Positions 1 to 64,000 of a DNA stretch of 64,000 nucleotides are shown here, in pieces (positions within the stretch are counted from its first letter, which is position 1; each line of letters begins with the position of its first letter). Source of the stretch: Arthrobacter crystallopoietes (GTDB lineage: Bacteria > Actinomycetota > Actinomycetes > Actinomycetales > Micrococcaceae). The notes under the pieces are model-generated. The model ran no database searches. It had not been told where the DNA came from and saw only the letters and a program-made list of their open reading frames with translations. The position numbers and the translations under genes were made by a program. The stretch covers positions 1,178,001-1,242,000 of the forward strand of contig NZ_CP018863.1 of assembly GCF_002849715.1 (NCBI RefSeq), written 5' to 3'.

Positions 1-495
1 TTCGATCACCCGCCTGCTCCCGCCGGACCAGGCAGGCATGGAGCGGCCGAGACCGCTCACCACTCCTGCGGAAACGGAGCCGCTCAGGCCCAGCGGGTTG
101 CCGACCGCGATGACCAGTTGTCCCACCCGCAGCGCTTCGGCGTCGCCGAGCCGCGCAGGTGCCGGCGTGGCGGACAGACCGCGGAGGACGGCGAGATCGG
201 ACAGCGGGTCGGCGCCGATGATGTCGATGTCCGCGGCACTTCCGTCCGCAAATACTGCCCGCCCTTCATTCGCGCGGGCGACCACATGGGCGTTGGTCAG
301 CAGGTAACCGTCTTCGGTGAACACCACGGCCGAACCGGCACCCACCCGTACCGGGCCATTGCGGCCATGGCGCGCCATCTCGATGGCAGCCACGTGCGGG
401 GTAACGGACTCCGCCACACGGATGACGGTCCGTGAGTAGGCATCAAGCGGGTCTTCGGCGCCGGGTGCTGGACCGGTGCCGGGCGTTGCGTTCAC
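1..495 (-). CDS. HtrA/DegP-like trypsin-fold serine protease, N-terminal part (cut by window edge)
   Basis: The reading frame runs off the left edge after 165 codons, so only the N-terminal half of the protease domain is present. The trypsin-fold signatures are clear: TNAHVV carries the likely catalytic histidine at about residue 70, DPLSDLAVL the likely aspartate at about residue 100, and AIEM...GAGSAVVF is the typical first strand region. The catalytic serine lies outside the window. The GTG start at 495 was chosen because GAGGAAG lies a few bases upstream and no other start gives a leader. No signal peptide or membrane anchor is visible, so unlike many HtrA proteins it may be cytoplasmic, or this is a short family variant. 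Confidence is high for the family and moderate for the start. Confidence 0.8.
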   Translation of the reverse strand, partial: MNATPGTGPAPGAEDPLDAYSRTVIRVAESVTPHVAAIEMARHGRNGPVRVGAGSAVVFTEDGYLLTNAHVVARANEGRAVFADGSAADIDIIGADPLSDLAVLRGLSATPAPARLGDAEALRVGQLVIAVGNPLGLSGSVSAGVVSGLGRSMPAWSGGSRRVIE

Positions 496-592
496 CGGGC
501 ACTTCCTCGAACAGTTGGTGATCTATTAAAACCACCTTGGGTCCGTGATTGATCCGGCAGGCGCTACGCCTTCGGTGAACGCTCCCGGCCTC

Positions 593-2989
593 CTATACAG
601 CGTTAATGGTTATCGTCTTGGTGGCCCGCACCTGCCCCGGTACCCAGGACAGGAACTTGATATGCATGAGGTACTCGCCGCGAGCGGGCGGGCGCAGCAG
701 GAAGTCGTATTTTTCCGCCGCTCCCGACGCTATCTTGCTGGTGCGGAGCGGATACTTGCTGGACCAGACCGGCTCGGACGGGCCGTTGGGATTTGCCGTG
801 TTGCGGAAGGGACGCCCGTCATGGGCAATCAGATCCGCCATCGCCACCGGCTTGCCCTTCATGTCGGTAAATTCCGTCAGGGTGGGGAAATAGTCCACGT
901 TGACCATGCGGACCAACGTCGGCGCTAGCCCGCTTTGCTTCGTATTCGCTTTCATACTGGAGAAGGCCCAGACCCGGCGGCCGCCCGGCCGCTTGGGAAT
1001 AACTCCGCCCAGGGTATAGAAATGCTTGGCCTTGAACCGGTTCAGGCCGGCGTCCTCGCCGGAAAGGCCTTCGGCATGGTTCATCTCATGCCAGCTTGGG
1101 TCCACCGAGTAGGGAAGCAGCACCGTTTCAGTGGCTATGTCGTACTCCGGGCCGTCAACGAAGGCGCGTCTGGTTCCCCGCTTCGGCGGCTTCACGCGGT
1201 CGATGGCAGGGTCCACGATGACCACGCCGAACATGCCCATCTGGACATGCAGCGGCGTGTTGACGTGGCAGTGGTAGAAGTACGTCCCGGACCCACCGCG
1301 GTTCGGATTTCCAGCTTCGCCGACGTCCGGCCGTAGCTGGTAGGTGTAGTCGCCGGTGACCTCGAAGGAGGTGTGGCCCACGCCGTCGTTGCGAGGATCC
1401 GGCTCAATGCCATGCCAATGAATGGTGTGCACACGCTTGCTCGGTTCAATGGTTCCGTGGAAGATCTCCCCTTCGGTGAACCGCGCCAAGGGGCCGGGCA
1501 GACCCCGGTCCTTGCTGTCAGTGGCAAAACTCCAGACATCGTGCTCGGCGCCGTCCGGGAACTCGAGCTCCCGGCCGAAGAAGTCAAACGTCATCGAGAC
1601 GTCCGGGCGCTGTCGGAACAGGGTTTCCGGGCTGCCCTCATGGGGCTGGTCGGAAGCGAAATCCACCTGGCTCTCGTATTTGTGGTGGGCTTCGGCTTCC
1701 TGCTCTCCGGCCAGCACCCAATCCGCCACCAGGCCGCCAGGGTACAAACCACCCGCCGCCGTCTGTGAAGGTTCCGCATGGCAATGCATGGGGTACCGCC
1801 AGTCTTCCTTACGTGCCTCCCAAACGGCGTCGACGCAGTCCGGCGGGCGTACCATCGGCAGGATCGCTTCTTTGCGTTCAAGCGGCGAAAGCGCAACAGT
1901 GTCCTCCCATTGCTGGAGGCTCACGTGGCCGTCCGCCATCACCCGGCCCCGCTCGCGCGGGAAGTCCCTCCCGTTCTCCCGGACGGCCCAGACGTGATTG
2001 CCGTGGTAGTGCAGCTGGTGTCCCACGATGCCGGCGTTGACCATCCGGATCAGCTGTCCTGTCCGGACCGTTCCCGTGGCCGGCGACTGGCTGAAGTTCC
2101 GCACATCCGTCAAACGGGGAAACCCGGAGGGAAGGCTGTCTTCCTCCCTCTCTTCGTTCAGTTCAGGGTCATCGGAGACGCCGAGGGACCGGAATCCGGC
2201 CTGGTCATTCAGATTGAAGTAGCGCGGGGATACGTCCGTTCCGATGCTGTCGAGCTTGCCGCCCCGGGAGGCAACGCTGGCCCACTCCGGCACCACGTTA
2301 TGACACATCCACAGCCATTGGCGCTCGAACTCCGGGCCGTTCGGGCCGAGATGCCAAGCCCGGGCAGGGTCGATAACTACCAGTGCCCCATAGAGTCCCA
2401 GCGTGCGTTCCACAGCCCCATTGGTGGGGTCTGTATAGAGGTACGTTCCCGGAGCGGGGGCCTTCAGGTCCAGTTTCCCGGTCCCGCCGGGGCGGATGCT
2501 TCCGCTAGTGACGTCCCCCCGATTAGCTCCCGCTCCGTGGAACATCAGTTCGTGGGACTGCGAAAGGCGGTTGTGGATGCGCAGCCTGATGGTGCTGCCT
2601 ACCTCCGCGATGATGGTCCGCTCCGGAAAATAGCTGGCCCAGTACCGGCGTTTCGGCAGGTAGTAGTACTCTTCCTGCGGATCCGGACGCTCCGGCGCGG
2701 GCCTGCCATGGGGCGGCAGCGGCCGGCCCAGCGGATAGGTACGGCTCTCGACTACCTTGCCCGACCGGGTAAAGATCCGCGGAGCTATCCGCAGGCTCGG
2801 GTTCGGATCCGAAGGTGCCGTCTGGCGGTCTCCAAAACCACGGTGGTAGACCAACGCGCCGTCGACCATGGGCAGAAAGCCCTCGTTGATGAAGAGATCC
2901 AGCACGCCAGCCGACCCGGTGGAACCGGTCCTGACGTTGGTGGCGGGCGCCGTTCCGCGCCGCACAAGATTGAATAGACCGTTCCCCAT
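593..2989 (-). CDS. large multicopper oxidase with unusual order of copper motifs
   Basis: This 798-residue protein carries four copper-ligand clusters of the multicopper oxidase family: HQLHYHG near residue 323, MHCHAEPSQ near 399, HWHG near 521, and YHCHVNTPLHVQMGMFG near 572. In ordinary laccases the HWHG-type motif is in the N-terminal domain and the HxxHxHG/HCH motifs are at the C terminus; here the order looks reversed. The first 250 residues contain a degenerate cupredoxin-like domain (a MFHG motif). No signal peptide or Tat motif is visible. The ATG at 2989 is preferred over one at 3010 because GAGAGG lies 8 bases before it. An inverted repeat at 3027-3048 sits just upstream. The substrate (metal ion or phenolic) cannot be told from sequence. 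Confidence 0.85.
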   Translation of the reverse strand: MGNGLFNLVRRGTAPATNVRTGSTGSAGVLDLFINEGFLPMVDGALVYHRGFGDRQTAPSDPNPSLRIAPRIFTRSGKVVESRTYPLGRPLPPHGRPAPERPDPQEEYYYLPKRRYWASYFPERTIIAEVGSTIRLRIHNRLSQSHELMFHGAGANRGDVTSGSIRPGGTGKLDLKAPAPGTYLYTDPTNGAVERTLGLYGALVVIDPARAWHLGPNGPEFERQWLWMCHNVVPEWASVASRGGKLDSIGTDVSPRYFNLNDQAGFRSLGVSDDPELNEEREEDSLPSGFPRLTDVRNFSQSPATGTVRTGQLIRMVNAGIVGHQLHYHGNHVWAVRENGRDFPRERGRVMADGHVSLQQWEDTVALSPLERKEAILPMVRPPDCVDAVWEARKEDWRYPMHCHAEPSQTAAGGLYPGGLVADWVLAGEQEAEAHHKYESQVDFASDQPHEGSPETLFRQRPDVSMTFDFFGRELEFPDGAEHDVWSFATDSKDRGLPGPLARFTEGEIFHGTIEPSKRVHTIHWHGIEPDPRNDGVGHTSFEVTGDYTYQLRPDVGEAGNPNRGGSGTYFYHCHVNTPLHVQMGMFGVVIVDPAIDRVKPPKRGTRRAFVDGPEYDIATETVLLPYSVDPSWHEMNHAEGLSGEDAGLNRFKAKHFYTLGGVIPKRPGGRRVWAFSSMKANTKQSGLAPTLVRMVNVDYFPTLTEFTDMKGKPVAMADLIAHDGRPFRNTANPNGPSEPVWSSKYPLRTSKIASGAAEKYDFLLRPPARGEYLMHIKFLSWVPGQVRATKTITINAV

Positions 2990-3026
2990 AACTAAAGCCT
3001 CTCGATGCAAGCACTAATCCCCACAA

Positions 3027-3048
3027 GAAGTACTGCACCTAGTACTTC
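3027..3048. promoter_or_regulatory. inverted repeat upstream of the multicopper oxidase
   Basis: GAAGTACT-gcacct-AGTACTTC is a perfect 8-bp inverted repeat about 40-60 bases before the oxidase start. The position suits an operator for a repressor, but no regulator is encoded next to it. The role is inferred from symmetry and place only. Confidence 0.4.
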
Positions 3049-3137
3049 ATCCCCAGCTTGGAAAACCCTTGACCCGGAGGCTCTACTTAGGTTCACGACG
3101 GCGGATCGGGCAGGTCCGCGCCCAAGTCCTCTAGCGG

Positions 3138-4352
3138 CTATTTCGTCTCGGAACCTCGCAGGGCGAGCACCGCCGTCGTACCTGCGAAAAGCGCGAGCAC
3201 AGCGGCAAAGATCGCGACGCCGGCCCAGCCGAGCTGCACGAAAAACAGGCCGCCGGCCCAGCCGAGCAGGCTCGAGCCGGCGTAGTAGAACAGGTTGTAG
3301 AGGCCCGAGGCCTGGGACTGGCCCACGGTGGCCAAGCGCGGCGTCCACCCCGACGCCACCGAGTGCGCGCCGAAGAACCCCGCGGTGAAGACCACCAGGC
3401 CCACCAGGATGACCGGCAGCGAATCGGCCAGCGTGATCGCCAAGCCCGCGACAATCACCGGGATGCTGGCGAGCAGCACCCGAAGTCGCCCGAACCGCAC
3501 GGTCAGTCCGCCGGCCAACCGCGACGACACCGTGCCGGCCAGGTACGCCAGGAAGAGCAGGCTGGCCAGCGACGTCGGCAGGTTGAACGGCGGCGCCTCG
3601 AGCCGGAAGCCGAGGTAGTTGTAGACCGCGACGAAGCCGCCCATCAGCAGGAAACCCTGTGCGTAGAGTGCCAGCAGCCGCGGCGAGCGCAGGTTGATGA
3701 GGATCCGCTCGGCCAGCTTGGGCCCCTGCCCGCGGACCACCGGCCGGAAGCCGCGCGGCGCTGGCGCCAGCCGGACAAAGAGGACGGCGGCGACTGCGGA
3801 GAGCACGCTCACCGCGAGCACGCCCGCGCGCCAGTCGGTAAACTCCGCTACTGGGCCGGCTACAAGCCGCCCGGCAAGGCCGCCGATGGTCGTTCCCGCA
3901 ACGTAAGTCCCCGCGGCCACCGCCGCATGCAGCCGCTGGACCTCCTCGTTCAGGTACACCAGCGCGACGGCGGGAATCCCGCCCAGCGCCGCGCCCTCCA
4001 GAAAGCGCAGCGCCAGCATGGAAGGAAAAGTTGGGGCGAGCGGCAGCAGCAAACCAAGAACGACGGCGGCACTGATCGCCCAGGTCATCGTGCGTTTTCG
4101 TCCGGCGCGGTCGGCGATGGCGGACCATGGGATGACCGCGAGCGCGAGGCCGATGGTGGCAGCGGAAACGCTCAGGGCAGCGTCCGCCGCCGAAACCTGG
4201 AAGTCGCGCGCGATGCCGGGCAGCACGGCCTGCACCGAGTAGAGCTGGGCGAAGGTGGCCAGTCCGCCGAAGAGGAGCGCGATCAGCAAATGCCGGTAGG
4301 CCCTGCTGCCTTTCGGATGCCCCGGCCAGGGCTGCTGGTCCGCCGTCGTCAC
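3138..4352 (-). CDS. MFS transporter (YnfM-like)
   Basis: The 404-residue protein has about 12 hydrophobic segments. The MFS signature after helix 2 is visible (AIADRAGRKRTMTW, around residues 78-92), as is a glycine-rich helix 5 (YVAGTTIGGLAGRL). The length and the N-terminal FAQLYSVQAVLPGIARDF resemble the YnfM/arabinose-efflux branch of drug:proton antiporters. The start is a GTG at 4352 with a weak ribosome binding site. It faces away from the lipoprotein gene at 4462, so the two may share a promoter region of about 110 bases. The substrate is unknown. Confidence 0.85.
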   Translation of the reverse strand: MTTADQQPWPGHPKGSRAYRHLLIALLFGGLATFAQLYSVQAVLPGIARDFQVSAADAALSVSAATIGLALAVIPWSAIADRAGRKRTMTWAISAAVVLGLLLPLAPTFPSMLALRFLEGAALGGIPAVALVYLNEEVQRLHAAVAAGTYVAGTTIGGLAGRLVAGPVAEFTDWRAGVLAVSVLSAVAAVLFVRLAPAPRGFRPVVRGQGPKLAERILINLRSPRLLALYAQGFLLMGGFVAVYNYLGFRLEAPPFNLPTSLASLLFLAYLAGTVSSRLAGGLTVRFGRLRVLLASIPVIVAGLAITLADSLPVILVGLVVFTAGFFGAHSVASGWTPRLATVGQSQASGLYNLFYYAGSSLLGWAGGLFFVQLGWAGVAIFAAVLALFAGTTAVLALRGSETK

Positions 4353-4461
4353 GCTTTAGATGCTAGGCCGGTTCCGTCCGCCGTCGGTAAACGGGCCGGC
4401 ACATGAACCCGGTAGGCTGGTCCGAGCCGGATGGGCCGTTGGGACTTCACAGGGGGAAGCA

Positions 4462-5106
4462 GTGCGTAACGCCAGGCGTGGAACGGTCATGATGCTGGCG
4501 GCCGCGGCCCTGCTGGCCGGCTGCAGCGGCAACTCCCCGGAACCGGCGCCAACACCGACGGCGACTCCCACCTGCCCCGCAGTGGACCCGGCCTCGGTGC
4601 AGGCCGAGCCGATCGGCCAGGGCTCCGCGGCACAGGTGGCCGCCAATGTACTGGCCAGTTACACGGCCTGGGCCAATGCCGGCACGGAACTGGCCGCCTC
4701 GCCGGCGTGGAGCGGCCCCGCCCTGCCCGCCAGTTGCGCGGAAGACCTAGCCCAGCTGCATCGCGACGCCTACGCCAATACTCTCTTCGTCACGCGGTCC
4801 GACGTGGCGTGGGAAGCGTATTACGACGAGCAGCGCGACCTGAACAAACTGAACATCGCGCTGGCGCTGGAAGCTGGCCACTCCACCAACGGCGAATACG
4901 AACTCATGACCATGAAGGAACACTCCAGCACCGACGCCGGTACCTTCCTGAAGTTCGACGCCGCCTACATTCCCCCGCGCGGGGAAGGGTTTCCGCCGGT
5001 CTCGGCCGAGACCGTTAAGCCCCAGGAATGGTATGTGGCCCTGGTGCCATGGGACGGGTTCATGATCATCGACTACATCGAACTCAAGGACTCCGCCGAC
5101 AGCTGA
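4462..5106 (+). CDS. putative lipoprotein of unknown function
   Basis: Starting at the GTG at 4462 (AGGGGGAAG just upstream), the 214-residue product begins with an arginine-containing n-region, a short hydrophobic stretch and the lipobox LLAGC, followed by a Pro/Thr-rich linker. It should therefore be exported and lipid-anchored. The mature part is soluble, with no recognised catalytic motif; it loosely resembles other small actinobacterial lipoproteins of unknown role. A longer frame opens at 4360, but those extra residues would destroy the signal peptide, so the downstream start is preferred. Confidence 0.7.
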   Translation: MRNARRGTVMMLAAAALLAGCSGNSPEPAPTPTATPTCPAVDPASVQAEPIGQGSAAQVAANVLASYTAWANAGTELAASPAWSGPALPASCAEDLAQLHRDAYANTLFVTRSDVAWEAYYDEQRDLNKLNIALALEAGHSTNGEYELMTMKEHSSTDAGTFLKFDAAYIPPRGEGFPPVSAETVKPQEWYVALVPWDGFMIIDYIELKDSADS

Positions 5107-5119
5107 CCTGTTGCCAGCA

Positions 5120-6015
5120 CTACCGGTCGAGGCCGAGGTCCTGAATGGTCGCGGCCACACGGGCACGCTGCTCCTCGTTCAGCCCTTGGATCGGCAAGGG
5201 CAGACTCGCCCTCGGCACGAGTCCCAGCTGTTCCGCGATGGCTGCGACAACCCGGATGCTCCCGCCGTACTCGGCGAACAACTGCCACAACGATGCGAGC
5301 CGTTCGGACTCCGCGAGCGCGTCGGAAACCCGTCCTTCCAAGGCAGCGCGGGTAATCCGCAGGGCCGGCGCGGGGGGGCGCCGGCGATGACCGAGTACCA
5401 GGTGTCGCACCCGGCGGCCAGACCGGCGGCGGCCTTGGCATCGCCGGATACCCCGATGCTCACATGTGCCGGGACAGCTTCCCGTATTTCCTGGATCCGC
5501 GCCTGTGCCTGCTCCGGGTCGTCCGGAACACCGGGGATTTTGATGGAAGCGATACCGGGAAGTTCCGCGATGCGTCCGTAGAGCTCGGTCGTGAAGGTGA
5601 AGTGAGTGGTGCCGGGATTGTCGTAGACGATGACGGGCAGCGATGAATTGACGGTGACCGTCCGGAACAGTTCGAACACATCGTCGTCGGTCAGGGGCTG
5701 GTACGTCATCGGCGCGAGCAGGAGGCCGGAAGCTCCTGCCTGTTCGGCCTTTTCAGCGTTCGCGAGGACCTGCGAGGTCCGCAGCGCCCCGATGCCGATG
5801 AACACCGGAGTTCCGCCGGCGTGCTCAACAGCCAGGCGGGCCACACGGCTTCGCTCCTCACTGCTGAGGTAGGCGTAGGACCCGGTGGATCCGAGCGCGG
5901 TGATGGAATCTACCTTCGCCTCCGCGAGCCGTTCGACCAAGCCGCTGAAGGCAGCCTCGTCCACCGCGTCATCCGACAGAGGGGTCAGGGGGAAGGCACT
6001 CAAACCTGCGAACAT
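5120..6015 (-). pseudogene. dihydrodipicolinate synthase/N-acetylneuraminate lyase family protein, frameshifted
   Basis: The first 215 or so residues (from 6015, with AGGAGAG upstream) are a clear DapA-family class I aldolase: LGSTGSY near 43, YDNPGTT near 131, and the Schiff-base lysine in SIKIPG near 159. At a run of seven G (5372-5378) the frame breaks. The expected C-terminal helices, with APALRITRAALEGR and PLPIQGLNEEQRARV, continue in another frame to a stop at 5120. Adding one base to the run would restore a protein of about 298 residues, the usual family length. It is therefore either a recent pseudogene, a phase-variable homopolymer or a sequencing error. The substrate within the family is not predictable. 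Confidence 0.75.
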
Positions 6016-6155
6016 CGTTGTCTCTCCTGTTGGTCGAGGGTTCCTGTGCGTTTCATCCCTGCGGGACTCGGGGCAGGTGCAGTTTATCCTGCCGTGCTGC
6101 GCCGCTTCCGCTTAGGCTGAATCCGGCGGGTACTTAAATATAGAAGGAGGACCGG

Positions 6156-6980
6156 ATGCGGATCGCGGTGATGCAGGCTGCCGGCGAGGTGCTGGACGTC
6201 GCGGGGAATCTTGCTCTGGTTGCTCGCGCCGCCGCCGAAGCTGCGGCAGCAGGAGCCGACGTCTTGGTCACCCCTGAACTGTTCATCTGCGGCTACGCGC
6301 CTTTGGCCATTCAGTCCTCCCTGGGTCCGGAGTTGTCCCGCGCCATCGACGACGGCGCCGCCCGGATTGCGCGCGAACACCGGATCGGGCTGGTCTACAG
6401 TACACCGGCAGCTGCCGACTGCGGCGGCTGGCACATTACCGCCGCATTGCTGGACCGGGCCGGGAATGAGCTCCTCCGGTATGCCAAGGTGCATCTGTTC
6501 GATCGCGAAGAGCAGCAGGTTTTCGTCCCGGGCGAAGCTGCGCCCTCGGCGGTGGATTTCGAGGGCACCCGGGTGGGCCTGCTGATCTGCTATGATGTCG
6601 AGTTCCCCGAGCCCGTCCGCGCCTTGGCCGACGCCGGCGCTGACGTGGCTCTGGTTCCGACGGCGCTCGGTTCCGGCTTCCAGGACGTGCCCGGAATCCT
6701 GCTCCGGGCCCGCGCCCTGGAAAGCCAGTTGGCCATCGCCTACGCCAACCACACCGGGGCGTTGCCCGCGGACGCCGGCCAGGAGTTGCTGCTTGGCGGC
6801 CTCAGCGTGATCGTTGGCCCCGACGGCGCCTTGCTCGCCCAGGCAGGAACCGACACGGAATTCGAAGTCCTGTGGGCAGACGTCACCACCGACGACGTCG
6901 CTGCCGCCCGTCGCCACGTGCCCTACCTCCGTGACCGCCGCCCCGCACTTTACCGCGCCTGGCAACAGCCGCAGCACTAG
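6156..6980 (+). CDS. nitrilase-superfamily carbon-nitrogen hydrolase
   Basis: The 274-residue protein has the Glu-Lys-Cys triad of the carbon-nitrogen hydrolase superfamily: Glu41 in VTPELF, Lys111 in YAKVHLF, and Cys145 in LLICYDVEFPE. It should hydrolyse an amide, a carbamoyl group or a nitrile. The length fits the aliphatic amidase/omega-amidase/carbamoylase branches rather than true nitrilases. A strong AGAAGGAGG precedes the ATG. It is divergent from the frameshifted DapA-family gene, with about 140 bases between them. The substrate is unknown; an amide from amino-acid or purine breakdown would fit the region but is only a guess. Confidence 0.85.
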   Translation: MRIAVMQAAGEVLDVAGNLALVARAAAEAAAAGADVLVTPELFICGYAPLAIQSSLGPELSRAIDDGAARIAREHRIGLVYSTPAAADCGGWHITAALLDRAGNELLRYAKVHLFDREEQQVFVPGEAAPSAVDFEGTRVGLLICYDVEFPEPVRALADAGADVALVPTALGSGFQDVPGILLRARALESQLAIAYANHTGALPADAGQELLLGGLSVIVGPDGALLAQAGTDTEFEVLWADVTTDDVAAARRHVPYLRDRRPALYRAWQQPQH

Positions 6981-7552
6981 CACTAGCACTATTAGCCGCG
7001 GTTCTTATGCCTCATATGCACAAACTCGGATCCCGCCCCTTCTGCCACGCGTTCCGGAAACAATGTGGCGTCAGTCCTGGTAGGTTCCGGACCGCAGGCG
7101 AGCAGGGCGACGCCCCGTACAGCTCGAAATCGCTTGTCTCTTCAGCCGAAGGCCGGACGGGTTCAACGCCTATAACGGCGCATATGCAATCAGGTATCCG
7201 GCAAATCGCATCTGGTGCGAATTCGACGGATTTTGATACGGGAAGCCCCAGTTTTGCCTGCTCCCGTCTCCCCGGCACCGTTAAACAAGCACGAGCAGAA
7301 CCTTGCCCACTTGCACCCTCGTTCAAGCAACAGCCCTGGATATGTCAACTGCTATTCGCCGGTCATCAAAACGCCGGATCGCCAGTAGGCGAAGGAAAAC
7401 GCTCGAGCCCTTGTGCGCCCTGCTGTCCGGTCTCAATCTAGTCGGCCATTCCCCACGTCAACGTGGCCAACGAAATTGAGACCGGACAGCAGGGATATAG
7501 ACACTTCTAGTGAAGTCTAGCGTTTTTGCTATAAGCAGTTAGGCTTTCCTAC
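6981..7552. other. 570-base non-coding stretch with mobile-element debris
   Basis: No open frame here looks like a real gene on either strand. Base composition is less G+C-rich than in the flanking genes. The main visible structure is the long perfect inverted repeat at 7418-7494; a short palindrome lies near 7504-7517. The stretch ends at a truncated AAA ATPase gene. Together these suggest an insertion and deletion scar. Confidence 0.5.
7418..7494. repeat. perfect 20-bp inverted repeat with nested hairpin
   Basis: The arms at 7418-7437 and 7475-7494 are exact reverse complements over 20 bases (CCCTGCTGTCCGGTCTCAAT and its complement). The 37-base spacer contains a second perfect hairpin, CCACGT-ca-ACGTGG (7453-7466). 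No run of T follows either arm, so a simple terminator is unlikely. It could be two facing transposon ends, a MITE-like element or an attachment site. Confidence 0.6.
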
Positions 7553-7747
7553 ATGGAGAGCGAACTCAATCCCTACGCACCGGGCTCCGGCTTGCGTCCG
7601 CCGGCGATGGCAGGCCGTGACGGGGAGATCAAGTCCTTTGACCTGATGGTAGCCCGCAGCAAGCGCCGCCTGCATAATCGCGGAATGGTACTCTCCGGTA
7701 TTAGATCTAGCTATTTCGTGCCAGACAGCAGATCCTGCGGGCTGTAA
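7553..7747 (+). pseudogene. N-terminal fragment of an AAA-type ATPase
   Basis: The first 50 or so of 64 residues (NPYAPGSGLRPPAMAGRD, then ARSKRRLHNRGMVLSG) match the start of a common actinobacterial AAA (AAA_16-like) ATPase, in which this region runs straight into the P-loop. Here the frame leaves the family exactly where the GxxGxGKT motif should begin, and the last residues read through the end of the convergent PucR gene. The gene is therefore truncated and cannot bind ATP. The family match is from memory of such sequences, not from a search. Confidence 0.55.
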
Positions 7748-9426
7748 TTTAGCGCGATCAGGAGTTCAGCCCGTGTCTGCGCGTCCGCCAGATCACGCCC
7801 CAACAGCTCCCCCACTTGGCCGATCTGCCGCCGGACACTGTTGCGGTGCAGGCTCAGCGCCTTGGCCGAGCCATCCCAACTGCCGTTCGCCTCCAACCAC
7901 GCCCGCAGCACCACCAGCAGGGCGGAGGCGCGCTCCGGCTCCAGTTGCCGCAGCTGGCTGAAGCTCCGGTTGAACAGCATCGCCCCGGCCTCCGGGCCCA
8001 GCAGGCCGGTGACCGAGAACTCGATCTGATCCGCCCTGATACTGCGCCCGGCAGCCTGTGCCTGCTGCCGCAGCGAAGTGGCCCGCCGGTAGGCCTCGGG
8101 CAGTTCCGGCAGTTCGGCCGTACCGGAGATGACAAGGTGCCAGCCGAGCTTCTCTACCTCCTCCACTACGGCCTCATCCACGCGCAGCCGGGTAATGGCA
8201 GCGAACCCGTAGTCGGTGCTTTCCACCAGCTTCGTGTCGAAGATCCGCCGCCATTGCAGCAGTCCGCGGACCGGATCCTCGCCTGCCGTCCTACCCGACT
8301 GGCCCGCTTTCTCCGCTGTTTCCGGAGCAGACCCCCTGGCCTGGAAGCCCTGCACCACGCGGAGTTCGGCATGGCGTGGCGCGGACACACTTTGCGCCAC
8401 CAGCCGGCCGACCGCCTGCGAGCGCCGGGAATCCGCCGTCGTTGTTTCCGGGTGCAGCAGCAGTGCCGTTGCCAGTTGGCTGGGTGCCAGCGAGCCGACG
8501 GTGCGTTGGCGCAGCAAGGCTTCCAGCAGCCCGACGGCGGTCTCGACAATGTTCCTCTCCACCGGTTCCAGCGGATTGGTCGCACCCACGACGAGGGCCC
8601 CCAGGTTGGCGTCCCGGGTGCTGCGGAGCGGATACGCCACCACCCGCCGGGCCTCGGGAGCGTCGAAACTTTCCACTTCGACCCGCGGGCCGCTGCCGGC
8701 GAAGAGCCTGGCCAGCATCGGTTCCAGTTCCGCAGCCTCGGGCACGCCGCCTTGCAGTTGCGCGGGGACGGCGCGGGAGCGGACGCGCCGGTTGGCGCCG
8801 ACCAGCACTGCCCATACCGGTACGTTCCGCACCAGCGCCTCCAGCAGTTCGGCCTCGGGACGCGGGGTCAGCACGGCGCGCATCAGCTGCCTGTTCGCTT
8901 CCGAGAGCAAGCGCAGCACCCTGAGGTTCTCCGCCTCCAGCAGCCGGGCGAATTCGAGTCCCAGCGCGGCAAAGGGTACTTCTTCCGGAATGGTCACCAG
9001 GGTCAGGGAGTGCTTGCGGCAGGCCTCGGCCAGGGTCTGGGGGATGTCGCTGAAATAGGGGCTGATGCCGAACCCAAGGGCGCAGACTTTTGCCTGCACC
9101 AGCCGTTCGATGTACCGGTCCACGGCCTCGGGGGTCCCGCCGTCGTCGAGGAACGGGAGTCCGGCGGTCAGGACGAATTCGCCCTCCAGCAGGTACGGGG
9201 CGGGGTCCTCCAGCTCGCTCGGCTCCACCCACCGGACCAGGGCCGGTTCCGCGGTGCCCGGCCGGCCGTCGTGGACCGTCGTCAGGGTGTCCGGCAACCG
9301 CTCCAGGAAGCGTTCCAGCGAGACCGCCGCGAAGGCTCCGGCCGTGCTGCCGCTAAACTGGTCGGCGCCCGCCCGCACAGGCCGGACGTCCTCCCCGCCA
9401 CCGGCGGATGGTGCAGAATGTCTCAT
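7711..9426 (-). CDS. PucR-family transcriptional regulator
   Basis: The 571-residue protein has a PucR-type N-terminal ligand-sensing domain (about residues 25-150, with LLEGEFVLTAGLPF) and a C-terminal PucR/CdaR helix-turn-helix (about 510-565, with LSLHRNSVRRQIGQV and LLGRDLADAQTRAELL). Such regulators often control purine or amino-acid catabolism. The frame extends far upstream on this strand, but that part is antisense to the permease gene, so the ATG at 9426 is taken as the start. It diverges from the amino-acid permease at 9520 and is the likely regulator of the permease-oxidase-peroxiredoxin genes. The effector is unknown. Confidence 0.85.
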   Translation of the reverse strand: MRHSAPSAGGGEDVRPVRAGADQFSGSTAGAFAAVSLERFLERLPDTLTTVHDGRPGTAEPALVRWVEPSELEDPAPYLLEGEFVLTAGLPFLDDGGTPEAVDRYIERLVQAKVCALGFGISPYFSDIPQTLAEACRKHSLTLVTIPEEVPFAALGLEFARLLEAENLRVLRLLSEANRQLMRAVLTPRPEAELLEALVRNVPVWAVLVGANRRVRSRAVPAQLQGGVPEAAELEPMLARLFAGSGPRVEVESFDAPEARRVVAYPLRSTRDANLGALVVGATNPLEPVERNIVETAVGLLEALLRQRTVGSLAPSQLATALLLHPETTTADSRRSQAVGRLVAQSVSAPRHAELRVVQGFQARGSAPETAEKAGQSGRTAGEDPVRGLLQWRRIFDTKLVESTDYGFAAITRLRVDEAVVEEVEKLGWHLVISGTAELPELPEAYRRATSLRQQAQAAGRSIRADQIEFSVTGLLGPEAGAMLFNRSFSQLRQLEPERASALLVVLRAWLEANGSWDGSAKALSLHRNSVRRQIGQVGELLGRDLADAQTRAELLIALNYSPQDLLSGTK

Positions 9427-9519
9427 GCGAGAAGAGTGTAGGTCATTTTGCCCCAGCTTGTTAGCTGTCTCACATGGCACGCTGGTGGAACGGAAGAAGC
9501 CTCCAGATTGGAACCGAGA

Positions 9520-11049
9520 ATGATCGACACCCCTCCCGCAACGAAGCGCCGGGGCCTGCCCCTGGGCAGCCAGTTGCTGCGACGCAAGCCGCTCGGCCAG
9601 ATGCTCAACGAGGCCGGCACCGGCGCCGACGGCAGTTCCGGCGGTCCCCGCCTGCGGCGCAGCCTCGGCGTCTGGCAGCTGACCATGATCAGCGTCGGCG
9701 CCACCCTGGGCACCGGCATTTTCGTGGTCCTCGGGGCCTCGGTTCCGCTGGCCGGCCCTGCCATCTGGATCTCGTTCCTGGTGGCAGGCTTCGCGGCGCT
9801 GCTCTCGGCGATTTCCTACGCGGAAATGGCCGGCGCGGTTCCCGTCTCCGGCTCCAGCTACTCCTACACGTACGCCACCATGGGTGAAGGGATCGCCTGG
9901 ATCTGCGGCTGGTGCCTGGTCCTTGAATACGCGGTCTCCGTGGCCGCCGTGGCGGTCGGCTCCGCTGAGTACGTCAACGAGATGCTGCAGACGTTCGGCC
10001 TGGCGTTGCCGGCCGCGATTGCCGCCCCGCCCGGCGCCGAAGGCGGGCTGCTGAACCTTCCGGCGGTCGCCGTCGTTGTCCTGGCGATGATCCTGCTGGT
10101 TCGCGGCGCCAAGGAAAGCGCGTGGGTGAACACCGTCATGGTGGTCATCAAGATCGCCGTGCTGCTCATGTTCATCGCCATCGCGTTCACCGCTTTCCGT
10201 GCCAGCCACTTCGAAACCCTGATGCCGATGGGTGTCGCCGGCATGTCGGCGGCGGCGTCACGCCTGTTCTTCTCCTATATCGGCTTCGATGCCGCCTCCA
10301 CCGCCGGCGAGGAAGCCAAGAACCCGCAGCGCGACCTGCCGCGCGCCATCATCGCGTCCATGGTCATCATCACCGGCATCTACATCCTTGTCGCCGTCGC
10401 CGCCATCGGCGCCCGCGAGTGGACCTGGTTCGACGGCACCGAAGCTGCCCTGGTGCAGATCCTGCAGGAGCTGACCGGCAACCCCTGGATGGCACTGGTC
10501 TTCGCCGTCGGCGCCGTGGTGGCGATCGCCAGCATTGTGCTCACCGTGCTGTACGGGCAGACGCGGATCCTGATGTCCATGTCGCGGGACGGCCTGGTTC
10601 CCAAAGTCTTCGGCCGCGTCTCGCCGCGGACCGGAACCCCCGTGGCCGGCACGCTGATTGTCGGCAGCGCCGTTGCGCTCACGGCCGGGCTGGTCCCGCT
10701 CGGCGAGCTGGCGGACGCCACCAGCATCGGGACGCTGTTCGCCTTCGCGCTGGTCAACCTCTCCGTGATTTACCTCCGCCGCTCCCGGCCGAACCTGCCG
10801 CGGACCTTCCGGGTACCGTTCTATCCGCTGACCCCGATTCTGGGTACCGTCATGTGTATCTACCTCATGGCGAACCTTGGTTCCAGCACCTGGTGGGTCT
10901 TCGCCGCGTGGATGCTGGTGGGCGCCGCTGCCTACTTCGGCTACGGCCGCCACCACTCCCGCGTGGCGCAGTTGAGCCGCAACGATTACGAATACCTCTC
11001 CGCCCAGGACCCGGCCGCGGAGCCCGCACCGTCGGCAGCCGGCCGCTGA
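9520..11049 (+). CDS. APC-family amino acid permease (cationic amino acid transporter-like)
   Basis: This 509-residue membrane protein has about 12 hydrophobic helices and APC-superfamily signatures: GATLGTGIFVVLG in helix 1 and FSYIGFDAASTAGEEAKNPQ in helices 6-7, typical of the CAT/YfnA branch. It should import amino acids or amines with protons. The ATG at 9520 is preferred because upstream frames lie in the promoter region shared with the PucR gene. A flavin amino-acid oxidase gene starts 46 bases after its stop, so substrate uptake and oxidation are probably coupled. Confidence 0.85.
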   Translation: MIDTPPATKRRGLPLGSQLLRRKPLGQMLNEAGTGADGSSGGPRLRRSLGVWQLTMISVGATLGTGIFVVLGASVPLAGPAIWISFLVAGFAALLSAISYAEMAGAVPVSGSSYSYTYATMGEGIAWICGWCLVLEYAVSVAAVAVGSAEYVNEMLQTFGLALPAAIAAPPGAEGGLLNLPAVAVVVLAMILLVRGAKESAWVNTVMVVIKIAVLLMFIAIAFTAFRASHFETLMPMGVAGMSAAASRLFFSYIGFDAASTAGEEAKNPQRDLPRAIIASMVIITGIYILVAVAAIGAREWTWFDGTEAALVQILQELTGNPWMALVFAVGAVVAIASIVLTVLYGQTRILMSMSRDGLVPKVFGRVSPRTGTPVAGTLIVGSAVALTAGLVPLGELADATSIGTLFAFALVNLSVIYLRRSRPNLPRTFRVPFYPLTPILGTVMCIYLMANLGSSTWWVFAAWMLVGAAAYFGYGRHHSRVAQLSRNDYEYLSAQDPAAEPAPSAAGR

Positions 11050-11095
11050 TTCCCGGCACCTTCCTCACCACCCGAGCAACCGAAAGCTAAGCACC

Positions 11096-12802
11096 ATGAC
11101 ACTGGCCACCGAACTCCACGCCCCGGCCGCCGCGGACGAGAATCCGATCACCATGCTGAACCCGGACTTCCCGTTCAGCTACGACCACTACCTCGCGCAC
11201 CCCGCCGGCCTGGGTTCCGTCCCGGAGCACCTGCACGGCACGGAAGTGGCCGTGGTCGGCGCGGGACTGTCCGGGCTGGTGACGGCGTACGAGTTGATGA
11301 AACTGGGGCTGAAGCCGGTTGTCTATGAGGCCGGCGCGATCGGCGGCCGGCTGAAGACGGCCGCGTTCCCCGGGGCTCCCGACGTCGTTGCGGACCTGGG
11401 CGGCATGCGCTTCCCGGTTTCCGGCAGGGCGCTCTACCACTACGTGGACAAGCTCGGGCTGGAAACCACAGAGTTCCCCAACCCGCTGTCCGGCCCCACG
11501 ACCAGCACCGTCATTGAGCTGGGCGGGCAGAAACACTACGCCGAGCAGCCAGAAGACCTGCCGGAGTTCTTCCGCGAGGTGGCCGATGCGTGGAAGGCGG
11601 CGCTGCGCGAGCACGCATCCTTCGACGAGATGCAGCAGGCCATCCGGAAACGCGACACTGCCCGCATCAAGGAACTGTGGAATGCGATGCTGCCGGAGTT
11701 CGATGAGCAGACCTTCTACGGTTTCATGGCCGCCAGCCGCGCCTTCAAGGCCGCCGGGTTCGAACACCGCGAGGCGTTCGGCCAGGTCGGTTTCGGCACC
11801 GGCGGCTGGGACACGGATTTCCCCAACTCCATCCTGGAAATCCTGCGCGTGGTCTACACCGACGCCGACGATCTGCACCGGGGCATTGTCGGCGGCGCCC
11901 AGCGGCTGCCGGAAGCGCTCTGGAACCACGCGCCCGAGGACTGCGTCTTCTGGCCGGCCGGAACCTCGCTGGCCAGCCTCCACCGCGGCAGCGCCCGCGG
12001 CGCCGTCGCAAGCATCACCCGCGGCACCCCCACGGACGGAAATCCCGACGGCGACATCGTCATCGCGGACAAGTGGGGCCACAGCGCCAGCTACCGCTCG
12101 GCGGTGGTGACCTGCCAGACGTGGCTGCTCTCCACCCGGATCCACACCGAGGAAGCGCTCTTCGAACCGGGCGTGTGGACCGCCATCGAACGCAACCACT
12201 ACATGCAGTCCTCCAAGACCTTCGTGATGGTGGACCGGCCGTTCTGGAAGGACCGCGACCCGGCGACCGGCCGCGAAGTGCTCAGCATGACGCTCACGGA
12301 CCGGCTCCCCCGCGCCACCTACCTGCTGGACAACGGGCCGGACAAGCCGGCGGTCATCCTGCTCTCCTACACCTGGAACGACGACGCCCTGAAGTGGCTG
12401 TCGCTCGACGCCGACGAGCGGGTCCGGCTGATGCTGCACTCGCTGGCCCAGATCTACCCCGGCGTGGACATCGCCTCGCACATAGTCGGTGAGCCGATCA
12501 CCGTCTCCTGGGAGGCCGACCCGAACTTCATGGGTGCGTTCAAGGCCAACCTACCCGGCCACTACCGCTACCAGCAGCGGCTGTTCACGCACTTCAAGCA
12601 GGACCAGCTGCCTGCACATCAACGCGGCATCTTCCTCGCCGGGGACGATGTCTCCTTCACAGCGGGCTGGGCCGAGGGGGCTGTGACGACGGGACTGAAT
12701 GCAGTCTGGGGCGTGGTCAACCACCTCGGCGGCAAGTGCGCGGAAGACAATCCCGGCCCCGGCGAACTGCTAGCGGAACTGGGACCGGTCGCGCTGGACT
12801 AA
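11096..12802 (+). CDS. flavin-dependent L-amino acid oxidase/monooxygenase (IaaM/DavB-like amine oxidase family)
   Basis: The 568-residue protein has the dinucleotide-binding motif VVGAGLSGLVTAYEL at about residues 52-66, the second FAD motif GGRLKT, and the C-terminal amine-oxidase motif FLAGDDVSFTAGWAEGA. Length and the roughly 50-residue N-terminal extension resemble tryptophan 2-monooxygenase and lysine 2-monooxygenase rather than short monoamine oxidases. It should oxidise an L-amino acid with oxygen, giving either an amide plus CO2 or an imino acid plus hydrogen peroxide. It follows the permease by 46 bases and precedes a peroxiredoxin. The exact amino acid is not predictable. Confidence 0.8.
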   Translation: MTLATELHAPAAADENPITMLNPDFPFSYDHYLAHPAGLGSVPEHLHGTEVAVVGAGLSGLVTAYELMKLGLKPVVYEAGAIGGRLKTAAFPGAPDVVADLGGMRFPVSGRALYHYVDKLGLETTEFPNPLSGPTTSTVIELGGQKHYAEQPEDLPEFFREVADAWKAALREHASFDEMQQAIRKRDTARIKELWNAMLPEFDEQTFYGFMAASRAFKAAGFEHREAFGQVGFGTGGWDTDFPNSILEILRVVYTDADDLHRGIVGGAQRLPEALWNHAPEDCVFWPAGTSLASLHRGSARGAVASITRGTPTDGNPDGDIVIADKWGHSASYRSAVVTCQTWLLSTRIHTEEALFEPGVWTAIERNHYMQSSKTFVMVDRPFWKDRDPATGREVLSMTLTDRLPRATYLLDNGPDKPAVILLSYTWNDDALKWLSLDADERVRLMLHSLAQIYPGVDIASHIVGEPITVSWEADPNFMGAFKANLPGHYRYQQRLFTHFKQDQLPAHQRGIFLAGDDVSFTAGWAEGAVTTGLNAVWGVVNHLGGKCAEDNPGPGELLAELGPVALD

Positions 12803-12827
12803 GGTGGGCCGTAGAGAATAAACTGGA

Positions 12828-12858
12828 GGAAGTTCTCGCAATGCAATAAAGAACTTCC
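12828..12858 (+). promoter_or_regulatory. hairpin with a two-codon open frame upstream of bcp
   Basis: GGAAGTTC (12828-12835) pairs perfectly with GAACTTCC (12851-12858). The left arm overlaps a strong ribosome binding site, GGAGGAAG, which precedes ATG CAA TAA at 12841. The arrangement could act as a leader or attenuator for bcp, or be a weak terminator of the oxidase gene. Confidence 0.35.
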
Positions 12859-12880
12859 GCAATACGAAAGGTGCTGCTCC

Positions 12881-13348
12881 ATGACGCAACTCCAGCCAGG
12901 AACCTCCGCCCCGTCCTTCACGCTGCCCGATGCCTCGGGCAGCAAGGTTTCGCTGGCCGACTACGCCGGCCGCAATGTGGTGGTCTATTTCTACCCGAAG
13001 GCCGCCACCCCGGGCTGCACCACGGAAGCCTGCGATTTCCGCGACAACCTGAACTCGCTGCAGGCCGCCGGTTTCGACGTCGTCGGTATCTCCCCCGACG
13101 GACCCGAAGCGCTGCAGGACTTCGCCGAGGCCGAATCGCTGACCTTCCCGCTCCTCTCCGACACCGACAACGAGGTGGCCAAGGCCTATGGCTCGTTCGG
13201 CGAGAAGGAATTCAAGGGCAAGACGTTCACCGGCACGCTGCGCAGCACTGTCGTCGTCGATCCTGATGGCAATGTCCGCCTGGCCGAGTACAACGTGGAC
13301 GCCAAGGGCCACGTTGCGCGGCTGCGCGAATCGCTCGGCGTGAACTGA
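12881..13348 (+). CDS. bcp: thiol peroxidase (peroxiredoxin), Bcp/PrxQ type
   Basis: The 155-residue protein has the PrxQ/Bcp signature TPGCTTEACDF with peroxidatic Cys46 and resolving Cys51, and the normal family length. It reduces hydrogen peroxide and organic peroxides with electrons from thioredoxin in the cytoplasm. GAAAGG lies before the ATG. Its place directly after a peroxide-producing flavin oxidase suggests that it removes the by-product, although Bcp is also a general housekeeping enzyme. Confidence 0.95.
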   Translation: MTQLQPGTSAPSFTLPDASGSKVSLADYAGRNVVVYFYPKAATPGCTTEACDFRDNLNSLQAAGFDVVGISPDGPEALQDFAEAESLTFPLLSDTDNEVAKAYGSFGEKEFKGKTFTGTLRSTVVVDPDGNVRLAEYNVDAKGHVARLRESLGVN

Positions 13349-13358
13349 GACCCCGGCT

Positions 13359-13403
13359 ACAACTGATGGAGGCCTTCCCTGAAGGGGGGGCTCCATCAGT
13401 TGT
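13359..13403 (+). terminator. hairpin terminator after bcp
   Basis: ACAACTGATGGAG (13359-13371) pairs exactly with CTCCATCAGTTGT (13391-13403) around a 19-base loop, starting 11 bases after the bcp stop. No T-run follows, as is common for actinobacterial terminators. Confidence 0.7.
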
Positions 13404-13405
13404 AA

Positions 13406-13479
13406 ATAGGGTTCGCCAACCCTATCGTCGCTACCTAATGTTCATTTCTCATGACAGCTAAAATTATCTGTCGTAGAAT
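13406..13479 (+). promoter_or_regulatory. promoter and candidate operators of the AbiE pair
   Basis: An 8-bp inverted repeat ATAGGGTT-cgcc-AACCCTAT lies at 13406-13425. A second, GACAG-N10-CTGTC, lies at 13453-13472. ATGACA (13451-13456) and TAGAAT (13474-13479) are 17 bases apart and look like -35 and -10 boxes; the predicted transcript would start close to the ATG at 13486, suggesting a leaderless message. AbiEi proteins are known to repress their own promoter through inverted repeats, which fits. Confidence 0.5.
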
Positions 13480-14085
13480 ATGAATATGGAGCACAAGACT
13501 CAACTGCTTGATCGCCTGCCCCGCGGCCCGTTCACTGTCTCAGGCGCCGCGGAGCACGGAGTCTCACACACGAGCGTATATCGGATGCGCGACGCGGGCC
13601 TGATCGAGAAGATTGGCCCTGGACTGTACATCGCCGGAACGGGCATGCAGGCCGACCTCGATCTATTGGAAGCATCCTATAAGGCCCCCTTAGCTACGAT
13701 CTGCCTCACCAGTGCCCTTGCCCGCCACGAACTCATCGACGAGATCCCTTCCACTATCGATCTGGCCTTGCCGCGAGGCAAGACTCCTCCTCAGCTCTCG
13801 GCTCCGGTCACGTGGCATATTTTCGACAAGGCGACGTTCGACATCGGCCGCTCAACTGTCCTGATTGAAGGCGCAGAGGGGTCGAAGATCGGCATCTACT
13901 CGCCGGAGCGCTCGATCGTGGATGCTTTCCGCTTGCGCGGGACCGCCGGCTACGAAACGGGAATCGAAGCATTGCGCAACTGGCTCAAGCGCACCGGATC
14001 TCAGCCGGGTCTTCTTATGGACATCGCATCATCGGTTCCCCGGGCCACGGGACCGCTCCGGCGGGCTTTGGAAGTCCTGCTGTGA
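13480..14085 (+). CDS. AbiEi-family type IV antitoxin/autorepressor
   Basis: The 201-residue protein begins with a winged-helix domain (about residues 10-55, FTVSGAAEHGVSHTSVYRM) followed by the AbiEi C-terminal region (TICLTSALARHELIDEIP, DLALPRGKTPP, YSPERSIVDAFRLR). AbiEi is the antitoxin and transcriptional repressor of the AbiE abortive-infection system. The start could be 13480 or the ATG at 13486, the latter fitting a leaderless transcript. Its TGA overlaps the GTG of the toxin gene. G+C content is lower and codon use less extreme than in the neighbours, suggesting horizontal transfer between bcp and allB. Confidence 0.9.
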   Translation: MNMEHKTQLLDRLPRGPFTVSGAAEHGVSHTSVYRMRDAGLIEKIGPGLYIAGTGMQADLDLLEASYKAPLATICLTSALARHELIDEIPSTIDLALPRGKTPPQLSAPVTWHIFDKATFDIGRSTVLIEGAEGSKIGIYSPERSIVDAFRLRGTAGYETGIEALRNWLKRTGSQPGLLMDIASSVPRATGPLRRALEVLL

Positions 14086-14957
14086 CTGCGACTCAATCCG
14101 TCTTCCTGAGGCTGCAGAAAATTGCCAGAGACCGAAAACGTCCCGCAGATGAAATCTTCACGCTCTACGGGTTGGAGCGCTTCCTGGGACGCCTAGCAGC
14201 CACTCCCTTTGCAGATGACTTCTGTCTGAAGGGCGGCGTACTTCTGTCCGCTCACGCGTTGCGCCGCCCAACCCGTGACATTGACATGCAGGCGCTCGAT
14301 TTCCAGCTCGACGTTGATCATGTCACCGAGGTAGTGAAAGCAGTTTGCGACGTCGTCGTCGAAGACGGCCTGATTTTCGACGGTGTCGCAATGAAGATTG
14401 AACGAATTCGGGATGAAGCTGAATACAGCGGCCTACGCGTCACGCTGCCCGCACTACTTGGCCGGACGAGACTCGGGATCAAGCTCGATATAAGCACCGG
14501 TGACCCTATTTGGCCCGAGCTGGAGCAAATCGAAGTACCGTCGCTGCTCGGCGGCTCGGTCAAAATGCAGGGCCATCCCTTAGCTACGGTGATCGCCGAG
14601 AAAACTGTCACCATGATCCAGAGAGGTTCCACCAGCACGCGGTGGCGAGACCTCCTGGACGTGGCGGTTCTGTCAGACCGGTTCGAGTTCGGTGCTGGAG
14701 ACATCAGAGCAGCAGCAGTGCGGGTTGCCAGGCACCGCGGTGCCGAACTCCGGCTCCTCCGCCCGCTCATGGCAGGCTATGGAGCGATTGGGCAAGTGAA
14801 GTGGGCGGCGTGGCGCCGGAAGCTGAGGCTAGAAGACCTCTGCGAGCAGAATCTGGATGAACAGGTTGAGCGTGTCCTCACATTCATTGAGCCAGTTTTC
14901 GACGGGTCCGCCGAAGATCACCACCGGTGGAGCCCGGACGCGCGTTCCTGGTCGTAG
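14082..14957 (+). CDS. AbiEii/AbiGii-family nucleotidyltransferase toxin
   Basis: The 291-residue protein has the nucleotidyltransferase core of AbiEii: Lys50-Gly-Gly in FCLKGGVLLS, and RPTRDIDM with Asp66 and Asp68. Known AbiEii-type toxins transfer nucleotides, in some members to tRNA, and stop growth of phage-infected cells. The GTG start overlaps the antitoxin stop by 4 bases, the coupling usual for this two-gene cassette. Length is normal and key residues are present, so it is probably active. It ends 20 bases before the convergent allantoinase gene. Confidence 0.9.
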   Translation: MTATQSVFLRLQKIARDRKRPADEIFTLYGLERFLGRLAATPFADDFCLKGGVLLSAHALRRPTRDIDMQALDFQLDVDHVTEVVKAVCDVVVEDGLIFDGVAMKIERIRDEAEYSGLRVTLPALLGRTRLGIKLDISTGDPIWPELEQIEVPSLLGGSVKMQGHPLATVIAEKTVTMIQRGSTSTRWRDLLDVAVLSDRFEFGAGDIRAAAVRVARHRGAELRLLRPLMAGYGAIGQVKWAAWRRKLRLEDLCEQNLDEQVERVLTFIEPVFDGSAEDHHRWSPDARSWS

Positions 14958-14977
14958 ACGCTGCGAGCCCGCAAGCC

Positions 14978-16333
14978 TCAGGCAGTCCCGCGGCGGATCA
15001 ACCGGCCGGTAGGCGTCTCGCCGTCGATCTCCGCGCCGCGCAGGAACGTGCGGCGGACGACTCCGGCCAGCGGCTTGCCGTCGTAGGGCGTGATCGGGTT
15101 CTTGTGCTTGAGCTTCTTCGCGTCCACCACGAAGCTTTCATCCGCGGCAAAGACGGAGAAGTCGGCGTCGTAACCCAGCGCCAGCTGGCCCTTCCGGGTC
15201 ATCCGCGCGAGCTCGGCCGGCCGTCGCGACATCCAGTCCACCACCTGCTCCAGCGGGATCCCCCGCTGCCGGGCCTCGGTCCAGATCAGCGAGATCCCCA
15301 GCTGCAGCGAGGCGATGCCGCCCCAGGCCACGCCGAAATCGCCGTTCTCCAGGTCCTTCAGATCCAGCGTGCTGGGCGAATGGTCCGAAACGATGCAGTC
15401 GATGATGCCGTCCTCCAGGCCCTTCCACAGCAGCTCCCGGTTGGATGCCTCGCGGATGGGCGGGCAGCACTTGAACGCCGTCGCACCGTTGGGGATTTCC
15501 TCCGCCAGCAGTGTCAGGTAGTGCGGGCAGGTCTCCACGGTGAGCTTCACGCCGTCGCGCTTGGCACTGGCGATCATCGGCAGCGCGTCCGAGGAGGATA
15601 GGTGCAGGATGTGGGCGCGGGCGCCGGTCCAGCGGGCCCGCTCGATCACCTCGGCGATGGCCACGTTCTCGGCGCCGCGCGGGCGGGAGGCCAGGAAACG
15701 CTGGTACTGGTCGCCCTCGGCGTGCGGCGCCCGCTCAATGGCGCGCGAGTCCTCGGCATGGACGATCATCAGCGAGTCGAAGTTCTTCAGCTCCGCCATG
15801 TCCTTTTCCATCTCGTCCGCATCCAGCGGCGGGAACTCGTCCACGCCGGAGTGCAGCAGGAAGCACTTGAAGCCAAAAACGCCCTCGTCATGCAGCGGCC
15901 GCAGGTCCCCGATGTTGCCGGGCACCGCCCCGCCCCAGAAGCCCACGTCCACGAAGGCCTGGTCCCGGGCGGCGTTGCGTTTTTCCTCCAGCGCGGCGGC
16001 GTTGATGGTGGGCGGGATGCTGTTCAACGGCATGTCGATAATGGTGGTCACGCCACCGGCGGCCGCGGCCCGGGTGGCGGAGGCGAAGCCCTCCCACTCG
16101 GTGCGGCCGGGCTCGTTGACGTGCACATGCGTGTCCACCAGCCCGGGGATCAGCGTTTCGTCGGGTGCCAGCTCAAGAATTTCGCGGCCGCGCAGCCCGT
16201 TGCCCAGCGGTTCGATGGCCACAATCGAGCCGTCCCGCACGCCGACCTCACGTGCGGCGACCCCCGCCGTCGTCAGGATCCGCTCGCCCCGAATGACCAG
16301 GTCGTATTCCGGTGAAGTTGCTTCGCCGCCCAC
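14978..16333 (-). CDS. allB: allantoinase
   Basis: The 451-residue protein is a cyclic amidohydrolase of the AllB type. Metal-binding motifs are visible: DTHVHVNEPGRTEWEG near residue 66, FKCFLLHSG with the lysine that is usually carboxylated, IVHAEDS, HILHLSSS and VSDHSP. It opens the hydantoin ring of allantoin to give allantoate in the cytoplasm. The GTG start at 16333 directly follows the TAA of the glycerate kinase gene, with AGAGGGGAG as ribosome binding site, so translation is probably coupled. It is the last gene of the hyi-glxR-gcl-glxK-allB operon. Confidence 0.95.
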   Translation of the reverse strand: MGGEATSPEYDLVIRGERILTTAGVAAREVGVRDGSIVAIEPLGNGLRGREILELAPDETLIPGLVDTHVHVNEPGRTEWEGFASATRAAAAGGVTTIIDMPLNSIPPTINAAALEEKRNAARDQAFVDVGFWGGAVPGNIGDLRPLHDEGVFGFKCFLLHSGVDEFPPLDADEMEKDMAELKNFDSLMIVHAEDSRAIERAPHAEGDQYQRFLASRPRGAENVAIAEVIERARWTGARAHILHLSSSDALPMIASAKRDGVKLTVETCPHYLTLLAEEIPNGATAFKCCPPIREASNRELLWKGLEDGIIDCIVSDHSPSTLDLKDLENGDFGVAWGGIASLQLGISLIWTEARQRGIPLEQVVDWMSRRPAELARMTRKGQLALGYDADFSVFAADESFVVDAKKLKHKNPITPYDGKPLAGVVRRTFLRGAEIDGETPTGRLIRRGTA

Positions 16334-17506
16334 TTATGCTCCCCTCTGAGCTTCCAGTTTCCTGCCGCCCGCGATATCACCCGCCAGCAGCCGCAGTCCG
16401 ATCTCCGCGCCGATGCTTTCAAGCAGCCTGCCCGCCTCGGCCATGCAGACGGAGACGTCACTTTCAAGATCCGTCAGGGCGAACGTTTGCGCAAGCCCTG
16501 CCGATTCCAGCTGAGTGTCCGACAAAAGTGTACGGCCGCAGACCGCGAAAACGGGCACGCCGGCCGCCGCGGCTTCGGTGGCCACGCCGATGGGCGTCTT
16601 GCCCTCAAGGCTCTGGGTATCCAGGCTGCCCTCGCCCGTGATCACCAGGCCCGCCCCGGCGAGTTTGTCGCGCAGGCCGGTCAGTTCAATAACGACGTCG
16701 ATGCCGCGCCTGCGCTGCGCCTCCAGCACTGCCAGTGCCGCGAAACCAACGCCGCCGGCGGCTCCGGAGCCGGGCACGTGCGCCATCGCGGCCGTGCCCG
16801 CTCCCAGTTCGGGCCCGAGGACCCGGACAAACTGGGCCAGGGCGGCGTCCAGCGTCGTGACGTCCTCCGGCGAGGCGCCCTTCTGCGGGCCGAAGACGGC
16901 GGCGGCGCCGTTCTCGCCCAGCAGCGGGTTGTCCACGTCCGACGCCAGCACGAAGGAAACGCCCGCCAGCCGCGGATTCAAGCCGGACAGGTCCACCTCG
17001 GCGAGCCGCGCCAAAGCCGCGCCGCCGCGCGGAAGGAAGCGTCCGCCGTCGTCCTTCAGGATGGCGCCCAGTCCTTGAAGCAGCCCCGCGCCGCCGTCGG
17101 TGCAGGCACTGCCGCCCACCCCGAGGATGATGCTGGTGCAGCCGAGGTCCAGGGCCGCGCTGATCAGTTCCCCGGTGCCCCGGCTCGTCGCGGTGAGCGC
17201 CTGCAGCCGGCCGCCGGGCAGCACATCCAGCCCGGAGGCCGCGGCCATCTCGATCACGGCCTGTTGGCCCTTGACCGCGATGGCCGCCTCCAGCGGCATG
17301 CCGGTCGGTCCGGCAACGGTGGCGAGATGCCGCGTGTACCCGGCGCCGACGGCGGCCTGAAGGGTGCCTTCACCGCCGTCGGCCACGGGAACGTTGGTGA
17401 CCTGGATGTCCGGGGCGACCGCCCGCAGGCCACGCTCCACCGCCGCGGCGACTTCCGGGGCGGTGAGCGAGCCCTTGAACTTATCCGGTGCAATCACCAC
17501 TTTCAT
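16334..17506 (-). CDS. glxK: glycerate 2-kinase (GlxK/GarK family)
   Basis: The 390-residue protein starts MKVVIAPDKFKGSLTA, the standard signature of the type I glycerate kinase family, and has VGGSACTDGGAGLLQGLG near residue 128 and ITGEGSLDTQSLEGKTP near residue 287. It phosphorylates D-glycerate, probably to 2-phosphoglycerate, and feeds glyoxylate carbon into glycolysis. The start lies 7 bases after the gcl stop and the stop abuts the allantoinase GTG, so the three genes are one transcription unit. Gene context supports the allantoin/glyoxylate role. Confidence 0.93.
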   Translation of the reverse strand: MKVVIAPDKFKGSLTAPEVAAAVERGLRAVAPDIQVTNVPVADGGEGTLQAAVGAGYTRHLATVAGPTGMPLEAAIAVKGQQAVIEMAAASGLDVLPGGRLQALTATSRGTGELISAALDLGCTSIILGVGGSACTDGGAGLLQGLGAILKDDGGRFLPRGGAALARLAEVDLSGLNPRLAGVSFVLASDVDNPLLGENGAAAVFGPQKGASPEDVTTLDAALAQFVRVLGPELGAGTAAMAHVPGSGAAGGVGFAALAVLEAQRRRGIDVVIELTGLRDKLAGAGLVITGEGSLDTQSLEGKTPIGVATEAAAAGVPVFAVCGRTLLSDTQLESAGLAQTFALTDLESDVSVCMAEAGRLLESIGAEIGLRLLAGDIAGGRKLEAQRGA

Positions 17507-17513
17507 GGCAGGT

Positions 17514-19292
<1,779 letters not shown>

Positions 19293-19356
19293 GGGAATCT
19301 CCTTGAAAGCCTGTGGTGGAGCCCTTGGGCGGGCTGTTTTTGGGTGTGTTCGGTGG

Positions 19357-19386
19357 AGCCGGCGTCGCCAAATTACGACGCCGGCT
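19357..19386 (-). terminator. hairpin between glxR and gcl
   Basis: AGCCGGCGTCG (19357-19367) pairs perfectly with CGACGCCGGCT (19376-19386) around an 8-base loop in the 134-base gap between glxR and gcl. There is no T-run. It may stabilise or attenuate the operon message rather than end it. Confidence 0.4.
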
Positions 19387-19426
19387 GCTTAGCTTGGGTG
19401 CGGTTCCGGCCTGCCGCCGGGGTGCT

Positions 19427-20305
19427 TTACTTCCGGCCGGAGAGCTGCAGGACCTGCTTGAACAGGCCCGAGTGGTCCAGTCCGCCGTCGCCCTGGTTGA
19501 CGGTCGCGGCGACCAGCTGTGCAACGGCGGCGCCAAGCGGGATGGCCACGTTTGCTTCACGGGCGGCGGAGGTGACGATGCCCAGGTCCTTGTGGTGCAA
19601 GGCGAGGCGGAAGCCCGGGTCGAAGTTGCGGTCCAGCATCTTCTGGCCCTTCTGCTCCAGCACCTTCGAGCCGGCCAGGCCGCCGCCGAGCACCTTGAGC
19701 GCGGCGTCGGTGTCCACGCCGTAGGCCTCGAGGAAGGCGATGGCCTCGCCGAGGACTTCAATGTTCACGGCGACGATCAGCTGGTTGGCAGCCTTGACCG
19801 TCTGACCGGAACCGGAGGGGCCCACGTGCACGATGGTCTTGCCCACGGCGTCGAAAACATCCTGCGCGGCGTCGAAGTCGGCCGCCTCGCCGCCGACCAT
19901 GATGGAGAGCACGCCGTCGATGGCGCCCTGCTCGCCGCCGGAGACCGGGGCGTCCAGCGGGCGGAGGCCTGCGGCGCGGGCCTCTTCGGCGAGGCGGACG
20001 GCCACATCGGGGCGGATGCTGCTGGCATCAATCCAGAGCGCGCCCTGCTTGGCGTTGGCGAAGACGCCTTCCTCGCCGGTGACCACGGCTTCGACGTCCG
20101 GCGAGTCCGGCACCATGGTGATAACGACGTCGGCGTCCTTCACGGCGTCGGCGATGCTGCTGGCACCCGTGCCGCCTTCGGCCGCGAGCTTGTCGATCTT
20201 GTCCTGGCTGCGGTTGAAGCCGGTAACACTGTGGCCGGCCTTGACGAGGTTGATGGCCATGGGCAGGCCCATGATGCCGAGTCCGATAACTGCAACGTTG
20301 GTCAT
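19427..20305 (-). CDS. glxR: 2-hydroxy-3-oxopropionate (tartronate semialdehyde) reductase
   Basis: With the ATG at 20305 the product is 292 residues, the normal length. It begins MTNVAVIGLGIMGLPMA, the NAD(P)-binding motif of the beta-hydroxyacid dehydrogenase family, followed by DAPVSGGEQGAIDG (substrate-binding signature, near residue 120) and the catalytic lysine region GQTVKAANQLIV near 168. It reduces tartronate semialdehyde to D-glycerate. It lies between hyi and gcl in the same direction. The frame opens further upstream, but those residues do not resemble the family, so the internal ATG was chosen. Confidence 0.93.
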   Translation of the reverse strand: MTNVAVIGLGIMGLPMAINLVKAGHSVTGFNRSQDKIDKLAAEGGTGASSIADAVKDADVVITMVPDSPDVEAVVTGEEGVFANAKQGALWIDASSIRPDVAVRLAEEARAAGLRPLDAPVSGGEQGAIDGVLSIMVGGEAADFDAAQDVFDAVGKTIVHVGPSGSGQTVKAANQLIVAVNIEVLGEAIAFLEAYGVDTDAALKVLGGGLAGSKVLEQKGQKMLDRNFDPGFRLALHHKDLGIVTSAAREANVAIPLGAAVAQLVAATVNQGDGGLDHSGLFKQVLQLSGRK

Positions 20306-20370
20306 GAGATAAGTCCTTTGCTTCGTGCTGGTCGGTAAGAGTCTGTGCTGAGTGCCGGTCAGGCGGGCGG

Positions 20371-21153
20371 TTAGCGGATGAGCCAGCCGAAGGCCTGCTC
20401 GGCCGGCGCCTTGTACTCGAGTCCGATGGGACCCTGGTAGCCGAGTTGGCGGCTGCGGGAGATCCATTCGCCGAGCGGCAGTTCACCGGTGCCGGGGGCG
20501 CCGCGGCCGGGGTTGTCCGCGATCTGGATGTGGCCGAAGTCCTTGGCATGGTTCTCGATGACTGCCGCCACGTCGTCGCCGTTGACGGCCAGGTGGTAGA
20601 AGTCCGCGAGGAGCTTGATGTTCTGCGGACCCTCGGCGTGGACCTTGCCGATCACATCAAGTGCGTCCTGCGCAGTCTTGAGCGGGTAGCGGTCCGCGCC
20701 GGAAACGGGCTCGAGCAGGACGGTTCCGCCGATCGCGGCGACACCTTCGGCCGCGGCGACGAGGTTGGCCAGCGCCACTTCGTCCTGGGCCTCCGGGGTG
20801 TGCCCGTCCAGGCGGTTGCCGTAGAGCGCGTTGAAGGCCTTGCAGCCGAGGCGCTCACCGATACCGGCGACGACGGCGATGTTGTCGCGGAATTCGGCGT
20901 CGCGTCCCTTCCAGGACACCAGGCCGCGGTCGCCGCCCGGCATGTCGCCGGCATTGAAGTTGAGCCCGGTGAGCTGGACGCCGGCGTCGTTGATCGCGCG
21001 TTCAAACGCAGTAACGTCTGCGTCGCCGGGAACGGATTCGGCGAACGGCCACCAGAACTCCACGCTGTCGAAGCCAGCGGCGACGGCGGCCGCGGGGCGT
21101 TCCAGCAGGGGCAGTTCGGTGAAGAGGATGGAGCAGTTCACGGTGTAAGACAT
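20371..21153 (-). CDS. hyi: hydroxypyruvate isomerase
   Basis: The 260-residue protein is a sugar-phosphate-isomerase-type TIM barrel of the Hyi family (N-terminal YTVNCSILFTELPLLERP, then FDSVEFWWPF with a metal-ligand region, TVLLEPVSGADRYPL near 144, and GHIQIADNPGRGAPGTGEL near 206). It interconverts hydroxypyruvate and tartronate semialdehyde. CGAGGAAT precedes the ATG. It is the first gene of the glyoxylate-salvage operon, and two palindromes that match the putative IclR-type operator lie 23-110 bases upstream. Confidence 0.93.
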   Translation of the reverse strand: MSYTVNCSILFTELPLLERPAAAVAAGFDSVEFWWPFAESVPGDADVTAFERAINDAGVQLTGLNFNAGDMPGGDRGLVSWKGRDAEFRDNIAVVAGIGERLGCKAFNALYGNRLDGHTPEAQDEVALANLVAAAEGVAAIGGTVLLEPVSGADRYPLKTAQDALDVIGKVHAEGPQNIKLLADFYHLAVNGDDVAAVIENHAKDFGHIQIADNPGRGAPGTGELPLGEWISRSRQLGYQGPIGLEYKAPAEQAFGWLIR

Positions 21154-21175
21154 TGGTATTCCTCGGGATTTGCTT

Positions 21176-21190
21176 TTCCAGAATGTGGAA
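21176..21190. promoter_or_regulatory. putative IclR-family (AllR-like) operator, hyi promoter site 1
   Basis: TTCCA-GAATG-TGGAA is a perfect palindrome around 5 bases, 23-37 bases upstream of hyi, placed to overlap the core promoter or transcription start. It matches the recurrent pattern TTCCR-N5-YGGAA found at other purine-locus promoters in this window. Confidence 0.6.
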
Positions 21191-21248
21191 GTTTACTTTT
21201 GCTCTACGAAAAGCGTACCGAGTGACCGCGAGCACTGTCAAGCTTCTT

Positions 21249-21284
21249 TTCCATAAAACGGAAACGCTTTTCCATAAAAACGAA
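21249..21284. promoter_or_regulatory. putative IclR-family operator, hyi promoter site 2 plus half site
   Basis: TTCCA-TAAAA-CGGAA (21249-21263) fits the pattern TTCCR-N5-YGGAA. A second TTCCATAAAA begins 21 bases later (21270), that is two helical turns, but its right half is degenerate (ACGAA). Tandem spacing on one DNA face suggests cooperative binding of two dimers. Confidence 0.6.
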
Positions 21285-21360
21285 CAAACTAACCGCCCAC
21301 TTGCCTAAACTACTGTTTATCGATAGATTTACCTTGTTATTCGACAATAAGGAGACTCCC

Positions 21361-21852
21361 TTGGGAAAGCTAACGGTCCTGGCGTTGCGCATTGTGCTCG
21401 CGCTGCTGCTCGCCGGTTCGCTGTTCATCCAGGTGTGGATGGTGCCGCTGATTTCCACAGATCTCGCGGAGGCCGGCGCGCCCACCGTCATGCGCATCCT
21501 GTTCCTCGTGATCGTGGTGCTGGGCATCGTCACCGTGCAGGTCACCATGGTCTGCGTGTGGCGTCTGCTGACCATGGTGCGGCGGGGAACGGTCTTCTCC
21601 CACGGCGCCTTCCGGTACGTGGACATCATCTTCGGCGCGGTGGCCGCGGCGGCGGTCCTCATGTTCGGGCTCGCCGTGCTGCTGGCACCGGGCGGCATTG
21701 CTCCCGGCATCGTCCTGCTGATCTGCGGGGCGTCCCTGCTGATCGCCGGGATGGCCCTGATCGTCCTGGTGCTGCGGAAGCTCCTGGCGCAGGCCGTGGC
21801 CCGCGACGTCGAGGCCAAGCACCTGCGGACCGAGTTGGACGAGGTGATTTGA
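21361..21852 (+). CDS. DUF2975-family four-helix membrane protein
   Basis: The 163-residue product has four hydrophobic segments (about residues 5-27, 42-64, 86-110, 115-140) and ends in a short charged tail; the layout matches the DUF2975 family (YoaS-like). The TTG at 21361 is preferred as start because AAGGAG lies 6 bases upstream; the frame is open from 21301, but that part lacks a ribosome binding site. Its TGA overlaps the ATG of a small Xre-type regulator, the pairing usual for this family. The function is unknown; a membrane sensor or immunity-like partner has been suggested only by context. Confidence 0.7.
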   Translation: MGKLTVLALRIVLALLLAGSLFIQVWMVPLISTDLAEAGAPTVMRILFLVIVVLGIVTVQVTMVCVWRLLTMVRRGTVFSHGAFRYVDIIFGAVAAAAVLMFGLAVLLAPGGIAPGIVLLICGASLLIAGMALIVLVLRKLLAQAVARDVEAKHLRTELDEVI

Positions 21853-22070
21853 TGGCCATCATCGTCGACATCGACGTCATGCTGGCCAAGCGCAAGATGC
21901 CCGTGGGCGTGCTCGCGGAACGCGTCGGCATCACCCCCGCCAACCTAGCGGTGCTTAAGAACGGCCGCGCGAAAGCGGTACGCTTCACCACGCTCGCGGC
22001 CCTCTGCGAGGTACTCGATTGCCAGCCCGGCGACCTGCTGCGCTGGGAGCCCGGGGAATCGCCTAATTAA
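21852..22070 (+). CDS. small Xre/YozG-type helix-turn-helix regulator
   Basis: This 72-residue protein is almost entirely one helix-turn-helix domain (LAKRKMPVGVLAERVGITPANLAVLKNGR is its recognition region, residues 11-39, shown here only by its ends LAKRK and KNGR in function), followed by LAALCEVLDCQPGDLLRW, the signature end of the YozG/HipB-like group. It overlaps the DUF2975 gene by one base (TGATG), so the two are translated together. It may regulate its own two-gene operon. A strong terminator follows. Confidence 0.85.
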   Translation: MAIIVDIDVMLAKRKMPVGVLAERVGITPANLAVLKNGRAKAVRFTTLAALCEVLDCQPGDLLRWEPGESPN

Positions 22071-22079
22071 AGCAAAATA

Positions 22080-22113
22080 GCTCCGCCCCCGGACTCTCAA
22101 ACGGGGGCGGAGC
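22080..22113. terminator. strong hairpin terminator between convergent genes
   Basis: GCTCCGCCCCCG (22080-22091) pairs perfectly with CGGGGGCGGAGC (22102-22113) around a 10-base loop. It lies between the converging helix-turn-helix gene and allE and can serve both strands. Confidence 0.85.
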
Positions 22114-22147
22114 AGTCTTGTCCGGCCGCAGCGGCCGGTTGTGTTCG

Positions 22148-22969
22148 TCAGAGAACGATCTGGCGGTTCACGTCCTTGTACAGCAGGTAGCGGAAGTTGG
22201 ACGGGCCGCCGGCGTAGCAGGCCTGCGGGCAGAACGCGCGCAGCGACATGTAGTCGCCTTCCTGCACCTCGACCCAGTCCTCGTTCAGCCGGTAGACCGC
22301 CTTGCCCTCAAGCACGTACAGGCCGTGCTCCATGACATGCGTTTCGGCGAACGGGATGGAGGCGCCCGGCTCGAACGTGACGATGTTGATGTGCATGTCG
22401 TACGCCAGGTCATCGACCGGCAGCATCCGGGTGGTGCGCCACTTGTTGTCCGTGCCCGGCATCGGGTTGGGCTCAAGGTCCTGCTCGTTGCCGAATACCG
22501 GCTTCGCGGTGTAGCCCTCGAGGGCTTGGTAGGCCTTGCGGATCCAGTGGAACTTGGCGGCAGCACCGCCGTCGTTCTTCACCTGCCACTGGGAACCGGC
22601 CGGCGCGTAGGCAAAGCCGCCGGGGGCCAGGACGCGGTTTTCGCCTTCGATAGTGACGCTGAGTTCGCCGTCGACGACGAAGATGAAGCCCTCGACCGTG
22701 CTCTGCGCCTCGGGCTTGGCCGAACCGCCGCCCGGGGCGACCTCCATCAGGTACTGGGCGAAGGTGGTGGCGCCGCCGGCGACCGGGCGGTTGAGGATCC
22801 AGACGCGGGTATCCTCCCAGTCGGGCAGCACACTGGTGACGATGTCGCGCATGACGCCGCGCGGGATCACCGTGTAGGCCTCGGTGACGATGGCGCGGTC
22901 CGTCAGCAGGTCCGTCTGCGGCGGGTGGCCGGCCGGGTTGGCGAAGTACTGCGTGTTCTGCTTAGTCAT
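22148..22969 (-). CDS. allE: (S)-ureidoglycine aminohydrolase
   Basis: With the ATG at 22969 the product is 273 residues, the family length. It is a two-domain cupin: N-terminal cupin near residues 60-140 (STVEGFIFVVDGELSV, FAYAPAGSQW) and a C-terminal cupin near 190-265 with the metal-binding ETHVMEHGLYVLEGKAVY. AllE binds Mn and releases ammonia from (S)-ureidoglycine to give (S)-ureidoglycolate. GAGGAAA precedes the start, which overlaps the stop of the upstream aldolase-like gene by 8 bases. It is the last gene of the malic enzyme-malate synthase-aldolase-allE operon. Confidence 0.95.
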   Translation of the reverse strand: MTKQNTQYFANPAGHPPQTDLLTDRAIVTEAYTVIPRGVMRDIVTSVLPDWEDTRVWILNRPVAGGATTFAQYLMEVAPGGGSAKPEAQSTVEGFIFVVDGELSVTIEGENRVLAPGGFAYAPAGSQWQVKNDGGAAAKFHWIRKAYQALEGYTAKPVFGNEQDLEPNPMPGTDNKWRTTRMLPVDDLAYDMHINIVTFEPGASIPFAETHVMEHGLYVLEGKAVYRLNEDWVEVQEGDYMSLRAFCPQACYAGGPSNFRYLLYKDVNRQIVL

Positions 22970-24251
22970 GGGTTTCCTCGCTGGTGGAAGCGGATTGGGG
23001 ATGGGCGATGGCCTCGAGCTGGGCGACGGACACCTCGGCCAGGCGCTCGAACTCGTTGCTTTCGACGGCGCCGCAGACCAGTCCGCGGTGGAGGAAGCGG
23101 GCCAGGGCGCGGGCCGTGGCCGGTTCATCCATGATGGCGCTGTCGATGCCGTGGACATAGTTCTTCAGCCGGACCGCGGCAGCCTCGAAGCCGTCGCGGT
23201 AGAAGGCGTAGGTGGCCAGGAAGCGGGTGGGCAACTGGGCCGAGTGCAGGTCCCAGCCCTGGTAGATGCCGCGTTCCAGGTGCCGGCGGACCAGGCGTGC
23301 GTGCAGCGCCCAGGCCTTGGCCACATTCTCCGCATCGCCGAGCGGCAGGATGTTGGTGGACCCGTCCGAGAGGTGCACGCCGGTGCCGGCCACGGCCACC
23401 TGCATGACGGCCTTGGCGTAGTCCGCCGCCGGGTGCTCCATGGACTGGTAGGCGGCCGCAATGCCCAGCGACGCGCTGTAGTCGTAGGTGCCGTAGTGCA
23501 GCGAGCTGACCCGGCCGGCGCCGGCGTGGATCAGCTGCGCCACCGGGACCGTGCCGTCCGCGGACAGGATCAGCTGCGGGGTTTCCATCTGCACCTCGAA
23601 GCGCAGGCGTCCCGCGGGCAGGTTATGCGCCTGCTCCAGCTGCTCGCAAGCGAAGACCATAGCCTGCACCTGGGCCACCGTGCTGACCTTGGGCAGCGTC
23701 AGCACCAGGCCCTGAGGCAGGCCGCGCTCTCCGGACTCCTCCACGAGGGCGCCGATGAACCGGTCCAGCGTGCGCAGGCCACGGGCCCGGGTGGGCTCTT
23801 CGAAGCACTTGAACCGGATGCCGATGAACGGCGGAGCGGTGCCGGCGGCGACGGCCTGCGCCACGAGGGCACCGGCCTTCAGCGCGTCGGCGTCCTCTTC
23901 CTCGTCCGCGCGGTTGCCGTAGCCGTCTTCGAAGTCCAGCCGCAGGTCCTCGATGGGCTCGCTTTCGAGCTTGCGGCGGACCAGTTCGGCCAGCTGGGCG
24001 CTCTCCCCCAGGCCGAGGGAGGTTGCCAGCTGCTCCAGGCCGCCGTGTTCCTTCACCGCGGCCAGCGCGTCCCCGCCCCAGCGTGCGGCCAGGTCCAGGG
24101 TGAACGAGTCGGCCGGGACGTAGACCGTGTGCACCGGCTGGCGGCCGCCGCCCTCGCCCGGGTAGGCGGCGGACAGCAGCTTATCGGTGGCCGCCAGGTC
24201 CGCGTCGATCCTGGCCGCGACGGCGCCGGAGAGGGCGAGCTTGGCCGCCAT
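22962..24251 (-). CDS. CitE/HpcH-like aldolase-family protein of unknown substrate (DUF6986-like)
   Basis: The 429-residue protein resembles the HpcH/HpaI-CitE aldolase superfamily: EDLRLDFEDGYGNR near residue 100 supplies the acidic metal and phosphate region, GIRFKCFEEPTRARG near 148, LTLPKVSTVAQVQ near 187, RLRFEVQMETPQLIL near 217 with a metal-binding glutamate, and SSLHYGTYDYSASLGI near 248. It overlaps malate synthase by one base (ATGA) and allE by 8 bases, so it is translated as part of the glyoxylate/ureide unit. A lyase or synthase acting on a glyoxylate- or malate-related compound is plausible. Such proteins have sometimes been named phosphoenolpyruvate kinase without strong evidence. 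Confidence 0.7.
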   Translation of the reverse strand: MAAKLALSGAVAARIDADLAATDKLLSAAYPGEGGGRQPVHTVYVPADSFTLDLAARWGGDALAAVKEHGGLEQLATSLGLGESAQLAELVRRKLESEPIEDLRLDFEDGYGNRADEEEDADALKAGALVAQAVAAGTAPPFIGIRFKCFEEPTRARGLRTLDRFIGALVEESGERGLPQGLVLTLPKVSTVAQVQAMVFACEQLEQAHNLPAGRLRFEVQMETPQLILSADGTVPVAQLIHAGAGRVSSLHYGTYDYSASLGIAAAYQSMEHPAADYAKAVMQVAVAGTGVHLSDGSTNILPLGDAENVAKAWALHARLVRRHLERGIYQGWDLHSAQLPTRFLATYAFYRDGFEAAAVRLKNYVHGIDSAIMDEPATARALARFLHRGLVCGAVESNEFERLAEVSVAQLEAIAHPQSASTSEETHD

Positions 24252-25855
24252 CAGGAAACCAGCTCGTAGGCCGGAAGCGTCAGGAACTCCACGAAGTCCC
24301 CTTCGCCGATCGTCAGGTCCGCGATCAGCTTGCTGGCCGGCTCGTAGTACTTGGCGAACTTGTCGGCGTCGTTAATTTCACCGCGCAGTTTCTCGGTCTC
24401 CTCGGTGAGGATGCGCTCCACCAGCTCCCGCGTGACGGTGTTGCCGGTGTCGGCCAGCGTGACCTTGTTGTGCAGCTGCTGCCAGACCTGGGTGCGGGAA
24501 ATCTCCGCGGTGGCGGCGTCCTCCATCAGGTTGTGGATGGCGACCGCGCCGTTGCCGGAGATCCACACGGCGGTGTAGGCAACGGCCACGTAGAGGTTCA
24601 GGCGCAGGCCGGCCTCGGTGACCTCGCCCTGGGCGGAGGACACGTCCAGCAGCTGGGCCGCGGTGACCTCGACCTCGTCGCGAAGGCGGTCCACCTGGTT
24701 GGGCTTCTCGCCCAGCACCGAGTCGAAGATCTCGCGGCAGACCGGGACCAGATCCGGGTGGGCGACCCAGGAACCGTCGAAGCCGTCGTTCGCTTCGCGG
24801 GTCTTGTCGGCGCGGACCTTGGCGAAGGCCTGTTCGGTGACTTCGGGTTCCTTGCGGTTCGGGATGACCGCGGCCATGCCGCCCATGGCGAAGGCGCCGC
24901 GGCGGTGGCAGGTCTTGACCAGCAGTTCGGTGTAGGCGCGCATGAAGGGGGCCGTCATCGCCACGGAGGCACGGTCCGGCATGACGAAGCTTTCGCCGGC
25001 CTCGCGGAAGTACTTGATGATGCTGAACAGGTAGTCCCAGCGGCCGGCGTTCAGGCCGGAGGCGTGCTCGCGCAGTTCGTACAGGATCTCGTCCATCTGG
25101 AACGCGGCCGGAATGGTTTCGATCAGCACCGTGGCGCGGACCGAACCCTGCGGCAGGCCCAGCTCGGCCTCGGCGAAGGAGAAGATGTCGTTCCACAGCC
25201 GGGCCTCGAGGTAGCTCTCGGTCTTCGGCAGGTAGTAGAAGGGACCGTCACCGCGCTCCAAGAGGTACTGCGCGTTGTGGAAGAAGTGCAGGCCGAAATC
25301 CACCAGCGCGCCGACAGCCGGCTGGCCGTCGATCTGGATGTTCTTTTCCGGCAGGTGCCAGCCGCGCGGGCGCATGACCACGGTGGCCAGCGGGGCGTCG
25401 GTGCGCAGCCGGTACTCCTTGCCTTCGGGCGAGGTGAACGCGAGCTCACCGCGTGCGGCGGCGGTCAGGTTCGCCAGTGCGTCGATGACGTTGGGCCAGG
25501 TGGGCGTGGAAGCATCTTCCAGGTCGGCCAGCCAGACCTTGGCGCCGGAGTTCAGCGCGTTGATGGCCATCTTCGCCGGCGACGCCGGTCCGGTCATTTC
25601 CACCCGGCGGTCCTGCAGCTTCTCCGGCGCCGGTGCGACCTTCCAGTCGCCCTCGCGGACATGCTTGGTTTCGGGCAGGAAGTCCAGTCCGCCGGAGGCC
25701 GCGGCCTTCTGCCGGTTGGTCACGCGGTCCGCCAGCAGGCCGTCGCGCGTGACGGCGAACTTCTGGTGCAGCTTTTCCACGAACCCCAGGGCTTCGGCCG
25801 TCAGGATCCTTTCGGCGCCGGCTACTGGTGCGTTGTTGGTCACGGTGAGAGTCAT
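24251..25855 (-). CDS. aceB: malate synthase A
   Basis: The 534-residue protein has the malate synthase A pattern: EMTGPASPAKMAINALNSG (here VEMTGPASPAKM near residue 86), WLADLEDASTPTW near 115, VMRPRGWHLPEKN near 162 and VRATVLIETIPAAFQMDEI near 240. It condenses glyoxylate with acetyl-CoA to malate. Length fits the A isoform, not the longer G form. It starts 14 bases downstream of the malic enzyme stop and overlaps the next gene by one base. No isocitrate lyase is near, so the glyoxylate presumably comes from ureides. Confidence 0.96.
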   Translation of the reverse strand: MTLTVTNNAPVAGAERILTAEALGFVEKLHQKFAVTRDGLLADRVTNRQKAAASGGLDFLPETKHVREGDWKVAPAPEKLQDRRVEMTGPASPAKMAINALNSGAKVWLADLEDASTPTWPNVIDALANLTAAARGELAFTSPEGKEYRLRTDAPLATVVMRPRGWHLPEKNIQIDGQPAVGALVDFGLHFFHNAQYLLERGDGPFYYLPKTESYLEARLWNDIFSFAEAELGLPQGSVRATVLIETIPAAFQMDEILYELREHASGLNAGRWDYLFSIIKYFREAGESFVMPDRASVAMTAPFMRAYTELLVKTCHRRGAFAMGGMAAVIPNRKEPEVTEQAFAKVRADKTREANDGFDGSWVAHPDLVPVCREIFDSVLGEKPNQVDRLRDEVEVTAAQLLDVSSAQGEVTEAGLRLNLYVAVAYTAVWISGNGAVAIHNLMEDAATAEISRTQVWQQLHNKVTLADTGNTVTRELVERILTEETEKLRGEINDADKFAKYYEPASKLIADLTIGEGDFVEFLTLPAYELVS

Positions 25856-25869
25856 GATGTTGCCTTCCT

Positions 25870-27255
25870 TTACTTGGCCGCTGCGGCCGACGCTACAGCT
25901 GCGGCGACGTCGGATGCCACGTGGGGGTCGAAAACACTGGGAATGATGAAGCTGGCGTTGAGCTCTTCGCCTGACACACGATCCGCAATGGCGTGGGCCG
26001 CGGCGACCAGCATCTCGGGCGTAATGTCCGCGACACCGGCGTCGAGCAGCCCGCGGAAGAAGCCGGGGAAGGCCAGCACGTTGTTGATCTGGTTGGGGAA
26101 GTCGCTGCGTCCGGTAGCGACGACGGCGGCGTACTTCGCCGCGATCGCCGGGTCCACCTCGGGATCCGGGTTGGCCATCGCGAAGATGATGGCGTCGTCG
26201 GCCATGGTGGCCACCTGCTCCTCGCCCAGCACGTTCGGTCCGCTGACGCCGATGAAGACGTCGGCGCCGGCCACGGCGTCGTGCAAGGTTCCAGTGAAGT
26301 TGTCCGGGTTCGTGTTCTCTGCCAGCCAGGTCCGGTGTGCATCGGTGTAGGTCTCGGTGCGGCTGATGGCACCGTTGCGGCCGCAGGCGATGATGTTCAG
26401 CGCGCCCTGTGCCTTCAGCAGCTGGATGATCGCGTTGCCCGCGGCACCGACGCCGGCCACCACAATCTTCACGTCCTCGATCTTCTTGTGGACTACCTTC
26501 AGCGCGTTCTGCAGCGCGGCCAACGTGACGATCGCGGTACCGTGCTGGTCATCGTGGAAGACCGGAATGTCGAGCTCATCGCGCAGGCGCTGTTCGATCT
26601 CGAAGCAGCGCGGAGCTGCAATGTCTTCCAGGTTCACACCGCCGTAGACCGGCGCCAGGGCCTTGACGATCTTGATGATCTCCTCGGTGTCCTGGGTGTC
26701 CAGGCAGACCGGCCAGGCGTCGACGTCGGCGAACTGCTTGAACAGGGCGGCCTTGCCTTCCATTACCGGCAGCGCGGCGGCAGGCCCGATGTTGCCCAGC
26801 CCCAGTACGGCGGAGCCGTCCGTGACCACGGCGATGGTGTTGCGCTTGACCGTCAGGCGGCGGGCGTCGTCCGGGTTCTCGGCGATGGCCATGCAAACGC
26901 GTGCGACGCCGGGGGTGTAGGCGCGGGACAGATCGTCACGGTTGCGCAGGGGAACCTTGGGGACAACCTCCAGCTTGCCGCCGAGGTGCATGAGGAAGGT
27001 GCGGTCGCTGACCTTGCGGACCTGCACGCCGTCGAGCTCGTCCAGCGCAGCGCTGACCCGCTCGCCGTGGGCGGCGTCGACGGTGTTGCAGCTGATGTCC
27101 ACGACCATGCTGTCGTGGTGGCTTTCGGTCACATCAAGTGCCGTGATGGCTGCACCGGCGGCAGCAACAGCGGCTGCGAGCTCGCTGGTAGCGGTGAAGC
27201 TTGCAGGGGTTTCCACACGCAGGGTTATCGAGTACCCGGGGCTGGGAGTCGCCAT
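25870..27255 (-). CDS. NAD(P)-dependent malic enzyme with N-terminal ACT-like domain
   Basis: The 461-residue protein has an N-terminal ACT-like domain (about residues 8-80, [10 protein letters not shown]...DSMVVDIS) followed by a malic enzyme core: [50 protein letters not shown], the metal site [17 protein letters not shown] and the nucleotide-binding [16 protein letters not shown]. It decarboxylates malate to pyruvate. It is the promoter-proximal gene of the operon with aceB, so glyoxylate can flow through malate to pyruvate. It diverges from the IclR-type regulator, with three operator-like palindromes between. Confidence 0.93.
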
Positions 27256-27296
27256 TGATTCTCCTCTGTTTCTGGGGCCGAACCGGCCTAAGTAGT

Positions 27297-27423
27297 TTCC
27301 GTATTATGGATATTATTATCTAAGAAGTGGAAATACAACCACCTCCGCAACATTTTCTTTCGACAGGCGGAAATTAAGCAGCAGTTTGCGGTATGTTTGA
27401 GAGAGCAGTTCCACGAAGTGGAT
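27297..27423. promoter_or_regulatory. divergent promoter region with three putative IclR-type operators
   Basis: Between the malic enzyme and the IclR-family gene three near-palindromes match TTCCR-N5-YGGAA with one mismatch each: TTCCG-TATTA-TGGAT (27297-27311), TTTCG-ACAGG-CGGAA (27358-27372) and TTCCA-CGAAG-TGGAT (27409-27423). They are placed to control both the operon and the regulator itself. The stretch is AT-rich compared with its surroundings. Confidence 0.55.
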
Positions 27424-27452
27424 ATTTTCAAGCAATGTGAGAGTGAGTTCCC

Positions 27453-28217
27453 ATGGCAGAGAAAGCCAGCGGAGGCGTCCAGTCAGTCGAGAGGGCTTTC
27501 GAGCTGCTCGAGCTCATTACCAATGCCGGCGGAGAGGTCACCCTGAGTGAGCTGTCGTCGTTCACCTCGCTGCCCCTGCCGACCATTCACCGGCTGCTGC
27601 GCACCCTGGTTTCGCTGGGCTACGTCCGGCAGCTCGCCAACCGGCGGTACTCGCTGGGCCCGCGCTTGATCCGCCTGGGCGAAGTGGCCAACAAGCAGCT
27701 TGGCTCCCTCGCCCGTCCGCACCTGAAGAAGCTGGTTGAGACGCTGGGCGAATCGGCGAACATGGCGGTACTGGACTCCGAGATGGTGGTCTACATCGCC
27801 CAGGTTCCGTCGCCGCACTCCATGCGCATGTTCACCGAAGTCGGCCGCCGCGCCCATACCCACGACACCGGCGTCGGCAAGGCCATTCTCGCCCAGCTGG
27901 AAGACGACACCGTCCGCGACATCGTCACGCGTGCCGGCATGCCGACACCCACCGAGATGAGCATCGGCAACATCTCCGACCTCATGCTGGAACTGAAGAA
28001 CATCCGCGAGCGCGGCTACTCCATCGATGAGCAGGAGCAGGAAATCGGCGTACGCTGCTTCGCGATGGCCGTACCGGATGCTCCGACCCCCATGGCCATC
28101 TCCGTTTCGGGACCCGTTTCGCGGGTTGATGATGCCTTTGCCAAGCGGGCGGTGCCGCTCCTGCAGAGTGCCGCGGAGCAGATCTCGGCGCAGCTGAACG
28201 CGGCCGCGGCGAGCTAG
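27453..28217 (+). CDS. allR: IclR-family transcriptional regulator (AllR-like)
   Basis: The 254-residue protein has a winged helix-turn-helix at residues 8-65 (SVERAFELLELI, LSELSSFTSLPLPTIHRLL, YVRQ...YSLGPRL) and an IclR effector domain (about 75-250, with GESANMAVLD, HTHDTGVGKAILAQL and GYSIDEQEQEIGVRCFA). IclR-family AllR proteins repress allantoin and glyoxylate genes and respond to allantoin or glyoxylate. Its central place between the two glyoxylate operons supports that role; the symbol is by analogy. GTGAG-type ribosome binding site. Likely autoregulated through the palindrome at 27409-27423. Confidence 0.85.
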   Translation: MAEKASGGVQSVERAFELLELITNAGGEVTLSELSSFTSLPLPTIHRLLRTLVSLGYVRQLANRRYSLGPRLIRLGEVANKQLGSLARPHLKKLVETLGESANMAVLDSEMVVYIAQVPSPHSMRMFTEVGRRAHTHDTGVGKAILAQLEDDTVRDIVTRAGMPTPTEMSIGNISDLMLELKNIRERGYSIDEQEQEIGVRCFAMAVPDAPTPMAISVSGPVSRVDDAFAKRAVPLLQSAAEQISAQLNAAAAS

Positions 28218-28440
28218 GTTCCAACGCTTTTTCACATCCCAAAAAAGAAATTCCACAAAAGGTGTGGCCTCAGTCACTGTGAGCTGTTAGAGTTTTTCTT
28301 GCCAAAGGCGGGTTCCCATCTACGGGAGCTATCTACCGGGCGCTACTAACCTAAACAGCAATCGTCGAAGCTGAGGTCGCCGCCCGCGCCAGTCTGGTGC
28401 CATGCCGTGGCCCGCTTCCCGATCACAGGGAGTCGCCACC

Positions 28441-28935
28441 ATGAATACCACCACCATCTCCACCAGCCAATATCTGGCCAAGGCCGTCGAAATCGCCTCC
28501 AACAATGTCCGCAATGCCGGCGGGCCCTTCGGCGCCATCGTGGTTGCCGCGGACGGGCAGATTTTCGAGGGCGTCAACCGCGTCACCGCGAACAACGATC
28601 CCACCGCGCACGCCGAAGTCACCGCCATCCGCACCGCCTGCCAGGGCCTGGGCACGTTCGACCTGAGCGGAGCCGTACTCTACTCCAGCTGCGAACCCTG
28701 CCCGATGTGCCTGGCCTCCTCGCTCTGGGCACGGATCGACCGCGTGGTCTTTGCCGCGGACCGCCACGATGCCGCCCGCGCGGGGTTTGATGACGCCGTC
28801 TTCTACGACTACTTCGACACCCCGGTGGAGCGCCGGCTGATGCCCGTGGTCCGCGAGACCGGCGAACCAGGGGACACAGGGCATCTCGAACCCTTCAATA
28901 TATGGAACAGCCTGGCGATCCGGATCGATTACTGA
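28441..28935 (+). CDS. guaD: guanine deaminase (cytidine deaminase fold)
   Basis: The 164-residue protein has the zinc site of the CDA superfamily: HAEVTAI (ligand His and catalytic Glu) near residue 61 and SSCEPCPMCLASSLWA near 83. The C-terminal FYDYFDTPVERR and the length match bacterial guanine deaminase of the GuaD type, which makes xanthine from guanine. The next genes (purine permease, xdhC, xdhB, xdhA) take the pathway on to urate, which supports the call over a tRNA or cytosine deaminase. The ATG at 28441 has AGGGAG upstream; an in-frame ATG at 28402 lacks one. Confidence 0.88.
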   Translation: MNTTTISTSQYLAKAVEIASNNVRNAGGPFGAIVVAADGQIFEGVNRVTANNDPTAHAEVTAIRTACQGLGTFDLSGAVLYSSCEPCPMCLASSLWARIDRVVFAADRHDAARAGFDDAVFYDYFDTPVERRLMPVVRETGEPGDTGHLEPFNIWNSLAIRIDY

Positions 28936-28947
28936 GGCGGTGCCGTC

Positions 28948-30477
28948 ATGGCCATAATCCAGCCCAGAACCCGTACCAGCACCGGCACCGGCAATGTCCA
29001 GCAGGGCGCTCCCGGCACACTGGGCACTCCCCCGGCCGGCCTGCAACCCCGCGGACTCGTCGACCGCTACTTCCAGATCACCGCGCGCGGCTCCAGCCTG
29101 GGGCGCGAATTCCGCGGCGGCCTGGTCACGTTCTTCACGATGGCGTACATCGTCATCCTCAACCCCCTGATCCTCGGCGGCTTCGGCGCCGATTCCGCTC
29201 CCGTGGACGTGGCCGGAAACTGGCTGCCGGCCGCGCAGGTCGGCGCCGTCACCGGACTGACCGCCGGCGTGATGACCATCCTCTTCGGCCTGATCGCCAA
29301 CCTGCCCTTCGGCCTCGCAGCAGGCCTCGGCATCAACTCCTTCCTCGCCGTCGCCGTCATCCAGGACGTCACCTGGCCCGAAGCCATGGGCCTGGTGGTG
29401 ATCAACGGCGTCCTGATTGTCATCTTCGGCATGACCGGTGCCCGGACCGCGATCTTCCGCGCCATCCCCAAGGATCTGAAGGCCGCCATCACCGTGGGCA
29501 TCGGCCTGTTCATTACCTTCATCGGCTTTGTGGACTCCGGCTTTGTCCGCGCCACCGAGGGCGGCCCGCCCGTCCAGCTGGGCAACAACGGTTCCATCAC
29601 CTCGGTGCCCACCCTGGTCTTCGTGGCCGGGCTGCTGATCATCGGCATCCTGGTAGCCCGCAAGGTCCAGGGCGGCATCCTGATCGGCATCGTCGCCACC
29701 ACGGTCCTGGCCGCGGTCCTCGAAGCCACACTGCAGCTGGGGCCGGCGTCCGACACCAATCCGGGCGGCTGGCATCTGAACACCCCGGTGCTCGCCGGCC
29801 AGATCTTCGCGGTCCCGGACCTGACCCTGGTGGGAGAGTTCGACGTCTTCGGCTCCTTCGCCCGGATCGGCGGACTGGCAGCCACCATGCTGGTCTTCAC
29901 GCTGGTCTTCACCAACTTCTTCGACGCCATGGGCACCATGACGGGCCTGGCCAAGAGTGCCGGGCTGGCGCACAAGGACGGCACCTTCCCGCGGCTGAAG
30001 TCGGCGTTCATCGTTGAGGGCATCGGCGCAGTGGCCGGCGGTGCCACCTCCGGCTCCTCCAACACCGTCTACGTCGATTCCGCCGCCGGCATCGGCGAGG
30101 GCGCCCGCACCGGGCTGGCCTCGGTGGTCACCGGCGTGCTTTTCCTCGGCGCCATGTTCCTGACGCCGCTCACCAGCGTGGTGCCGATCGAGGTGGCGGC
30201 CTCGGCCCTCGTCGTCGTCGGTACGTTGATGAGCGCGCAGATCCGCGAGATCAACTTCAAGAAGTTCTCCGTGGGCATGCCCGCCTTCCTGACCATGATC
30301 ACCATGCCGCTGACCTACTCGATTGCGAACGGCATCGGCGTGGGCTTCATCGTCTGGGTCCTGGTCAACTCGGCCAGCGGGCGCGCGAAGAAGATCCATC
30401 CGCTGATGTGGGTGGTGGCGGCAGGGTTCCTGGTCTACTTCGCCCGCGGCCCGATCAGCACGCTGCTCGGCGGATAA
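28948..30477 (+). CDS. NCS2-family guanine/hypoxanthine permease (AzgA/PbuG type)
   Basis: The 509-residue membrane protein has the AzgA-subfamily start of the core, GLVTFFTMAYIVILNPLIL (near residues 57-75), then GLAAGLGINSFLA, DFFDAMGT-type motif (NFFDAMGTMTGLAKSAG, near 326) and GATSGSSNTVYVDSAAGIGEGARTG shown by its ends GATSG and ARTG. These features define proton-coupled transport of guanine, hypoxanthine or adenine rather than urate/xanthine. It starts 12 bases after guaD, so uptake and deamination are coupled. Confidence 0.9.
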   Translation: MAIIQPRTRTSTGTGNVQQGAPGTLGTPPAGLQPRGLVDRYFQITARGSSLGREFRGGLVTFFTMAYIVILNPLILGGFGADSAPVDVAGNWLPAAQVGAVTGLTAGVMTILFGLIANLPFGLAAGLGINSFLAVAVIQDVTWPEAMGLVVINGVLIVIFGMTGARTAIFRAIPKDLKAAITVGIGLFITFIGFVDSGFVRATEGGPPVQLGNNGSITSVPTLVFVAGLLIIGILVARKVQGGILIGIVATTVLAAVLEATLQLGPASDTNPGGWHLNTPVLAGQIFAVPDLTLVGEFDVFGSFARIGGLAATMLVFTLVFTNFFDAMGTMTGLAKSAGLAHKDGTFPRLKSAFIVEGIGAVAGGATSGSSNTVYVDSAAGIGEGARTGLASVVTGVLFLGAMFLTPLTSVVPIEVAASALVVVGTLMSAQIREINFKKFSVGMPAFLTMITMPLTYSIANGIGVGFIVWVLVNSASGRAKKIHPLMWVVAAGFLVYFARGPISTLLGG

Positions 30478-30482
30478 CCGCT

Positions 30483-30516
30483 GCGGCCGGTGCCGGCAGG
30501 CTCCGGCACCGGCCGC
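30483..30516 (+). terminator. hairpin between purine permease and xdhC
   Basis: GCGGCCGGTGCCGG (30483-30496) pairs perfectly with CCGGCACCGGCCGC (30503-30516) around a 6-base loop just after the permease stop. It has no T-run and ends about 20 bases before the xdhC ATG, so partial termination or message processing is possible. Confidence 0.6.
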
Positions 30517-30536
30517 GGACTGAAAGGACAACACCA

Positions 30537-31763
30537 ATGCTGAATCTTGGTGCGGAGCTCGGCGCCTGGCTGGAGGCAGCCGGGGACAACTACGCCGTGG
30601 CCACCGTCATTGCCGCCAGCGGTTCCGTTCCCTGCCCGGTAGGCACCTCCATGCTGGTCTCCGGCAGCGGCAGCGTGCTCGGCTCGCTCTCCGGCGGCTG
30701 CGTGGAGGGCGCCGTTGTCGCCGCTGCGCTGGACGCCATCGCGGACCAGCGGCCGCGGACGGAGCATTTTGGCTACAGCCCCGGGGACGCCTTCGCCGTC
30801 GGATTGACCTGCGGCGGCGAGCTGGGCATCCACCTCCAGCCCGTAAAAGCGACTACCAACGACGACGGCGGGGCGCGGTTGGGTGCCGCGCTCCCCCGGC
30901 TGGCGGCGCTCGGGCCCCAGGAGCCGCTGGCCGTGGTGCGGCGGGTCGATGCCGGCGGCAGCGGCGCGGTGCTCGTGACAGACCCGCAGCAGTTCCTGCC
31001 CGGAGACTTTGCGGAGGAGCTGGAGTCCCTGACCGGCTCCGCCGCCGCGGCCCGGTCCGCGGGGGTGCAGCTCGCGGGGCTGCTCCGGCAAGGGGTCAGC
31101 GGGCTGCTGCGGCTGTCGCCGTCGGAAGTTGATTGCGGGGACGAACCGCCGGCGCTGCTGGTGGAGACCCGGCTGCCGCCGCCGCGGCTGCTGGTCTTCG
31201 GCGCCAACAATTTCAGCGAGGCCCTGCTGCCGGCCGCGAAACTGCTCGGTTACCGGGTGACGCTGTGCGATGCCCGGCCCGCCTTTACCCAGCAGCGGCG
31301 GTTCGGGGCAGCAGACGAAGTGGTCTGCGACTGGCCGCACCGGTATCTGGCCGGCGAGGCTGCAGCCGGACGCGTCGATGCCAGGACGGTGGTCTGCGTC
31401 CTCACGCACGATCCCAAGTTCGACATCCCGCTGCTGCGCACGGCACTGGAGCTGGACCTGGCCTACCTGGGCGCGATGGGCTCGCAGCGCAGCCATGCCC
31501 AGCGGGTGCGGGACCTGCTGGCGGAAGGCGTGTCACCGCAGGCACTGGCCCGGCTGCATTCGCCGATCGGGCTGGACCTGCAGGCCGTCACTCCCGCAGA
31601 GGTGGCGGTGTCCATCAACGCCCACATCATCGCCTCGCGCAACCCGGCCGCCACGGGACTCCCGCTGTCCCGGCGCAACGGGCCGATCCACAGCGGCGTG
31701 CCCGTTCCCGGCAGCGGCCCCGTCCGCACCGGCGCCTCGCTGGTGCTCAGCGGCAGACCATAA
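30537..31763 (+). CDS. xdhC: XdhC/CoxI-family molybdenum cofactor insertion/sulfuration factor
   Basis: The 408-residue protein has the XdhC/CoxI N-terminal domain (ATVIAASGSVPCPVGTSMLV near 22, LSGGCVEGAVV near 56, GLTCGGELGIHL near 89) and a C-terminal Rossmann-like XdhC_C domain (LLVFGANNFSEALLPAAKLL near 219, LGAMGSQRSHAQR near 311). XdhC binds the molybdenum cofactor, helps its sulfuration and inserts it into xanthine dehydrogenase. AAAGGA precedes the ATG at 30537. It lies directly upstream of the enzyme subunits. Confidence 0.9.
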   Translation: MLNLGAELGAWLEAAGDNYAVATVIAASGSVPCPVGTSMLVSGSGSVLGSLSGGCVEGAVVAAALDAIADQRPRTEHFGYSPGDAFAVGLTCGGELGIHLQPVKATTNDDGGARLGAALPRLAALGPQEPLAVVRRVDAGGSGAVLVTDPQQFLPGDFAEELESLTGSAAAARSAGVQLAGLLRQGVSGLLRLSPSEVDCGDEPPALLVETRLPPPRLLVFGANNFSEALLPAAKLLGYRVTLCDARPAFTQQRRFGAADEVVCDWPHRYLAGEAAAGRVDARTVVCVLTHDPKFDIPLLRTALELDLAYLGAMGSQRSHAQRVRDLLAEGVSPQALARLHSPIGLDLQAVTPAEVAVSINAHIIASRNPAATGLPLSRRNGPIHSGVPVPGSGPVRTGASLVLSGRP

Positions 31764-31789
31764 CGTTACGTATATATAGGAGTCCCTCC

Positions 31790-32662
31790 ATGGACATGAA
31801 CACAATCGAGGCCGTGGTTCCCACCACGGATCCCGGCGACTGGCGCGAAGGCGATGCCTGGCTCGCCGGCGGAACCGTGCTGTTTTCCTACGGCAGCTCC
31901 ACCTTGCGCCGCCTGCTGGACATCGGCTCGGCCGGCTGGGAGCCGATCACCGTCAACGACGACGGCATCGAACTCGCTGCCACCTGCCTCATCGCCACCC
32001 TCTACGAACTGCCCGACTCACCGGTCCACGCGGCCGCGATCGGAGCCGATGGCGCCGCCAGGCTGGCGGACAAGTGGCCGGCGCTGGAGCTGGTGCGGCC
32101 CTGCTGCGATTCGTTCGTGGCTTCGTTCAAGATCTGGAACATGTCCACCGTGGGCGGCAACATCTGCGCCTCGCTGCCGGCCGGACCGATGACCTCGCTG
32201 TGCGCAGGGCTGGACGGAACCGCCACCATCCTCGGCCCGCACGGCACGCACCGCCGGATGCCGGTCGCCGAACTAGTCACGGGCGACGCGGCCAACGCGC
32301 TGCTGCCCGGCGAACTGCTGCGCAGCATCTACCTGCCGGCGAGCGCGCTGGCAGCCAGAACCGCCTTCCGCCGGCTCTCGCTGGGCAACCTGGGCCGCTC
32401 CGGCGTCCTGCTGATCGGCCGGCTGGACCCCGACGAAACCCTGGTGCTGACCGTCACCGCGTCCACCAAACGGCCGGTCCAGCTGCGCTTCGACGCCGCC
32501 AGCCACCCCGATCCGGAGGACCTCGAGGCCGCGCTGGATGCGGCCATCGCCCCGGAGCTTTACCACGACGACATCCATGGCCTGCCGCAATGGCGCCGGG
32601 ATATGACCTACCGGCTGGCCGGAGAAATCCGCGCCGAACTGCTCATGGGAAGGAGTGCCTGA
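31790..32662 (+). CDS. xdhB: xanthine dehydrogenase FAD-binding subunit
   Basis: The 290-residue protein belongs to the molybdopterin dehydrogenase FAD-binding family: [14 protein letters not shown] near 22 and the FAD-binding [19 protein letters not shown] near 114, followed by a CO-dehydrogenase-flavoprotein-type C-terminal domain ([15 protein letters not shown] near 186). It passes electrons from the iron-sulfur clusters to NAD or oxygen. The ATG at 31790 has ATAGGAG upstream; the frame is open far upstream, but that part overlaps xdhC. The stop lies one base before the xdhA start. Confidence 0.88.
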
Positions 32663-32663
32663 C

Positions 32664-35534
32664 ATGGCAATGGACATCAACGGGGAAACGCACGCCAACA
32701 GCCCGCGGCCGGGCCAGTGCCTGCGCACCTTCCTGCGCGAAGAAGGCATGCAGGGGGTGAAAAAGGGGTGCGACGGCGGCGACTGCGGCGCCTGCACCGT
32801 GCACGTCGACGGCGTCCCGGTGCACAGCTGCATCTACCCCGCCGTGCGCGCCGAGGGACGCTCGATCACTACCATCGAAGGGCTGCCGGACGTGGCCGGG
32901 TCGGACCTGCACCCGATGCAGGAGCAGTTCCTCAAGGCCCAGGGCTTCCAGTGCGGCTTCTGCACCGCCGGCATGATCATGACCGCGGCAACGTTCAGCG
33001 ACGAACAGAAGCAGAACCTCCCGCGCAACCTGAAGGGCAACCTCTGCCGCTGCACTGGCTACCGCGCCATCGAAGACGCCGTGCTGGGCAACGACGGCGG
33101 CGGCTGCTCCCATCCGCCGTCGGCAAGCTGCGCCCTGGACGCCCCTGCGGCTTCCTCTGCTTCCGGCACCGCTTCCCCACCCACCGGCACTTCGGCCACA
33201 CCTGCACCGGCAGCGGTCGGCGCGGACACCCCCGCCCCGGCAGCTCCCCTCGTTGTCACCGGCACCGCCCGCTACACCCTGGACGTTCCCGCCGAGGAGT
33301 TCCCCGGCCTGCTGCACCTGAAGCTGGCCCGTTCGCCGCATGCCCATGCCCGTATCCGGGCGGTCGATACCCGCGCGGCGCTGGCGGTTCCCGGCGTCGT
33401 CGCCGTCTTCACCCACGAGGATGCGCCGGCCCAGCTGTTCTCCACGGCGCAGCACGAGCTGTACACGGATGATCCGGACGACAGCCGCGTGCTGGACGAC
33501 GTCGTTCGCTTTAAGGGGCAGCGGGTGGCCGCCGTCGTGGCCGAAACCGTCGCCGCGGCCGAAGCCGGCGTGCGTGCCCTGGAAGTCGATTACGAGGTGC
33601 TGCCGGCGGTCTTCGAGCCGGAGGCCGCAATCGCACCCGGCGCACCGCGCCTGCACGCGGACAAGTCAGCCGATTCCCGGATTGCCGTTCCGGAGCGGAA
33701 CATCGTCGCCGAGGTGCACACCGAAATCGGCGACGTTGCCGCGGCACTGGACAGCGCCGACGTCGTGCATGAAGAGACGTACGTGACCCAGCGCGTGCAG
33801 CATGTGGCGCTGGAGACGCACAGCGCCATCGCCTGGACCGAGGCCGACGGCAGTCTGGCGGTGCGCTCCTCCACCCAGGTCCCGTTCCTGGTCAGGCGCA
33901 CGCTCGCCCGGATCTTCGCGCTGCCGCAGGATACCGTCCGCGTGGTGGCCGGCCGGGTGGGCGGCGGCTTCGGCGGCAAGCAGGAAGTGCTGACGGAGGA
34001 CATCGTGGCGCTGGCGGCGCTGAAGCTGGGCCGACCAGTGCAGCTGGAGCTCACCCGGACCGAACAGTTCACGGCGACCACCACGCGGCACCCCTTCACC
34101 ATCCGGGTCCGGGCCGGTGCCCGCCGGGACGGCACGCTCACCGCGCTGGCGCTGGACGCCACGGTCAACACCGGGGCCTACGGCAACCACGCGCCCGGCG
34201 TGATGTTTCACGGCTGCGGGGAGTCGATCGCGGTCTACCGCTGCGCGGCGAAGAAGGTGGACGCCCGCAGCGTCTACACCAACACGCTTCCCTCGGGCGC
34301 ATTCCGCGGTTACGGGCTGAGCCAGATGATCTTCGCGGTGGAATCCGCGCTGGACGAGCTCGCCGTCCGGCTGGGGATGGATCCGCTGGAGTTCAAGCGG
34401 CGGAACATGATCCGCCATGGCGACGACATGCTCTCGCTGCACAGCGAACCGGAAGCGGACGTGCTCTACGGCAGCTACGGTCTGGACCAGTGCGTGGACC
34501 TGGTCCGCGGCGCGCTGGACCGAGGCCGCGAGCGCGGCGCCGGCGGCGAAGACCTGGGACCGGAGTGGCTGGTCGGCGAGGGCACCGCGCTGTCGATGAT
34601 CGACACGGTGCCGCCGCGCGGACACTTCGCGCACAGCATCATCGCGCTGACCGCGGACGGCTACCGGCTGGACGTAGGCACGGCTGAATTCGGCAACGGC
34701 ACCACCACCGTGCACGCCCAGCTCGCCGCGCAGGCCCTCGGCACCTCCCCCGCTGCGGTGCGGGTGCGCCAGTCGGACACGCTGCTGACCGAGCACGATT
34801 CCGGCGCCTTCGGCTCCACCGGCACGGTGGTGGCGGGCAAGGCGACGCTGGCCGCTGCGCAGGACCTCGCCGGGCTGCTGCGTTCCTTCGCTGCCCAGCT
34901 GAGCGGGGCCGCGCCCGAAGACTGCGTGCCCGTCGCGGGCGGCATGGACTGCGCGGGGCAGCTGCTGACCTTCGCGCAGCTGGCCGGAGCCGCCGAGGAA
35001 CGCTCCGTCTCGCTGCAGGCCGAGGGCCGCTGGGGCGGCACCCCGCGGTCCGTCGCGTTCAATGTGCAGGGTTTCCGCGTGGCCGTGAACTCCGCTACCG
35101 GCGAGCTCGCCATCCTGCAGAGCGTACAGGCCGCGGACGCCGGCGTCGTCGTCAATCCCCGGCAGTGCCGCGGGCAGATCGAGGGCGGAATCGCGCAGGC
35201 GCTCGGGGCCGCCCTCTACGAAGAGGTCCGGATTGACGACGGCGGGGCGGTCACCACCGATATCCTGCGGCAGTACCATATCCCCACCTTCGCGGATGTG
35301 CCGCGCAGCGAAGTGTACTTCGCCCGCACGTCCGACGAGCTGGGTCCGCTCGGCGCCAAGTCGATGAGCGAAAGCCCGTTCAACCCGGTAGCGCCGGCCC
35401 TGGCCAACGCCGTCCGGGCAGCCACCGGCATCCGCTTCACCTCGCTGCCCTTGGCACGGGACCGGATCTACCTGGCGCTGAAGGACGCCAGCCGTGTGCC
35501 CGCCGTCGGCTCGGATCTGCTGCTGGCCCGGTAG
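32664..35534 (+). CDS. xdhA: xanthine dehydrogenase, fused [2Fe-2S] and molybdopterin subunits
   Basis: The 956-residue protein joins two usual subunits. Residues 1-150 hold two [2Fe-2S] clusters (Cys36, 41, 44, 56 and Cys97, 100, 128, 130). An Ala/Pro/Ser/Thr-rich linker covers about 152-200. The rest is the molybdopterin domain: [25 protein letters not shown] near 432, GAFRGYG near 545, and the active-site Glu903 in [11 protein letters not shown]. It hydroxylates xanthine to urate, with FAD supplied by the neighbouring XdhB. AAGGAG precedes the ATG. Other purine-type hydroxylases of the family cannot be excluded, but guaD, the permease and XdhC support xanthine. Confidence 0.88.
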
Positions 35535-35545
35535 GAGGCCCCCTT

Positions 35546-35581
35546 CGTTCGGCAGGCAGTGACCCTGCTGCCTGCCGAACG
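35546..35581 (+). terminator. terminator after xdhA
   Basis: CGTTCGGCAGGCAG (35546-35559) pairs exactly with CTGCCTGCCGAACG (35568-35581) around an 8-base loop, 11 bases after the xdhA stop. It closes the guaD-permease-xdh operon. Confidence 0.8.
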
Positions 35582-35670
35582 GGAGGACATGGGAGCCCCC
35601 GGCACTCGTGATTTCGGTTCCGGGCCTCATCGCGCTGAATCACGAGGTTCGCCGGTGGGAAGATGTGCAG

Positions 35671-36414
35671 GTGCCGGATAACTCCACCTTGCTCAATACC
35701 GGGCCAGCGGTCTGGCTGCTGCTGGCTGTCCTTCTGGTCACCGCAGCCACTGTTGGTCGTGCTGTGCTGGGGCTGCCGATCAAACACATTCTGCTCGCGG
35801 GAGTCCGTGCGCTGACCCAGCTAGCCGTCGTCGCCGTCCTTATTGCCCAGCTCGGCCGATCCGGCTGGTTAGCGGCGGCTTTCCTGCTGCTGATGCTGGG
35901 CGTAGCCTCTTGGACTGCGGCGAAACGGATAGGGAGCGGCCGGTTCTGGATCGCCGCCCTGCCGATCAGTGCCGGCACACTCCCCGTGGCAGGCCTCATG
36001 CTGGTGACCGGCGTGCTGCCGCTCGATCCCCTGGCCTTGGCTGCGGTCGTAGGGCAGCTCATCGGTGGATCGATGACCGCGACGAATCTAGCTGGCAGGC
36101 GGTTGAAACAGGAGCTTGCGCTTCGTCATGGAGAAGTCGAGGCGGGCATGGCCCTGGGCCTGACCCTGCGTTCGGCAAGATCCCTCGTGGCGCGACCTGT
36201 GGCAGCGGAAGCGCTCGTACCGGCGTTGGACCAGACCCGCACGGTAGGCACAGTGACCTTGCCCGGGGCCTTCGTCGGGCTGGTACTCGGCGGTGCGTCG
36301 CCTTTGGACGCCGGGCTGGTCCAACTTGTCGTGCTGATTTCCCTGCTGGCCGCGGAAGCTATCGCCATTTCCGTAGCTACGCATCTGGCCGAAGCCGGCC
36401 AGCTGGATCGCTAG
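35671..36414 (+). CDS. FetB/YbbM-family ABC transporter permease
   Basis: The 247-residue membrane protein (GTG start at 35671, GGGAAG 8 bases upstream; an alternative GTG is at 35608) has about seven hydrophobic helices and matches the UPF0014/FetB family: STLLNTGPAVWLLLAV at the start, ELALRHGEVEAGMALGLTLR near residue 150 and TLPGAFVGLVLGGASPLDAG near 197. E. coli FetB works with the ATPase FetA in iron export or homeostasis. No ATPase gene is adjacent here, so the partner must be elsewhere or missing. Confidence 0.75.
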   Translation: MPDNSTLLNTGPAVWLLLAVLLVTAATVGRAVLGLPIKHILLAGVRALTQLAVVAVLIAQLGRSGWLAAAFLLLMLGVASWTAAKRIGSGRFWIAALPISAGTLPVAGLMLVTGVLPLDPLALAAVVGQLIGGSMTATNLAGRRLKQELALRHGEVEAGMALGLTLRSARSLVARPVAAEALVPALDQTRTVGTVTLPGAFVGLVLGGASPLDAGLVQLVVLISLLAAEAIAISVATHLAEAGQLDR

Positions 36415-36564
36415 CGACAGGTCTTCGTCGAATCCGCACGAGCCCACCGGCTGGCAGAGCTTGCCGAGATCTTGCAAGTCAGCCGCTCCGGGCCTAAATG
36501 ATGGCGCCATGGCTTCCGCTTTGATCGAGGCCAACAGACGGAGCCCGCTCACGGCTCGGGGCCC

Positions 36565-37542
36565 CTACCGGTTTCGCGGTACGGCCGTCACCAGGCGCGC
36601 GAGATCCGTGCCGGGAGCGGTGAGCCGGTCCACGGTATCGAAGACAAACCGCTGCATCGCGGCAGCCGCAGCTGAGGGTTCGACGTCGGTGCGCCGGGCC
36701 AAGTTGACGGTTCGGGTCAGTTGGGGGTTTACCAGGCGAGTGCTGTGCAGCCCGGGGCGGTCGATGACCACCATAGCCGGGACGACGGCCACTCCCAGTC
36801 CCCGTTCTGCGAATCGGAGCACGGCGTCCATTTCGGCGCCCTCGACGGCGATCGTCGGGGTAAGGCCGCTGGCCGAGAATGCGGCGTCTGTGGCCAGGCG
36901 CAGGTCGTAACTGCGGTTGAACGCGACCTGCGGGATATGGGCCAGTTCCGCCAGCGTGATCTCGGTCGGCGTCGAACTTTCGCCACCTTGCTGCCGCGCG
37001 TGTCCTGGCAGGGGTGAGCCTGCGGCTGAGATCACCACCAGTTCCTCGGAAAGCAGGGGGATCAGTTCGGTGCCCGGTACGGATGGTTCGGTGCCACGGG
37101 TGACCATCAGGGCGAGGTCCAGTGCGTTCTCGTTCAGGGCGTCCACCAGTGAGCGCGAGCCTGCCTCGGTGATGTGCAGGTCCACTCCAGGATGCGCGGC
37201 CCGGAAGGCTGCGAGAACGTCGGAGACCAGTGAGACGCAGAGAGTCGGCGGGGCGCCGAGCCGGACATGACCGCGGCGCAGCCCTGCCAGTTCGTCCATC
37301 TGCTCGCGAGCGAACCGCGCGTCAGCGAGCATCCGCCGGGCGATGGGCAACAGCACTCCCCCTGCGTCGGTCAGTGTCACCCCCGCCGGTCCACGACGGA
37401 AGAGCTTAGTGCCTAGGTCAGCCTCCAGAGCAGCGATTTGCCGGCTCAGGGAGGGTTGGGCGAGGAAGAGCTCCTCGGCAGCCCGGGTGAAGTGGCCCAT
37501 ACGCGCCACGGCCTCGAAGGAAGATAACTGCTCAAGTTTCAT
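36565..37542 (-). CDS. LysR-family transcriptional regulator
   Basis: The 325-residue protein starts with a canonical LysR helix-turn-helix (residues 1-60, FEAVARMGHFTRAAEELFLA, PSLSRQIAALEADLGTKLF) followed by the periplasmic-binding-protein-like effector domain (about 90-300). It diverges from the flavoprotein gene at 37647; the roughly 100-base gap contains a nested palindrome. LysR regulators typically activate such divergent catabolic genes in response to a pathway intermediate, which here may be an aromatic 2-oxo acid given the benzoylformate decarboxylase. Confidence 0.9.
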   Translation of the reverse strand: MKLEQLSSFEAVARMGHFTRAAEELFLAQPSLSRQIAALEADLGTKLFRRGPAGVTLTDAGGVLLPIARRMLADARFAREQMDELAGLRRGHVRLGAPPTLCVSLVSDVLAAFRAAHPGVDLHITEAGSRSLVDALNENALDLALMVTRGTEPSVPGTELIPLLSEELVVISAAGSPLPGHARQQGGESSTPTEITLAELAHIPQVAFNRSYDLRLATDAAFSASGLTPTIAVEGAEMDAVLRFAERGLGVAVVPAMVVIDRPGLHSTRLVNPQLTRTVNLARRTDVEPSAAAAAMQRFVFDTVDRLTAPGTDLARLVTAVPRNR

Positions 37543-37561
37543 TATAGCCTTTGTGCATCAC

Positions 37562-37590
37562 GATGAGTAGAACAATGCATTGGACTCATC
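37562..37590. promoter_or_regulatory. nested palindrome, likely LysR binding site
   Basis: GATGAGT (37562-37568) and ACTCATC (37584-37590) form a perfect inverted repeat whose 15-base spacer contains the palindrome CAATGCATTG (37573-37582). It lies midway between the LysR gene and its divergent target. Confidence 0.55.
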
Positions 37591-37646
37591 ATACTCGGCT
37601 TCCTAGCATGGTCGATATGATCACACAGCATTCCAGAGAACGACTG

Positions 37647-39365
37647 ATGTCCACCTCCGTCCTCGTCGTCGGTACCGGTGGTGCCGGGCTACGGGCTTCG
37701 ATCGAACTGGCCCAGCGGGGGGTCCATGTATTGGCGGTGGGCAAGCGGCGCAAGCACGATGCTCACACCACCTTGGCAGCCGGCGGCATCAACGCCGCCC
37801 TGGGCACGATGGACCCCGAGGACAGCTGGCAGCAGCACGCCGCCGACACCCTGCGCGAATCCTATTTCTTGGCTGACCCGGCCATCGTCGAGACCGTGGC
37901 ACGCAACGCCGCCGACGGAATCGGCGATCTGGAGAAATGGGGCATGCCCTTCGCCCGGGAAAAGGACGGGCGCATTTCACAGCGCTTCTTCGGCGCCCAT
38001 AAGTACCGCCGCACCGCCTACGCCGGCGACTACACCGGTTTGGAAATCCAGCGCACCCTGATGCGCCGCGCGGCCGAACTGGATGTGCAGATCATCGACA
38101 GCATCTACATCACCCGCCTCCTGGTGGCCGACGGCACAGTCTTCGGTGCCTATGGATTCGATATTGTTGACGGCACACCCGTGCAGATCCTTGCCGATGC
38201 GGTGATTCTGGCAGCCGGCGGGCACACCCGTATCTGGCGCCATACCTCCTCCCGGCGGGACGAGAACACCGGCGACTCCTTCCGCCTGGCCGCTCTGGCC
38301 GGTGCCCGGGTCCGGGACGCCGAGCTGGTCCAGTTCCACCCGTCCGGACTGCTGGAACCCGACGACGCCGCCGGCACCCTCGTCTCCGAGGCAGCGCGCG
38401 GAGAAGGTGGCATCCTCACCAATGCACTGGGTGAGCGATATATGGAGCGCTACGACCCCGAGCGCATGGAGCTCTCCACCCGTGACCGGGTTGCACTGGC
38501 TGGATACACCGAGATCGCCGCGGGCCGGGGAACCGAGAAAGGCGGTGTTTACCTGGACGTCTCCCACCTGCCTCGGGAAGTCATCCTGCAGAAGCTGCCG
38601 CGCGTCTACCGCACCCTGATCGACCTGCAAATGCTGGACATCACCACAACGAAGATGGAAATCGCTCCTACCGCCCATTACTCCATGGGCGGAGTATGGG
38701 TAGCACCGGAAGACCACAGCACGGGAGTGGACGGGCTGTACGCGATCGGTGAAGCTTCCTCAGGCCTGCACGGCGCCAACCGACTGGGCGGGAACTCACT
38801 GATAGAGCTACTCGTCTACGGACGCATCACCGGCGAGCACGCCGCCGAGTACGTCACCTCCCGCACCACTGTCCACCGGGACCCCTCCGCCATCGGACTG
38901 GCCCGCACCGAAATGCAGTCACTGCTCAGTGAACGCGGAACCGAGTCAGCCCGGCGGCTGCAGCGCGAAGTGCGCAACCTCATGACCGAGCACGCCGGCG
39001 TTGTGCGCACCGAACAGGGCCTGCAGGAAGGCCTGCGCAAGCTGGCCGCCCTCGAAGAGCGCGCCCAACACATCACCGCTCGCCCCGACATCGCCGGGTT
39101 CGACGACCTCGCCCACGCCTACGATCTGCTGGGCTCGCTCCTCGCGACCCGCGCAACGCTCGAATGCGCACTGGAGCGCCGTGAGACGCGCGGCTGCCAC
39201 AACCGCGCAGACTTCCCCCAGCAGGATCCGGCACTGCAAGGCAACTTCGTTTGGTCCCCAGCGGAAGGAGTCAGCTTCGAGGCTCTGGCCCCCGCCCCGG
39301 ACTCCTTCCGCTCGCTAGCCGAGGTCGACGCGGACGACTCTGTAGCCGGCAAGCTCGTGGAGTAG
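37647..39365 (+). CDS. SdhA/FrdA/NadB-family FAD-dependent oxidoreductase
   Basis: The 572-residue protein has the FAD-binding GTGGAGLRASIELAQRG at about residue 8, HTTLAAGGINAALG near 36 (the histidine corresponds to the flavin-attachment region of SdhA), VILAAGGHTR, SEAARGEGGIL near 248, PTAHYSMGGVWV near 341 and GANRLGGNSLIELLV near 376, plus a C-terminal helical domain with RTEQGLQEGL. This is the succinate dehydrogenase/fumarate reductase/aspartate oxidase fold. No iron-sulfur or membrane subunits are near, so it is free-standing with an unknown substrate. It precedes benzoylformate decarboxylase. The start could be 37617 instead. Confidence 0.8.
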   Translation: MSTSVLVVGTGGAGLRASIELAQRGVHVLAVGKRRKHDAHTTLAAGGINAALGTMDPEDSWQQHAADTLRESYFLADPAIVETVARNAADGIGDLEKWGMPFAREKDGRISQRFFGAHKYRRTAYAGDYTGLEIQRTLMRRAAELDVQIIDSIYITRLLVADGTVFGAYGFDIVDGTPVQILADAVILAAGGHTRIWRHTSSRRDENTGDSFRLAALAGARVRDAELVQFHPSGLLEPDDAAGTLVSEAARGEGGILTNALGERYMERYDPERMELSTRDRVALAGYTEIAAGRGTEKGGVYLDVSHLPREVILQKLPRVYRTLIDLQMLDITTTKMEIAPTAHYSMGGVWVAPEDHSTGVDGLYAIGEASSGLHGANRLGGNSLIELLVYGRITGEHAAEYVTSRTTVHRDPSAIGLARTEMQSLLSERGTESARRLQREVRNLMTEHAGVVRTEQGLQEGLRKLAALEERAQHITARPDIAGFDDLAHAYDLLGSLLATRATLECALERRETRGCHNRADFPQQDPALQGNFVWSPAEGVSFEALAPAPDSFRSLAEVDADDSVAGKLVE

Positions 39366-39426
39366 CGGTACCCGGCCGGTCCCGAAGCTACCATCGGAAT
39401 AACGAGAATCTGAGGAAGGCTGACGA

Positions 39427-41037
39427 GTGGCTATCACCAAGAAGACGGTACTGGAGACGAGTCTGGACATGTTCCGTGCGCAGGGGGTGACCACCATCTT
39501 CGGCAACCCCGGATCCAACGAGATTCCATTCCTCGCGGGTCTCGATGAGAGCTTCAACTTCATTCTCGGACTGCACGAGCAGGTCGTCGTGGGCATGGCT
39601 GAGGGCTACGCCCGCGCCACCGGCAGGCCTGCCCTGGTCAACCTGCATGCCGCCTCCGGGTCTGGCAACGCGATGGGCGCCCTGACCAACGCTCATTACG
39701 GCCACATCCCGATGGTCGTCCTCGCCGGACAGCAGGTCCGGCGCACCGTCGGCCAAGAGGCGATGTTGGCCAGTGTGGACGCTTCGGTCCTGCCGACCCC
39801 GCTGGTCAAGTACTCGCACGAGCCGCTGGCCGCCGCCGACGTGCCGCGTGCCCTCGCCCAAGCCGTCTTCGAAACCTCTATCCAGCCATGCGGGCCGGTC
39901 TACGTCTCCGTCCCGCTCGATGACTGGGCGGAGACCGCCCTCGACGACGATGCCCTGCTCGCCGAGCGCTCGGTGCTCGTCGCCGGCAGCCTCACCGACG
40001 GCATGGCGCAGGAGCTCATCGCCACCGTCGACGGCGCCAAGAAGCTGGCGCTCGTTGTGGGCCCCCAAGTGGATGCCGCCGCCGTCGAGGATCACACGGT
40101 CTTTGACGCCGTGGTGTCCCTGGCGGAAAAGGCCGATGCGTCCGTGTACGTCGCACCCTCGCCCTCGCGGGGCCCCTTCCCGACCACCCACCCAAACTTC
40201 GAAGGTGTCATCGTCCCGGGCATCAAGTCGGTGCGCGATCGCCTCGCCGGGCATGACGTCGTCCTCGTCCTCGGCGCTGCCGTTTTCCGCTACCACCGCT
40301 GGGAGCCGAGCAACTACCTAGAAGCGGGTACCCGCGTCGTACAGATCACCCAGGATCCGCGCGAGGCAACCCGCGCACCTTTCGGCAGGTCAGTGATTGC
40401 CGATGTGGCGGGCGTCGCGAAGGCCCTCGCCGGGGGCGTGCAGGACCGCGGAAAGCGGCGCGGGGAGCCCGGATCCCGCGAACTGCCCGCGGCAAGGACC
40501 TCCCCGGACGGGATGACCGGCACCGAAATCCTCGAGGTGCTCAATACCTACGTGAATCACACGATCGCCTACGTCAACGAAACCACCACCCTGGACCTGG
40601 ACTACCTCGAGCGCATCGCCATCGACCGGCCGGGCATGTATAACTTCCCGGCCTCGGGCGGTCTGGGATTCGGCCTCCCGGTGGCGGTCGGGATGTCCCT
40701 CGGCGACCCGGAGAAAACGATCGTAGCGACCGTGGGCGACGGCTCCGCGAATTACGGCATCACCGCGCTCTACACCGCGGCAAAGCAGAACACGCGGACC
40801 GTGTTCGTCATCGTTAACAACTCCAGCTACGGCGCCCTCGCCGGCTTCGCCCAGCGAATGGGCTCACCGGACATACCTGGCCTGGAACTCGGCGGCATCG
40901 ACTTCGTCTCCATCGCCGAGGGCTACGGCGTACCCGCACAGCGGACGAGCACTCGGGAGGAGTTCGAGGAGGCGTACCAAAAAGCACTGAAGGCCAGCGG
41001 CCCGGTCCTCATCGACGCGCAGGTGGTTATGGACTGA
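39427..41037 (+). CDS. mdlC: benzoylformate decarboxylase (ThDP enzyme)
   Basis: The 536-residue protein matches MdlC: FGNPGSNEIPFL near residue 25 (active-site serine), HEQVVVGMAEGYARATG near 50 (catalytic Glu), LVNLHAASGSGNAMGAL near 70 (active-site His), FRYHRWEPSN near 283 (second active-site His), and the ThDP/Mg motif GDGSANYGITAL near 438. It converts benzoylformate, or a related 2-oxo acid, to the aldehyde and CO2. GAGGAAGG precedes the GTG start. No mandelate racemase or classic mandelate dehydrogenase is adjacent; the flavoprotein upstream may supply the 2-oxo acid. Confidence 0.88.
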   Translation: MAITKKTVLETSLDMFRAQGVTTIFGNPGSNEIPFLAGLDESFNFILGLHEQVVVGMAEGYARATGRPALVNLHAASGSGNAMGALTNAHYGHIPMVVLAGQQVRRTVGQEAMLASVDASVLPTPLVKYSHEPLAAADVPRALAQAVFETSIQPCGPVYVSVPLDDWAETALDDDALLAERSVLVAGSLTDGMAQELIATVDGAKKLALVVGPQVDAAAVEDHTVFDAVVSLAEKADASVYVAPSPSRGPFPTTHPNFEGVIVPGIKSVRDRLAGHDVVLVLGAAVFRYHRWEPSNYLEAGTRVVQITQDPREATRAPFGRSVIADVAGVAKALAGGVQDRGKRRGEPGSRELPAARTSPDGMTGTEILEVLNTYVNHTIAYVNETTTLDLDYLERIAIDRPGMYNFPASGGLGFGLPVAVGMSLGDPEKTIVATVGDGSANYGITALYTAAKQNTRTVFVIVNNSSYGALAGFAQRMGSPDIPGLELGGIDFVSIAEGYGVPAQRTSTREEFEEAYQKALKASGPVLIDAQVVMD

Positions 41038-41412
41038 TCCCTCTTAAGGACTTCGTTCGCCCGCCGCAGCTCTCAGACCCGTCCTTGCCGCCCTGCGAAC
41101 CGCGCCGGGCGGCCGATGCTCGTACTGGACGAACGTTGCGGATACATGGACGATGGTCGTCGATCCGCGCAGCGGCTTCGCACCGGTCCTTCAAGTACCC
41201 CCAGGGCCACATTGAAATGGGCCTTCATTCCGGCTGACCCGCATTCTCGATGATAGCCAACGCTGATAACCGCGCATATGCCATAGTCGTGGTGTCCCAG
41301 GTGGATGCCGTTCCGGTCCCGATGATCGGCGCCACGAAAAGGGATCTGTCTTGACATATGACGTGCCAGATTCCTTTCTCCCATTCTCTTTACTGTCTGT
41401 GCCTGATGCTTC
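41038..41412. other. 375-base gap without a recognisable gene
   Basis: Short frames exist on the minus strand, but none has a ribosome binding site together with a recognisable family motif. Base composition is more balanced than in the neighbouring genes. No strong hairpin was seen after mdlC or after the converging aldehyde dehydrogenase. It may be remnant sequence. Confidence 0.4.
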
Positions 41413-42846
41413 TCAGCAGCTGATCACCTGCGGGGTGCCCAGGGCCTTGAGGCCGGCGACGCCGAATTCGAGGCCGTAGCCGGACTGCTTGGCGCCGCCG
41501 AACGGCACGCGCGGGTCAACGGCGCCGTGCTTGTTGATCCAGACCGTGCCGGCCTCGATCCGCGCGGCGACTTCGCGGGCCTTGGCCGGGTCAGAGGACC
41601 AGACCGAGGCGCCGAGGCCGACGTCGAGCCCGTTGGCCATTTCGACAGCCTCGTCAACCGTGTTGTAGCGGATGATCGGCAGCGCCGGGCCGAACTGCTC
41701 CTGGGCCACCAGCGGATTGTCGTTGTCGATTTCCGCCACGAGGGTGGTCGGGTAGAAGTAGCCGGGCTGGCCGGACTCAGGGTTGCCGCCGGTCAGCACC
41801 TTGGCGCCGCTGTCCTTCGCCTTCTGTACCAGGTCCGCGACAATGTCGAACTGGGCCTTGTTCTGCAGCGGGCCCAGCACATTGTTCTCGTCCAGCCCCA
41901 CACCCATCGGCATGTTCTGGGCGACCTGTACCAGTTCCTCGCAGACCTGGTCGTAGAGCGAATCGTGGACGTAGAGGCGCTTGAGCGCGGCGCAGGTCTG
42001 GCCGGTGTTGATGAACGCGCCCCAGAACAGATCCTGCGCGATGGCCTTCGGATCCGCGTCCTCGAGCACGATGCCCGCGTCATTGCCGCCGAGCTCCAGC
42101 GTCAGCCGCTTCACCGTGTCCGCGGAGGAACGAATGATCGCCTTGCCCGTGGCGGTGGAGCCGGTAAACATCACCTTGTCGATCTCCGGGTGGGAGGCCA
42201 GCGCCTCGCCGACCTCGCGGCCGCCGGAAACCACGTGCAGCAGATCCGCCGGCAGCGCCTGGTTAATCACCGCGGCCAGCGCCAGCACGCTCAGCGGCGT
42301 GTACTCGGACGGCTTCATCACCACCGTGTTGCCCATCCTCAGCGAGGGCGCGAGCTGCCAGACGCTGATCATCATCGGCCAGTTCCACGGGCCGATCGCG
42401 CCGACGACGCCGAGCGGACGGTAGTGCACCTCGGCATGGCTTTCGCCGTCGTCCACCACGACCTCGGGCTCCAAGACGAACGACGCCGTGGCGCGCAGCC
42501 AGGCGGCGCACGCCCCGACCTCGAAACGCGCATTCGGTCCGTTCAGCGGCTTGCCCTGCTCGCGCGAAAGCAGCTCGGCGAGCGCCTCCGCACTGGCATC
42601 GATGGCGTCCGCGGCCTGGTTCAGGTACTCGCTGCGCTTCTCGTGGCCCAGCGCAGCCCACTCTGGCTGCGCTGCGCGTGCGGCTGCAACGGCTGCGTCC
42701 AAATCCGCGGCGGTGTGCACGGGTGCGCGGCCGACGGTTCCGCCGGTAGCGGGGTCGAAGATCTTCCGTCCGCCGTCGGCGGGTTGGATGGCGGCGAGCA
42801 GGTCAGTGGCGGTGATGAAAGCTGTCGGCACGGTGGTTCGGGTCAT
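41413..42846 (-). CDS. aldehyde dehydrogenase (NAD(P)-dependent)
   Basis: The 477-residue protein has the aldehyde dehydrogenase motifs GPWNWPMM near 146, FTGSTATGKAI near 223, the general-base glutamate in LTLELGGNDAG near 246, and the catalytic cysteine in INTGQTCAALKR near 285. It oxidises an aldehyde to the acid. AGGAAAG precedes the ATG at 42846. It directly follows the amine oxidase gene, so the aldehyde is probably the product of amine deamination (for example an aminoaldehyde or an aryl aldehyde). The precise substrate is not set by sequence. Confidence 0.9.
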   Translation of the reverse strand: MTRTTVPTAFITATDLLAAIQPADGGRKIFDPATGGTVGRAPVHTAADLDAAVAAARAAQPEWAALGHEKRSEYLNQAADAIDASAEALAELLSREQGKPLNGPNARFEVGACAAWLRATASFVLEPEVVVDDGESHAEVHYRPLGVVGAIGPWNWPMMISVWQLAPSLRMGNTVVMKPSEYTPLSVLALAAVINQALPADLLHVVSGGREVGEALASHPEIDKVMFTGSTATGKAIIRSSADTVKRLTLELGGNDAGIVLEDADPKAIAQDLFWGAFINTGQTCAALKRLYVHDSLYDQVCEELVQVAQNMPMGVGLDENNVLGPLQNKAQFDIVADLVQKAKDSGAKVLTGGNPESGQPGYFYPTTLVAEIDNDNPLVAQEQFGPALPIIRYNTVDEAVEMANGLDVGLGASVWSSDPAKAREVAARIEAGTVWINKHGAVDPRVPFGGAKQSGYGLEFGVAGLKALGTPQVISC

Positions 42847-42902
42847 GGTGTCTTTCCTTGCGTGGTTACTGGTTTCGGGCCGCGTGCAGGCAGCGGCGGG
42901 TT

Positions 42903-44219
42903 TCAAATAGCTGCTTGTGCCTTGTTTTGCTCGACTTTTGCTGCGACGCTGCGTGCCGTGGTGAGACCGCTCTCGATGGCGCCGTCGATGAAGCCGCCCC
43001 ATCCGTTGGCATAGTCAGAGCCGGCCAGGAAGACGTTGCCTTCGGGGCGCTGCATTTCCTCGAGGCTTTCGGACAGGTAGCCGGTGTAGTGCATGGGCCA
43101 GGTGGATTTTGCGTATTCATCGCCGACCCAGGAGTGGCCGGTAATTTCAAGGACTTCGATGCCGGGTACGAGCTTCTCGAGCACGGCTTGTGTCGCGTCC
43201 CTGTCTTCGACGTCGACGGCGTTTCCGTCGGGGCCGAAGGCCACCAAGGTGGTTGTGTCCTCGTCGAAGTACTCCGATTGAACAAAGTTGATCGGCCAGT
43301 CCTCCGCGCCGAAGGCCACAAAACGGTCCCACTTGCCCTTGACCTTGATCCACACTTTCGCGCCGAGACCGGCCTGGCCCCGAGAAGCGGCTGCCTGCTT
43401 GCCTTCCGAGAGCGCGGGGGAAAACTCGACCGTGCCCAAGGCATTCAGCGGCAACGTCACGATCACTGCCTTCGCGGAATGAGTTGCCCCGTCAGCGGTG
43501 GTGACGGTGACGCCGTCGTTGTTTTGCTCGACTCGTCTGACGGCGGTATTGAGGTGCAGGTCCGCGGTGGTGTCGGCGAGGATCGCCTCGGCCAGTGCCA
43601 CTGTTCCGCCCTGGACCTTGTAGGTGGCGCAGGCTTCGAACATGAGCATCCAGTCGCCGCTGGCGGCCGAGCACCAGCGCAGCGCCTGGGTGAAGGCGGC
43701 GTCCTCGATCTTGCCGTTGAAGTTCAGCGACCAGAAGGTGCGCAGGAGTTGGCGGGCTTCCTCATCCAGCTGGAGGGCGTCGATCCGTGCGGCGACACTT
43801 TCATGGTCCACGCCCTTGACAGCCGGATTGGTCAGCGGCTGGTACGGCAGCGGGATGAGCTCGCGCGTCTGTTCGAGCAGACGCTTGTTGGGCTCGTCGA
43901 TGATTTCCAGCACGCGTTCGGCCGGCCCTTCATGCCGCTGTCCGTCCGCCCACCAGTAGGCCTTTTCGAACTCCGGCCCGGCGATAACGCCGATGCCGTA
44001 ACGGGTCATCTCGGCCCACACATGGGGCTGGACCCAGTGGACCCAGGTGCCGCCGAGCTCAAGGTTGCGGCCCATCCGGTTCTCCACCCAAGTGCGGCCG
44101 GCGATCCGGTCGCGGGCTTCGAGGATCCTGACGGTGCGTCCCTGCTGCGTGAGTTCGCGCGCCGCGGTGAGACCGGCGAATCCGGCACCGATGACAATGA
44201 CGTCGGTGGTAGTGCTCAT
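42903..44219 (-). CDS. flavin-containing amine oxidase (monoamine/putrescine oxidase type)
   Basis: The 438-residue protein begins with the FAD motif VIVIGAGFAGLTAARE (residues 7-22), then GGRTW-like IAGRTWVENRMGRNLELGG near 40, GGTVALAEAIL near 203, and a C-terminal NVFLAGSDYANGWGGFIDGA near 402, which is typical of the flavin monoamine oxidase family. It oxidises an amine to an aldehyde, ammonia and hydrogen peroxide. AAGAGGAC precedes the ATG. With the permease, cupin and aldehyde dehydrogenase it forms an amine-degradation operon controlled by the divergent TetR gene. Confidence 0.88.
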   Translation of the reverse strand: MSTTTDVIVIGAGFAGLTAARELTQQGRTVRILEARDRIAGRTWVENRMGRNLELGGTWVHWVQPHVWAEMTRYGIGVIAGPEFEKAYWWADGQRHEGPAERVLEIIDEPNKRLLEQTRELIPLPYQPLTNPAVKGVDHESVAARIDALQLDEEARQLLRTFWSLNFNGKIEDAAFTQALRWCSAASGDWMLMFEACATYKVQGGTVALAEAILADTTADLHLNTAVRRVEQNNDGVTVTTADGATHSAKAVIVTLPLNALGTVEFSPALSEGKQAAASRGQAGLGAKVWIKVKGKWDRFVAFGAEDWPINFVQSEYFDEDTTTLVAFGPDGNAVDVEDRDATQAVLEKLVPGIEVLEITGHSWVGDEYAKSTWPMHYTGYLSESLEEMQRPEGNVFLAGSDYANGWGGFIDGAIESGLTTARSVAAKVEQNKAQAAI

Positions 44220-44242
44220 GATTGTCCTCTTTTCGGTCCGGC

Positions 44243-44578
44243 TCAGCTGTAGACGAAGAATTCGACGGTAGGCTCGACCACGGTCCAGCGGGTCTTGGCT
44301 CCCTTGGAGAAGGAGGCCATGCTGCCGGCCTTCAGATCGAAGGTGTCGCCGTCGAGGACTTCGATGTGGAGGTGGCCGGAGACGATGTAGATGGTCTCGT
44401 CCTCTTCGATCGGCAGATCGAACGGTTCCGGGGCATCCGCCGGAGTGACGTGCCAGATGCCGGAGGCGAGGGCCTCGTTGCCGCCGTCGCCATTGCGGCG
44501 CAGCCACTGGACCTGGCCAACTTCGAACGGCTCGTACTGGATTTCGGTGTGGTCGGCGTGGAAAACGGGTGCGGTCAT
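44243..44578 (-). CDS. small cupin-domain protein
   Basis: The 111-residue protein is one cupin domain: PIEEDETIYIVSGHLHIEV (motif 1 region near residue 56) and LKAGSMASFSKGAKTRWTV (motif 2 near 80). Some metal ligands usual for enzymatic cupins are missing, since motif 1 reads DETIYIVSG without histidines, as in the DUF861/(S)-ureidoglycine-like ethanolamine-utilisation cupins. AAGGAG precedes the ATG at 44578. It lies between the permease and the amine oxidase in one transcription unit and may bind the amine or a product. Confidence 0.8.
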   Translation of the reverse strand: MTAPVFHADHTEIQYEPFEVGQVQWLRRNGDGGNEALASGIWHVTPADAPEPFDLPIEEDETIYIVSGHLHIEVLDGDTFDLKAGSMASFSKGAKTRWTVVEPTVEFFVYS

Positions 44579-44609
44579 GGTTGATCTCCTTGTGGATCTA
44601 ATGGGTTGG

Positions 44610-46112
44610 CTAGTTGGTTGGTTCGGGAGTGGATGCGGGATCGGCGGCAGCCGGATACTCGCTTTGCCGCGGTTCGCGCAGCAACGGCAGCTGCTCCTGG
44701 CCGCGGCGGCGGATGACGTAGAGGACCAGCGAGAGCAGCAGGATGCCGACGCCGATGGAGAGTTCAAGCGGTCCGCCGTACCCGGTGAGCTCGGAGGACA
44801 GCGAACCGACGACAAGGACGACGGCGCCGTAAACCGTCAGCGTGATGGCCAGCGGCATCGCGGTCTTGCCGGCACGGAAGGGGCGTGGCATCTCGGGGTG
44901 GTCTTTGCGCAGGATGATGAAGCCGCTCACAGCCAGCAGGATGGCCAGCAGGTAGCCGAGGTTCGCGGCCACGAGGATCGAGATCGGGTTCGAGACGAAG
45001 ATGATCAGCAGGATGTTCATGACCACGGCGGTCAGGATCGCCCGGGCAGGCACCTGATGCTTGTTGAGCTTCTCGAACTGACGGGGAACCAGCCCGTCCA
45101 GTGCCGCGCCATAGAGGGCACGCGAGCCGTCGGCCATGCTTGCATTGACACCCATCAGCAGCGCGCCGATGGAAATGATCAGCATAATGTCGGCGACGGG
45201 GCCGGCCGGCAGGACGCTGGCGAAGGCGTTGACGAAGACTCCACCGACGTCGGCCGCCGCGTCTTCACGCGAGACCAGGCCGCCAACACCGAGCGGGACC
45301 AGTGCAAACATCGCGAAGGTGTAGGCACCCGATGCGGACAGCGCACGCTTAGCGTCCTTGCGGGACTTGTATTCAGGGGTGAAGGCAGCGCACATTTCGG
45401 TGCCGTAGGCGGTCCAGCCCACCAGATACAGCCAGACAATAGCGTCCTGCCAGCCACCCCAGTGGTCGGCGCCTTCGTCGCCGAGGCCCCAGGTGAGGTT
45501 TTCGAACTGCCAGTTACCGCTGATGATCGGCGAGACGACGAAGATCAGCAGCGGAATGACCAGCAGTGCACCGAGGAGCTTGTTCACCCATGCCGCGGGC
45601 TGCGCACCGAAGAGGTTCGGGACCATGATGGCCAGGATCAGGCCGATTCCCAGCAGCTGGCTCAGCCCGATCTGGGCGATGCCGAGGTCCAGCACCCAGA
45701 CCTGATCCGGGAACCAGCGCGCCTGGATGATCGCACCGGCGGTGAAACTGACCACGGAAATGACCGCGGACCAGCCGAACCAGTAGCCGAAGGTAGCCAG
45801 GGCGCCGGCGGGCGCGAAGCGCTCCTTCCACGCCTCGTGTGCGTAGACGGGAACGCCGCCGGGCTTGTTGGGAAACATGGACGCCATTTCGGCGAAGAGG
45901 TTGTTTTGCAGCCAGCCGATTCCGGCTGCCAGTGCCCAAATGAACATGGCGGACAGGGCTCCGATGGCCGCCATCGTCGCCCCAAAGGAGACGAACAAGC
46001 CGCCGGAGACGGCCATAGCAAGCGCGAACGCGTCCTGCCAACGGAGGGTTTTATGCAGGGATGACGGTTCAGCGGCAGGAACGGCTGCAGCAGGTGTGGT
46101 GTGGTCGGTCAT
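44610..46112 (-). CDS. APC-family amino acid/amine permease
   Basis: The 500-residue membrane protein has about 12 helices and APC features: AFALAMAVSGGLFVSFGATM in helix 1, FAEMASMFPNKPGGVPVYAHEAW (ends FAEMA and HEAW) in the helix 2-3 region, and GWTAYGTEMCAAFTPEY near helix 6. It should import the amine or amino acid broken down by the downstream oxidase. The ATG at 46112 has GAAAGG upstream. It is the first gene of the amine operon, and an operator-like repeat lies 70-95 bases upstream. Confidence 0.85.
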   Translation of the reverse strand: MTDHTTPAAAVPAAEPSSLHKTLRWQDAFALAMAVSGGLFVSFGATMAAIGALSAMFIWALAAGIGWLQNNLFAEMASMFPNKPGGVPVYAHEAWKERFAPAGALATFGYWFGWSAVISVVSFTAGAIIQARWFPDQVWVLDLGIAQIGLSQLLGIGLILAIMVPNLFGAQPAAWVNKLLGALLVIPLLIFVVSPIISGNWQFENLTWGLGDEGADHWGGWQDAIVWLYLVGWTAYGTEMCAAFTPEYKSRKDAKRALSASGAYTFAMFALVPLGVGGLVSREDAAADVGGVFVNAFASVLPAGPVADIMLIISIGALLMGVNASMADGSRALYGAALDGLVPRQFEKLNKHQVPARAILTAVVMNILLIIFVSNPISILVAANLGYLLAILLAVSGFIILRKDHPEMPRPFRAGKTAMPLAITLTVYGAVVLVVGSLSSELTGYGGPLELSIGVGILLLSLVLYVIRRRGQEQLPLLREPRQSEYPAAADPASTPEPTN

Positions 46113-46182
46113 CACGGGACCTTTCGGGGAAATAACGCCGCAAAGCATTCGAAGGAAGAAGGCGTGAGCTAAAGCACGTACT

Positions 46183-46208
46183 AAGAACTATGCATCTGCT
46201 TAGTTCTT
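46183..46208. promoter_or_regulatory. inverted repeat, likely TetR operator
   Basis: AAGAACTA (46183-46190) and TAGTTCTT (46201-46208) form a perfect inverted repeat with a 10-base spacer in the promoter shared by the amine permease and the divergent TetR regulator. The size and place fit a TetR-family operator. Confidence 0.6.
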
Positions 46209-46310
46209 TTCGTCAAGACCTGTGGACCTTTAAATTTCCGCCGACGCACAGAAGTGTTTGACGGCGCAATCCCTGCCCGGGACAGGCGCGAGGTTGGATA
46301 AACTCGCTTC

Positions 46311-46892
46311 ATGGCCAACGGACGAGCGCACAAATACGGTGATGGGCGGGACGCCTTGCTGGCCGCTGTGGTAGCAGTCGTCGCCGAAAAAGGACTGCGC
46401 GGGCTGACATACCGCGCAGTGGCGGACCATGCCGGAGTAAACAACACCCTGATTTCGCACCACTTCGGCTCCCGAAGCGCGCTTCTGGAAGCGGCGATGG
46501 AATGGGCGTCAGCCCGCTCCATCCGGCTCAGTGACCTCTCCGCCACAGAAGAAGTAAACGCTGAATTCGCGCAGGCGCTGGTGGAACTCGTGCAGTCGGA
46601 GCCTGAACTGCAGCTCTTCCAATACGAGATGATTCTGGAATCCCGCCGCAAACCCGAACTCCGGCCGGCAGCCGTCAAGCTCTATGACAGCTACGTCGAA
46701 TCGATGCAACAGGCACTCCAGAAGCACGGCTACCAAGACACGGCCCCTCTGGCTCGGGCCATCTTCGCTGCCCTGGACGGACTGGTCCTGCAGCAACTCA
46801 CCGTGTCGGATCCCGGCACGGTACGTGAAGCAATCGTGCGGATCGGAGCCCTCCTGGAAAAGCAGCCTACTTCGCTGAATCCAGCTGGCTAG
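46311..46892 (+). CDS. TetR-family transcriptional regulator
   Basis: The 193-residue protein has a TetR N-terminal DNA-binding domain (residues 12-60: LLAAVVAVVAEKGLRGLTYR, VADHAGVNNTLISHHFGSR) and a BetI/TetR_C-like ligand domain. It diverges from the amine permease operon and is its probable repressor, released by the amine or a product. A decayed, partly similar copy lies downstream on the other strand (46984-47215). Confidence 0.9.
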   Translation: MANGRAHKYGDGRDALLAAVVAVVAEKGLRGLTYRAVADHAGVNNTLISHHFGSRSALLEAAMEWASARSIRLSDLSATEEVNAEFAQALVELVQSEPELQLFQYEMILESRRKPELRPAAVKLYDSYVESMQQALQKHGYQDTAPLARAIFAALDGLVLQQLTVSDPGTVREAIVRIGALLEKQPTSLNPAG

Positions 46893-47329
46893 GCGCTTGG
46901 GTCAGGCCGTCTGGATCTCTTCCGGGCCAGCGACGGTCAGCCAGCGCCCTACCCCCGGGATATTCGTAGAGAACGAGTATTTTTTAAACGTATAAGTCAT
47001 TTAACCGGTGGCCGTAACTCGGGCTCTTCCGCCGGGATGCCATGATCATCTCGAATTGGAGCAGCTGCAGTTCAGAATCGGTCAGGACAAGATCAGTGAA
47101 AGCAACAGCAAACGTTGCATCGAGGCGTCCTGCGAGGCAGCATGAGCGAATTCCAGGGGACGCTCGACCGCCCATTCGATGGCTGGAGCCTCTAGGTGCC
47201 AGCGCGGGTTAATACCCACAGTTACCGCCTTCTTTCCCCTCGGGATGCGCTGCAGTATTGAGTGGCCGGAGGCCCGAGAGTAGCGTGGCCCCATCGACAA
47301 CTCCCATCACCTTAATTTTCGGAGTGACC
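46893..47329. other. 437-base gap holding a TetR pseudogene and the ggt promoter
   Basis: The stretch holds the degraded TetR copy described separately and a leader with GGAG just before the gamma-glutamyltransferase ATG at 47330. No intact gene was found in it. Confidence 0.5.
46984..47215 (-). pseudogene. frameshifted fragment of a TetR-family regulator
   Basis: Two minus-strand frames together resemble the neighbouring TetR protein. One gives HLEAPAIEWAVERPLEFA, like SALLEAAMEWASARSIRL at residues 57-74 of the intact protein. The next frame gives LTDSELQLLQFEMIMASRRK, like VQSEPELQLFQYEMILESRRK (first residues VQSEPELQ) at residues 96-115. The DNA-binding domain and C terminus are missing. 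It is a decayed paralogue of the regulator at 46311. Confidence 0.6.
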
Positions 47330-49156
47330 ATGGCACATCTGAGACGTCGGTTCGCTGCCTTTACAGCCGCCCTGGTTATGAGCCTAACCAGCGGCACCGT
47401 TGCCAGCCCCGCCTTCGCCCACCCGACCGAGCCCGACAAGACCGCAACTGCCAGGGGATACGGCGGCGCAGTAAGCACCGTAGACCCCGAGGCATCCGCG
47501 GCAGCACTTAGAGTCCTTCGCAAGGGCGGCAATGCCGTGGACGCCGCAGTAGCCGCAGCGGCGACCCTCGGCGTGACTGAACCGTACAGCGCAGGGATCG
47601 GCGGTGGCGGTTACTTCATGTTCTACGACGCGGAGACCGGTGAGGTCAGCTCAATCGACGGCCGCGAAACCGCACCGGAGGCGATGCCGCACGACGCGTT
47701 CATCGACCCGGAGACCGGCGAGCCCTACCCCTTCACGCCTGAGCTCGTCACCAGCGGCGTCTCCGTGGGCGTACCCGGAACGCCGGCGACCTGGGAGCGC
47801 GCCCTCGACCGTTGGGGAACGGTGAGCCTCCGCGAAGCGCTCAAGCCAGCCATCAAAGTCGCCAGCCGCGGCTTCGAGGTCGATGAAACATTCCGCCAGC
47901 AGACCCTTGACAACAAGATCCGCTTCGAGGCGTTCACCTCGACGACCAGCCTCTTCCTCCCCGACGGCGACGCACCCGCCGTCGGCAGTACCTTCAAGAA
48001 CCACGACCTGGCCAAAACGTACCGGCTCCTCGCCAAACATGGCACGGATGCCTTTTACGATGGGCCGCTTGCAGAGGAAATTGCGGCCACGGTTCAGGAT
48101 CCACCGAAGACCGACACCACAAAGCTGCCCGTTCCGGTTGGCCACATGACGACGGCGGACCTGGCCGAATACGAGGCCTTGGACCAGGATCCAGCGCATG
48201 TGGAATACCGCGGGCTGGACGTTTACGGCATGGCGCCCTCGAGCAGCGGCGGCACCACCGTCGGCGAAGCGCTGAACATCCTGGACACGGTCAATCTTTC
48301 CGAGATGACCGTTCCCGGCGCCCTGCACCACTACCTTGAGGCGAGCGCGCTTGCCTTCGCCGACCGCGGCAAGTACGTCGGCGACCCGGCCTTCGTCGAC
48401 GTCCCCACCGACGCCCTCACGGACCCTCTGTTCGGCAAGGAACGCGCCTGCCACATCGACCCGCTGCAGGCGGCCGAGAAACCCGTCACGCCCGGGGACG
48501 TATCAGAGTACGACGGCGTGTGCCCGGCTGCCGCCGCGGCCCCCGCGGATGAGAAGGACACCGAGAACATCTCGACGACCAACCTGACGGTCGCAGACAG
48601 GTGGGGAAACGTTGTCGAGTACACGCTCACGATTGAGCAGACCGGCGGATCCGGCATCGTGGTGCCCGGCCGCGGGTTTCTGCTGAACAACGAACTGACT
48701 GACTTCTCCACGGTGTACGACCCAGCGGATCCGAACCGCATCGAACCAGGCAAACGGCCCCGCTCCTCAATGTCGCCGACCATCATCCTCGAGGACGGTG
48801 AGCCTTTCCTCGCGCTCGGCTCCCCCGGCGGCTCCACCATCATCACGACAGTCCTGCAGACGATCCTGAACCGCGTGGATCTGGGCATGGACATACCGGA
48901 AGCGATCGCGGCGCCGCGGGCATCGCAACGAAACACCGCCAGCGTCACCGCGGAGCCGAAGTTCATCGATGCCTATGAAAGCCAACTGAAACCCTACGGC
49001 CATGAGCTGTCGCCAGCCGGGGACTCGTTCACTTCAGCGGCAGAAATAGGCGCGGCGACCGCAATCGAGTTCATGTCCGATGGAAGCATGGTCGCTGCCG
49101 CCGAACCCGTTAGGCGCGGGGGCGGCTCTGCCCTGGTACTCAAACCGTCCCGGTAG
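47330..49156 (+). CDS. ggt: secreted gamma-glutamyltransferase
   Basis: The 608-residue protein starts with a Sec signal peptide (RRR, a hydrophobic core, then cleavage after AFA near residue 32). The family core follows: GGNAVDAAVAAAATLGVTEP near 65, IGGGGYFMFYD, PSSSGGTTVGEAL near 304, the autocleavage site STTNLTVAD with nucleophile Thr416, and LGSPGGSTIITTVLQTI near 501. It transfers or hydrolyses gamma-glutamyl groups from glutathione or other peptides outside the cytoplasm. The residue after Thr-Thr is Asn where His is more usual. GGAG lies before the ATG. Confidence 0.93.
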   Translation: MAHLRRRFAAFTAALVMSLTSGTVASPAFAHPTEPDKTATARGYGGAVSTVDPEASAAALRVLRKGGNAVDAAVAAAATLGVTEPYSAGIGGGGYFMFYDAETGEVSSIDGRETAPEAMPHDAFIDPETGEPYPFTPELVTSGVSVGVPGTPATWERALDRWGTVSLREALKPAIKVASRGFEVDETFRQQTLDNKIRFEAFTSTTSLFLPDGDAPAVGSTFKNHDLAKTYRLLAKHGTDAFYDGPLAEEIAATVQDPPKTDTTKLPVPVGHMTTADLAEYEALDQDPAHVEYRGLDVYGMAPSSSGGTTVGEALNILDTVNLSEMTVPGALHHYLEASALAFADRGKYVGDPAFVDVPTDALTDPLFGKERACHIDPLQAAEKPVTPGDVSEYDGVCPAAAAAPADEKDTENISTTNLTVADRWGNVVEYTLTIEQTGGSGIVVPGRGFLLNNELTDFSTVYDPADPNRIEPGKRPRSSMSPTIILEDGEPFLALGSPGGSTIITTVLQTILNRVDLGMDIPEAIAAPRASQRNTASVTAEPKFIDAYESQLKPYGHELSPAGDSFTSAAEIGAATAIEFMSDGSMVAAAEPVRRGGGSALVLKPSR

Positions 49157-49170
49157 GCTGCGCCTGACCG

Positions 49171-49437
49171 TTACTTCTTCCCCAGTTTGAACCAAGGGAC
49201 AGTGGCTATTGCGGTGGCAAGATCCGGCGCTGATTTGCCCGCTGCACTCCTGTTCGCCAAGGCTACAGAACGAGCGAAAACCGAGTATCGATGAGGATGC
49301 CCAACACCACGATCACTGATCGTGATTTCTACCGTTCCAGCAGTCTCATGTTGCCCCTCAAAAGTTGTCACCTGGGCTACTTCCTTGAGACCGCTGGCTT
49401 CTTCGAGCTCCGCGATAACAGCCTCTAAATTTTCCAT
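49171..49437 (-). CDS. small protein of unknown function coupled to a LysR gene
   Basis: The 88-residue product is acidic at its N terminus and basic at its C terminus, with no membrane segment and no recognised motif. AAAGGAAC lies before the ATG, inside the end of the LysR gene. Its first 13 bases overlap the LysR reading frame, so translation is probably coupled. It may be a small partner of the regulator; nothing stronger can be said. Confidence 0.6.
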   Translation of the reverse strand: MENLEAVIAELEEASGLKEVAQVTTFEGQHETAGTVEITISDRGVGHPHRYSVFARSVALANRSAAGKSAPDLATAIATVPWFKLGKK

Positions 49438-50366
49438 ACTGTGTTCCTTTGGCCGGCCGTAGTGGAGGGACTGGGTGCCGTCCGGCTCGTGATGATGGAG
49501 ATGAACTTTTGGGCGGCCGAGGTCCGAGCGGGTTGTCCGGTCCAGACCATCGTGAAAGGCCGGTGGAGCTGTATGCCCTCGATTTCGACTTCGATCAGGG
49601 CGCCACTATCGAGATGGGGTCGGACTAAGGAGCGGCTCACGACGGCGGGAGCAATCCCGCTTGCCACGGCACCGGCGATCGCGCCAGTTCCTGTCATGAT
49701 GGCGGCCGGGGACGCCAAGCCATCATCGACTTCAGCGGCCTGCAGTGCCAGTTCGAGAGTGCAGCGACCGGAGCCCTTGTCGTCACAGATCAAAGGCGTC
49801 CGGGCCAGTTCTGCTGGTGAGATGAGTCGACCCTGTCCAGCCCATGGGTGGTTCGGGGAGACCACGACGGCGAGGGGATCGTTCCGGATCCGTTGAGAGG
49901 CGAGGTCAGGTGGCACCTCGGGAGTTTCGATAAATCCCAGAGTCGCCACGTGTCCACGTACTCGCTTGATGACATCTGCGCTGCTGCCGGAAATGAGCCG
50001 AACTGTGGGAGCATCCGGAGCCTGTCTGAGTGCATCCATCCACCCGGGCAGCAGTTGCTCTGAAATTGACTGGCTGGCGGCCACGCAAATATCGGCTTTG
50101 CTACGGAGCGTCCGCACCGACGATGCAAAGATGTCAGCGGCCTCCAGAAGGGGCTTGGCCCACTCGATCACGAGCTTACCGTCGTCCGTCAGCTCTGAAC
50201 CGTTGCGCGAACGATGCACAAGTGCACGCCCAAGCCGGCGTTCTGCAAGCTGGATGCGTGCCGAGACCGCTTGCTGGGTAACCCCGGCATTTTCTGCTGA
50301 GCGGCGAAGGCTTCCCGTCCGATTGATATTCTCCAAGAGCCTCAAGGTTTCTAGGTCAAGTTCCAT
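49425..50366 (-). CDS. LysR-family transcriptional regulator
   Basis: The 313-residue protein starts with a LysR-type helix-turn-helix (residues 2-60: LETLRLLENINRTGSLRRSA, VTQQAVSARIQLAERRLG) and an effector domain (about 90-295). GGAGGGAAGG precedes the ATG at 50366. It diverges from the MFS transporter at 50478 and probably controls it. The inverted repeat at 50406-50420 between them is a candidate binding site. The frame is open further upstream, but that part lacks family similarity. Confidence 0.88.
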   Translation of the reverse strand: MELDLETLRLLENINRTGSLRRSAENAGVTQQAVSARIQLAERRLGRALVHRSRNGSELTDDGKLVIEWAKPLLEAADIFASSVRTLRSKADICVAASQSISEQLLPGWMDALRQAPDAPTVRLISGSSADVIKRVRGHVATLGFIETPEVPPDLASQRIRNDPLAVVVSPNHPWAGQGRLISPAELARTPLICDDKGSGRCTLELALQAAEVDDGLASPAAIMTGTGAIAGAVASGIAPAVVSRSLVRPHLDSGALIEVEIEGIQLHRPFTMVWTGQPARTSAAQKFISIITSRTAPSPSTTAGQRNTVWKI

Positions 50367-50405
50367 CGTCGCCTTCCCTCCATGTGGCCACCGTACCAAG
50401 CCCTT

Positions 50406-50420
50406 ACAAGCCTGCCTTGT
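50406..50420. promoter_or_regulatory. candidate LysR box
   Basis: ACAAG-CCTGC-CTTGT is a perfect inverted repeat with the T-N11-A layout of LysR sites, in the gap between the LysR gene and the divergent MFS transporter. Confidence 0.5.
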
Positions 50421-50477
50421 CACCTGGTAACCAGAACTTCGTAGCCGTTTCGCATACATAACGGAAGCATTGCCGCT

Positions 50478-51764
50478 ATGAGTGGCGAAGCTACCGCGAA
50501 TCCCGGTGAAGCGGACGATGTGACGGGTCAGCTTGGTAAAAGGGCACCCAGACAACGGGCGCTGATCGCCGGGGTCCAGGTAATGGCCCTAGCTGTATGG
50601 TTCTCGGCTTCGGCGGTGGTTCCCTCACTCCAGCTCGAGTGGCAGATCAGCGCTGCAGCCGCAGTATGGGTAACTGCGTCGACTCAAGTGGGCTTTGTGC
50701 TGGGTGCAACCGCTTCTGCACTGACCAATCTAGCCGACCGACTGCGTCCAGACTGGTTGCTCGCATGGTCAGCTTGTGGTGCCGCCTCCGCCACAGTTGC
50801 CTTTGCACTATGGGCCGAGGGACTTGTCATCGCGGTCCTCTTACGGTTTGCCACCGGGGTTTTTCTGGCAGGGGTGTACCCGGTAGGGATGAAGCTAATG
50901 GCGTCCTGGTCAACTCCGGCTCAACGAGGGCGGGCCTTCGGGCTGTTGATCGGCGCACTCACGCTGGGATCTACGTTGCCGCACTTGATCGGCGCTTTTG
51001 AACTTTCCTGGAAGGCAGTCCTGCTCGTAGCTGCTGGTGTAACCATGGCCGGAGGAATACTGTGCGCAGCGGCTGTTCGCCCTGGACCTCTGTTTGAAAG
51101 CCGTTCAGTGAGCCTCGATCCCGGGTTTGTGCGGCGAATGCTTCGCAATCGTGCCCAACGGCTGGTCAACATCAGTTATTACGGGCACATGTGGGAACTC
51201 TACGCCCTTTGGACGTGGCTGCCTTCTTTCATGCTGGCCTCGCAGGATCAGACTTCCCACTCGGGTTGGTCGATTAGTGCCATCGTGTTTTTCTGCATCG
51301 GCGTCGCCGGTGTAATCGGCTGCGTGATTGGAGGTTGGGCCGCTGACCGCCACGGTCGCGCCGTGACTGCGGGGCTTTCTCTTGCGATCAGTGGTGGTTG
51401 TTGCCTCCTCTCTGCAGCCTTCTTTGATACCTCTTGGCCGGTGCTGATCGCCTTCAGTTCCCTTTGGGGTGCTGCGGTGATCGCAGACTCCGGAGTGTTC
51501 TCCACGCTCTTGAGCGAAGCGACCGAACCAGAGCATGTCGGTACTGCCCTGACCATACAGACTGCCCTCGGATTTCTCGTCACGATCGCTTCCATCCAGA
51601 TCGTTCCGATCACCGCCGTGTTCGTGGGGTGGCAGTACGCATTCCTTATCCTCTTCATTGGTCCTCTGGCTGGTGTTGCTGCGCTGTATCGATTCCGACT
51701 CCTGGATATCAAGTCGCGTCCCCGCCCCAAAGTTGGGGACAATCACGCGCGCCTAGCGGAGTAA
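50478..51764 (+). CDS. MFS transporter
   Basis: The 428-residue protein has about 12 hydrophobic helices, the MFS loop motif GGWAADRHGRAVTAG between helices 8 and 9 (near residue 283), and RFATGVFLAGVYPVGMKL in helix 4. Its pattern (long N-terminal soluble stretch of about 30 residues, WFSASAVVPSL in helix 1) resembles nitrate- or cyanate-type or uncharacterised MFS groups. It diverges from the LysR gene. The substrate is unknown. Confidence 0.82.
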   Translation: MSGEATANPGEADDVTGQLGKRAPRQRALIAGVQVMALAVWFSASAVVPSLQLEWQISAAAAVWVTASTQVGFVLGATASALTNLADRLRPDWLLAWSACGAASATVAFALWAEGLVIAVLLRFATGVFLAGVYPVGMKLMASWSTPAQRGRAFGLLIGALTLGSTLPHLIGAFELSWKAVLLVAAGVTMAGGILCAAAVRPGPLFESRSVSLDPGFVRRMLRNRAQRLVNISYYGHMWELYALWTWLPSFMLASQDQTSHSGWSISAIVFFCIGVAGVIGCVIGGWAADRHGRAVTAGLSLAISGGCCLLSAAFFDTSWPVLIAFSSLWGAAVIADSGVFSTLLSEATEPEHVGTALTIQTALGFLVTIASIQIVPITAVFVGWQYAFLILFIGPLAGVAALYRFRLLDIKSRPRPKVGDNHARLAE

Positions 51765-51910
51765 TTCATGCTCGTCACCGCGATCATCACCGTCGTCTCC
51801 AAGAAAGTGGCGCCTGGAGCACAGGGGTTTCTCCAAATCCCCAGCAAAGAATCGACAATTCAGCGTGATGCTCCACTGCAGGAACGTCACGGAAAACCCC
51901 AGCTGATAGC

Positions 51911-52510
51911 ATGAGAAGCATGTCTACGATCCCGCTTCCACCCGCGCCCGGAGCCGAGCAGCATACGAGTCTCGCCCTGGCTAACAGCACCGTCACGCTT
52001 CCTGGCGGTCACGCGGTGGATGAATTAGACAGCCCGGAGAACGCCACCCGATGGCTCATCAGCCACCAGCTCGTTCCCGACGAGACGGCTCTGCTGGCGT
52101 ACTGCCAGAACCAGCTCGCAACCTTGCGGGGCAGTTTGCGTGCAATCTTCGCAGCCCAAGCAGACAGCAGAGAACCTGAACTGAGTGCCCTTGAGGGGGT
52201 CAATCAAGCCCTCACGAAGGTGCCGAGCGCGCCGCTGCTGCGGTATGACCCGCAGGAGGGATTGCACCGCGCTCCACAGCACCCGGTGACGCAACTCGTC
52301 GAACACGCGATGGCCCAAATCGCAGAGGACGCCGCCTCATTGCTGACTGGAGATCAAGCCGGACTGATCGCCCGCTGCGAAGCAACGCCCTGCAACCGGT
52401 TCATATTGCGCACCCACGCGCGCCGCTACTGGTGCTCCACACGATGTGGTGATCGCGTGCGAGCAGCCCGCGCCTATGCCCGAAAACAGGGCAGCGTGCA
52501 CGCCGGCTGA
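51911..52510 (+). CDS. CGNR zinc-finger protein with ABATE-like N-terminal domain
   Basis: The 199-residue protein has an ABATE-like N-terminal domain (about residues 20-130) with ENATRWLISHQL, and a C-terminal zinc finger with Cys in RCEATPCNRFIL and YWCSTRCGDRVRAARAYAR (Cys-x4-Cys and Cys-x3-Cys). The usual CGNR signature reads CGDR here. Such proteins are thought to bind nucleic acid and act as stress-linked regulators. The start could also be the ATG at 51920. No clear operon partner is present. Confidence 0.8.
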   Translation: MRSMSTIPLPPAPGAEQHTSLALANSTVTLPGGHAVDELDSPENATRWLISHQLVPDETALLAYCQNQLATLRGSLRAIFAAQADSREPELSALEGVNQALTKVPSAPLLRYDPQEGLHRAPQHPVTQLVEHAMAQIAEDAASLLTGDQAGLIARCEATPCNRFILRTHARRYWCSTRCGDRVRAARAYARKQGSVHAG

Positions 52511-52689
52511 TCATGAGCCCTCCCCTGCCCGACCGCCACGGCGTGGGATGACCTGTGCATGAAGATCATCCTCTCGAAGCATCATCCTCCAGACGGCCTT
52601 CACTAGGCTCGTATTGGTCCTAGGCACCCGTCACGGGCCGATGCCCCAGAGACACCGCTTCACGGTCCACACCATGAGAGGAATCATCC

Positions 52690-53163
52690 ATGATCGACGC
52701 CCTGCAGGACTTCACCGCCTCGCTTCCCACTGTGCTGCAGTGGGTGGGCGTGATACTCGCAGCCGCGATTCCGTTCATCGAGTCCTACTTCGGGTCCGTC
52801 ATCGGCGTGCTCGCAGGCATCAACCCGGCGGTCGCGATCGCAGCCGCCATCGTCGGCAACGTGATCTCCATGCTGCTCTTCGTGCTCAGCGCCCATAGGG
52901 TGCGTTCGAAGGTAGTCAGCGGCAAGGCACCCAAGGAACCCTCTCCCCGCCAGCAGAAGCTGCGCGCTCAATTCGACAAGTACGGCGTAGCAGGCGTCAG
53001 CCTGCTGGGCCAGACCATTCTGCCAAGCCAGATCACCTCGGCCGCGATGGTCTCGTTCGGAGCGTCGAAGAACGCCGTTATTTTGTGGCAGATCGTCTCG
53101 ATCATCCTGTGGGGCGTCGCCTTCGGAATCCTCGCCAGCTTCGGCGTCTCGCTTATCGGCTAA
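52690..53163 (+). CDS. small multi-pass membrane protein (small multidrug export family)
   Basis: The 157-residue protein has three to four hydrophobic segments (about residues 16-35, 42-66, 98-120, 128-155) and a basic loop (KVVSGKAPKEPSPRQQK near 74). The IPFIESYFG motif after helix 1 and GVSLLGQTILPSQ in the loop are typical of the small multidrug export (PF06695-like) family. Its stop overlaps the end of the convergent Rieske gene by four bases. The transport role of this family is weakly established. Confidence 0.72.
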   Translation: MIDALQDFTASLPTVLQWVGVILAAAIPFIESYFGSVIGVLAGINPAVAIAAAIVGNVISMLLFVLSAHRVRSKVVSGKAPKEPSPRQQKLRAQFDKYGVAGVSLLGQTILPSQITSAAMVSFGASKNAVILWQIVSIILWGVAFGILASFGVSLIG

Positions 53164-53612
53164 ACGACGACGGTGATCCAATCGCCGTCGATCGCCGCAG
53201 CAAATCGGGGCAGCGGCGCGGGGGCCGGCCCACCCGTAACTGCGCCATCCGTCAGCGCGAAGGTCGAGTTGTGGCATGGACAAGCGATCTCGCTTTCCGT
53301 CGCCGCCACCTTGCAGCCCTGATGGGTGCATTCGGCACTGTAGGCGAGGACCGTTTCCTCATTGGGGCGGTGGATCAGGATCGGTTTTCCTTCAACCTCC
53401 ATGTTGGCGGAGCCGCCGACCGGAACCTCGCTGAGCTTGCCCGCCCGAACCGGCGTTCCCTCGGCGCCGACGGCCGCCGGTTCGCCGCTCGTATCTCCGA
53501 CTAGGTTCTGGAAGGGCGAGCAGCCGGCAAGGACGCCAGCCGTTCCTGCGGCGGCACTTACGGTCAGGAGCGAACGGCGTGAAGGGACGCGGGGAGATTC
53601 CATAAGTGCCAT
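53160..53612 (-). CDS. Tat-exported Rieske [2Fe-2S] lipoprotein
   Basis: The 150-residue protein has a twin-arginine signal (PSRRSLLT) followed by a hydrophobic stretch and a lipobox LAGC near residue 30, so it should be folded in the cytoplasm, exported by Tat and lipid-anchored. The Rieske cluster ligands are clear: CTHQGC near 95 and CPCHNS near 111. It lacks the extra helices of cytochrome bc1 Rieske subunits. The start may be the ATG at 53603 instead. No obvious partner oxidoreductase is adjacent. Confidence 0.88.
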   Translation of the reverse strand: MALMESPRVPSRRSLLTVSAAAGTAGVLAGCSPFQNLVGDTSGEPAAVGAEGTPVRAGKLSEVPVGGSANMEVEGKPILIHRPNEETVLAYSAECTHQGCKVAATESEIACPCHNSTFALTDGAVTGGPAPAPLPRFAAAIDGDWITVVV

Positions 53613-53803
53613 TCTTGCCGTAAAAACTTGGAAATTTCCAGCGGTGCGCACGGACGAGCCATCGTTTGAGCCAATTTTTGTCTGCTCCCAAGGTTCCGGC
53701 GCCGCAGCGCCGATCGCCCACGGCTGGATTATTCCTGTGTTGGTTCAGGGCCGGCTGTGACTATGATCCGAAGAACCAGCCATTCCGGAAAAGGGAGTAA
53801 CAC

Positions 53804-54175
53804 ATGCAACTCGGCGCCTTCTCGATCAGCCTGGCCGTCAAGGACATCGAGGCTTCTGCAGCGTTCTACGAGAAGCTCGGGTTCCACAAACACGGAGGCG
53901 ATCTCACGCACAACTGGCTGATTCTGAAGAATGGTGAGGCCGTCGTCGGGCTCTTCCAAGGGATGTTTGAGCAGAATGCGCTGACGTTCAACCCCGGCTG
54001 GAATCAGGACGCGCAGGAGCTCGACGCCTACACCGACGTGCGCGAGCTTCAGCGTCAGCTGAAAGCCCAGGGCACACATTTCGTTGCGGAGGCAGACGAG
54101 GAGACGACCGGTCCGGCGAGCTTCATAGTGCTGGACCCGGATGGCAACCCGATTATCGTGGACCAGCACGTCTGA
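53804..54175 (+). CDS. VOC-superfamily (glyoxalase-like) protein
   Basis: The 123-residue protein is one vicinal-oxygen-chelate module (two beta-alpha-beta-beta-beta repeats): [20 protein letters not shown] at the start and [17 protein letters not shown] at the end. It may bind a metal and act as a small isomerase, dioxygenase or resistance protein. AAAGGGAG precedes the ATG. It is an isolated gene between the Rieske and 8-oxoguanine deaminase genes; the function is not known. Confidence 0.85.
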
Positions 54176-54189
54176 CACCGCGGAGTTGC

Positions 54190-55542
54190 TCAGCCGGCGA
54201 CCAGCTCCCGGGCTGCTTTGGAGTGGTCGGTGATCAGTTCCTGAAGATCCAGCCCCTCGATCTGCCCGTCCACCACGCGCCACTGGCCGCCGACCATGAC
54301 GCGGTCGGCTCGGTCCGCGCCGCACAGCAGCAGCGCGGAGAGCGGGTCGTGGCTGCCCGAAAAGCGCAGTTCGTCCAGCTTGAAGAACGCCAGATCGGCC
54401 TGTTTTCCGACGGCGATCTCACCGATATCGGAACGCCCCAGTGCACGGGCGGACCCTCTGGTGGCCCAGCCGAGGGCGCGCTCGGGCCTCGCGAGCTCGG
54501 CGCCATAGCGGAGCCGCTGCAGATACAGCGCCTGCTTGGCCTCGAGAATCATGTTGGAGCCGTCGTTCGACGCCGAGCCGTCCACGCCCAGCCCCACGTT
54601 GACGCCGGCGTCCTCCAGTTCAATGGCACGGCAGATGCCCGAGGCCAGCCGCATGTTGGAGCTGGGGCAATGCGCTACGCCGACCCCGGCGGCCCCAAGC
54701 TGCGTGACCTCGGCGTCGCTGAAGTGGATGCCATGGCCCAGCCAGGTGCGCGGTGCCAGCCAGTCCACGCTTTCGAGATAGTCGAGTGGCCGCAGGCCGA
54801 ACCGTTCGAGGCAGAAGTCCTCTTCGTCGATGGTTTCCGCCAGATGCGTGTGCAGCCGTACGTCATGCTGCACGGCGAGGGCAGCGCTGTCCTTCATGAT
54901 CTCCGGAGTGACGGAGAACGGTGAACAAGGGGCCAGCGCGATCTGGATCTGCGCGCCGGGCCCGCGTTCGTGGTAGCGCCCGATCAGCCGTTCGCTGTCG
55001 GCGAGGATCACCTCGGGCGCCTGGACCGTGCGCTGCGGCGGCAGGCCGCCGTCGTCCTCCCCGAGCGTCATGGAACCGCGGGTGAGCATGGCGCGCATCC
55101 CCAGCTCGCGCACCACCTGCACCTGGACGTCGATGGAGTCCTCCATGCCGGCGGGAAAGAGGTAGTGGTGGTCCGCCGCCGTGGTGCAGCCGGAGAGCAG
55201 CAGTTCGGCCAGCGCCGCCTTGGTGGCGAGCTCCAGGTAGCGGGGAGTCAGGCGCGCCCAGACCGGATACAGGTTGATCAGCCACGGGAACAGCGGCACG
55301 TTGACCACCGGCGCCCAGGCCCGGGTGAGCGTTTGGTAGAAGTGGTGGTGCGTGTTGACTAGGCCCGGCAGCACCACGTGATCGCTGGCGTCAAACACGG
55401 TTGTCCATGGTTCGCGCGGCGTCTGGCCGGCCGCCACGAGTTCGACGATTTCGCCGCCTTCGACCACCAAACCGCCCGCGGCGTCGTCGTTGTTGGCGGT
55501 GAAAATGGCCAGCGGGTTCGTCACCCAGGTACGTGCAGTCAT
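54190..55542 (-). CDS. 8-oxoguanine deaminase (amidohydrolase superfamily)
   Basis: The 450-residue protein has the metal-dependent amidohydrolase motifs: PGLVNTHHHFYQTLTRAW near 60, HTHLAETIDEEDF near 217, LGHGIHFSD near 254, and LGVDGSASNDGSNM near 304. This pattern matches the 8-oxoguanine deaminase/hydroxyatrazine hydrolase group. Deamination of 8-oxoguanine yields urate, and the next genes are the urate permease and urate oxidase, so this substrate is the best guess. AAGGAG precedes the ATG. It is transcribed with the permease above it, though a hairpin lies between. Confidence 0.85.
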   Translation of the reverse strand: MTARTWVTNPLAIFTANNDDAAGGLVVEGGEIVELVAAGQTPREPWTTVFDASDHVVLPGLVNTHHHFYQTLTRAWAPVVNVPLFPWLINLYPVWARLTPRYLELATKAALAELLLSGCTTAADHHYLFPAGMEDSIDVQVQVVRELGMRAMLTRGSMTLGEDDGGLPPQRTVQAPEVILADSERLIGRYHERGPGAQIQIALAPCSPFSVTPEIMKDSAALAVQHDVRLHTHLAETIDEEDFCLERFGLRPLDYLESVDWLAPRTWLGHGIHFSDAEVTQLGAAGVGVAHCPSSNMRLASGICRAIELEDAGVNVGLGVDGSASNDGSNMILEAKQALYLQRLRYGAELARPERALGWATRGSARALGRSDIGEIAVGKQADLAFFKLDELRFSGSHDPLSALLLCGADRADRVMVGGQWRVVDGQIEGLDLQELITDHSKAARELVAG

Positions 55543-55645
55543 GATGCTCCTTGTCAGGTACAGGTCTTGGCGCCGAGCGTTGGCAAACAACGACGGCGAT
55601 GCCGCCAGCTCAGTGTTGTCCTGTCTGCTGATCCAGGAGATCGCT

Positions 55646-55690
55646 TGGGGCCGGCCCCGGTCCGCGGGATGCGGAGCGGGACCGGCCCAA
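55646..55690 (-). terminator. GC-rich hairpin between the urate permease and 8-oxoguanine deaminase
   Basis: CCGGTCC (55657-55663) pairs with GGACCGG (55679-55685), extended through a bulge by CTTGGG/CCCAAG pairs. It follows the permease stop on the minus strand and probably terminates or attenuates the upstream operon. Confidence 0.55.
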
Positions 55691-55700
55691 GGCACGTTTT

Positions 55701-57332
55701 CTAGTGTTCCTTGCCGGCTGTGTGCACACCGGTGGAGGCGCCGTCAGACTCTCCGGTGTCCTTAGGGTCCTCGTCGGCCTCGCCGTCGCAGATCCTGCGG
55801 ATGTCCTCGGGGCAGTTGATCTCGCCCTTATCCAGCTTTTCCTTGACGATCTGGTACTGCTGGGCGGTGACCACCGGGATCTCGGTGCCGTCCGCGGCCA
55901 TCAGTTTGCCGCCCTGGTAGTAGTCGCCGTCCTGCAGCGCCTGCAGCTCGTCCTCGCGGACCATGCGCGGCGGGCTGGCCACCAGCGAGGACTGCTGGTC
56001 GGAGTTTCCGGCCTTCAGGTGGTTGAAGAGCAGGTTCAGCAGCACGGCCATGATGGCGGCGGAGCTGATGCCGGAGTGGAAGATGATGCCGAACCAGGTG
56101 GGGAACTCATCGTAGAAGGTCGGGGACACCACGGGGATCATGCCGAAGGCCAGCGACACGGCCACGATGATCATGTTCATGTTGTCTTTGTAATCGACCT
56201 TGGACAGCGTGCGGATGCCGCTGGCGGCCACCGTGCCGAAGAGGACGATGCCTGCACCGCCGAGGACGGGCGTCGGCACGGCTGCGACAACGCGACCGAG
56301 GATCGGCAGCAGCCCCAGGACCAGCATGATCACGCCACCTGCGGTCACTACGAAGCGGCTCTTGACGCCGGTGATGGCCACCAGCCCGACGTTCTGGGCG
56401 AAAGCAGTCTGCGTGAAGGAGTTGAACACCGGTGCCAGTGCGCTGGAGAGCATGTCCGCCCGCAGTCCGTCCGCGATGCGCCGCGAGTTGACCTTGGTCT
56501 TGGCGATTTCGCCGACCGCCAGGATATCCGCCGTCGTTTCCGTCATGGTGACGAGGATGACGATGGTCATCGAGATGATGGCGGCGAGGTCGAACACCGG
56601 CCAGCCGAAGGCGAAGGGCTGCGGGAAGGCGAAGATGGCGCCGCTGCCCACGTTGGAGAAGTCGGCGATGCCCAGGAGTGCCGCGACTACCGTGCCGGCG
56701 ACAATGGCCAGCAGGATGGACAGGCGGGAGATGGCGGCGTTGCCGAGCTTGCTCAGCAGCAGCACCGCGGCAAGCGTGCCGGCAGCGAGCGCGATGTTGG
56801 CCAGGCTGCCGTAGTCGTCCGCCTTGGAGTTGCCGCCCATGGCCCAGTTGGCCGCAACCGGCATAAGGGTGAGACCGATGGTGGTGATGATGACGCCGGT
56901 GACTACCGGCGGGAAGAACTTGATGACCTTGGCGAAGAACGGGGCGATGGCCAGACCGATCACGGACGCCACCAGCACGGAGCCGAACACCATCTCGATG
57001 CCACCGCCGCCGCTCAGAATTGCCGTCATGGTGGCAACGCCGGCGAAGGAAACACCTTGTACCAGCGGCAGTTGCGATCCGAAGAACTTGACGCCGTAGC
57101 TCTGCAGGATGGTTGCCGCACCGCCAACGAAGAGGCAGGAGGCAATGAGCAGGGCGATTTCGTCCTGGCTCATGCCAGCCGCTGTGCCCACGATGAGGGG
57201 TACCGCGATGATGCCGCCGTACATGGTCAAAACGTGCTGGAGACCGTAGGCAAAGGACTTGCCGATTGGCAGCCTTTCGTCCTCGGGCCGCTGTCCGGTT
57301 ATAGTCTTACGTGTAGTTTTTGCTGCATTCAC
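55701..57332 (-). CDS. NCS2-family urate/xanthine permease
   Basis: The 543-residue membrane protein has NCS2 signatures: GLQHVLTMYGGIIAVPLIVG in helix 1, LPLVQGVSFAGVATMTAI in helix 3 (the purine-binding QGxxF region), FSNVGSGAIF and the SFTQTAFAQNVGLVAITGVK motif near residue 312. The nearest group is the urate/xanthine (UacT/PucJ-like) branch. AAGGAGG precedes the start. It lies directly after urate oxidase, so it probably imports urate. A charged C-terminal tail of about 80 residues is longer than in many relatives. Confidence 0.9.
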   Translation of the reverse strand: MNAAKTTRKTITGQRPEDERLPIGKSFAYGLQHVLTMYGGIIAVPLIVGTAAGMSQDEIALLIASCLFVGGAATILQSYGVKFFGSQLPLVQGVSFAGVATMTAILSGGGGIEMVFGSVLVASVIGLAIAPFFAKVIKFFPPVVTGVIITTIGLTLMPVAANWAMGGNSKADDYGSLANIALAAGTLAAVLLLSKLGNAAISRLSILLAIVAGTVVAALLGIADFSNVGSGAIFAFPQPFAFGWPVFDLAAIISMTIVILVTMTETTADILAVGEIAKTKVNSRRIADGLRADMLSSALAPVFNSFTQTAFAQNVGLVAITGVKSRFVVTAGGVIMLVLGLLPILGRVVAAVPTPVLGGAGIVLFGTVAASGIRTLSKVDYKDNMNMIIVAVSLAFGMIPVVSPTFYDEFPTWFGIIFHSGISSAAIMAVLLNLLFNHLKAGNSDQQSSLVASPPRMVREDELQALQDGDYYQGGKLMAADGTEIPVVTAQQYQIVKEKLDKGEINCPEDIRRICDGEADEDPKDTGESDGASTGVHTAGKEH

Positions 57333-57353
57333 AGCTGACCTCCTTGTCGGCTG

Positions 57354-57389
57354 CAGAGGCCGGGACGCGCGCGTGCGTCCCGGCCTCTG
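57354..57389 (-). terminator. hairpin between urate oxidase and the permease
   Basis: CAGAGGCCGGGACGC (57354-57368) pairs perfectly over 15 bases with GCGTCCCGGCCTCTG (57375-57389). It follows the urate oxidase stop by 9 bases and ends near the permease ribosome binding site, so it can separate expression of the two. Confidence 0.75.
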
Positions 57390-57398
57390 GCATGTGGA

Positions 57399-58307
57399 CT
57401 AGCAGAATCCGGGGATATTTGCCCAGACTTCATGCGTGGCGGGGGAACCCTCACGCTGGATGGTGGCTTCGATCAATCCGTACGGCCGGTCCGCGGCGAA
57501 GAACACTTCGTTGGGGTTGTCCTGGCCGAACGGGCTCAGGTCCACCAGGAAGTGGTGCTTGTTCGGCAGCGACATCTTGATCTCGTCGATTTCCGGGTGC
57601 GCCTCAAGGACAAGGCGGCCCATTTCGTACATGCTCTGCTGCAGTGCCAGGGAGTGCGTCTCCGCAAATCCCTTGAGCAGCAGTGCACGGACGCTGGCGT
57701 AGACGGCGTCGAAATCGACGTCGAGGGTGTTGTAGCGCCAGCGCGCGGTCACATCGGTGGCGAGGATCCGGTCATTGGTTTCCTGCAGCGTGGTGTACTG
57801 ATCCCTCGGGAAACCGTGGAATTCCGAACCGGTGGACTTCAGGACAGTGAGGTCCTCGATGCCTGCCACGATGGTCTTCTTGTTGCCGGAAATCTCGAGC
57901 ACCGCGGTGCGGACTTCGCTCTTGTTCCGGGAGAAGGCGTGGTCGTGGTCGTTGATGCGGTCCCAGAAGTACTGCTCCGCCGACCAGCGTCCGCCGGTGA
58001 CCCAGTCGAAGCTCTCCGTGAAATGGTTGCCAAGACGGAGCAGGAACTCCTCCGTGGTGGCAACGCCATCGCGGGCGAGGGCGTACACGGTGTTCTTCTG
58101 GGTATCGGTGGCGACCACGTGGGCGTTGTCGCCGGCGGTGTGTGCCGCTTCGAAGTCGCCGCGCAGCTGCGAGGTGACGTTGAGGTCCTGGATCTGGTGG
58201 CGGTCGGTGTCCCGGGTGATTTTGACCAGTCGGACTTCGGCCTTGCCGTACTGGTTCTGGCCCAGGACGATGCGGGTGCCGGTGGCGGATTCCACGGTGG
58301 CGGTCAT
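57399..58307 (-). CDS. uaZ: urate oxidase (uricase)
   Basis: The 302-residue protein is a cofactor-free urate oxidase with two T-fold domains. Signatures are QNQYGKAEVRLVKITRD near residue 17, the VVATDTQKNTVYALAR region near 64 (Thr of the active-site triad), FSRNKSEVRTAVLEI near 125, and LPNKHHFLVDLSPFGQDN near 250. From memory it closely matches the Arthrobacter globiformis uricase, which has the same length. It oxidises urate to 5-hydroxyisourate and hydrogen peroxide. It starts 3 bases after the hydroxyisourate hydrolase stop, in the operon OHCU decarboxylase-HIU hydrolase-uricase. Confidence 0.97.
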   Translation of the reverse strand: MTATVESATGTRIVLGQNQYGKAEVRLVKITRDTDRHQIQDLNVTSQLRGDFEAAHTAGDNAHVVATDTQKNTVYALARDGVATTEEFLLRLGNHFTESFDWVTGGRWSAEQYFWDRINDHDHAFSRNKSEVRTAVLEISGNKKTIVAGIEDLTVLKSTGSEFHGFPRDQYTTLQETNDRILATDVTARWRYNTLDVDFDAVYASVRALLLKGFAETHSLALQQSMYEMGRLVLEAHPEIDEIKMSLPNKHHFLVDLSPFGQDNPNEVFFAADRPYGLIEATIQREGSPATHEVWANIPGFC

Positions 58308-58309
58308 GA

Positions 58310-58651
58310 TTAGCTCCCTCGGTATGTTGAGTATGCAAACGGGCTGATGAGAAGTGGTACGTGGTAGTGCTCTGCTGTGTCCTTCACTTCGAAGGTCAGC
58401 TCCACGAACGGGAAGAAGGTTTCCGTACCCTTCTGCCCAAAGTAGGGGCCGGTTTCAAACGTGATCCGGTAGATCCCTGCTTCGATCGCCTCGGGGCCAA
58501 GATTCTTGATACGACCGTCGTTGTCCGTATGCTCCGTGGCGATTTCTTGCCAGCCGGTTGCCGTTTTGGCTTCCAGTGTGGCCTTGACACCGGAGGCAGG
58601 CCTCCCGGTCCCGGTGTCGAGAATGTGGGTGGTGACATGGCTGACGCTCAT
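58310..58651 (-). CDS. uraH: 5-hydroxyisourate hydrolase
   Basis: The 113-residue protein is a transthyretin-like enzyme: SHVTTHILDTGTGRPASG at the N terminus and the invariant YRGS at the C terminus (residues 110-113), with the active-site histidines in THILD and YHVPLLISPF. It hydrolyses the uricase product to OHCU. Its start overlaps the OHCU decarboxylase stop by four bases. Confidence 0.96.
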   Translation of the reverse strand: MSVSHVTTHILDTGTGRPASGVKATLEAKTATGWQEIATEHTDNDGRIKNLGPEAIEAGIYRITFETGPYFGQKGTETFFPFVELTFEVKDTAEHYHVPLLISPFAYSTYRGS

Positions 58652-59142
58652 GCTTCGATGACTCCTTCAAGTCGGAGGATGGCGATTTCGCGCAACTGGC
58701 CGGCGACGACGGCGATTTCCTCGTCGGGCGAATTGCGCAGCCGCTTTTCCAGCTGGCTCAGAATTTCCTCTGCGCTGCGGCCGGCGGCACGGATCAGAAA
58801 GACCCTGTCGAACTTCTTTTCGTACGCCTGGTTGCCTGAGCGGAGCTTGTCCTGGACTTCGGCGGACTGTGCGACGCCGGATTGTTCCTTGCGGGACATA
58901 TCCGCCTCGGTGCTGCTGCCGGCGGCCTTTTCTCCGATGCGCGGATGGTGCGCCAGGGCGCCGTCGATCTCTTCTTCCGTCCAGGGCTGGGCCGCCTGCT
59001 CGGCGAACGACAGAAGCTCTTCGCGGCTGCTGAAAGGACGGGCATGGATTATCTCGGTGGCCCAGCGCGTTATGTCGACGCAGGGGCGCAGCACGTCGAG
59101 GGCTGCGCTATCCGAGGCAGAATTAAAAGAGGCGAGATTCAT
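58648..59142 (-). CDS. uraD: 2-oxo-4-hydroxy-4-carboxy-5-ureidoimidazoline (OHCU) decarboxylase
   Basis: The 164-residue protein has the all-helical OHCU decarboxylase pattern: FNSASDSAALDVLRPC at the start, the catalytic His66 in AHHPRIGEK, and NQAYEKKFDRVFLIRAAGRS near 110. It decarboxylates OHCU to (S)-allantoin. It is the first gene of the urate operon; the start has only a weak ribosome binding site. An operator-like sequence lies about 90 bases upstream. Confidence 0.95.
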   Translation of the reverse strand: MNLASFNSASDSAALDVLRPCVDITRWATEIIHARPFSSREELLSFAEQAAQPWTEEEIDGALAHHPRIGEKAAGSSTEADMSRKEQSGVAQSAEVQDKLRSGNQAYEKKFDRVFLIRAAGRSAEEILSQLEKRLRNSPDEEIAVVAGQLREIAILRLEGVIEA

Positions 59143-59227
59143 TGCGGGTGTCAGCTTTCTAGAGATCTAATCCACCTCAGACGCTGAACACCCTTGACCA
59201 TCGATAGAAATCGACTTGATTCGATGT

Positions 59228-59242
59228 TTCTGTATGGTGGAA
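59228..59242. promoter_or_regulatory. putative IclR-type operator upstream of the urate operon
   Basis: TTCTG-TATGG-TGGAA matches the pattern TTCCR-N5-YGGAA with one mismatch, 86-100 bases upstream of the OHCU decarboxylase start. Confidence 0.45.
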
Positions 59243-59690
59243 TCTTTATTTCATAAATAGTGTAAGCGGTGTCACAGGGTACGTGTCAAGGGTACCGGAA
59301 ATTTATTTTTGCCGGCTACCGCCGCCGGACAGAGGATCCTGGGGGCCAACCGTCGACCGATACGGCGGCGGCCCCAACGGAACAGGGAGCTGGCCACCCT
59401 TTCCCGCCCGGGCAAGATTTACGACGGCGACGCGCAATCCGACATCGCAGTCCGGTCGGATTTGCTTCTGAAGCCGTAGCGAAAACCGTTGACCATAGGA
59501 TTCCGACCGCCGATCTGGCATCCTTGTCAGAACCAGGAACGGCCGGACCGACCCCGAAGCCTTCCTGCACGGTGGCAACACTTGCGGGCACCAAAGCGCC
59601 CGCCCGAAGATTCCTGCCCCAAACTTCTGTGCTCAACCTCTTGACCACCCCTCTGGCTCCGCCTAGCATTTTCATATAGCAATATTATTT

Positions 59691-59705
59691 TTCCGCTATT
59701 CGGAA
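59691..59705. promoter_or_regulatory. putative IclR-type operator upstream of the 59-residue gene
   Basis: TTCCG-CTATT-CGGAA is a perfect match to the pattern TTCCR-N5-YGGAA and lies 37-51 bases before the small gene at 59742, within an AT-rich promoter-like stretch. Confidence 0.6.
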
Positions 59706-59741
59706 TAGACGCTAGGAAAGCTAAGGAATTGGAGAACCAGC

Positions 59742-59921
59742 ATGAATACACCCAGCCCCGAAACCAAGACCGGACAGTCAGCCACAGCCCATATCTACGA
59801 CGCCGGCGGCTCAGACCCGGATTTCTACATTCCGCCGACGCGCGTTCGTCACGGACAGGGCGGCCTGCTCAACACGCTGCGGAGCCTGCCGAGCCGGCTG
59901 GCTCGGGCCACGCGCGGCTAG
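59742..59921 (+). CDS. 59-residue protein of unknown function
   Basis: The frame starts at an ATG with TTGGAGAA upstream and ends at TAG 59919-59921. The product starts with a Ser/Thr/Pro-rich stretch, has HIYDAGGSDPDFYIPPTRV at residues 17-35 and a basic C terminus (LRSLPSRLARATRG). It has no membrane segment and no cysteine. A perfect IclR-type palindrome lies just upstream and a strong terminator follows, so it is very likely expressed. No family was recognised. Confidence 0.6.
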   Translation: MNTPSPETKTGQSATAHIYDAGGSDPDFYIPPTRVRHGQGGLLNTLRSLPSRLARATRG

Positions 59922-59950
59922 CAACGCCTACGGCAAAGGCTCGCGGAGCC

Positions 59951-59994
59951 AAAAGAGTGAGGGCGGATCCTACGGGATCCGCCCTCACTCTTTT
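59951..59994. terminator. bidirectional terminator with UNCG-type tetraloop
   Basis: A perfect 20-bp stem (59951-59970 with 59975-59994) is closed by C(TACG)G, an UNCG-class stable loop. It is flanked by AAAA on one side and TTTT on the other, so it can end both the small gene (plus strand) and aceE (minus strand). Confidence 0.95.
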
Positions 59995-60011
59995 AACCGC
60001 CGTCTACGGGC

Positions 60012-62753
<2,742 letters not shown>

Positions 62754-62802
62754 GTGCTACCTCTCCATTGAGGACAGAGTTCTCCTGCCGTCTCAGCTTA
62801 AT

Positions 62803-62838
62803 TTCCACAAGACGGAATGTTTATTCCGTTATGTAAGA
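62803..62838. promoter_or_regulatory. putative IclR-type operator between aceE and the SDR gene
   Basis: TTCCA-CAAGA-CGGAA (62803-62817) fits TTCCR-N5-YGGAA. A second TTCCG half starts 21 bases later (62824), the same spacing as at the hyi promoter. The pair lies 50-85 bases before aceE and also before the divergent SDR gene. Confidence 0.6.
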
Positions 62839-62904
62839 TACAGTGAACGATGTTGGTGCGTTCCCTGTCAACGTTATGACGAACACGTCCTGTAAGGAGA
62901 GCAG

Positions 62905-63672
62905 ATGACATCCCATGCTTCGGCACCACAGGCGGGTACCGCCGTCGTTACCGGCGCCGGATCCGGTATTGGCCGCGCGGTGGCGCGGCAGCTGCTCGCG
63001 GCCGGCTTTTCCGTTGCATTGGCCGGCCGGCGCCCGGAACTGCTCGCGGAGACCGCCGAGGATAATCCTGCGGCGCTGGTGGTTCCGACCGACATCACAG
63101 ATCCGGAAGCCGTCGAAAGCCTCTTCGCCAGCGTCCGCGAGCGTTGGGGACGCCTAGACCTGCTCTTCAACAACGCCGGCACCTTCGGCCCGGCGGCCGG
63201 CATCGACGAGATCAGCCTGGCGGAGTGGAATGACACGGTGGCGGTGAACCTCACCGGTGCCATGCTGTGCGCCGCAGCGGCGTTCCGGCAGATGAAGGCC
63301 CAGCAGCCGCAAGGTGGCCGGATCATCAACAATGGCTCCATTTCTGCGCACACGCCGCGGCCGCGCTCGGTGGCGTACGCGGCGACCAAGCACGCCCTGA
63401 CCGGACTCACGAAGTCAATCGAACTCGATGGCAGGCCGTACGGCATCAGCTGCGGCCAGATCGATATAGGCAACACCTCGACCGGCCTCCTGCACGGGGC
63501 CGGCATCAGCGACGGGGCATTGCAGCCGGACGGGAGCAGGCGCGTCGAGCCGACATTCGACGTAGAAGAAGCCGCCCGGGCTGTGGTCCTCATGGCCACG
63601 CTGCCGGCCCAGGCGAACATCAACCAGCTCACCATTACCGCTTCCGGCATGCCGTACATCGGCCGGGGCTAA
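62905..63672 (+). CDS. short-chain dehydrogenase/reductase
   Basis: The 255-residue protein has classical SDR motifs: the cofactor-binding [15 protein letters not shown] near residue 13, NNAG near 88, the catalytic serine in [16 protein letters not shown] near 136-150, and YAATK near 155 with Tyr and Lys. It is an NAD(P)-dependent oxidoreductase of unknown substrate. TAAGGAG precedes the ATG. It is divergent from aceE, and the pyruvate kinase gene follows after 9 bases, so the two form an operon. Confidence 0.9.
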
Positions 63673-63681
63673 GGAGACATT

Positions 63682-64000
63682 ATGAGACAGGCAAAGATTA
63701 TTGCCACGTTCGGCCCTTCCGTCGCCACCTACGAAAGTACGGTGTCGCTCCTCAGGGCGGGAGTCGACGTCGCACGTTTGAACATGAGCCACGGCGAACA
63801 TGCGGTGCACGAGGAAATATACAACAACATCCGCAAGGCCGCGTCCGAGCTGGACCAGCCGATCGCCATCTTCGCCGATTTGCAGGGGCCGAAGATCCGG
63901 CTGGGCAGGTTTGCGGACGGGCCGCACGAACTGCGCGTCGGGGACACGTTCACCATCACCACCGAGGACGTGGCCGGCACCGCTGAGCTCTGCTCGACGA
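63682..64000 (+). CDS. pyk: pyruvate kinase, N-terminal part (cut by window edge)
   Basis: The frame runs off the right edge after 106 codons. It begins RQAKIIATFGPSVATYEST and has LLRAGVDVARLNMSHGEH near residue 24 and ADLQGPKIRLGRF near 70, the standard pyruvate kinase A-domain sequences. TAAGGAG precedes the ATG. Pyruvate kinase makes pyruvate from phosphoenolpyruvate, the next step after glycerate kinase and enolase, so its place near aceE and the glyoxylate genes makes metabolic sense. Confidence 0.93.
   Translation, partial: MRQAKIIATFGPSVATYESTVSLLRAGVDVARLNMSHGEHAVHEEIYNNIRKAASELDQPIAIFADLQGPKIRLGRFADGPHELRVGDTFTITTEDVAGTAELCST

Follow-up and report, generated by a model that had tools for sequence, protein, structure and literature searches.

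The window analysed here, a stretch of 64,000 nucleotides from Arthrobacter crystallopoietes, raised the question of whether a palindrome that recurs before several of its genes marks a regulon and, if so, which regulator binds it. The initial annotation had listed eight positions of the pattern TTCCR-N5-YGGAA and had assigned all these promoters to an AllR-type regulon under the IclR-like gene at 27453. Our analysis led to an account in which we place considerable confidence: the palindromes would be operators of the IclR-family factor encoded at 27453, which would repress the route from guanine, urate and allantoin to acetyl-CoA and would likely be released by glyoxylate. Motif, architecture, conservation, target genes, co-occurrence and paralog contrast were taken from the sequence, and from these we infer the binder, the repression, the effector, the operons and the physiology. 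The features of the window are collected in Table 1.

Table 1. Predicted operators and genes of the regulon in the window. Scores of sites are those of the 36-bp matrix described in the text.
Feature	Position	Strand	Basis or score
Operator 5' of peroxiredoxin gene, absent from the initial list	12834..12869	-	score 36.3
Peroxiredoxin (AhpC/TSA), regulon copy	12881..13348	+	PF00578; second copy C1:4609336
Amidohydrolase, likely allantoinase (name inferred)	14978..16333	-	PF01979
Glycerate kinase	16334..17506	-	PF02595
TPP enzyme, likely glyoxylate carboligase gcl (name by context)	17514..19292	-	PF02775/PF00205/PF02776
Likely tartronate semialdehyde reductase glxR	19427..20467	-	PF03446/PF14833
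Hydroxypyruvate isomerase-like hyi, first gene of operon	20371..21153	-	best NCBIfam TIGR03234 240.5 bits, under cut-off 353.45
Operator O1, hyi operon	21176..21211	-	score 36.4
Operator O2, hyi operon, 73 bp from O1, contains noted half site	21249..21284	+	score 29.5
Bicupin, likely ureidoglycine aminohydrolase (name inferred)	22148..23158	-	two Cupin_2 stretches
DUF6986 protein, HpcH/HpaI-like	22962..24251	-	PF22484
Malate synthase, one of two in genome	24251..25855	-	PF01274
Malic enzyme (maeA)	25870..27255	-	PF00390/PF03949
Tandem operator between maeA and iclR, palindrome starts 27297 and 27318	27297..27332	+	score 43.8; similar block in many relatives
Weak operator-like match 5' of iclR	27358..27393	+	score 12.0
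One-mismatch palindrome 5' of iclR, doubtful	27409..27423	+	score 4.6
IclR-family regulator, proposed regulon controller	27453..28217	+	PF09339 HTH_IclR, PF01614 IclR_C
Operator between iclR and deaminase gene, absent from the initial list	28230..28265	+	score 26.4
Cytidine-deaminase-type deaminase, likely guanine deaminase (name inferred)	28402..28935	+	PF00383
Xanthine/uracil-type permease	28948..30477	+	PF00860
Urate oxidase	57399..58307	-	TIGR03383 360.9 bits, cut-off 168.4
HIU hydrolase	58310..58651	-	PF00576
OHCU decarboxylase, first gene of uricase operon	58648..59142	-	PF09349
Operator of uricase operon	59228..59263	+	score 20.3
Operator of microprotein gene	59670..59705	+	score 41.2
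Conserved 59-residue microprotein	59742..59921	+	homologs beside uricase genes in relatives
Pyruvate dehydrogenase E1 (aceE), second copy	60012..62753	-	TIGR00759 1376.9 bits; other copy C1:4328793
Operator between regulon aceE and SDR-pyk	62803..62838	+	score 29.0
Short-chain dehydrogenase (SDR)	62905..63672	+	PF00106
Pyruvate kinase gene start, continues past window end, second genome copy	63682..64000	+	PF00224 (L115:683-2134)

All eight listed positions fitted the pattern with at most one mismatch. Four of them (21176, 21249, 59691 and 62803) were exact and, all non-coding, made up the exact copies of the window; the other four (27297, 27358, 27409 and 59228) carried one mismatch. At most one mismatch was found at 15 places in the whole window, compared with a mean of 6.37 after dinucleotide shuffling, and 15 was reached by 1 of 100 shuffles. 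Nine of these places were non-coding on an approximate gene map, which leaves 13.6% of the window outside genes (binomial p 3.6e-5). In the 28 non-coding pieces of that map, 8557 bases in all, the nine sites were set against a shuffle mean of 0.97 and were reached in 0 of 300 shuffles, and the four exact sites were set against a mean of 0.035 and were reached in 0 of 1000, which upheld the statement that such recurrence is unlikely to have arisen by chance. Among the places absent from the earlier list, 794, 2528, 18939, 21610, 51693 and 61639 were coding on the map, and 12855 was non-coding and belonged to the strong operator at 12834-12869.

The spacer of the site was determined in 287 upstream regions of relatives. 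With n = 5, TTCCR-Nn-YGGAA was counted there 72 times, each time at a distinct site, and each of the other spacers from n = 0 to 15 accounted for at most two occurrences. Of 88 distinct exact sites of relatives, 22 had an extra TTYC box at a distance of 21 bases; any other distance between 16 and 40 accounted for 0 to 6 of the 88. The TTCC half site noticed 21 bases on at hyi was real, and it turned out to belong to a weak second palindrome within O2. The single palindrome first described is therefore the visible half of the operator, the full form of which is a tandem pair of TTYCR-N5-YGRAA. A 36-bp matrix was refined on sites of relatives, 153 distinct ones in all, neither the window nor the two named loci nearest to it being used. 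Its consensus was TTTCGTATTGCGGAA-N6-TTCCACAATATGAAA, that is, two TTYCR-N5-YGRAA palindromes spaced 21 bp centre to centre. Eight strong operators were found in the window by this matrix, comprising six of the eight listed positions and two further sites at 12834 and 28230. The remaining two listed positions, 27358 (12.0) and 27409 (4.6), are of doubtful role because they scored below 16.9, the best value in the reversed window. The main text of Suvorova and Gelfand 2021 (PMC8222616) gives WTTYCRYW3RYGRAAW as the motif of an IclR group 1 subgroup, predicts tandem sites with centres 18-22 nt apart for 94 orthologous groups and cites tetramer binding. The consensus TTTCGTATTGCGGAA agreed with this motif (WTT-11-AAW), the outermost W being left unscored, and the 21 bp between the centres fell within the tandem range.

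Across the whole genome the exact 15-mer was present at 36 places and the backward-read pattern at 14, and one-mismatch copies numbered 809 against 420 in the control. Of the 36 exact places, 32 lie outside the window, and a rough GC3 gene call made 25 of these 32 coding and none of the four within it, so the bare 15-mer was ruled out as a genome-wide predictor. The excess of TTCC...GGAA over its reverse and the coding position of most exact copies are what chance palindromes or a structural repeat without regulatory role might leave behind, an explanation that is hardly credible in view of the enrichment, the fixed spacer, the tandem offset, the orthologous conservation and the paralog contrast. 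Of the seven exact non-coding sites outside the window, several were not claimed as members: the one at C1:2099273, 5' of a P450 gene, adjoins an IclR paralog, and others lie 5' of a thiolase gene, an HD-domain gene and a Pfam-less gene, near a molybdenum-cofactor gene and on C3. A site at C1:2536218 scored 29.0 and belongs to an FAA-hydrolase gene (L101 1057-1974, with the tandem palindrome at 2019-2054) that adjoins a GntR/FCD regulator gene. Its tandem palindrome scores 29 to 37 in the sister genomes L138-L140, and the FAA-hydrolase gene is possibly a further member of the regulon.

Predicted operators preceded the run hyi-glxR-gcl-glycerate kinase-amidohydrolase, the run malic enzyme-malate synthase-DUF6986-bicupin with the divergent IclR gene, the deaminase and purine permease genes, the peroxiredoxin gene, the small ORF of the microprotein, the uricase run (OHCU decarboxylase, HIU hydrolase, urate oxidase and a permease), and the divergent aceE and SDR-pyruvate kinase genes, with operon structure read from gene spacing and several gene names from context. 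The true start of glxR is probably later than listed because its frame overlaps hyi. Far from the window, the pattern TTYCRN5YGGAAN6TTYCR, called three-box below, was found at C1:2537419, 5' of an NCS1 cytosine/purine/allantoin permease gene; the operator, the permease gene and an Asp/Glu/hydantoin racemase-family gene were kept in three sister genomes (L138-L140). In most loci of relatives the DUF6986 gene has the bicupin gene on one side and the gene of malate synthase or malic enzyme on the other, and its product might, at a guess, carry out a glyoxylate-releasing step. An AbiEi/AbiEii-type toxin-antitoxin pair occupies 13480-14957, between the peroxiredoxin and allantoin genes, and a gene with a C-terminal HTH_26 domain (21363-22070) diverges from hyi, the operator region being common to both.

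A search with the regulator returned 91 named loci, the closest 98% identical, of which the best 80 were kept. These came from Arthrobacter, Pseudarthrobacter, Paenarthrobacter, Sinomonas, Microbacterium, Nesterenkonia and MAGs, most with conserved neighbours. The exact 15-mer was present in 66 of these 80, and the 36-bp matrix matched at 18 or above in 79 of the 80, themselves part of its training set, against 0 of 80 reversed; the locus counts are not independent because the loci are related. Exact sites recurred upstream of hyi, the uricase run and aceE in relatives. A first matrix, trained on only 10 distinct uricase-promoter sites, was applied to the classes with at least 8 upstream regions, and a region passed if it beat at least 99 of 100 shuffles. 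The fractions passing were 1.00 of 51 for deam and 0.93 of 42 for g54190 (in many loci one divergent promoter common to both), 0.90 of 31 for hyi and 0.95 of 20 for ohcu, the training class, followed by iclR (0.46 of 87), uox-first (0.41 of 49), aceE (0.39 of 18), SDR (0.39 of 18) and maeA (0.33 of 82). That the upstream regions of iclR and maeA passed in under half of the loci counts against our account. Among operon-internal or unrelated classes none passed for xdh (8 regions), uraA (48), hiuH-internal (20), glxR (28), glxK (15), gcl (21), g55701 (60), g30408 (34), allE (44) and DUF6986 (82), and the classes uox-internal (0.18 of 17), pucD/allB (0.12 of 8) and aceB (0.03 of 71) were not quite empty. 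A count of gapped palindromes in the iclR upstream regions did not single out the motif, GATA-N4-TATC coming first in 49 of 81.

The regulator was present in 125 of 197 genomes of the family (IclR match at E<=1e-60, 51 to 100% identity) and absent by this measure from 72. With the reversed pattern as control, three-box matches numbered 137 against 18 in the regulator-positive genomes and 21 against 10, again above control, in the negative ones. At least one match was carried by 80 of the 125 positive and 16 of the 72 negative genomes (Fisher 1.2e-8, uncorrected for phylogeny and genome size), a co-occurrence confounded by phylogeny, genome size and pathway presence. The 21 matches in regulator-negative genomes would suit a different binder, with the 27453 protein a bystander, and candidates are at hand: the genome holds 33 IclR-type matches, the 27453 gene included, among them the paralog at C1:1246190, and the window itself encodes a PucR-type purine catabolism regulator (PF07905, HTH_30; 7711-10209, minus strand) as a second candidate regulator of purine genes. 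IclR motifs of like shape are also common, according to the main text of PMC8222616. Another binder nevertheless appears improbable, since the 27453 gene keeps its place beside the regulon genes and is itself preceded by an operator, its presence tracks the pattern over the 197 genomes, and the next paralog is just 35% identical. The motif here is of the IclR type, from which PucR sites would differ. The initial proposal of one IclR regulon centred on 27453 came through the two sequence-based checks that had been named as able to refute it, since the motif was enriched in the non-coding DNA of the window and was retained 5' of orthologous genes. It also agreed with the gene/operator co-occurrence, and the regulon is probably under the control of this one IclR-family protein.

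The 27453 protein was assigned to the IclR family by PF09339 (65.1 bits, cut-off 22) and PF01614 (125.7 bits, cut-off 24). It scored below the cut-offs of the equivalog models for BhcR (NF045644, 188.5 bits against 350, the best NCBIfam match), the glyoxylate bypass repressor IclR (NF008601, 155.6 against 380) and AllR (NF007548, 112.8 against 406). The label AllR-type was apt for the function, with gcl, hyi, glxR and the allantoin genes under one predicted operator as in an AllR-like regulon (operon structure and some names being putative), and did not agree with the family model. As is found in IclR-family autoregulation, an operator (27297-27332) stood 5' of the regulator's own gene, with a similar block in relatives. 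The effector domain could be aligned with that of the E. coli acetate operon repressor (1td5), the GLRC/GVRC and S-x-SGP stretches being among the aligned parts. On this likeness the effector would be a small 2-oxo acid, for example glyoxylate.

The position of the operators relative to the promoters was considered by consensus match. In a promoter scan, the uricase operator overlapped the -10 box of TTGACA-19-TACACT on the minus strand, the microprotein operator abutted TTGACC-17-TAGCAT, and at the peroxiredoxin gene a weaker box pair ended 10 bases short of where the operator starts. At hyi, O1 abutted TTGACA-18-TACGCT (21241-21212, minus strand), which was read by eye and was missing from the scan; with its stricter -10 rule, the scan returned nothing for hyi, maeA, iclR, deam, aceE and SDR. 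With the operator at or just past a -10-like box at four promoters, repression by covering the transcription start would be most likely. The centres, 21 bp apart, would set two dimers on the same helix face, so the two 15-bp palindromes of an operator would most likely be bound by a pair of dimers, and the repressor would most likely be released by a product of the pathway, glyoxylate being the most likely one. The same regulator might instead activate when bound to its effector, as BhcR does, and BhcR was the best NCBIfam match of the protein (below cut-off). IclR proteins are stated in PMC8222616 to include activators, and O2 of hyi sits upstream of the -35-like box. This possibility seemed rather unlikely, as operators that abut or overlap a -10-like box (hyi, ohcu, microprotein) or lie 10 bases past one (peroxiredoxin) occupy, so far as consensus matches tell, the position of a repressor site; activation could replace repression at some promoters.

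As a repressor, the 27453 factor would control the breakdown of guanine, urate and allantoin to glyoxylate and onward to pyruvate and acetyl-CoA. Malate synthase, malic enzyme and pyruvate dehydrogenase could together convert glyoxylate to CO2 with acetyl-CoA regenerated, a cycle that resembles the classical dicarboxylic acid cycle. The genes of this cycle lie behind operators of one kind, and flux through it is presumed. Second copies of enzymes under operator control would allow glyoxylate to be oxidised and the peroxide of uricase to be removed on demand. The genome has two aceE genes (plus one weak match below cut-off), two pyruvate kinases, two malate synthases and two peroxiredoxins of the regulon type. 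No operator was detected at the main pyruvate kinase locus (best 36-bp score 3.1) or at the second malate synthase locus (best score -8.3). For peroxiredoxin, the promoters of which were outside the training set of the matrix, the window-type copy had an operator in 8 of 8 two-copy regulator-positive genomes of the genus (scores 30 to 42). The other copies had one in 0 of 11 (scores <= -5.9; nine main copies, the window-like copy of the regulator-negative G007 and the sole copy of G151). The regulon copy lay on a different contig from the regulator in G105 and G038.

The same contrast was obtained for aceE. With a 36-bp matrix score of at least 18 required, 18 of the 29 regulon copies had an operator upstream; by group, these were 1 of 10 in Microbacterium and 17 of 19 elsewhere. 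None of the 16 others had one; they comprised 11 main copies of regulator-positive genomes, the two copies of the regulator-negative G025, and the single copies carried by G151, G007 and G026. In this comparison the copies were assigned to regulon or main by their neighbours, the window and L147-L149 represent near-identical species, and seven regulon promoters (L035, L059, L073, L078, L128, L143 and L146) were in the training regions. The regulon aceE copies without an operator, nine of ten rows in Microbacterium and two of 19 elsewhere, count against the account. Several of the Microbacterium rows (L079, L085, L088) share a TAGATGTAG-like word upstream of aceE, perhaps the site of another regulator. 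Among the 125 regulator-positive genomes 61 had two or more aceE matches, as did 2 of the 72 negative ones; nine of the 61 had a best match well under full score and may hold one gene in pieces, and seven genomes (six positive, one negative) had no aceE match.

The idea that aceE falls into two clades, regulon and main, was ruled out by a tree of 45 aceE proteins, in which regulon and main copies were interleaved and the starred branches forced at least 8 changes, with the regulon copies of the window's own genus group forming one clade. Within a genome, the DNA identity between the regulon and main copies was 99.93% in G181, 99.56% in G128, 93.9% in G176, 92.3% in G024, 90.6% in G192 and 82.0% in the genome of the window. 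The alignments spanned about 2.7 to 2.9 kb, approximately the reading frame, and the flanks were unaligned, including those of L171/L172 (G181) and L128/L162 (G128). Near-identical frames between unalignable flanks would be best explained by gene conversion or repeated re-copying of the aceE frame, with the promoters kept different.

The operator at 59670-59705 ended 37 bases 5' of a 59-codon frame divergent from the uricase genes. A motif scan of the loci of relatives gave 48 distinct frames of this kind, many with an AGGAGG-like ribosome site, and in 41 of them a TTYCR-N5-YGRAA palindrome lay 20 to 83 bases upstream; in the other 7 the site may fall inside the called coding part because the script gave the long frame. 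In an alignment of 25 members G22, D25, P26, D27 and P31 were invariant besides M1, the core was GG[TS]DPDFY[IL]P, and pN/pS was 0.22, 0.16 and 0.39 in three groups. Two database proteins were found with the sequence of the window alone and 190 with a profile at E<=0.01. The protein of the window had no Pfam match, and the 120 profile matches listed of the 190 likewise lacked a Pfam domain and were called simply hypothetical or uncharacterized. Structure prediction gave two short C-terminal helices at low confidence (mean pLDDT 63.9, pTM 0.21), a model of insufficient quality for comparing folds.

More tentatively, and against the balance of probability, the regulon could be a self-contained module for burning glyoxylate, in which malate synthase, malic enzyme and a private pyruvate dehydrogenase E1 complete a glyoxylate-oxidising cycle. 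Its aceE would repeatedly have overwritten or been overwritten by the housekeeping copy under a promoter that stayed with the regulator, and the microproteins of about 58 residues would be a new family that acts as a partner in urate uptake or oxidation. Through this work a motif spotted by eye became a regulon that is open to testing and has a defined 36-bp operator; the regulon probably serves the consumption of uric acid and allantoin in an Arthrobacter-like soil bacterium. The promoter sequence indicates which copy of a central enzyme serves purine breakdown, aceE offers a natural case of two genes near-identical in some genomes and differently controlled, and an unannotated conserved small protein is placed in a definite pathway.

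IclR-family regulons of allantoin and glyoxylate genes, the motif class and tandem sites were already known, and an AllR is also known from Streptomyces. The inclusion of second copies of pyruvate dehydrogenase E1, pyruvate kinase, malate synthase and peroxiredoxin and of an operator-led microprotein is new here; among open papers, none on this regulon was found by title or abstract. The group 1 operators of PMC8222616 are like those described here in the palindrome with a 5-base centre and the tandem spacing; its main text does not contain the word Arthrobacter, and this regulon may or may not be among its 181 groups, which are listed in the supplements. In P. aeruginosa, the allantoin-inducible gcl cluster PA1498-PA1502 (PMC12694930) is likewise dedicated to the conversion of allantoin-derived glyoxylate to pyruvate; the abstract of that paper makes no mention of malate synthase, malic enzyme or aceE. 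The E. coli AllR is also an IclR-family protein over glyoxylate and allantoin genes. Its consensus, given in Table 1 of PMC8222616, is likewise a palindrome with GGAA/TTCC arms, but the arms point the opposite way, GGAA...TTCC instead of the TTCC...GGAA found here. Unlike E. coli AllR, the 27453 protein is not an AllR equivalog, and its closest NCBIfam models are BhcR and E. coli IclR, yet it fell below the cut-offs of both. BhcR and E. coli IclR have target genes other than those of this regulon. The regulon described here is also wider than the E. coli AllR set of glyoxylate and allantoin genes, since it takes in the uricase genes together with malate synthase, malic enzyme, aceE, pyk and peroxiredoxin.
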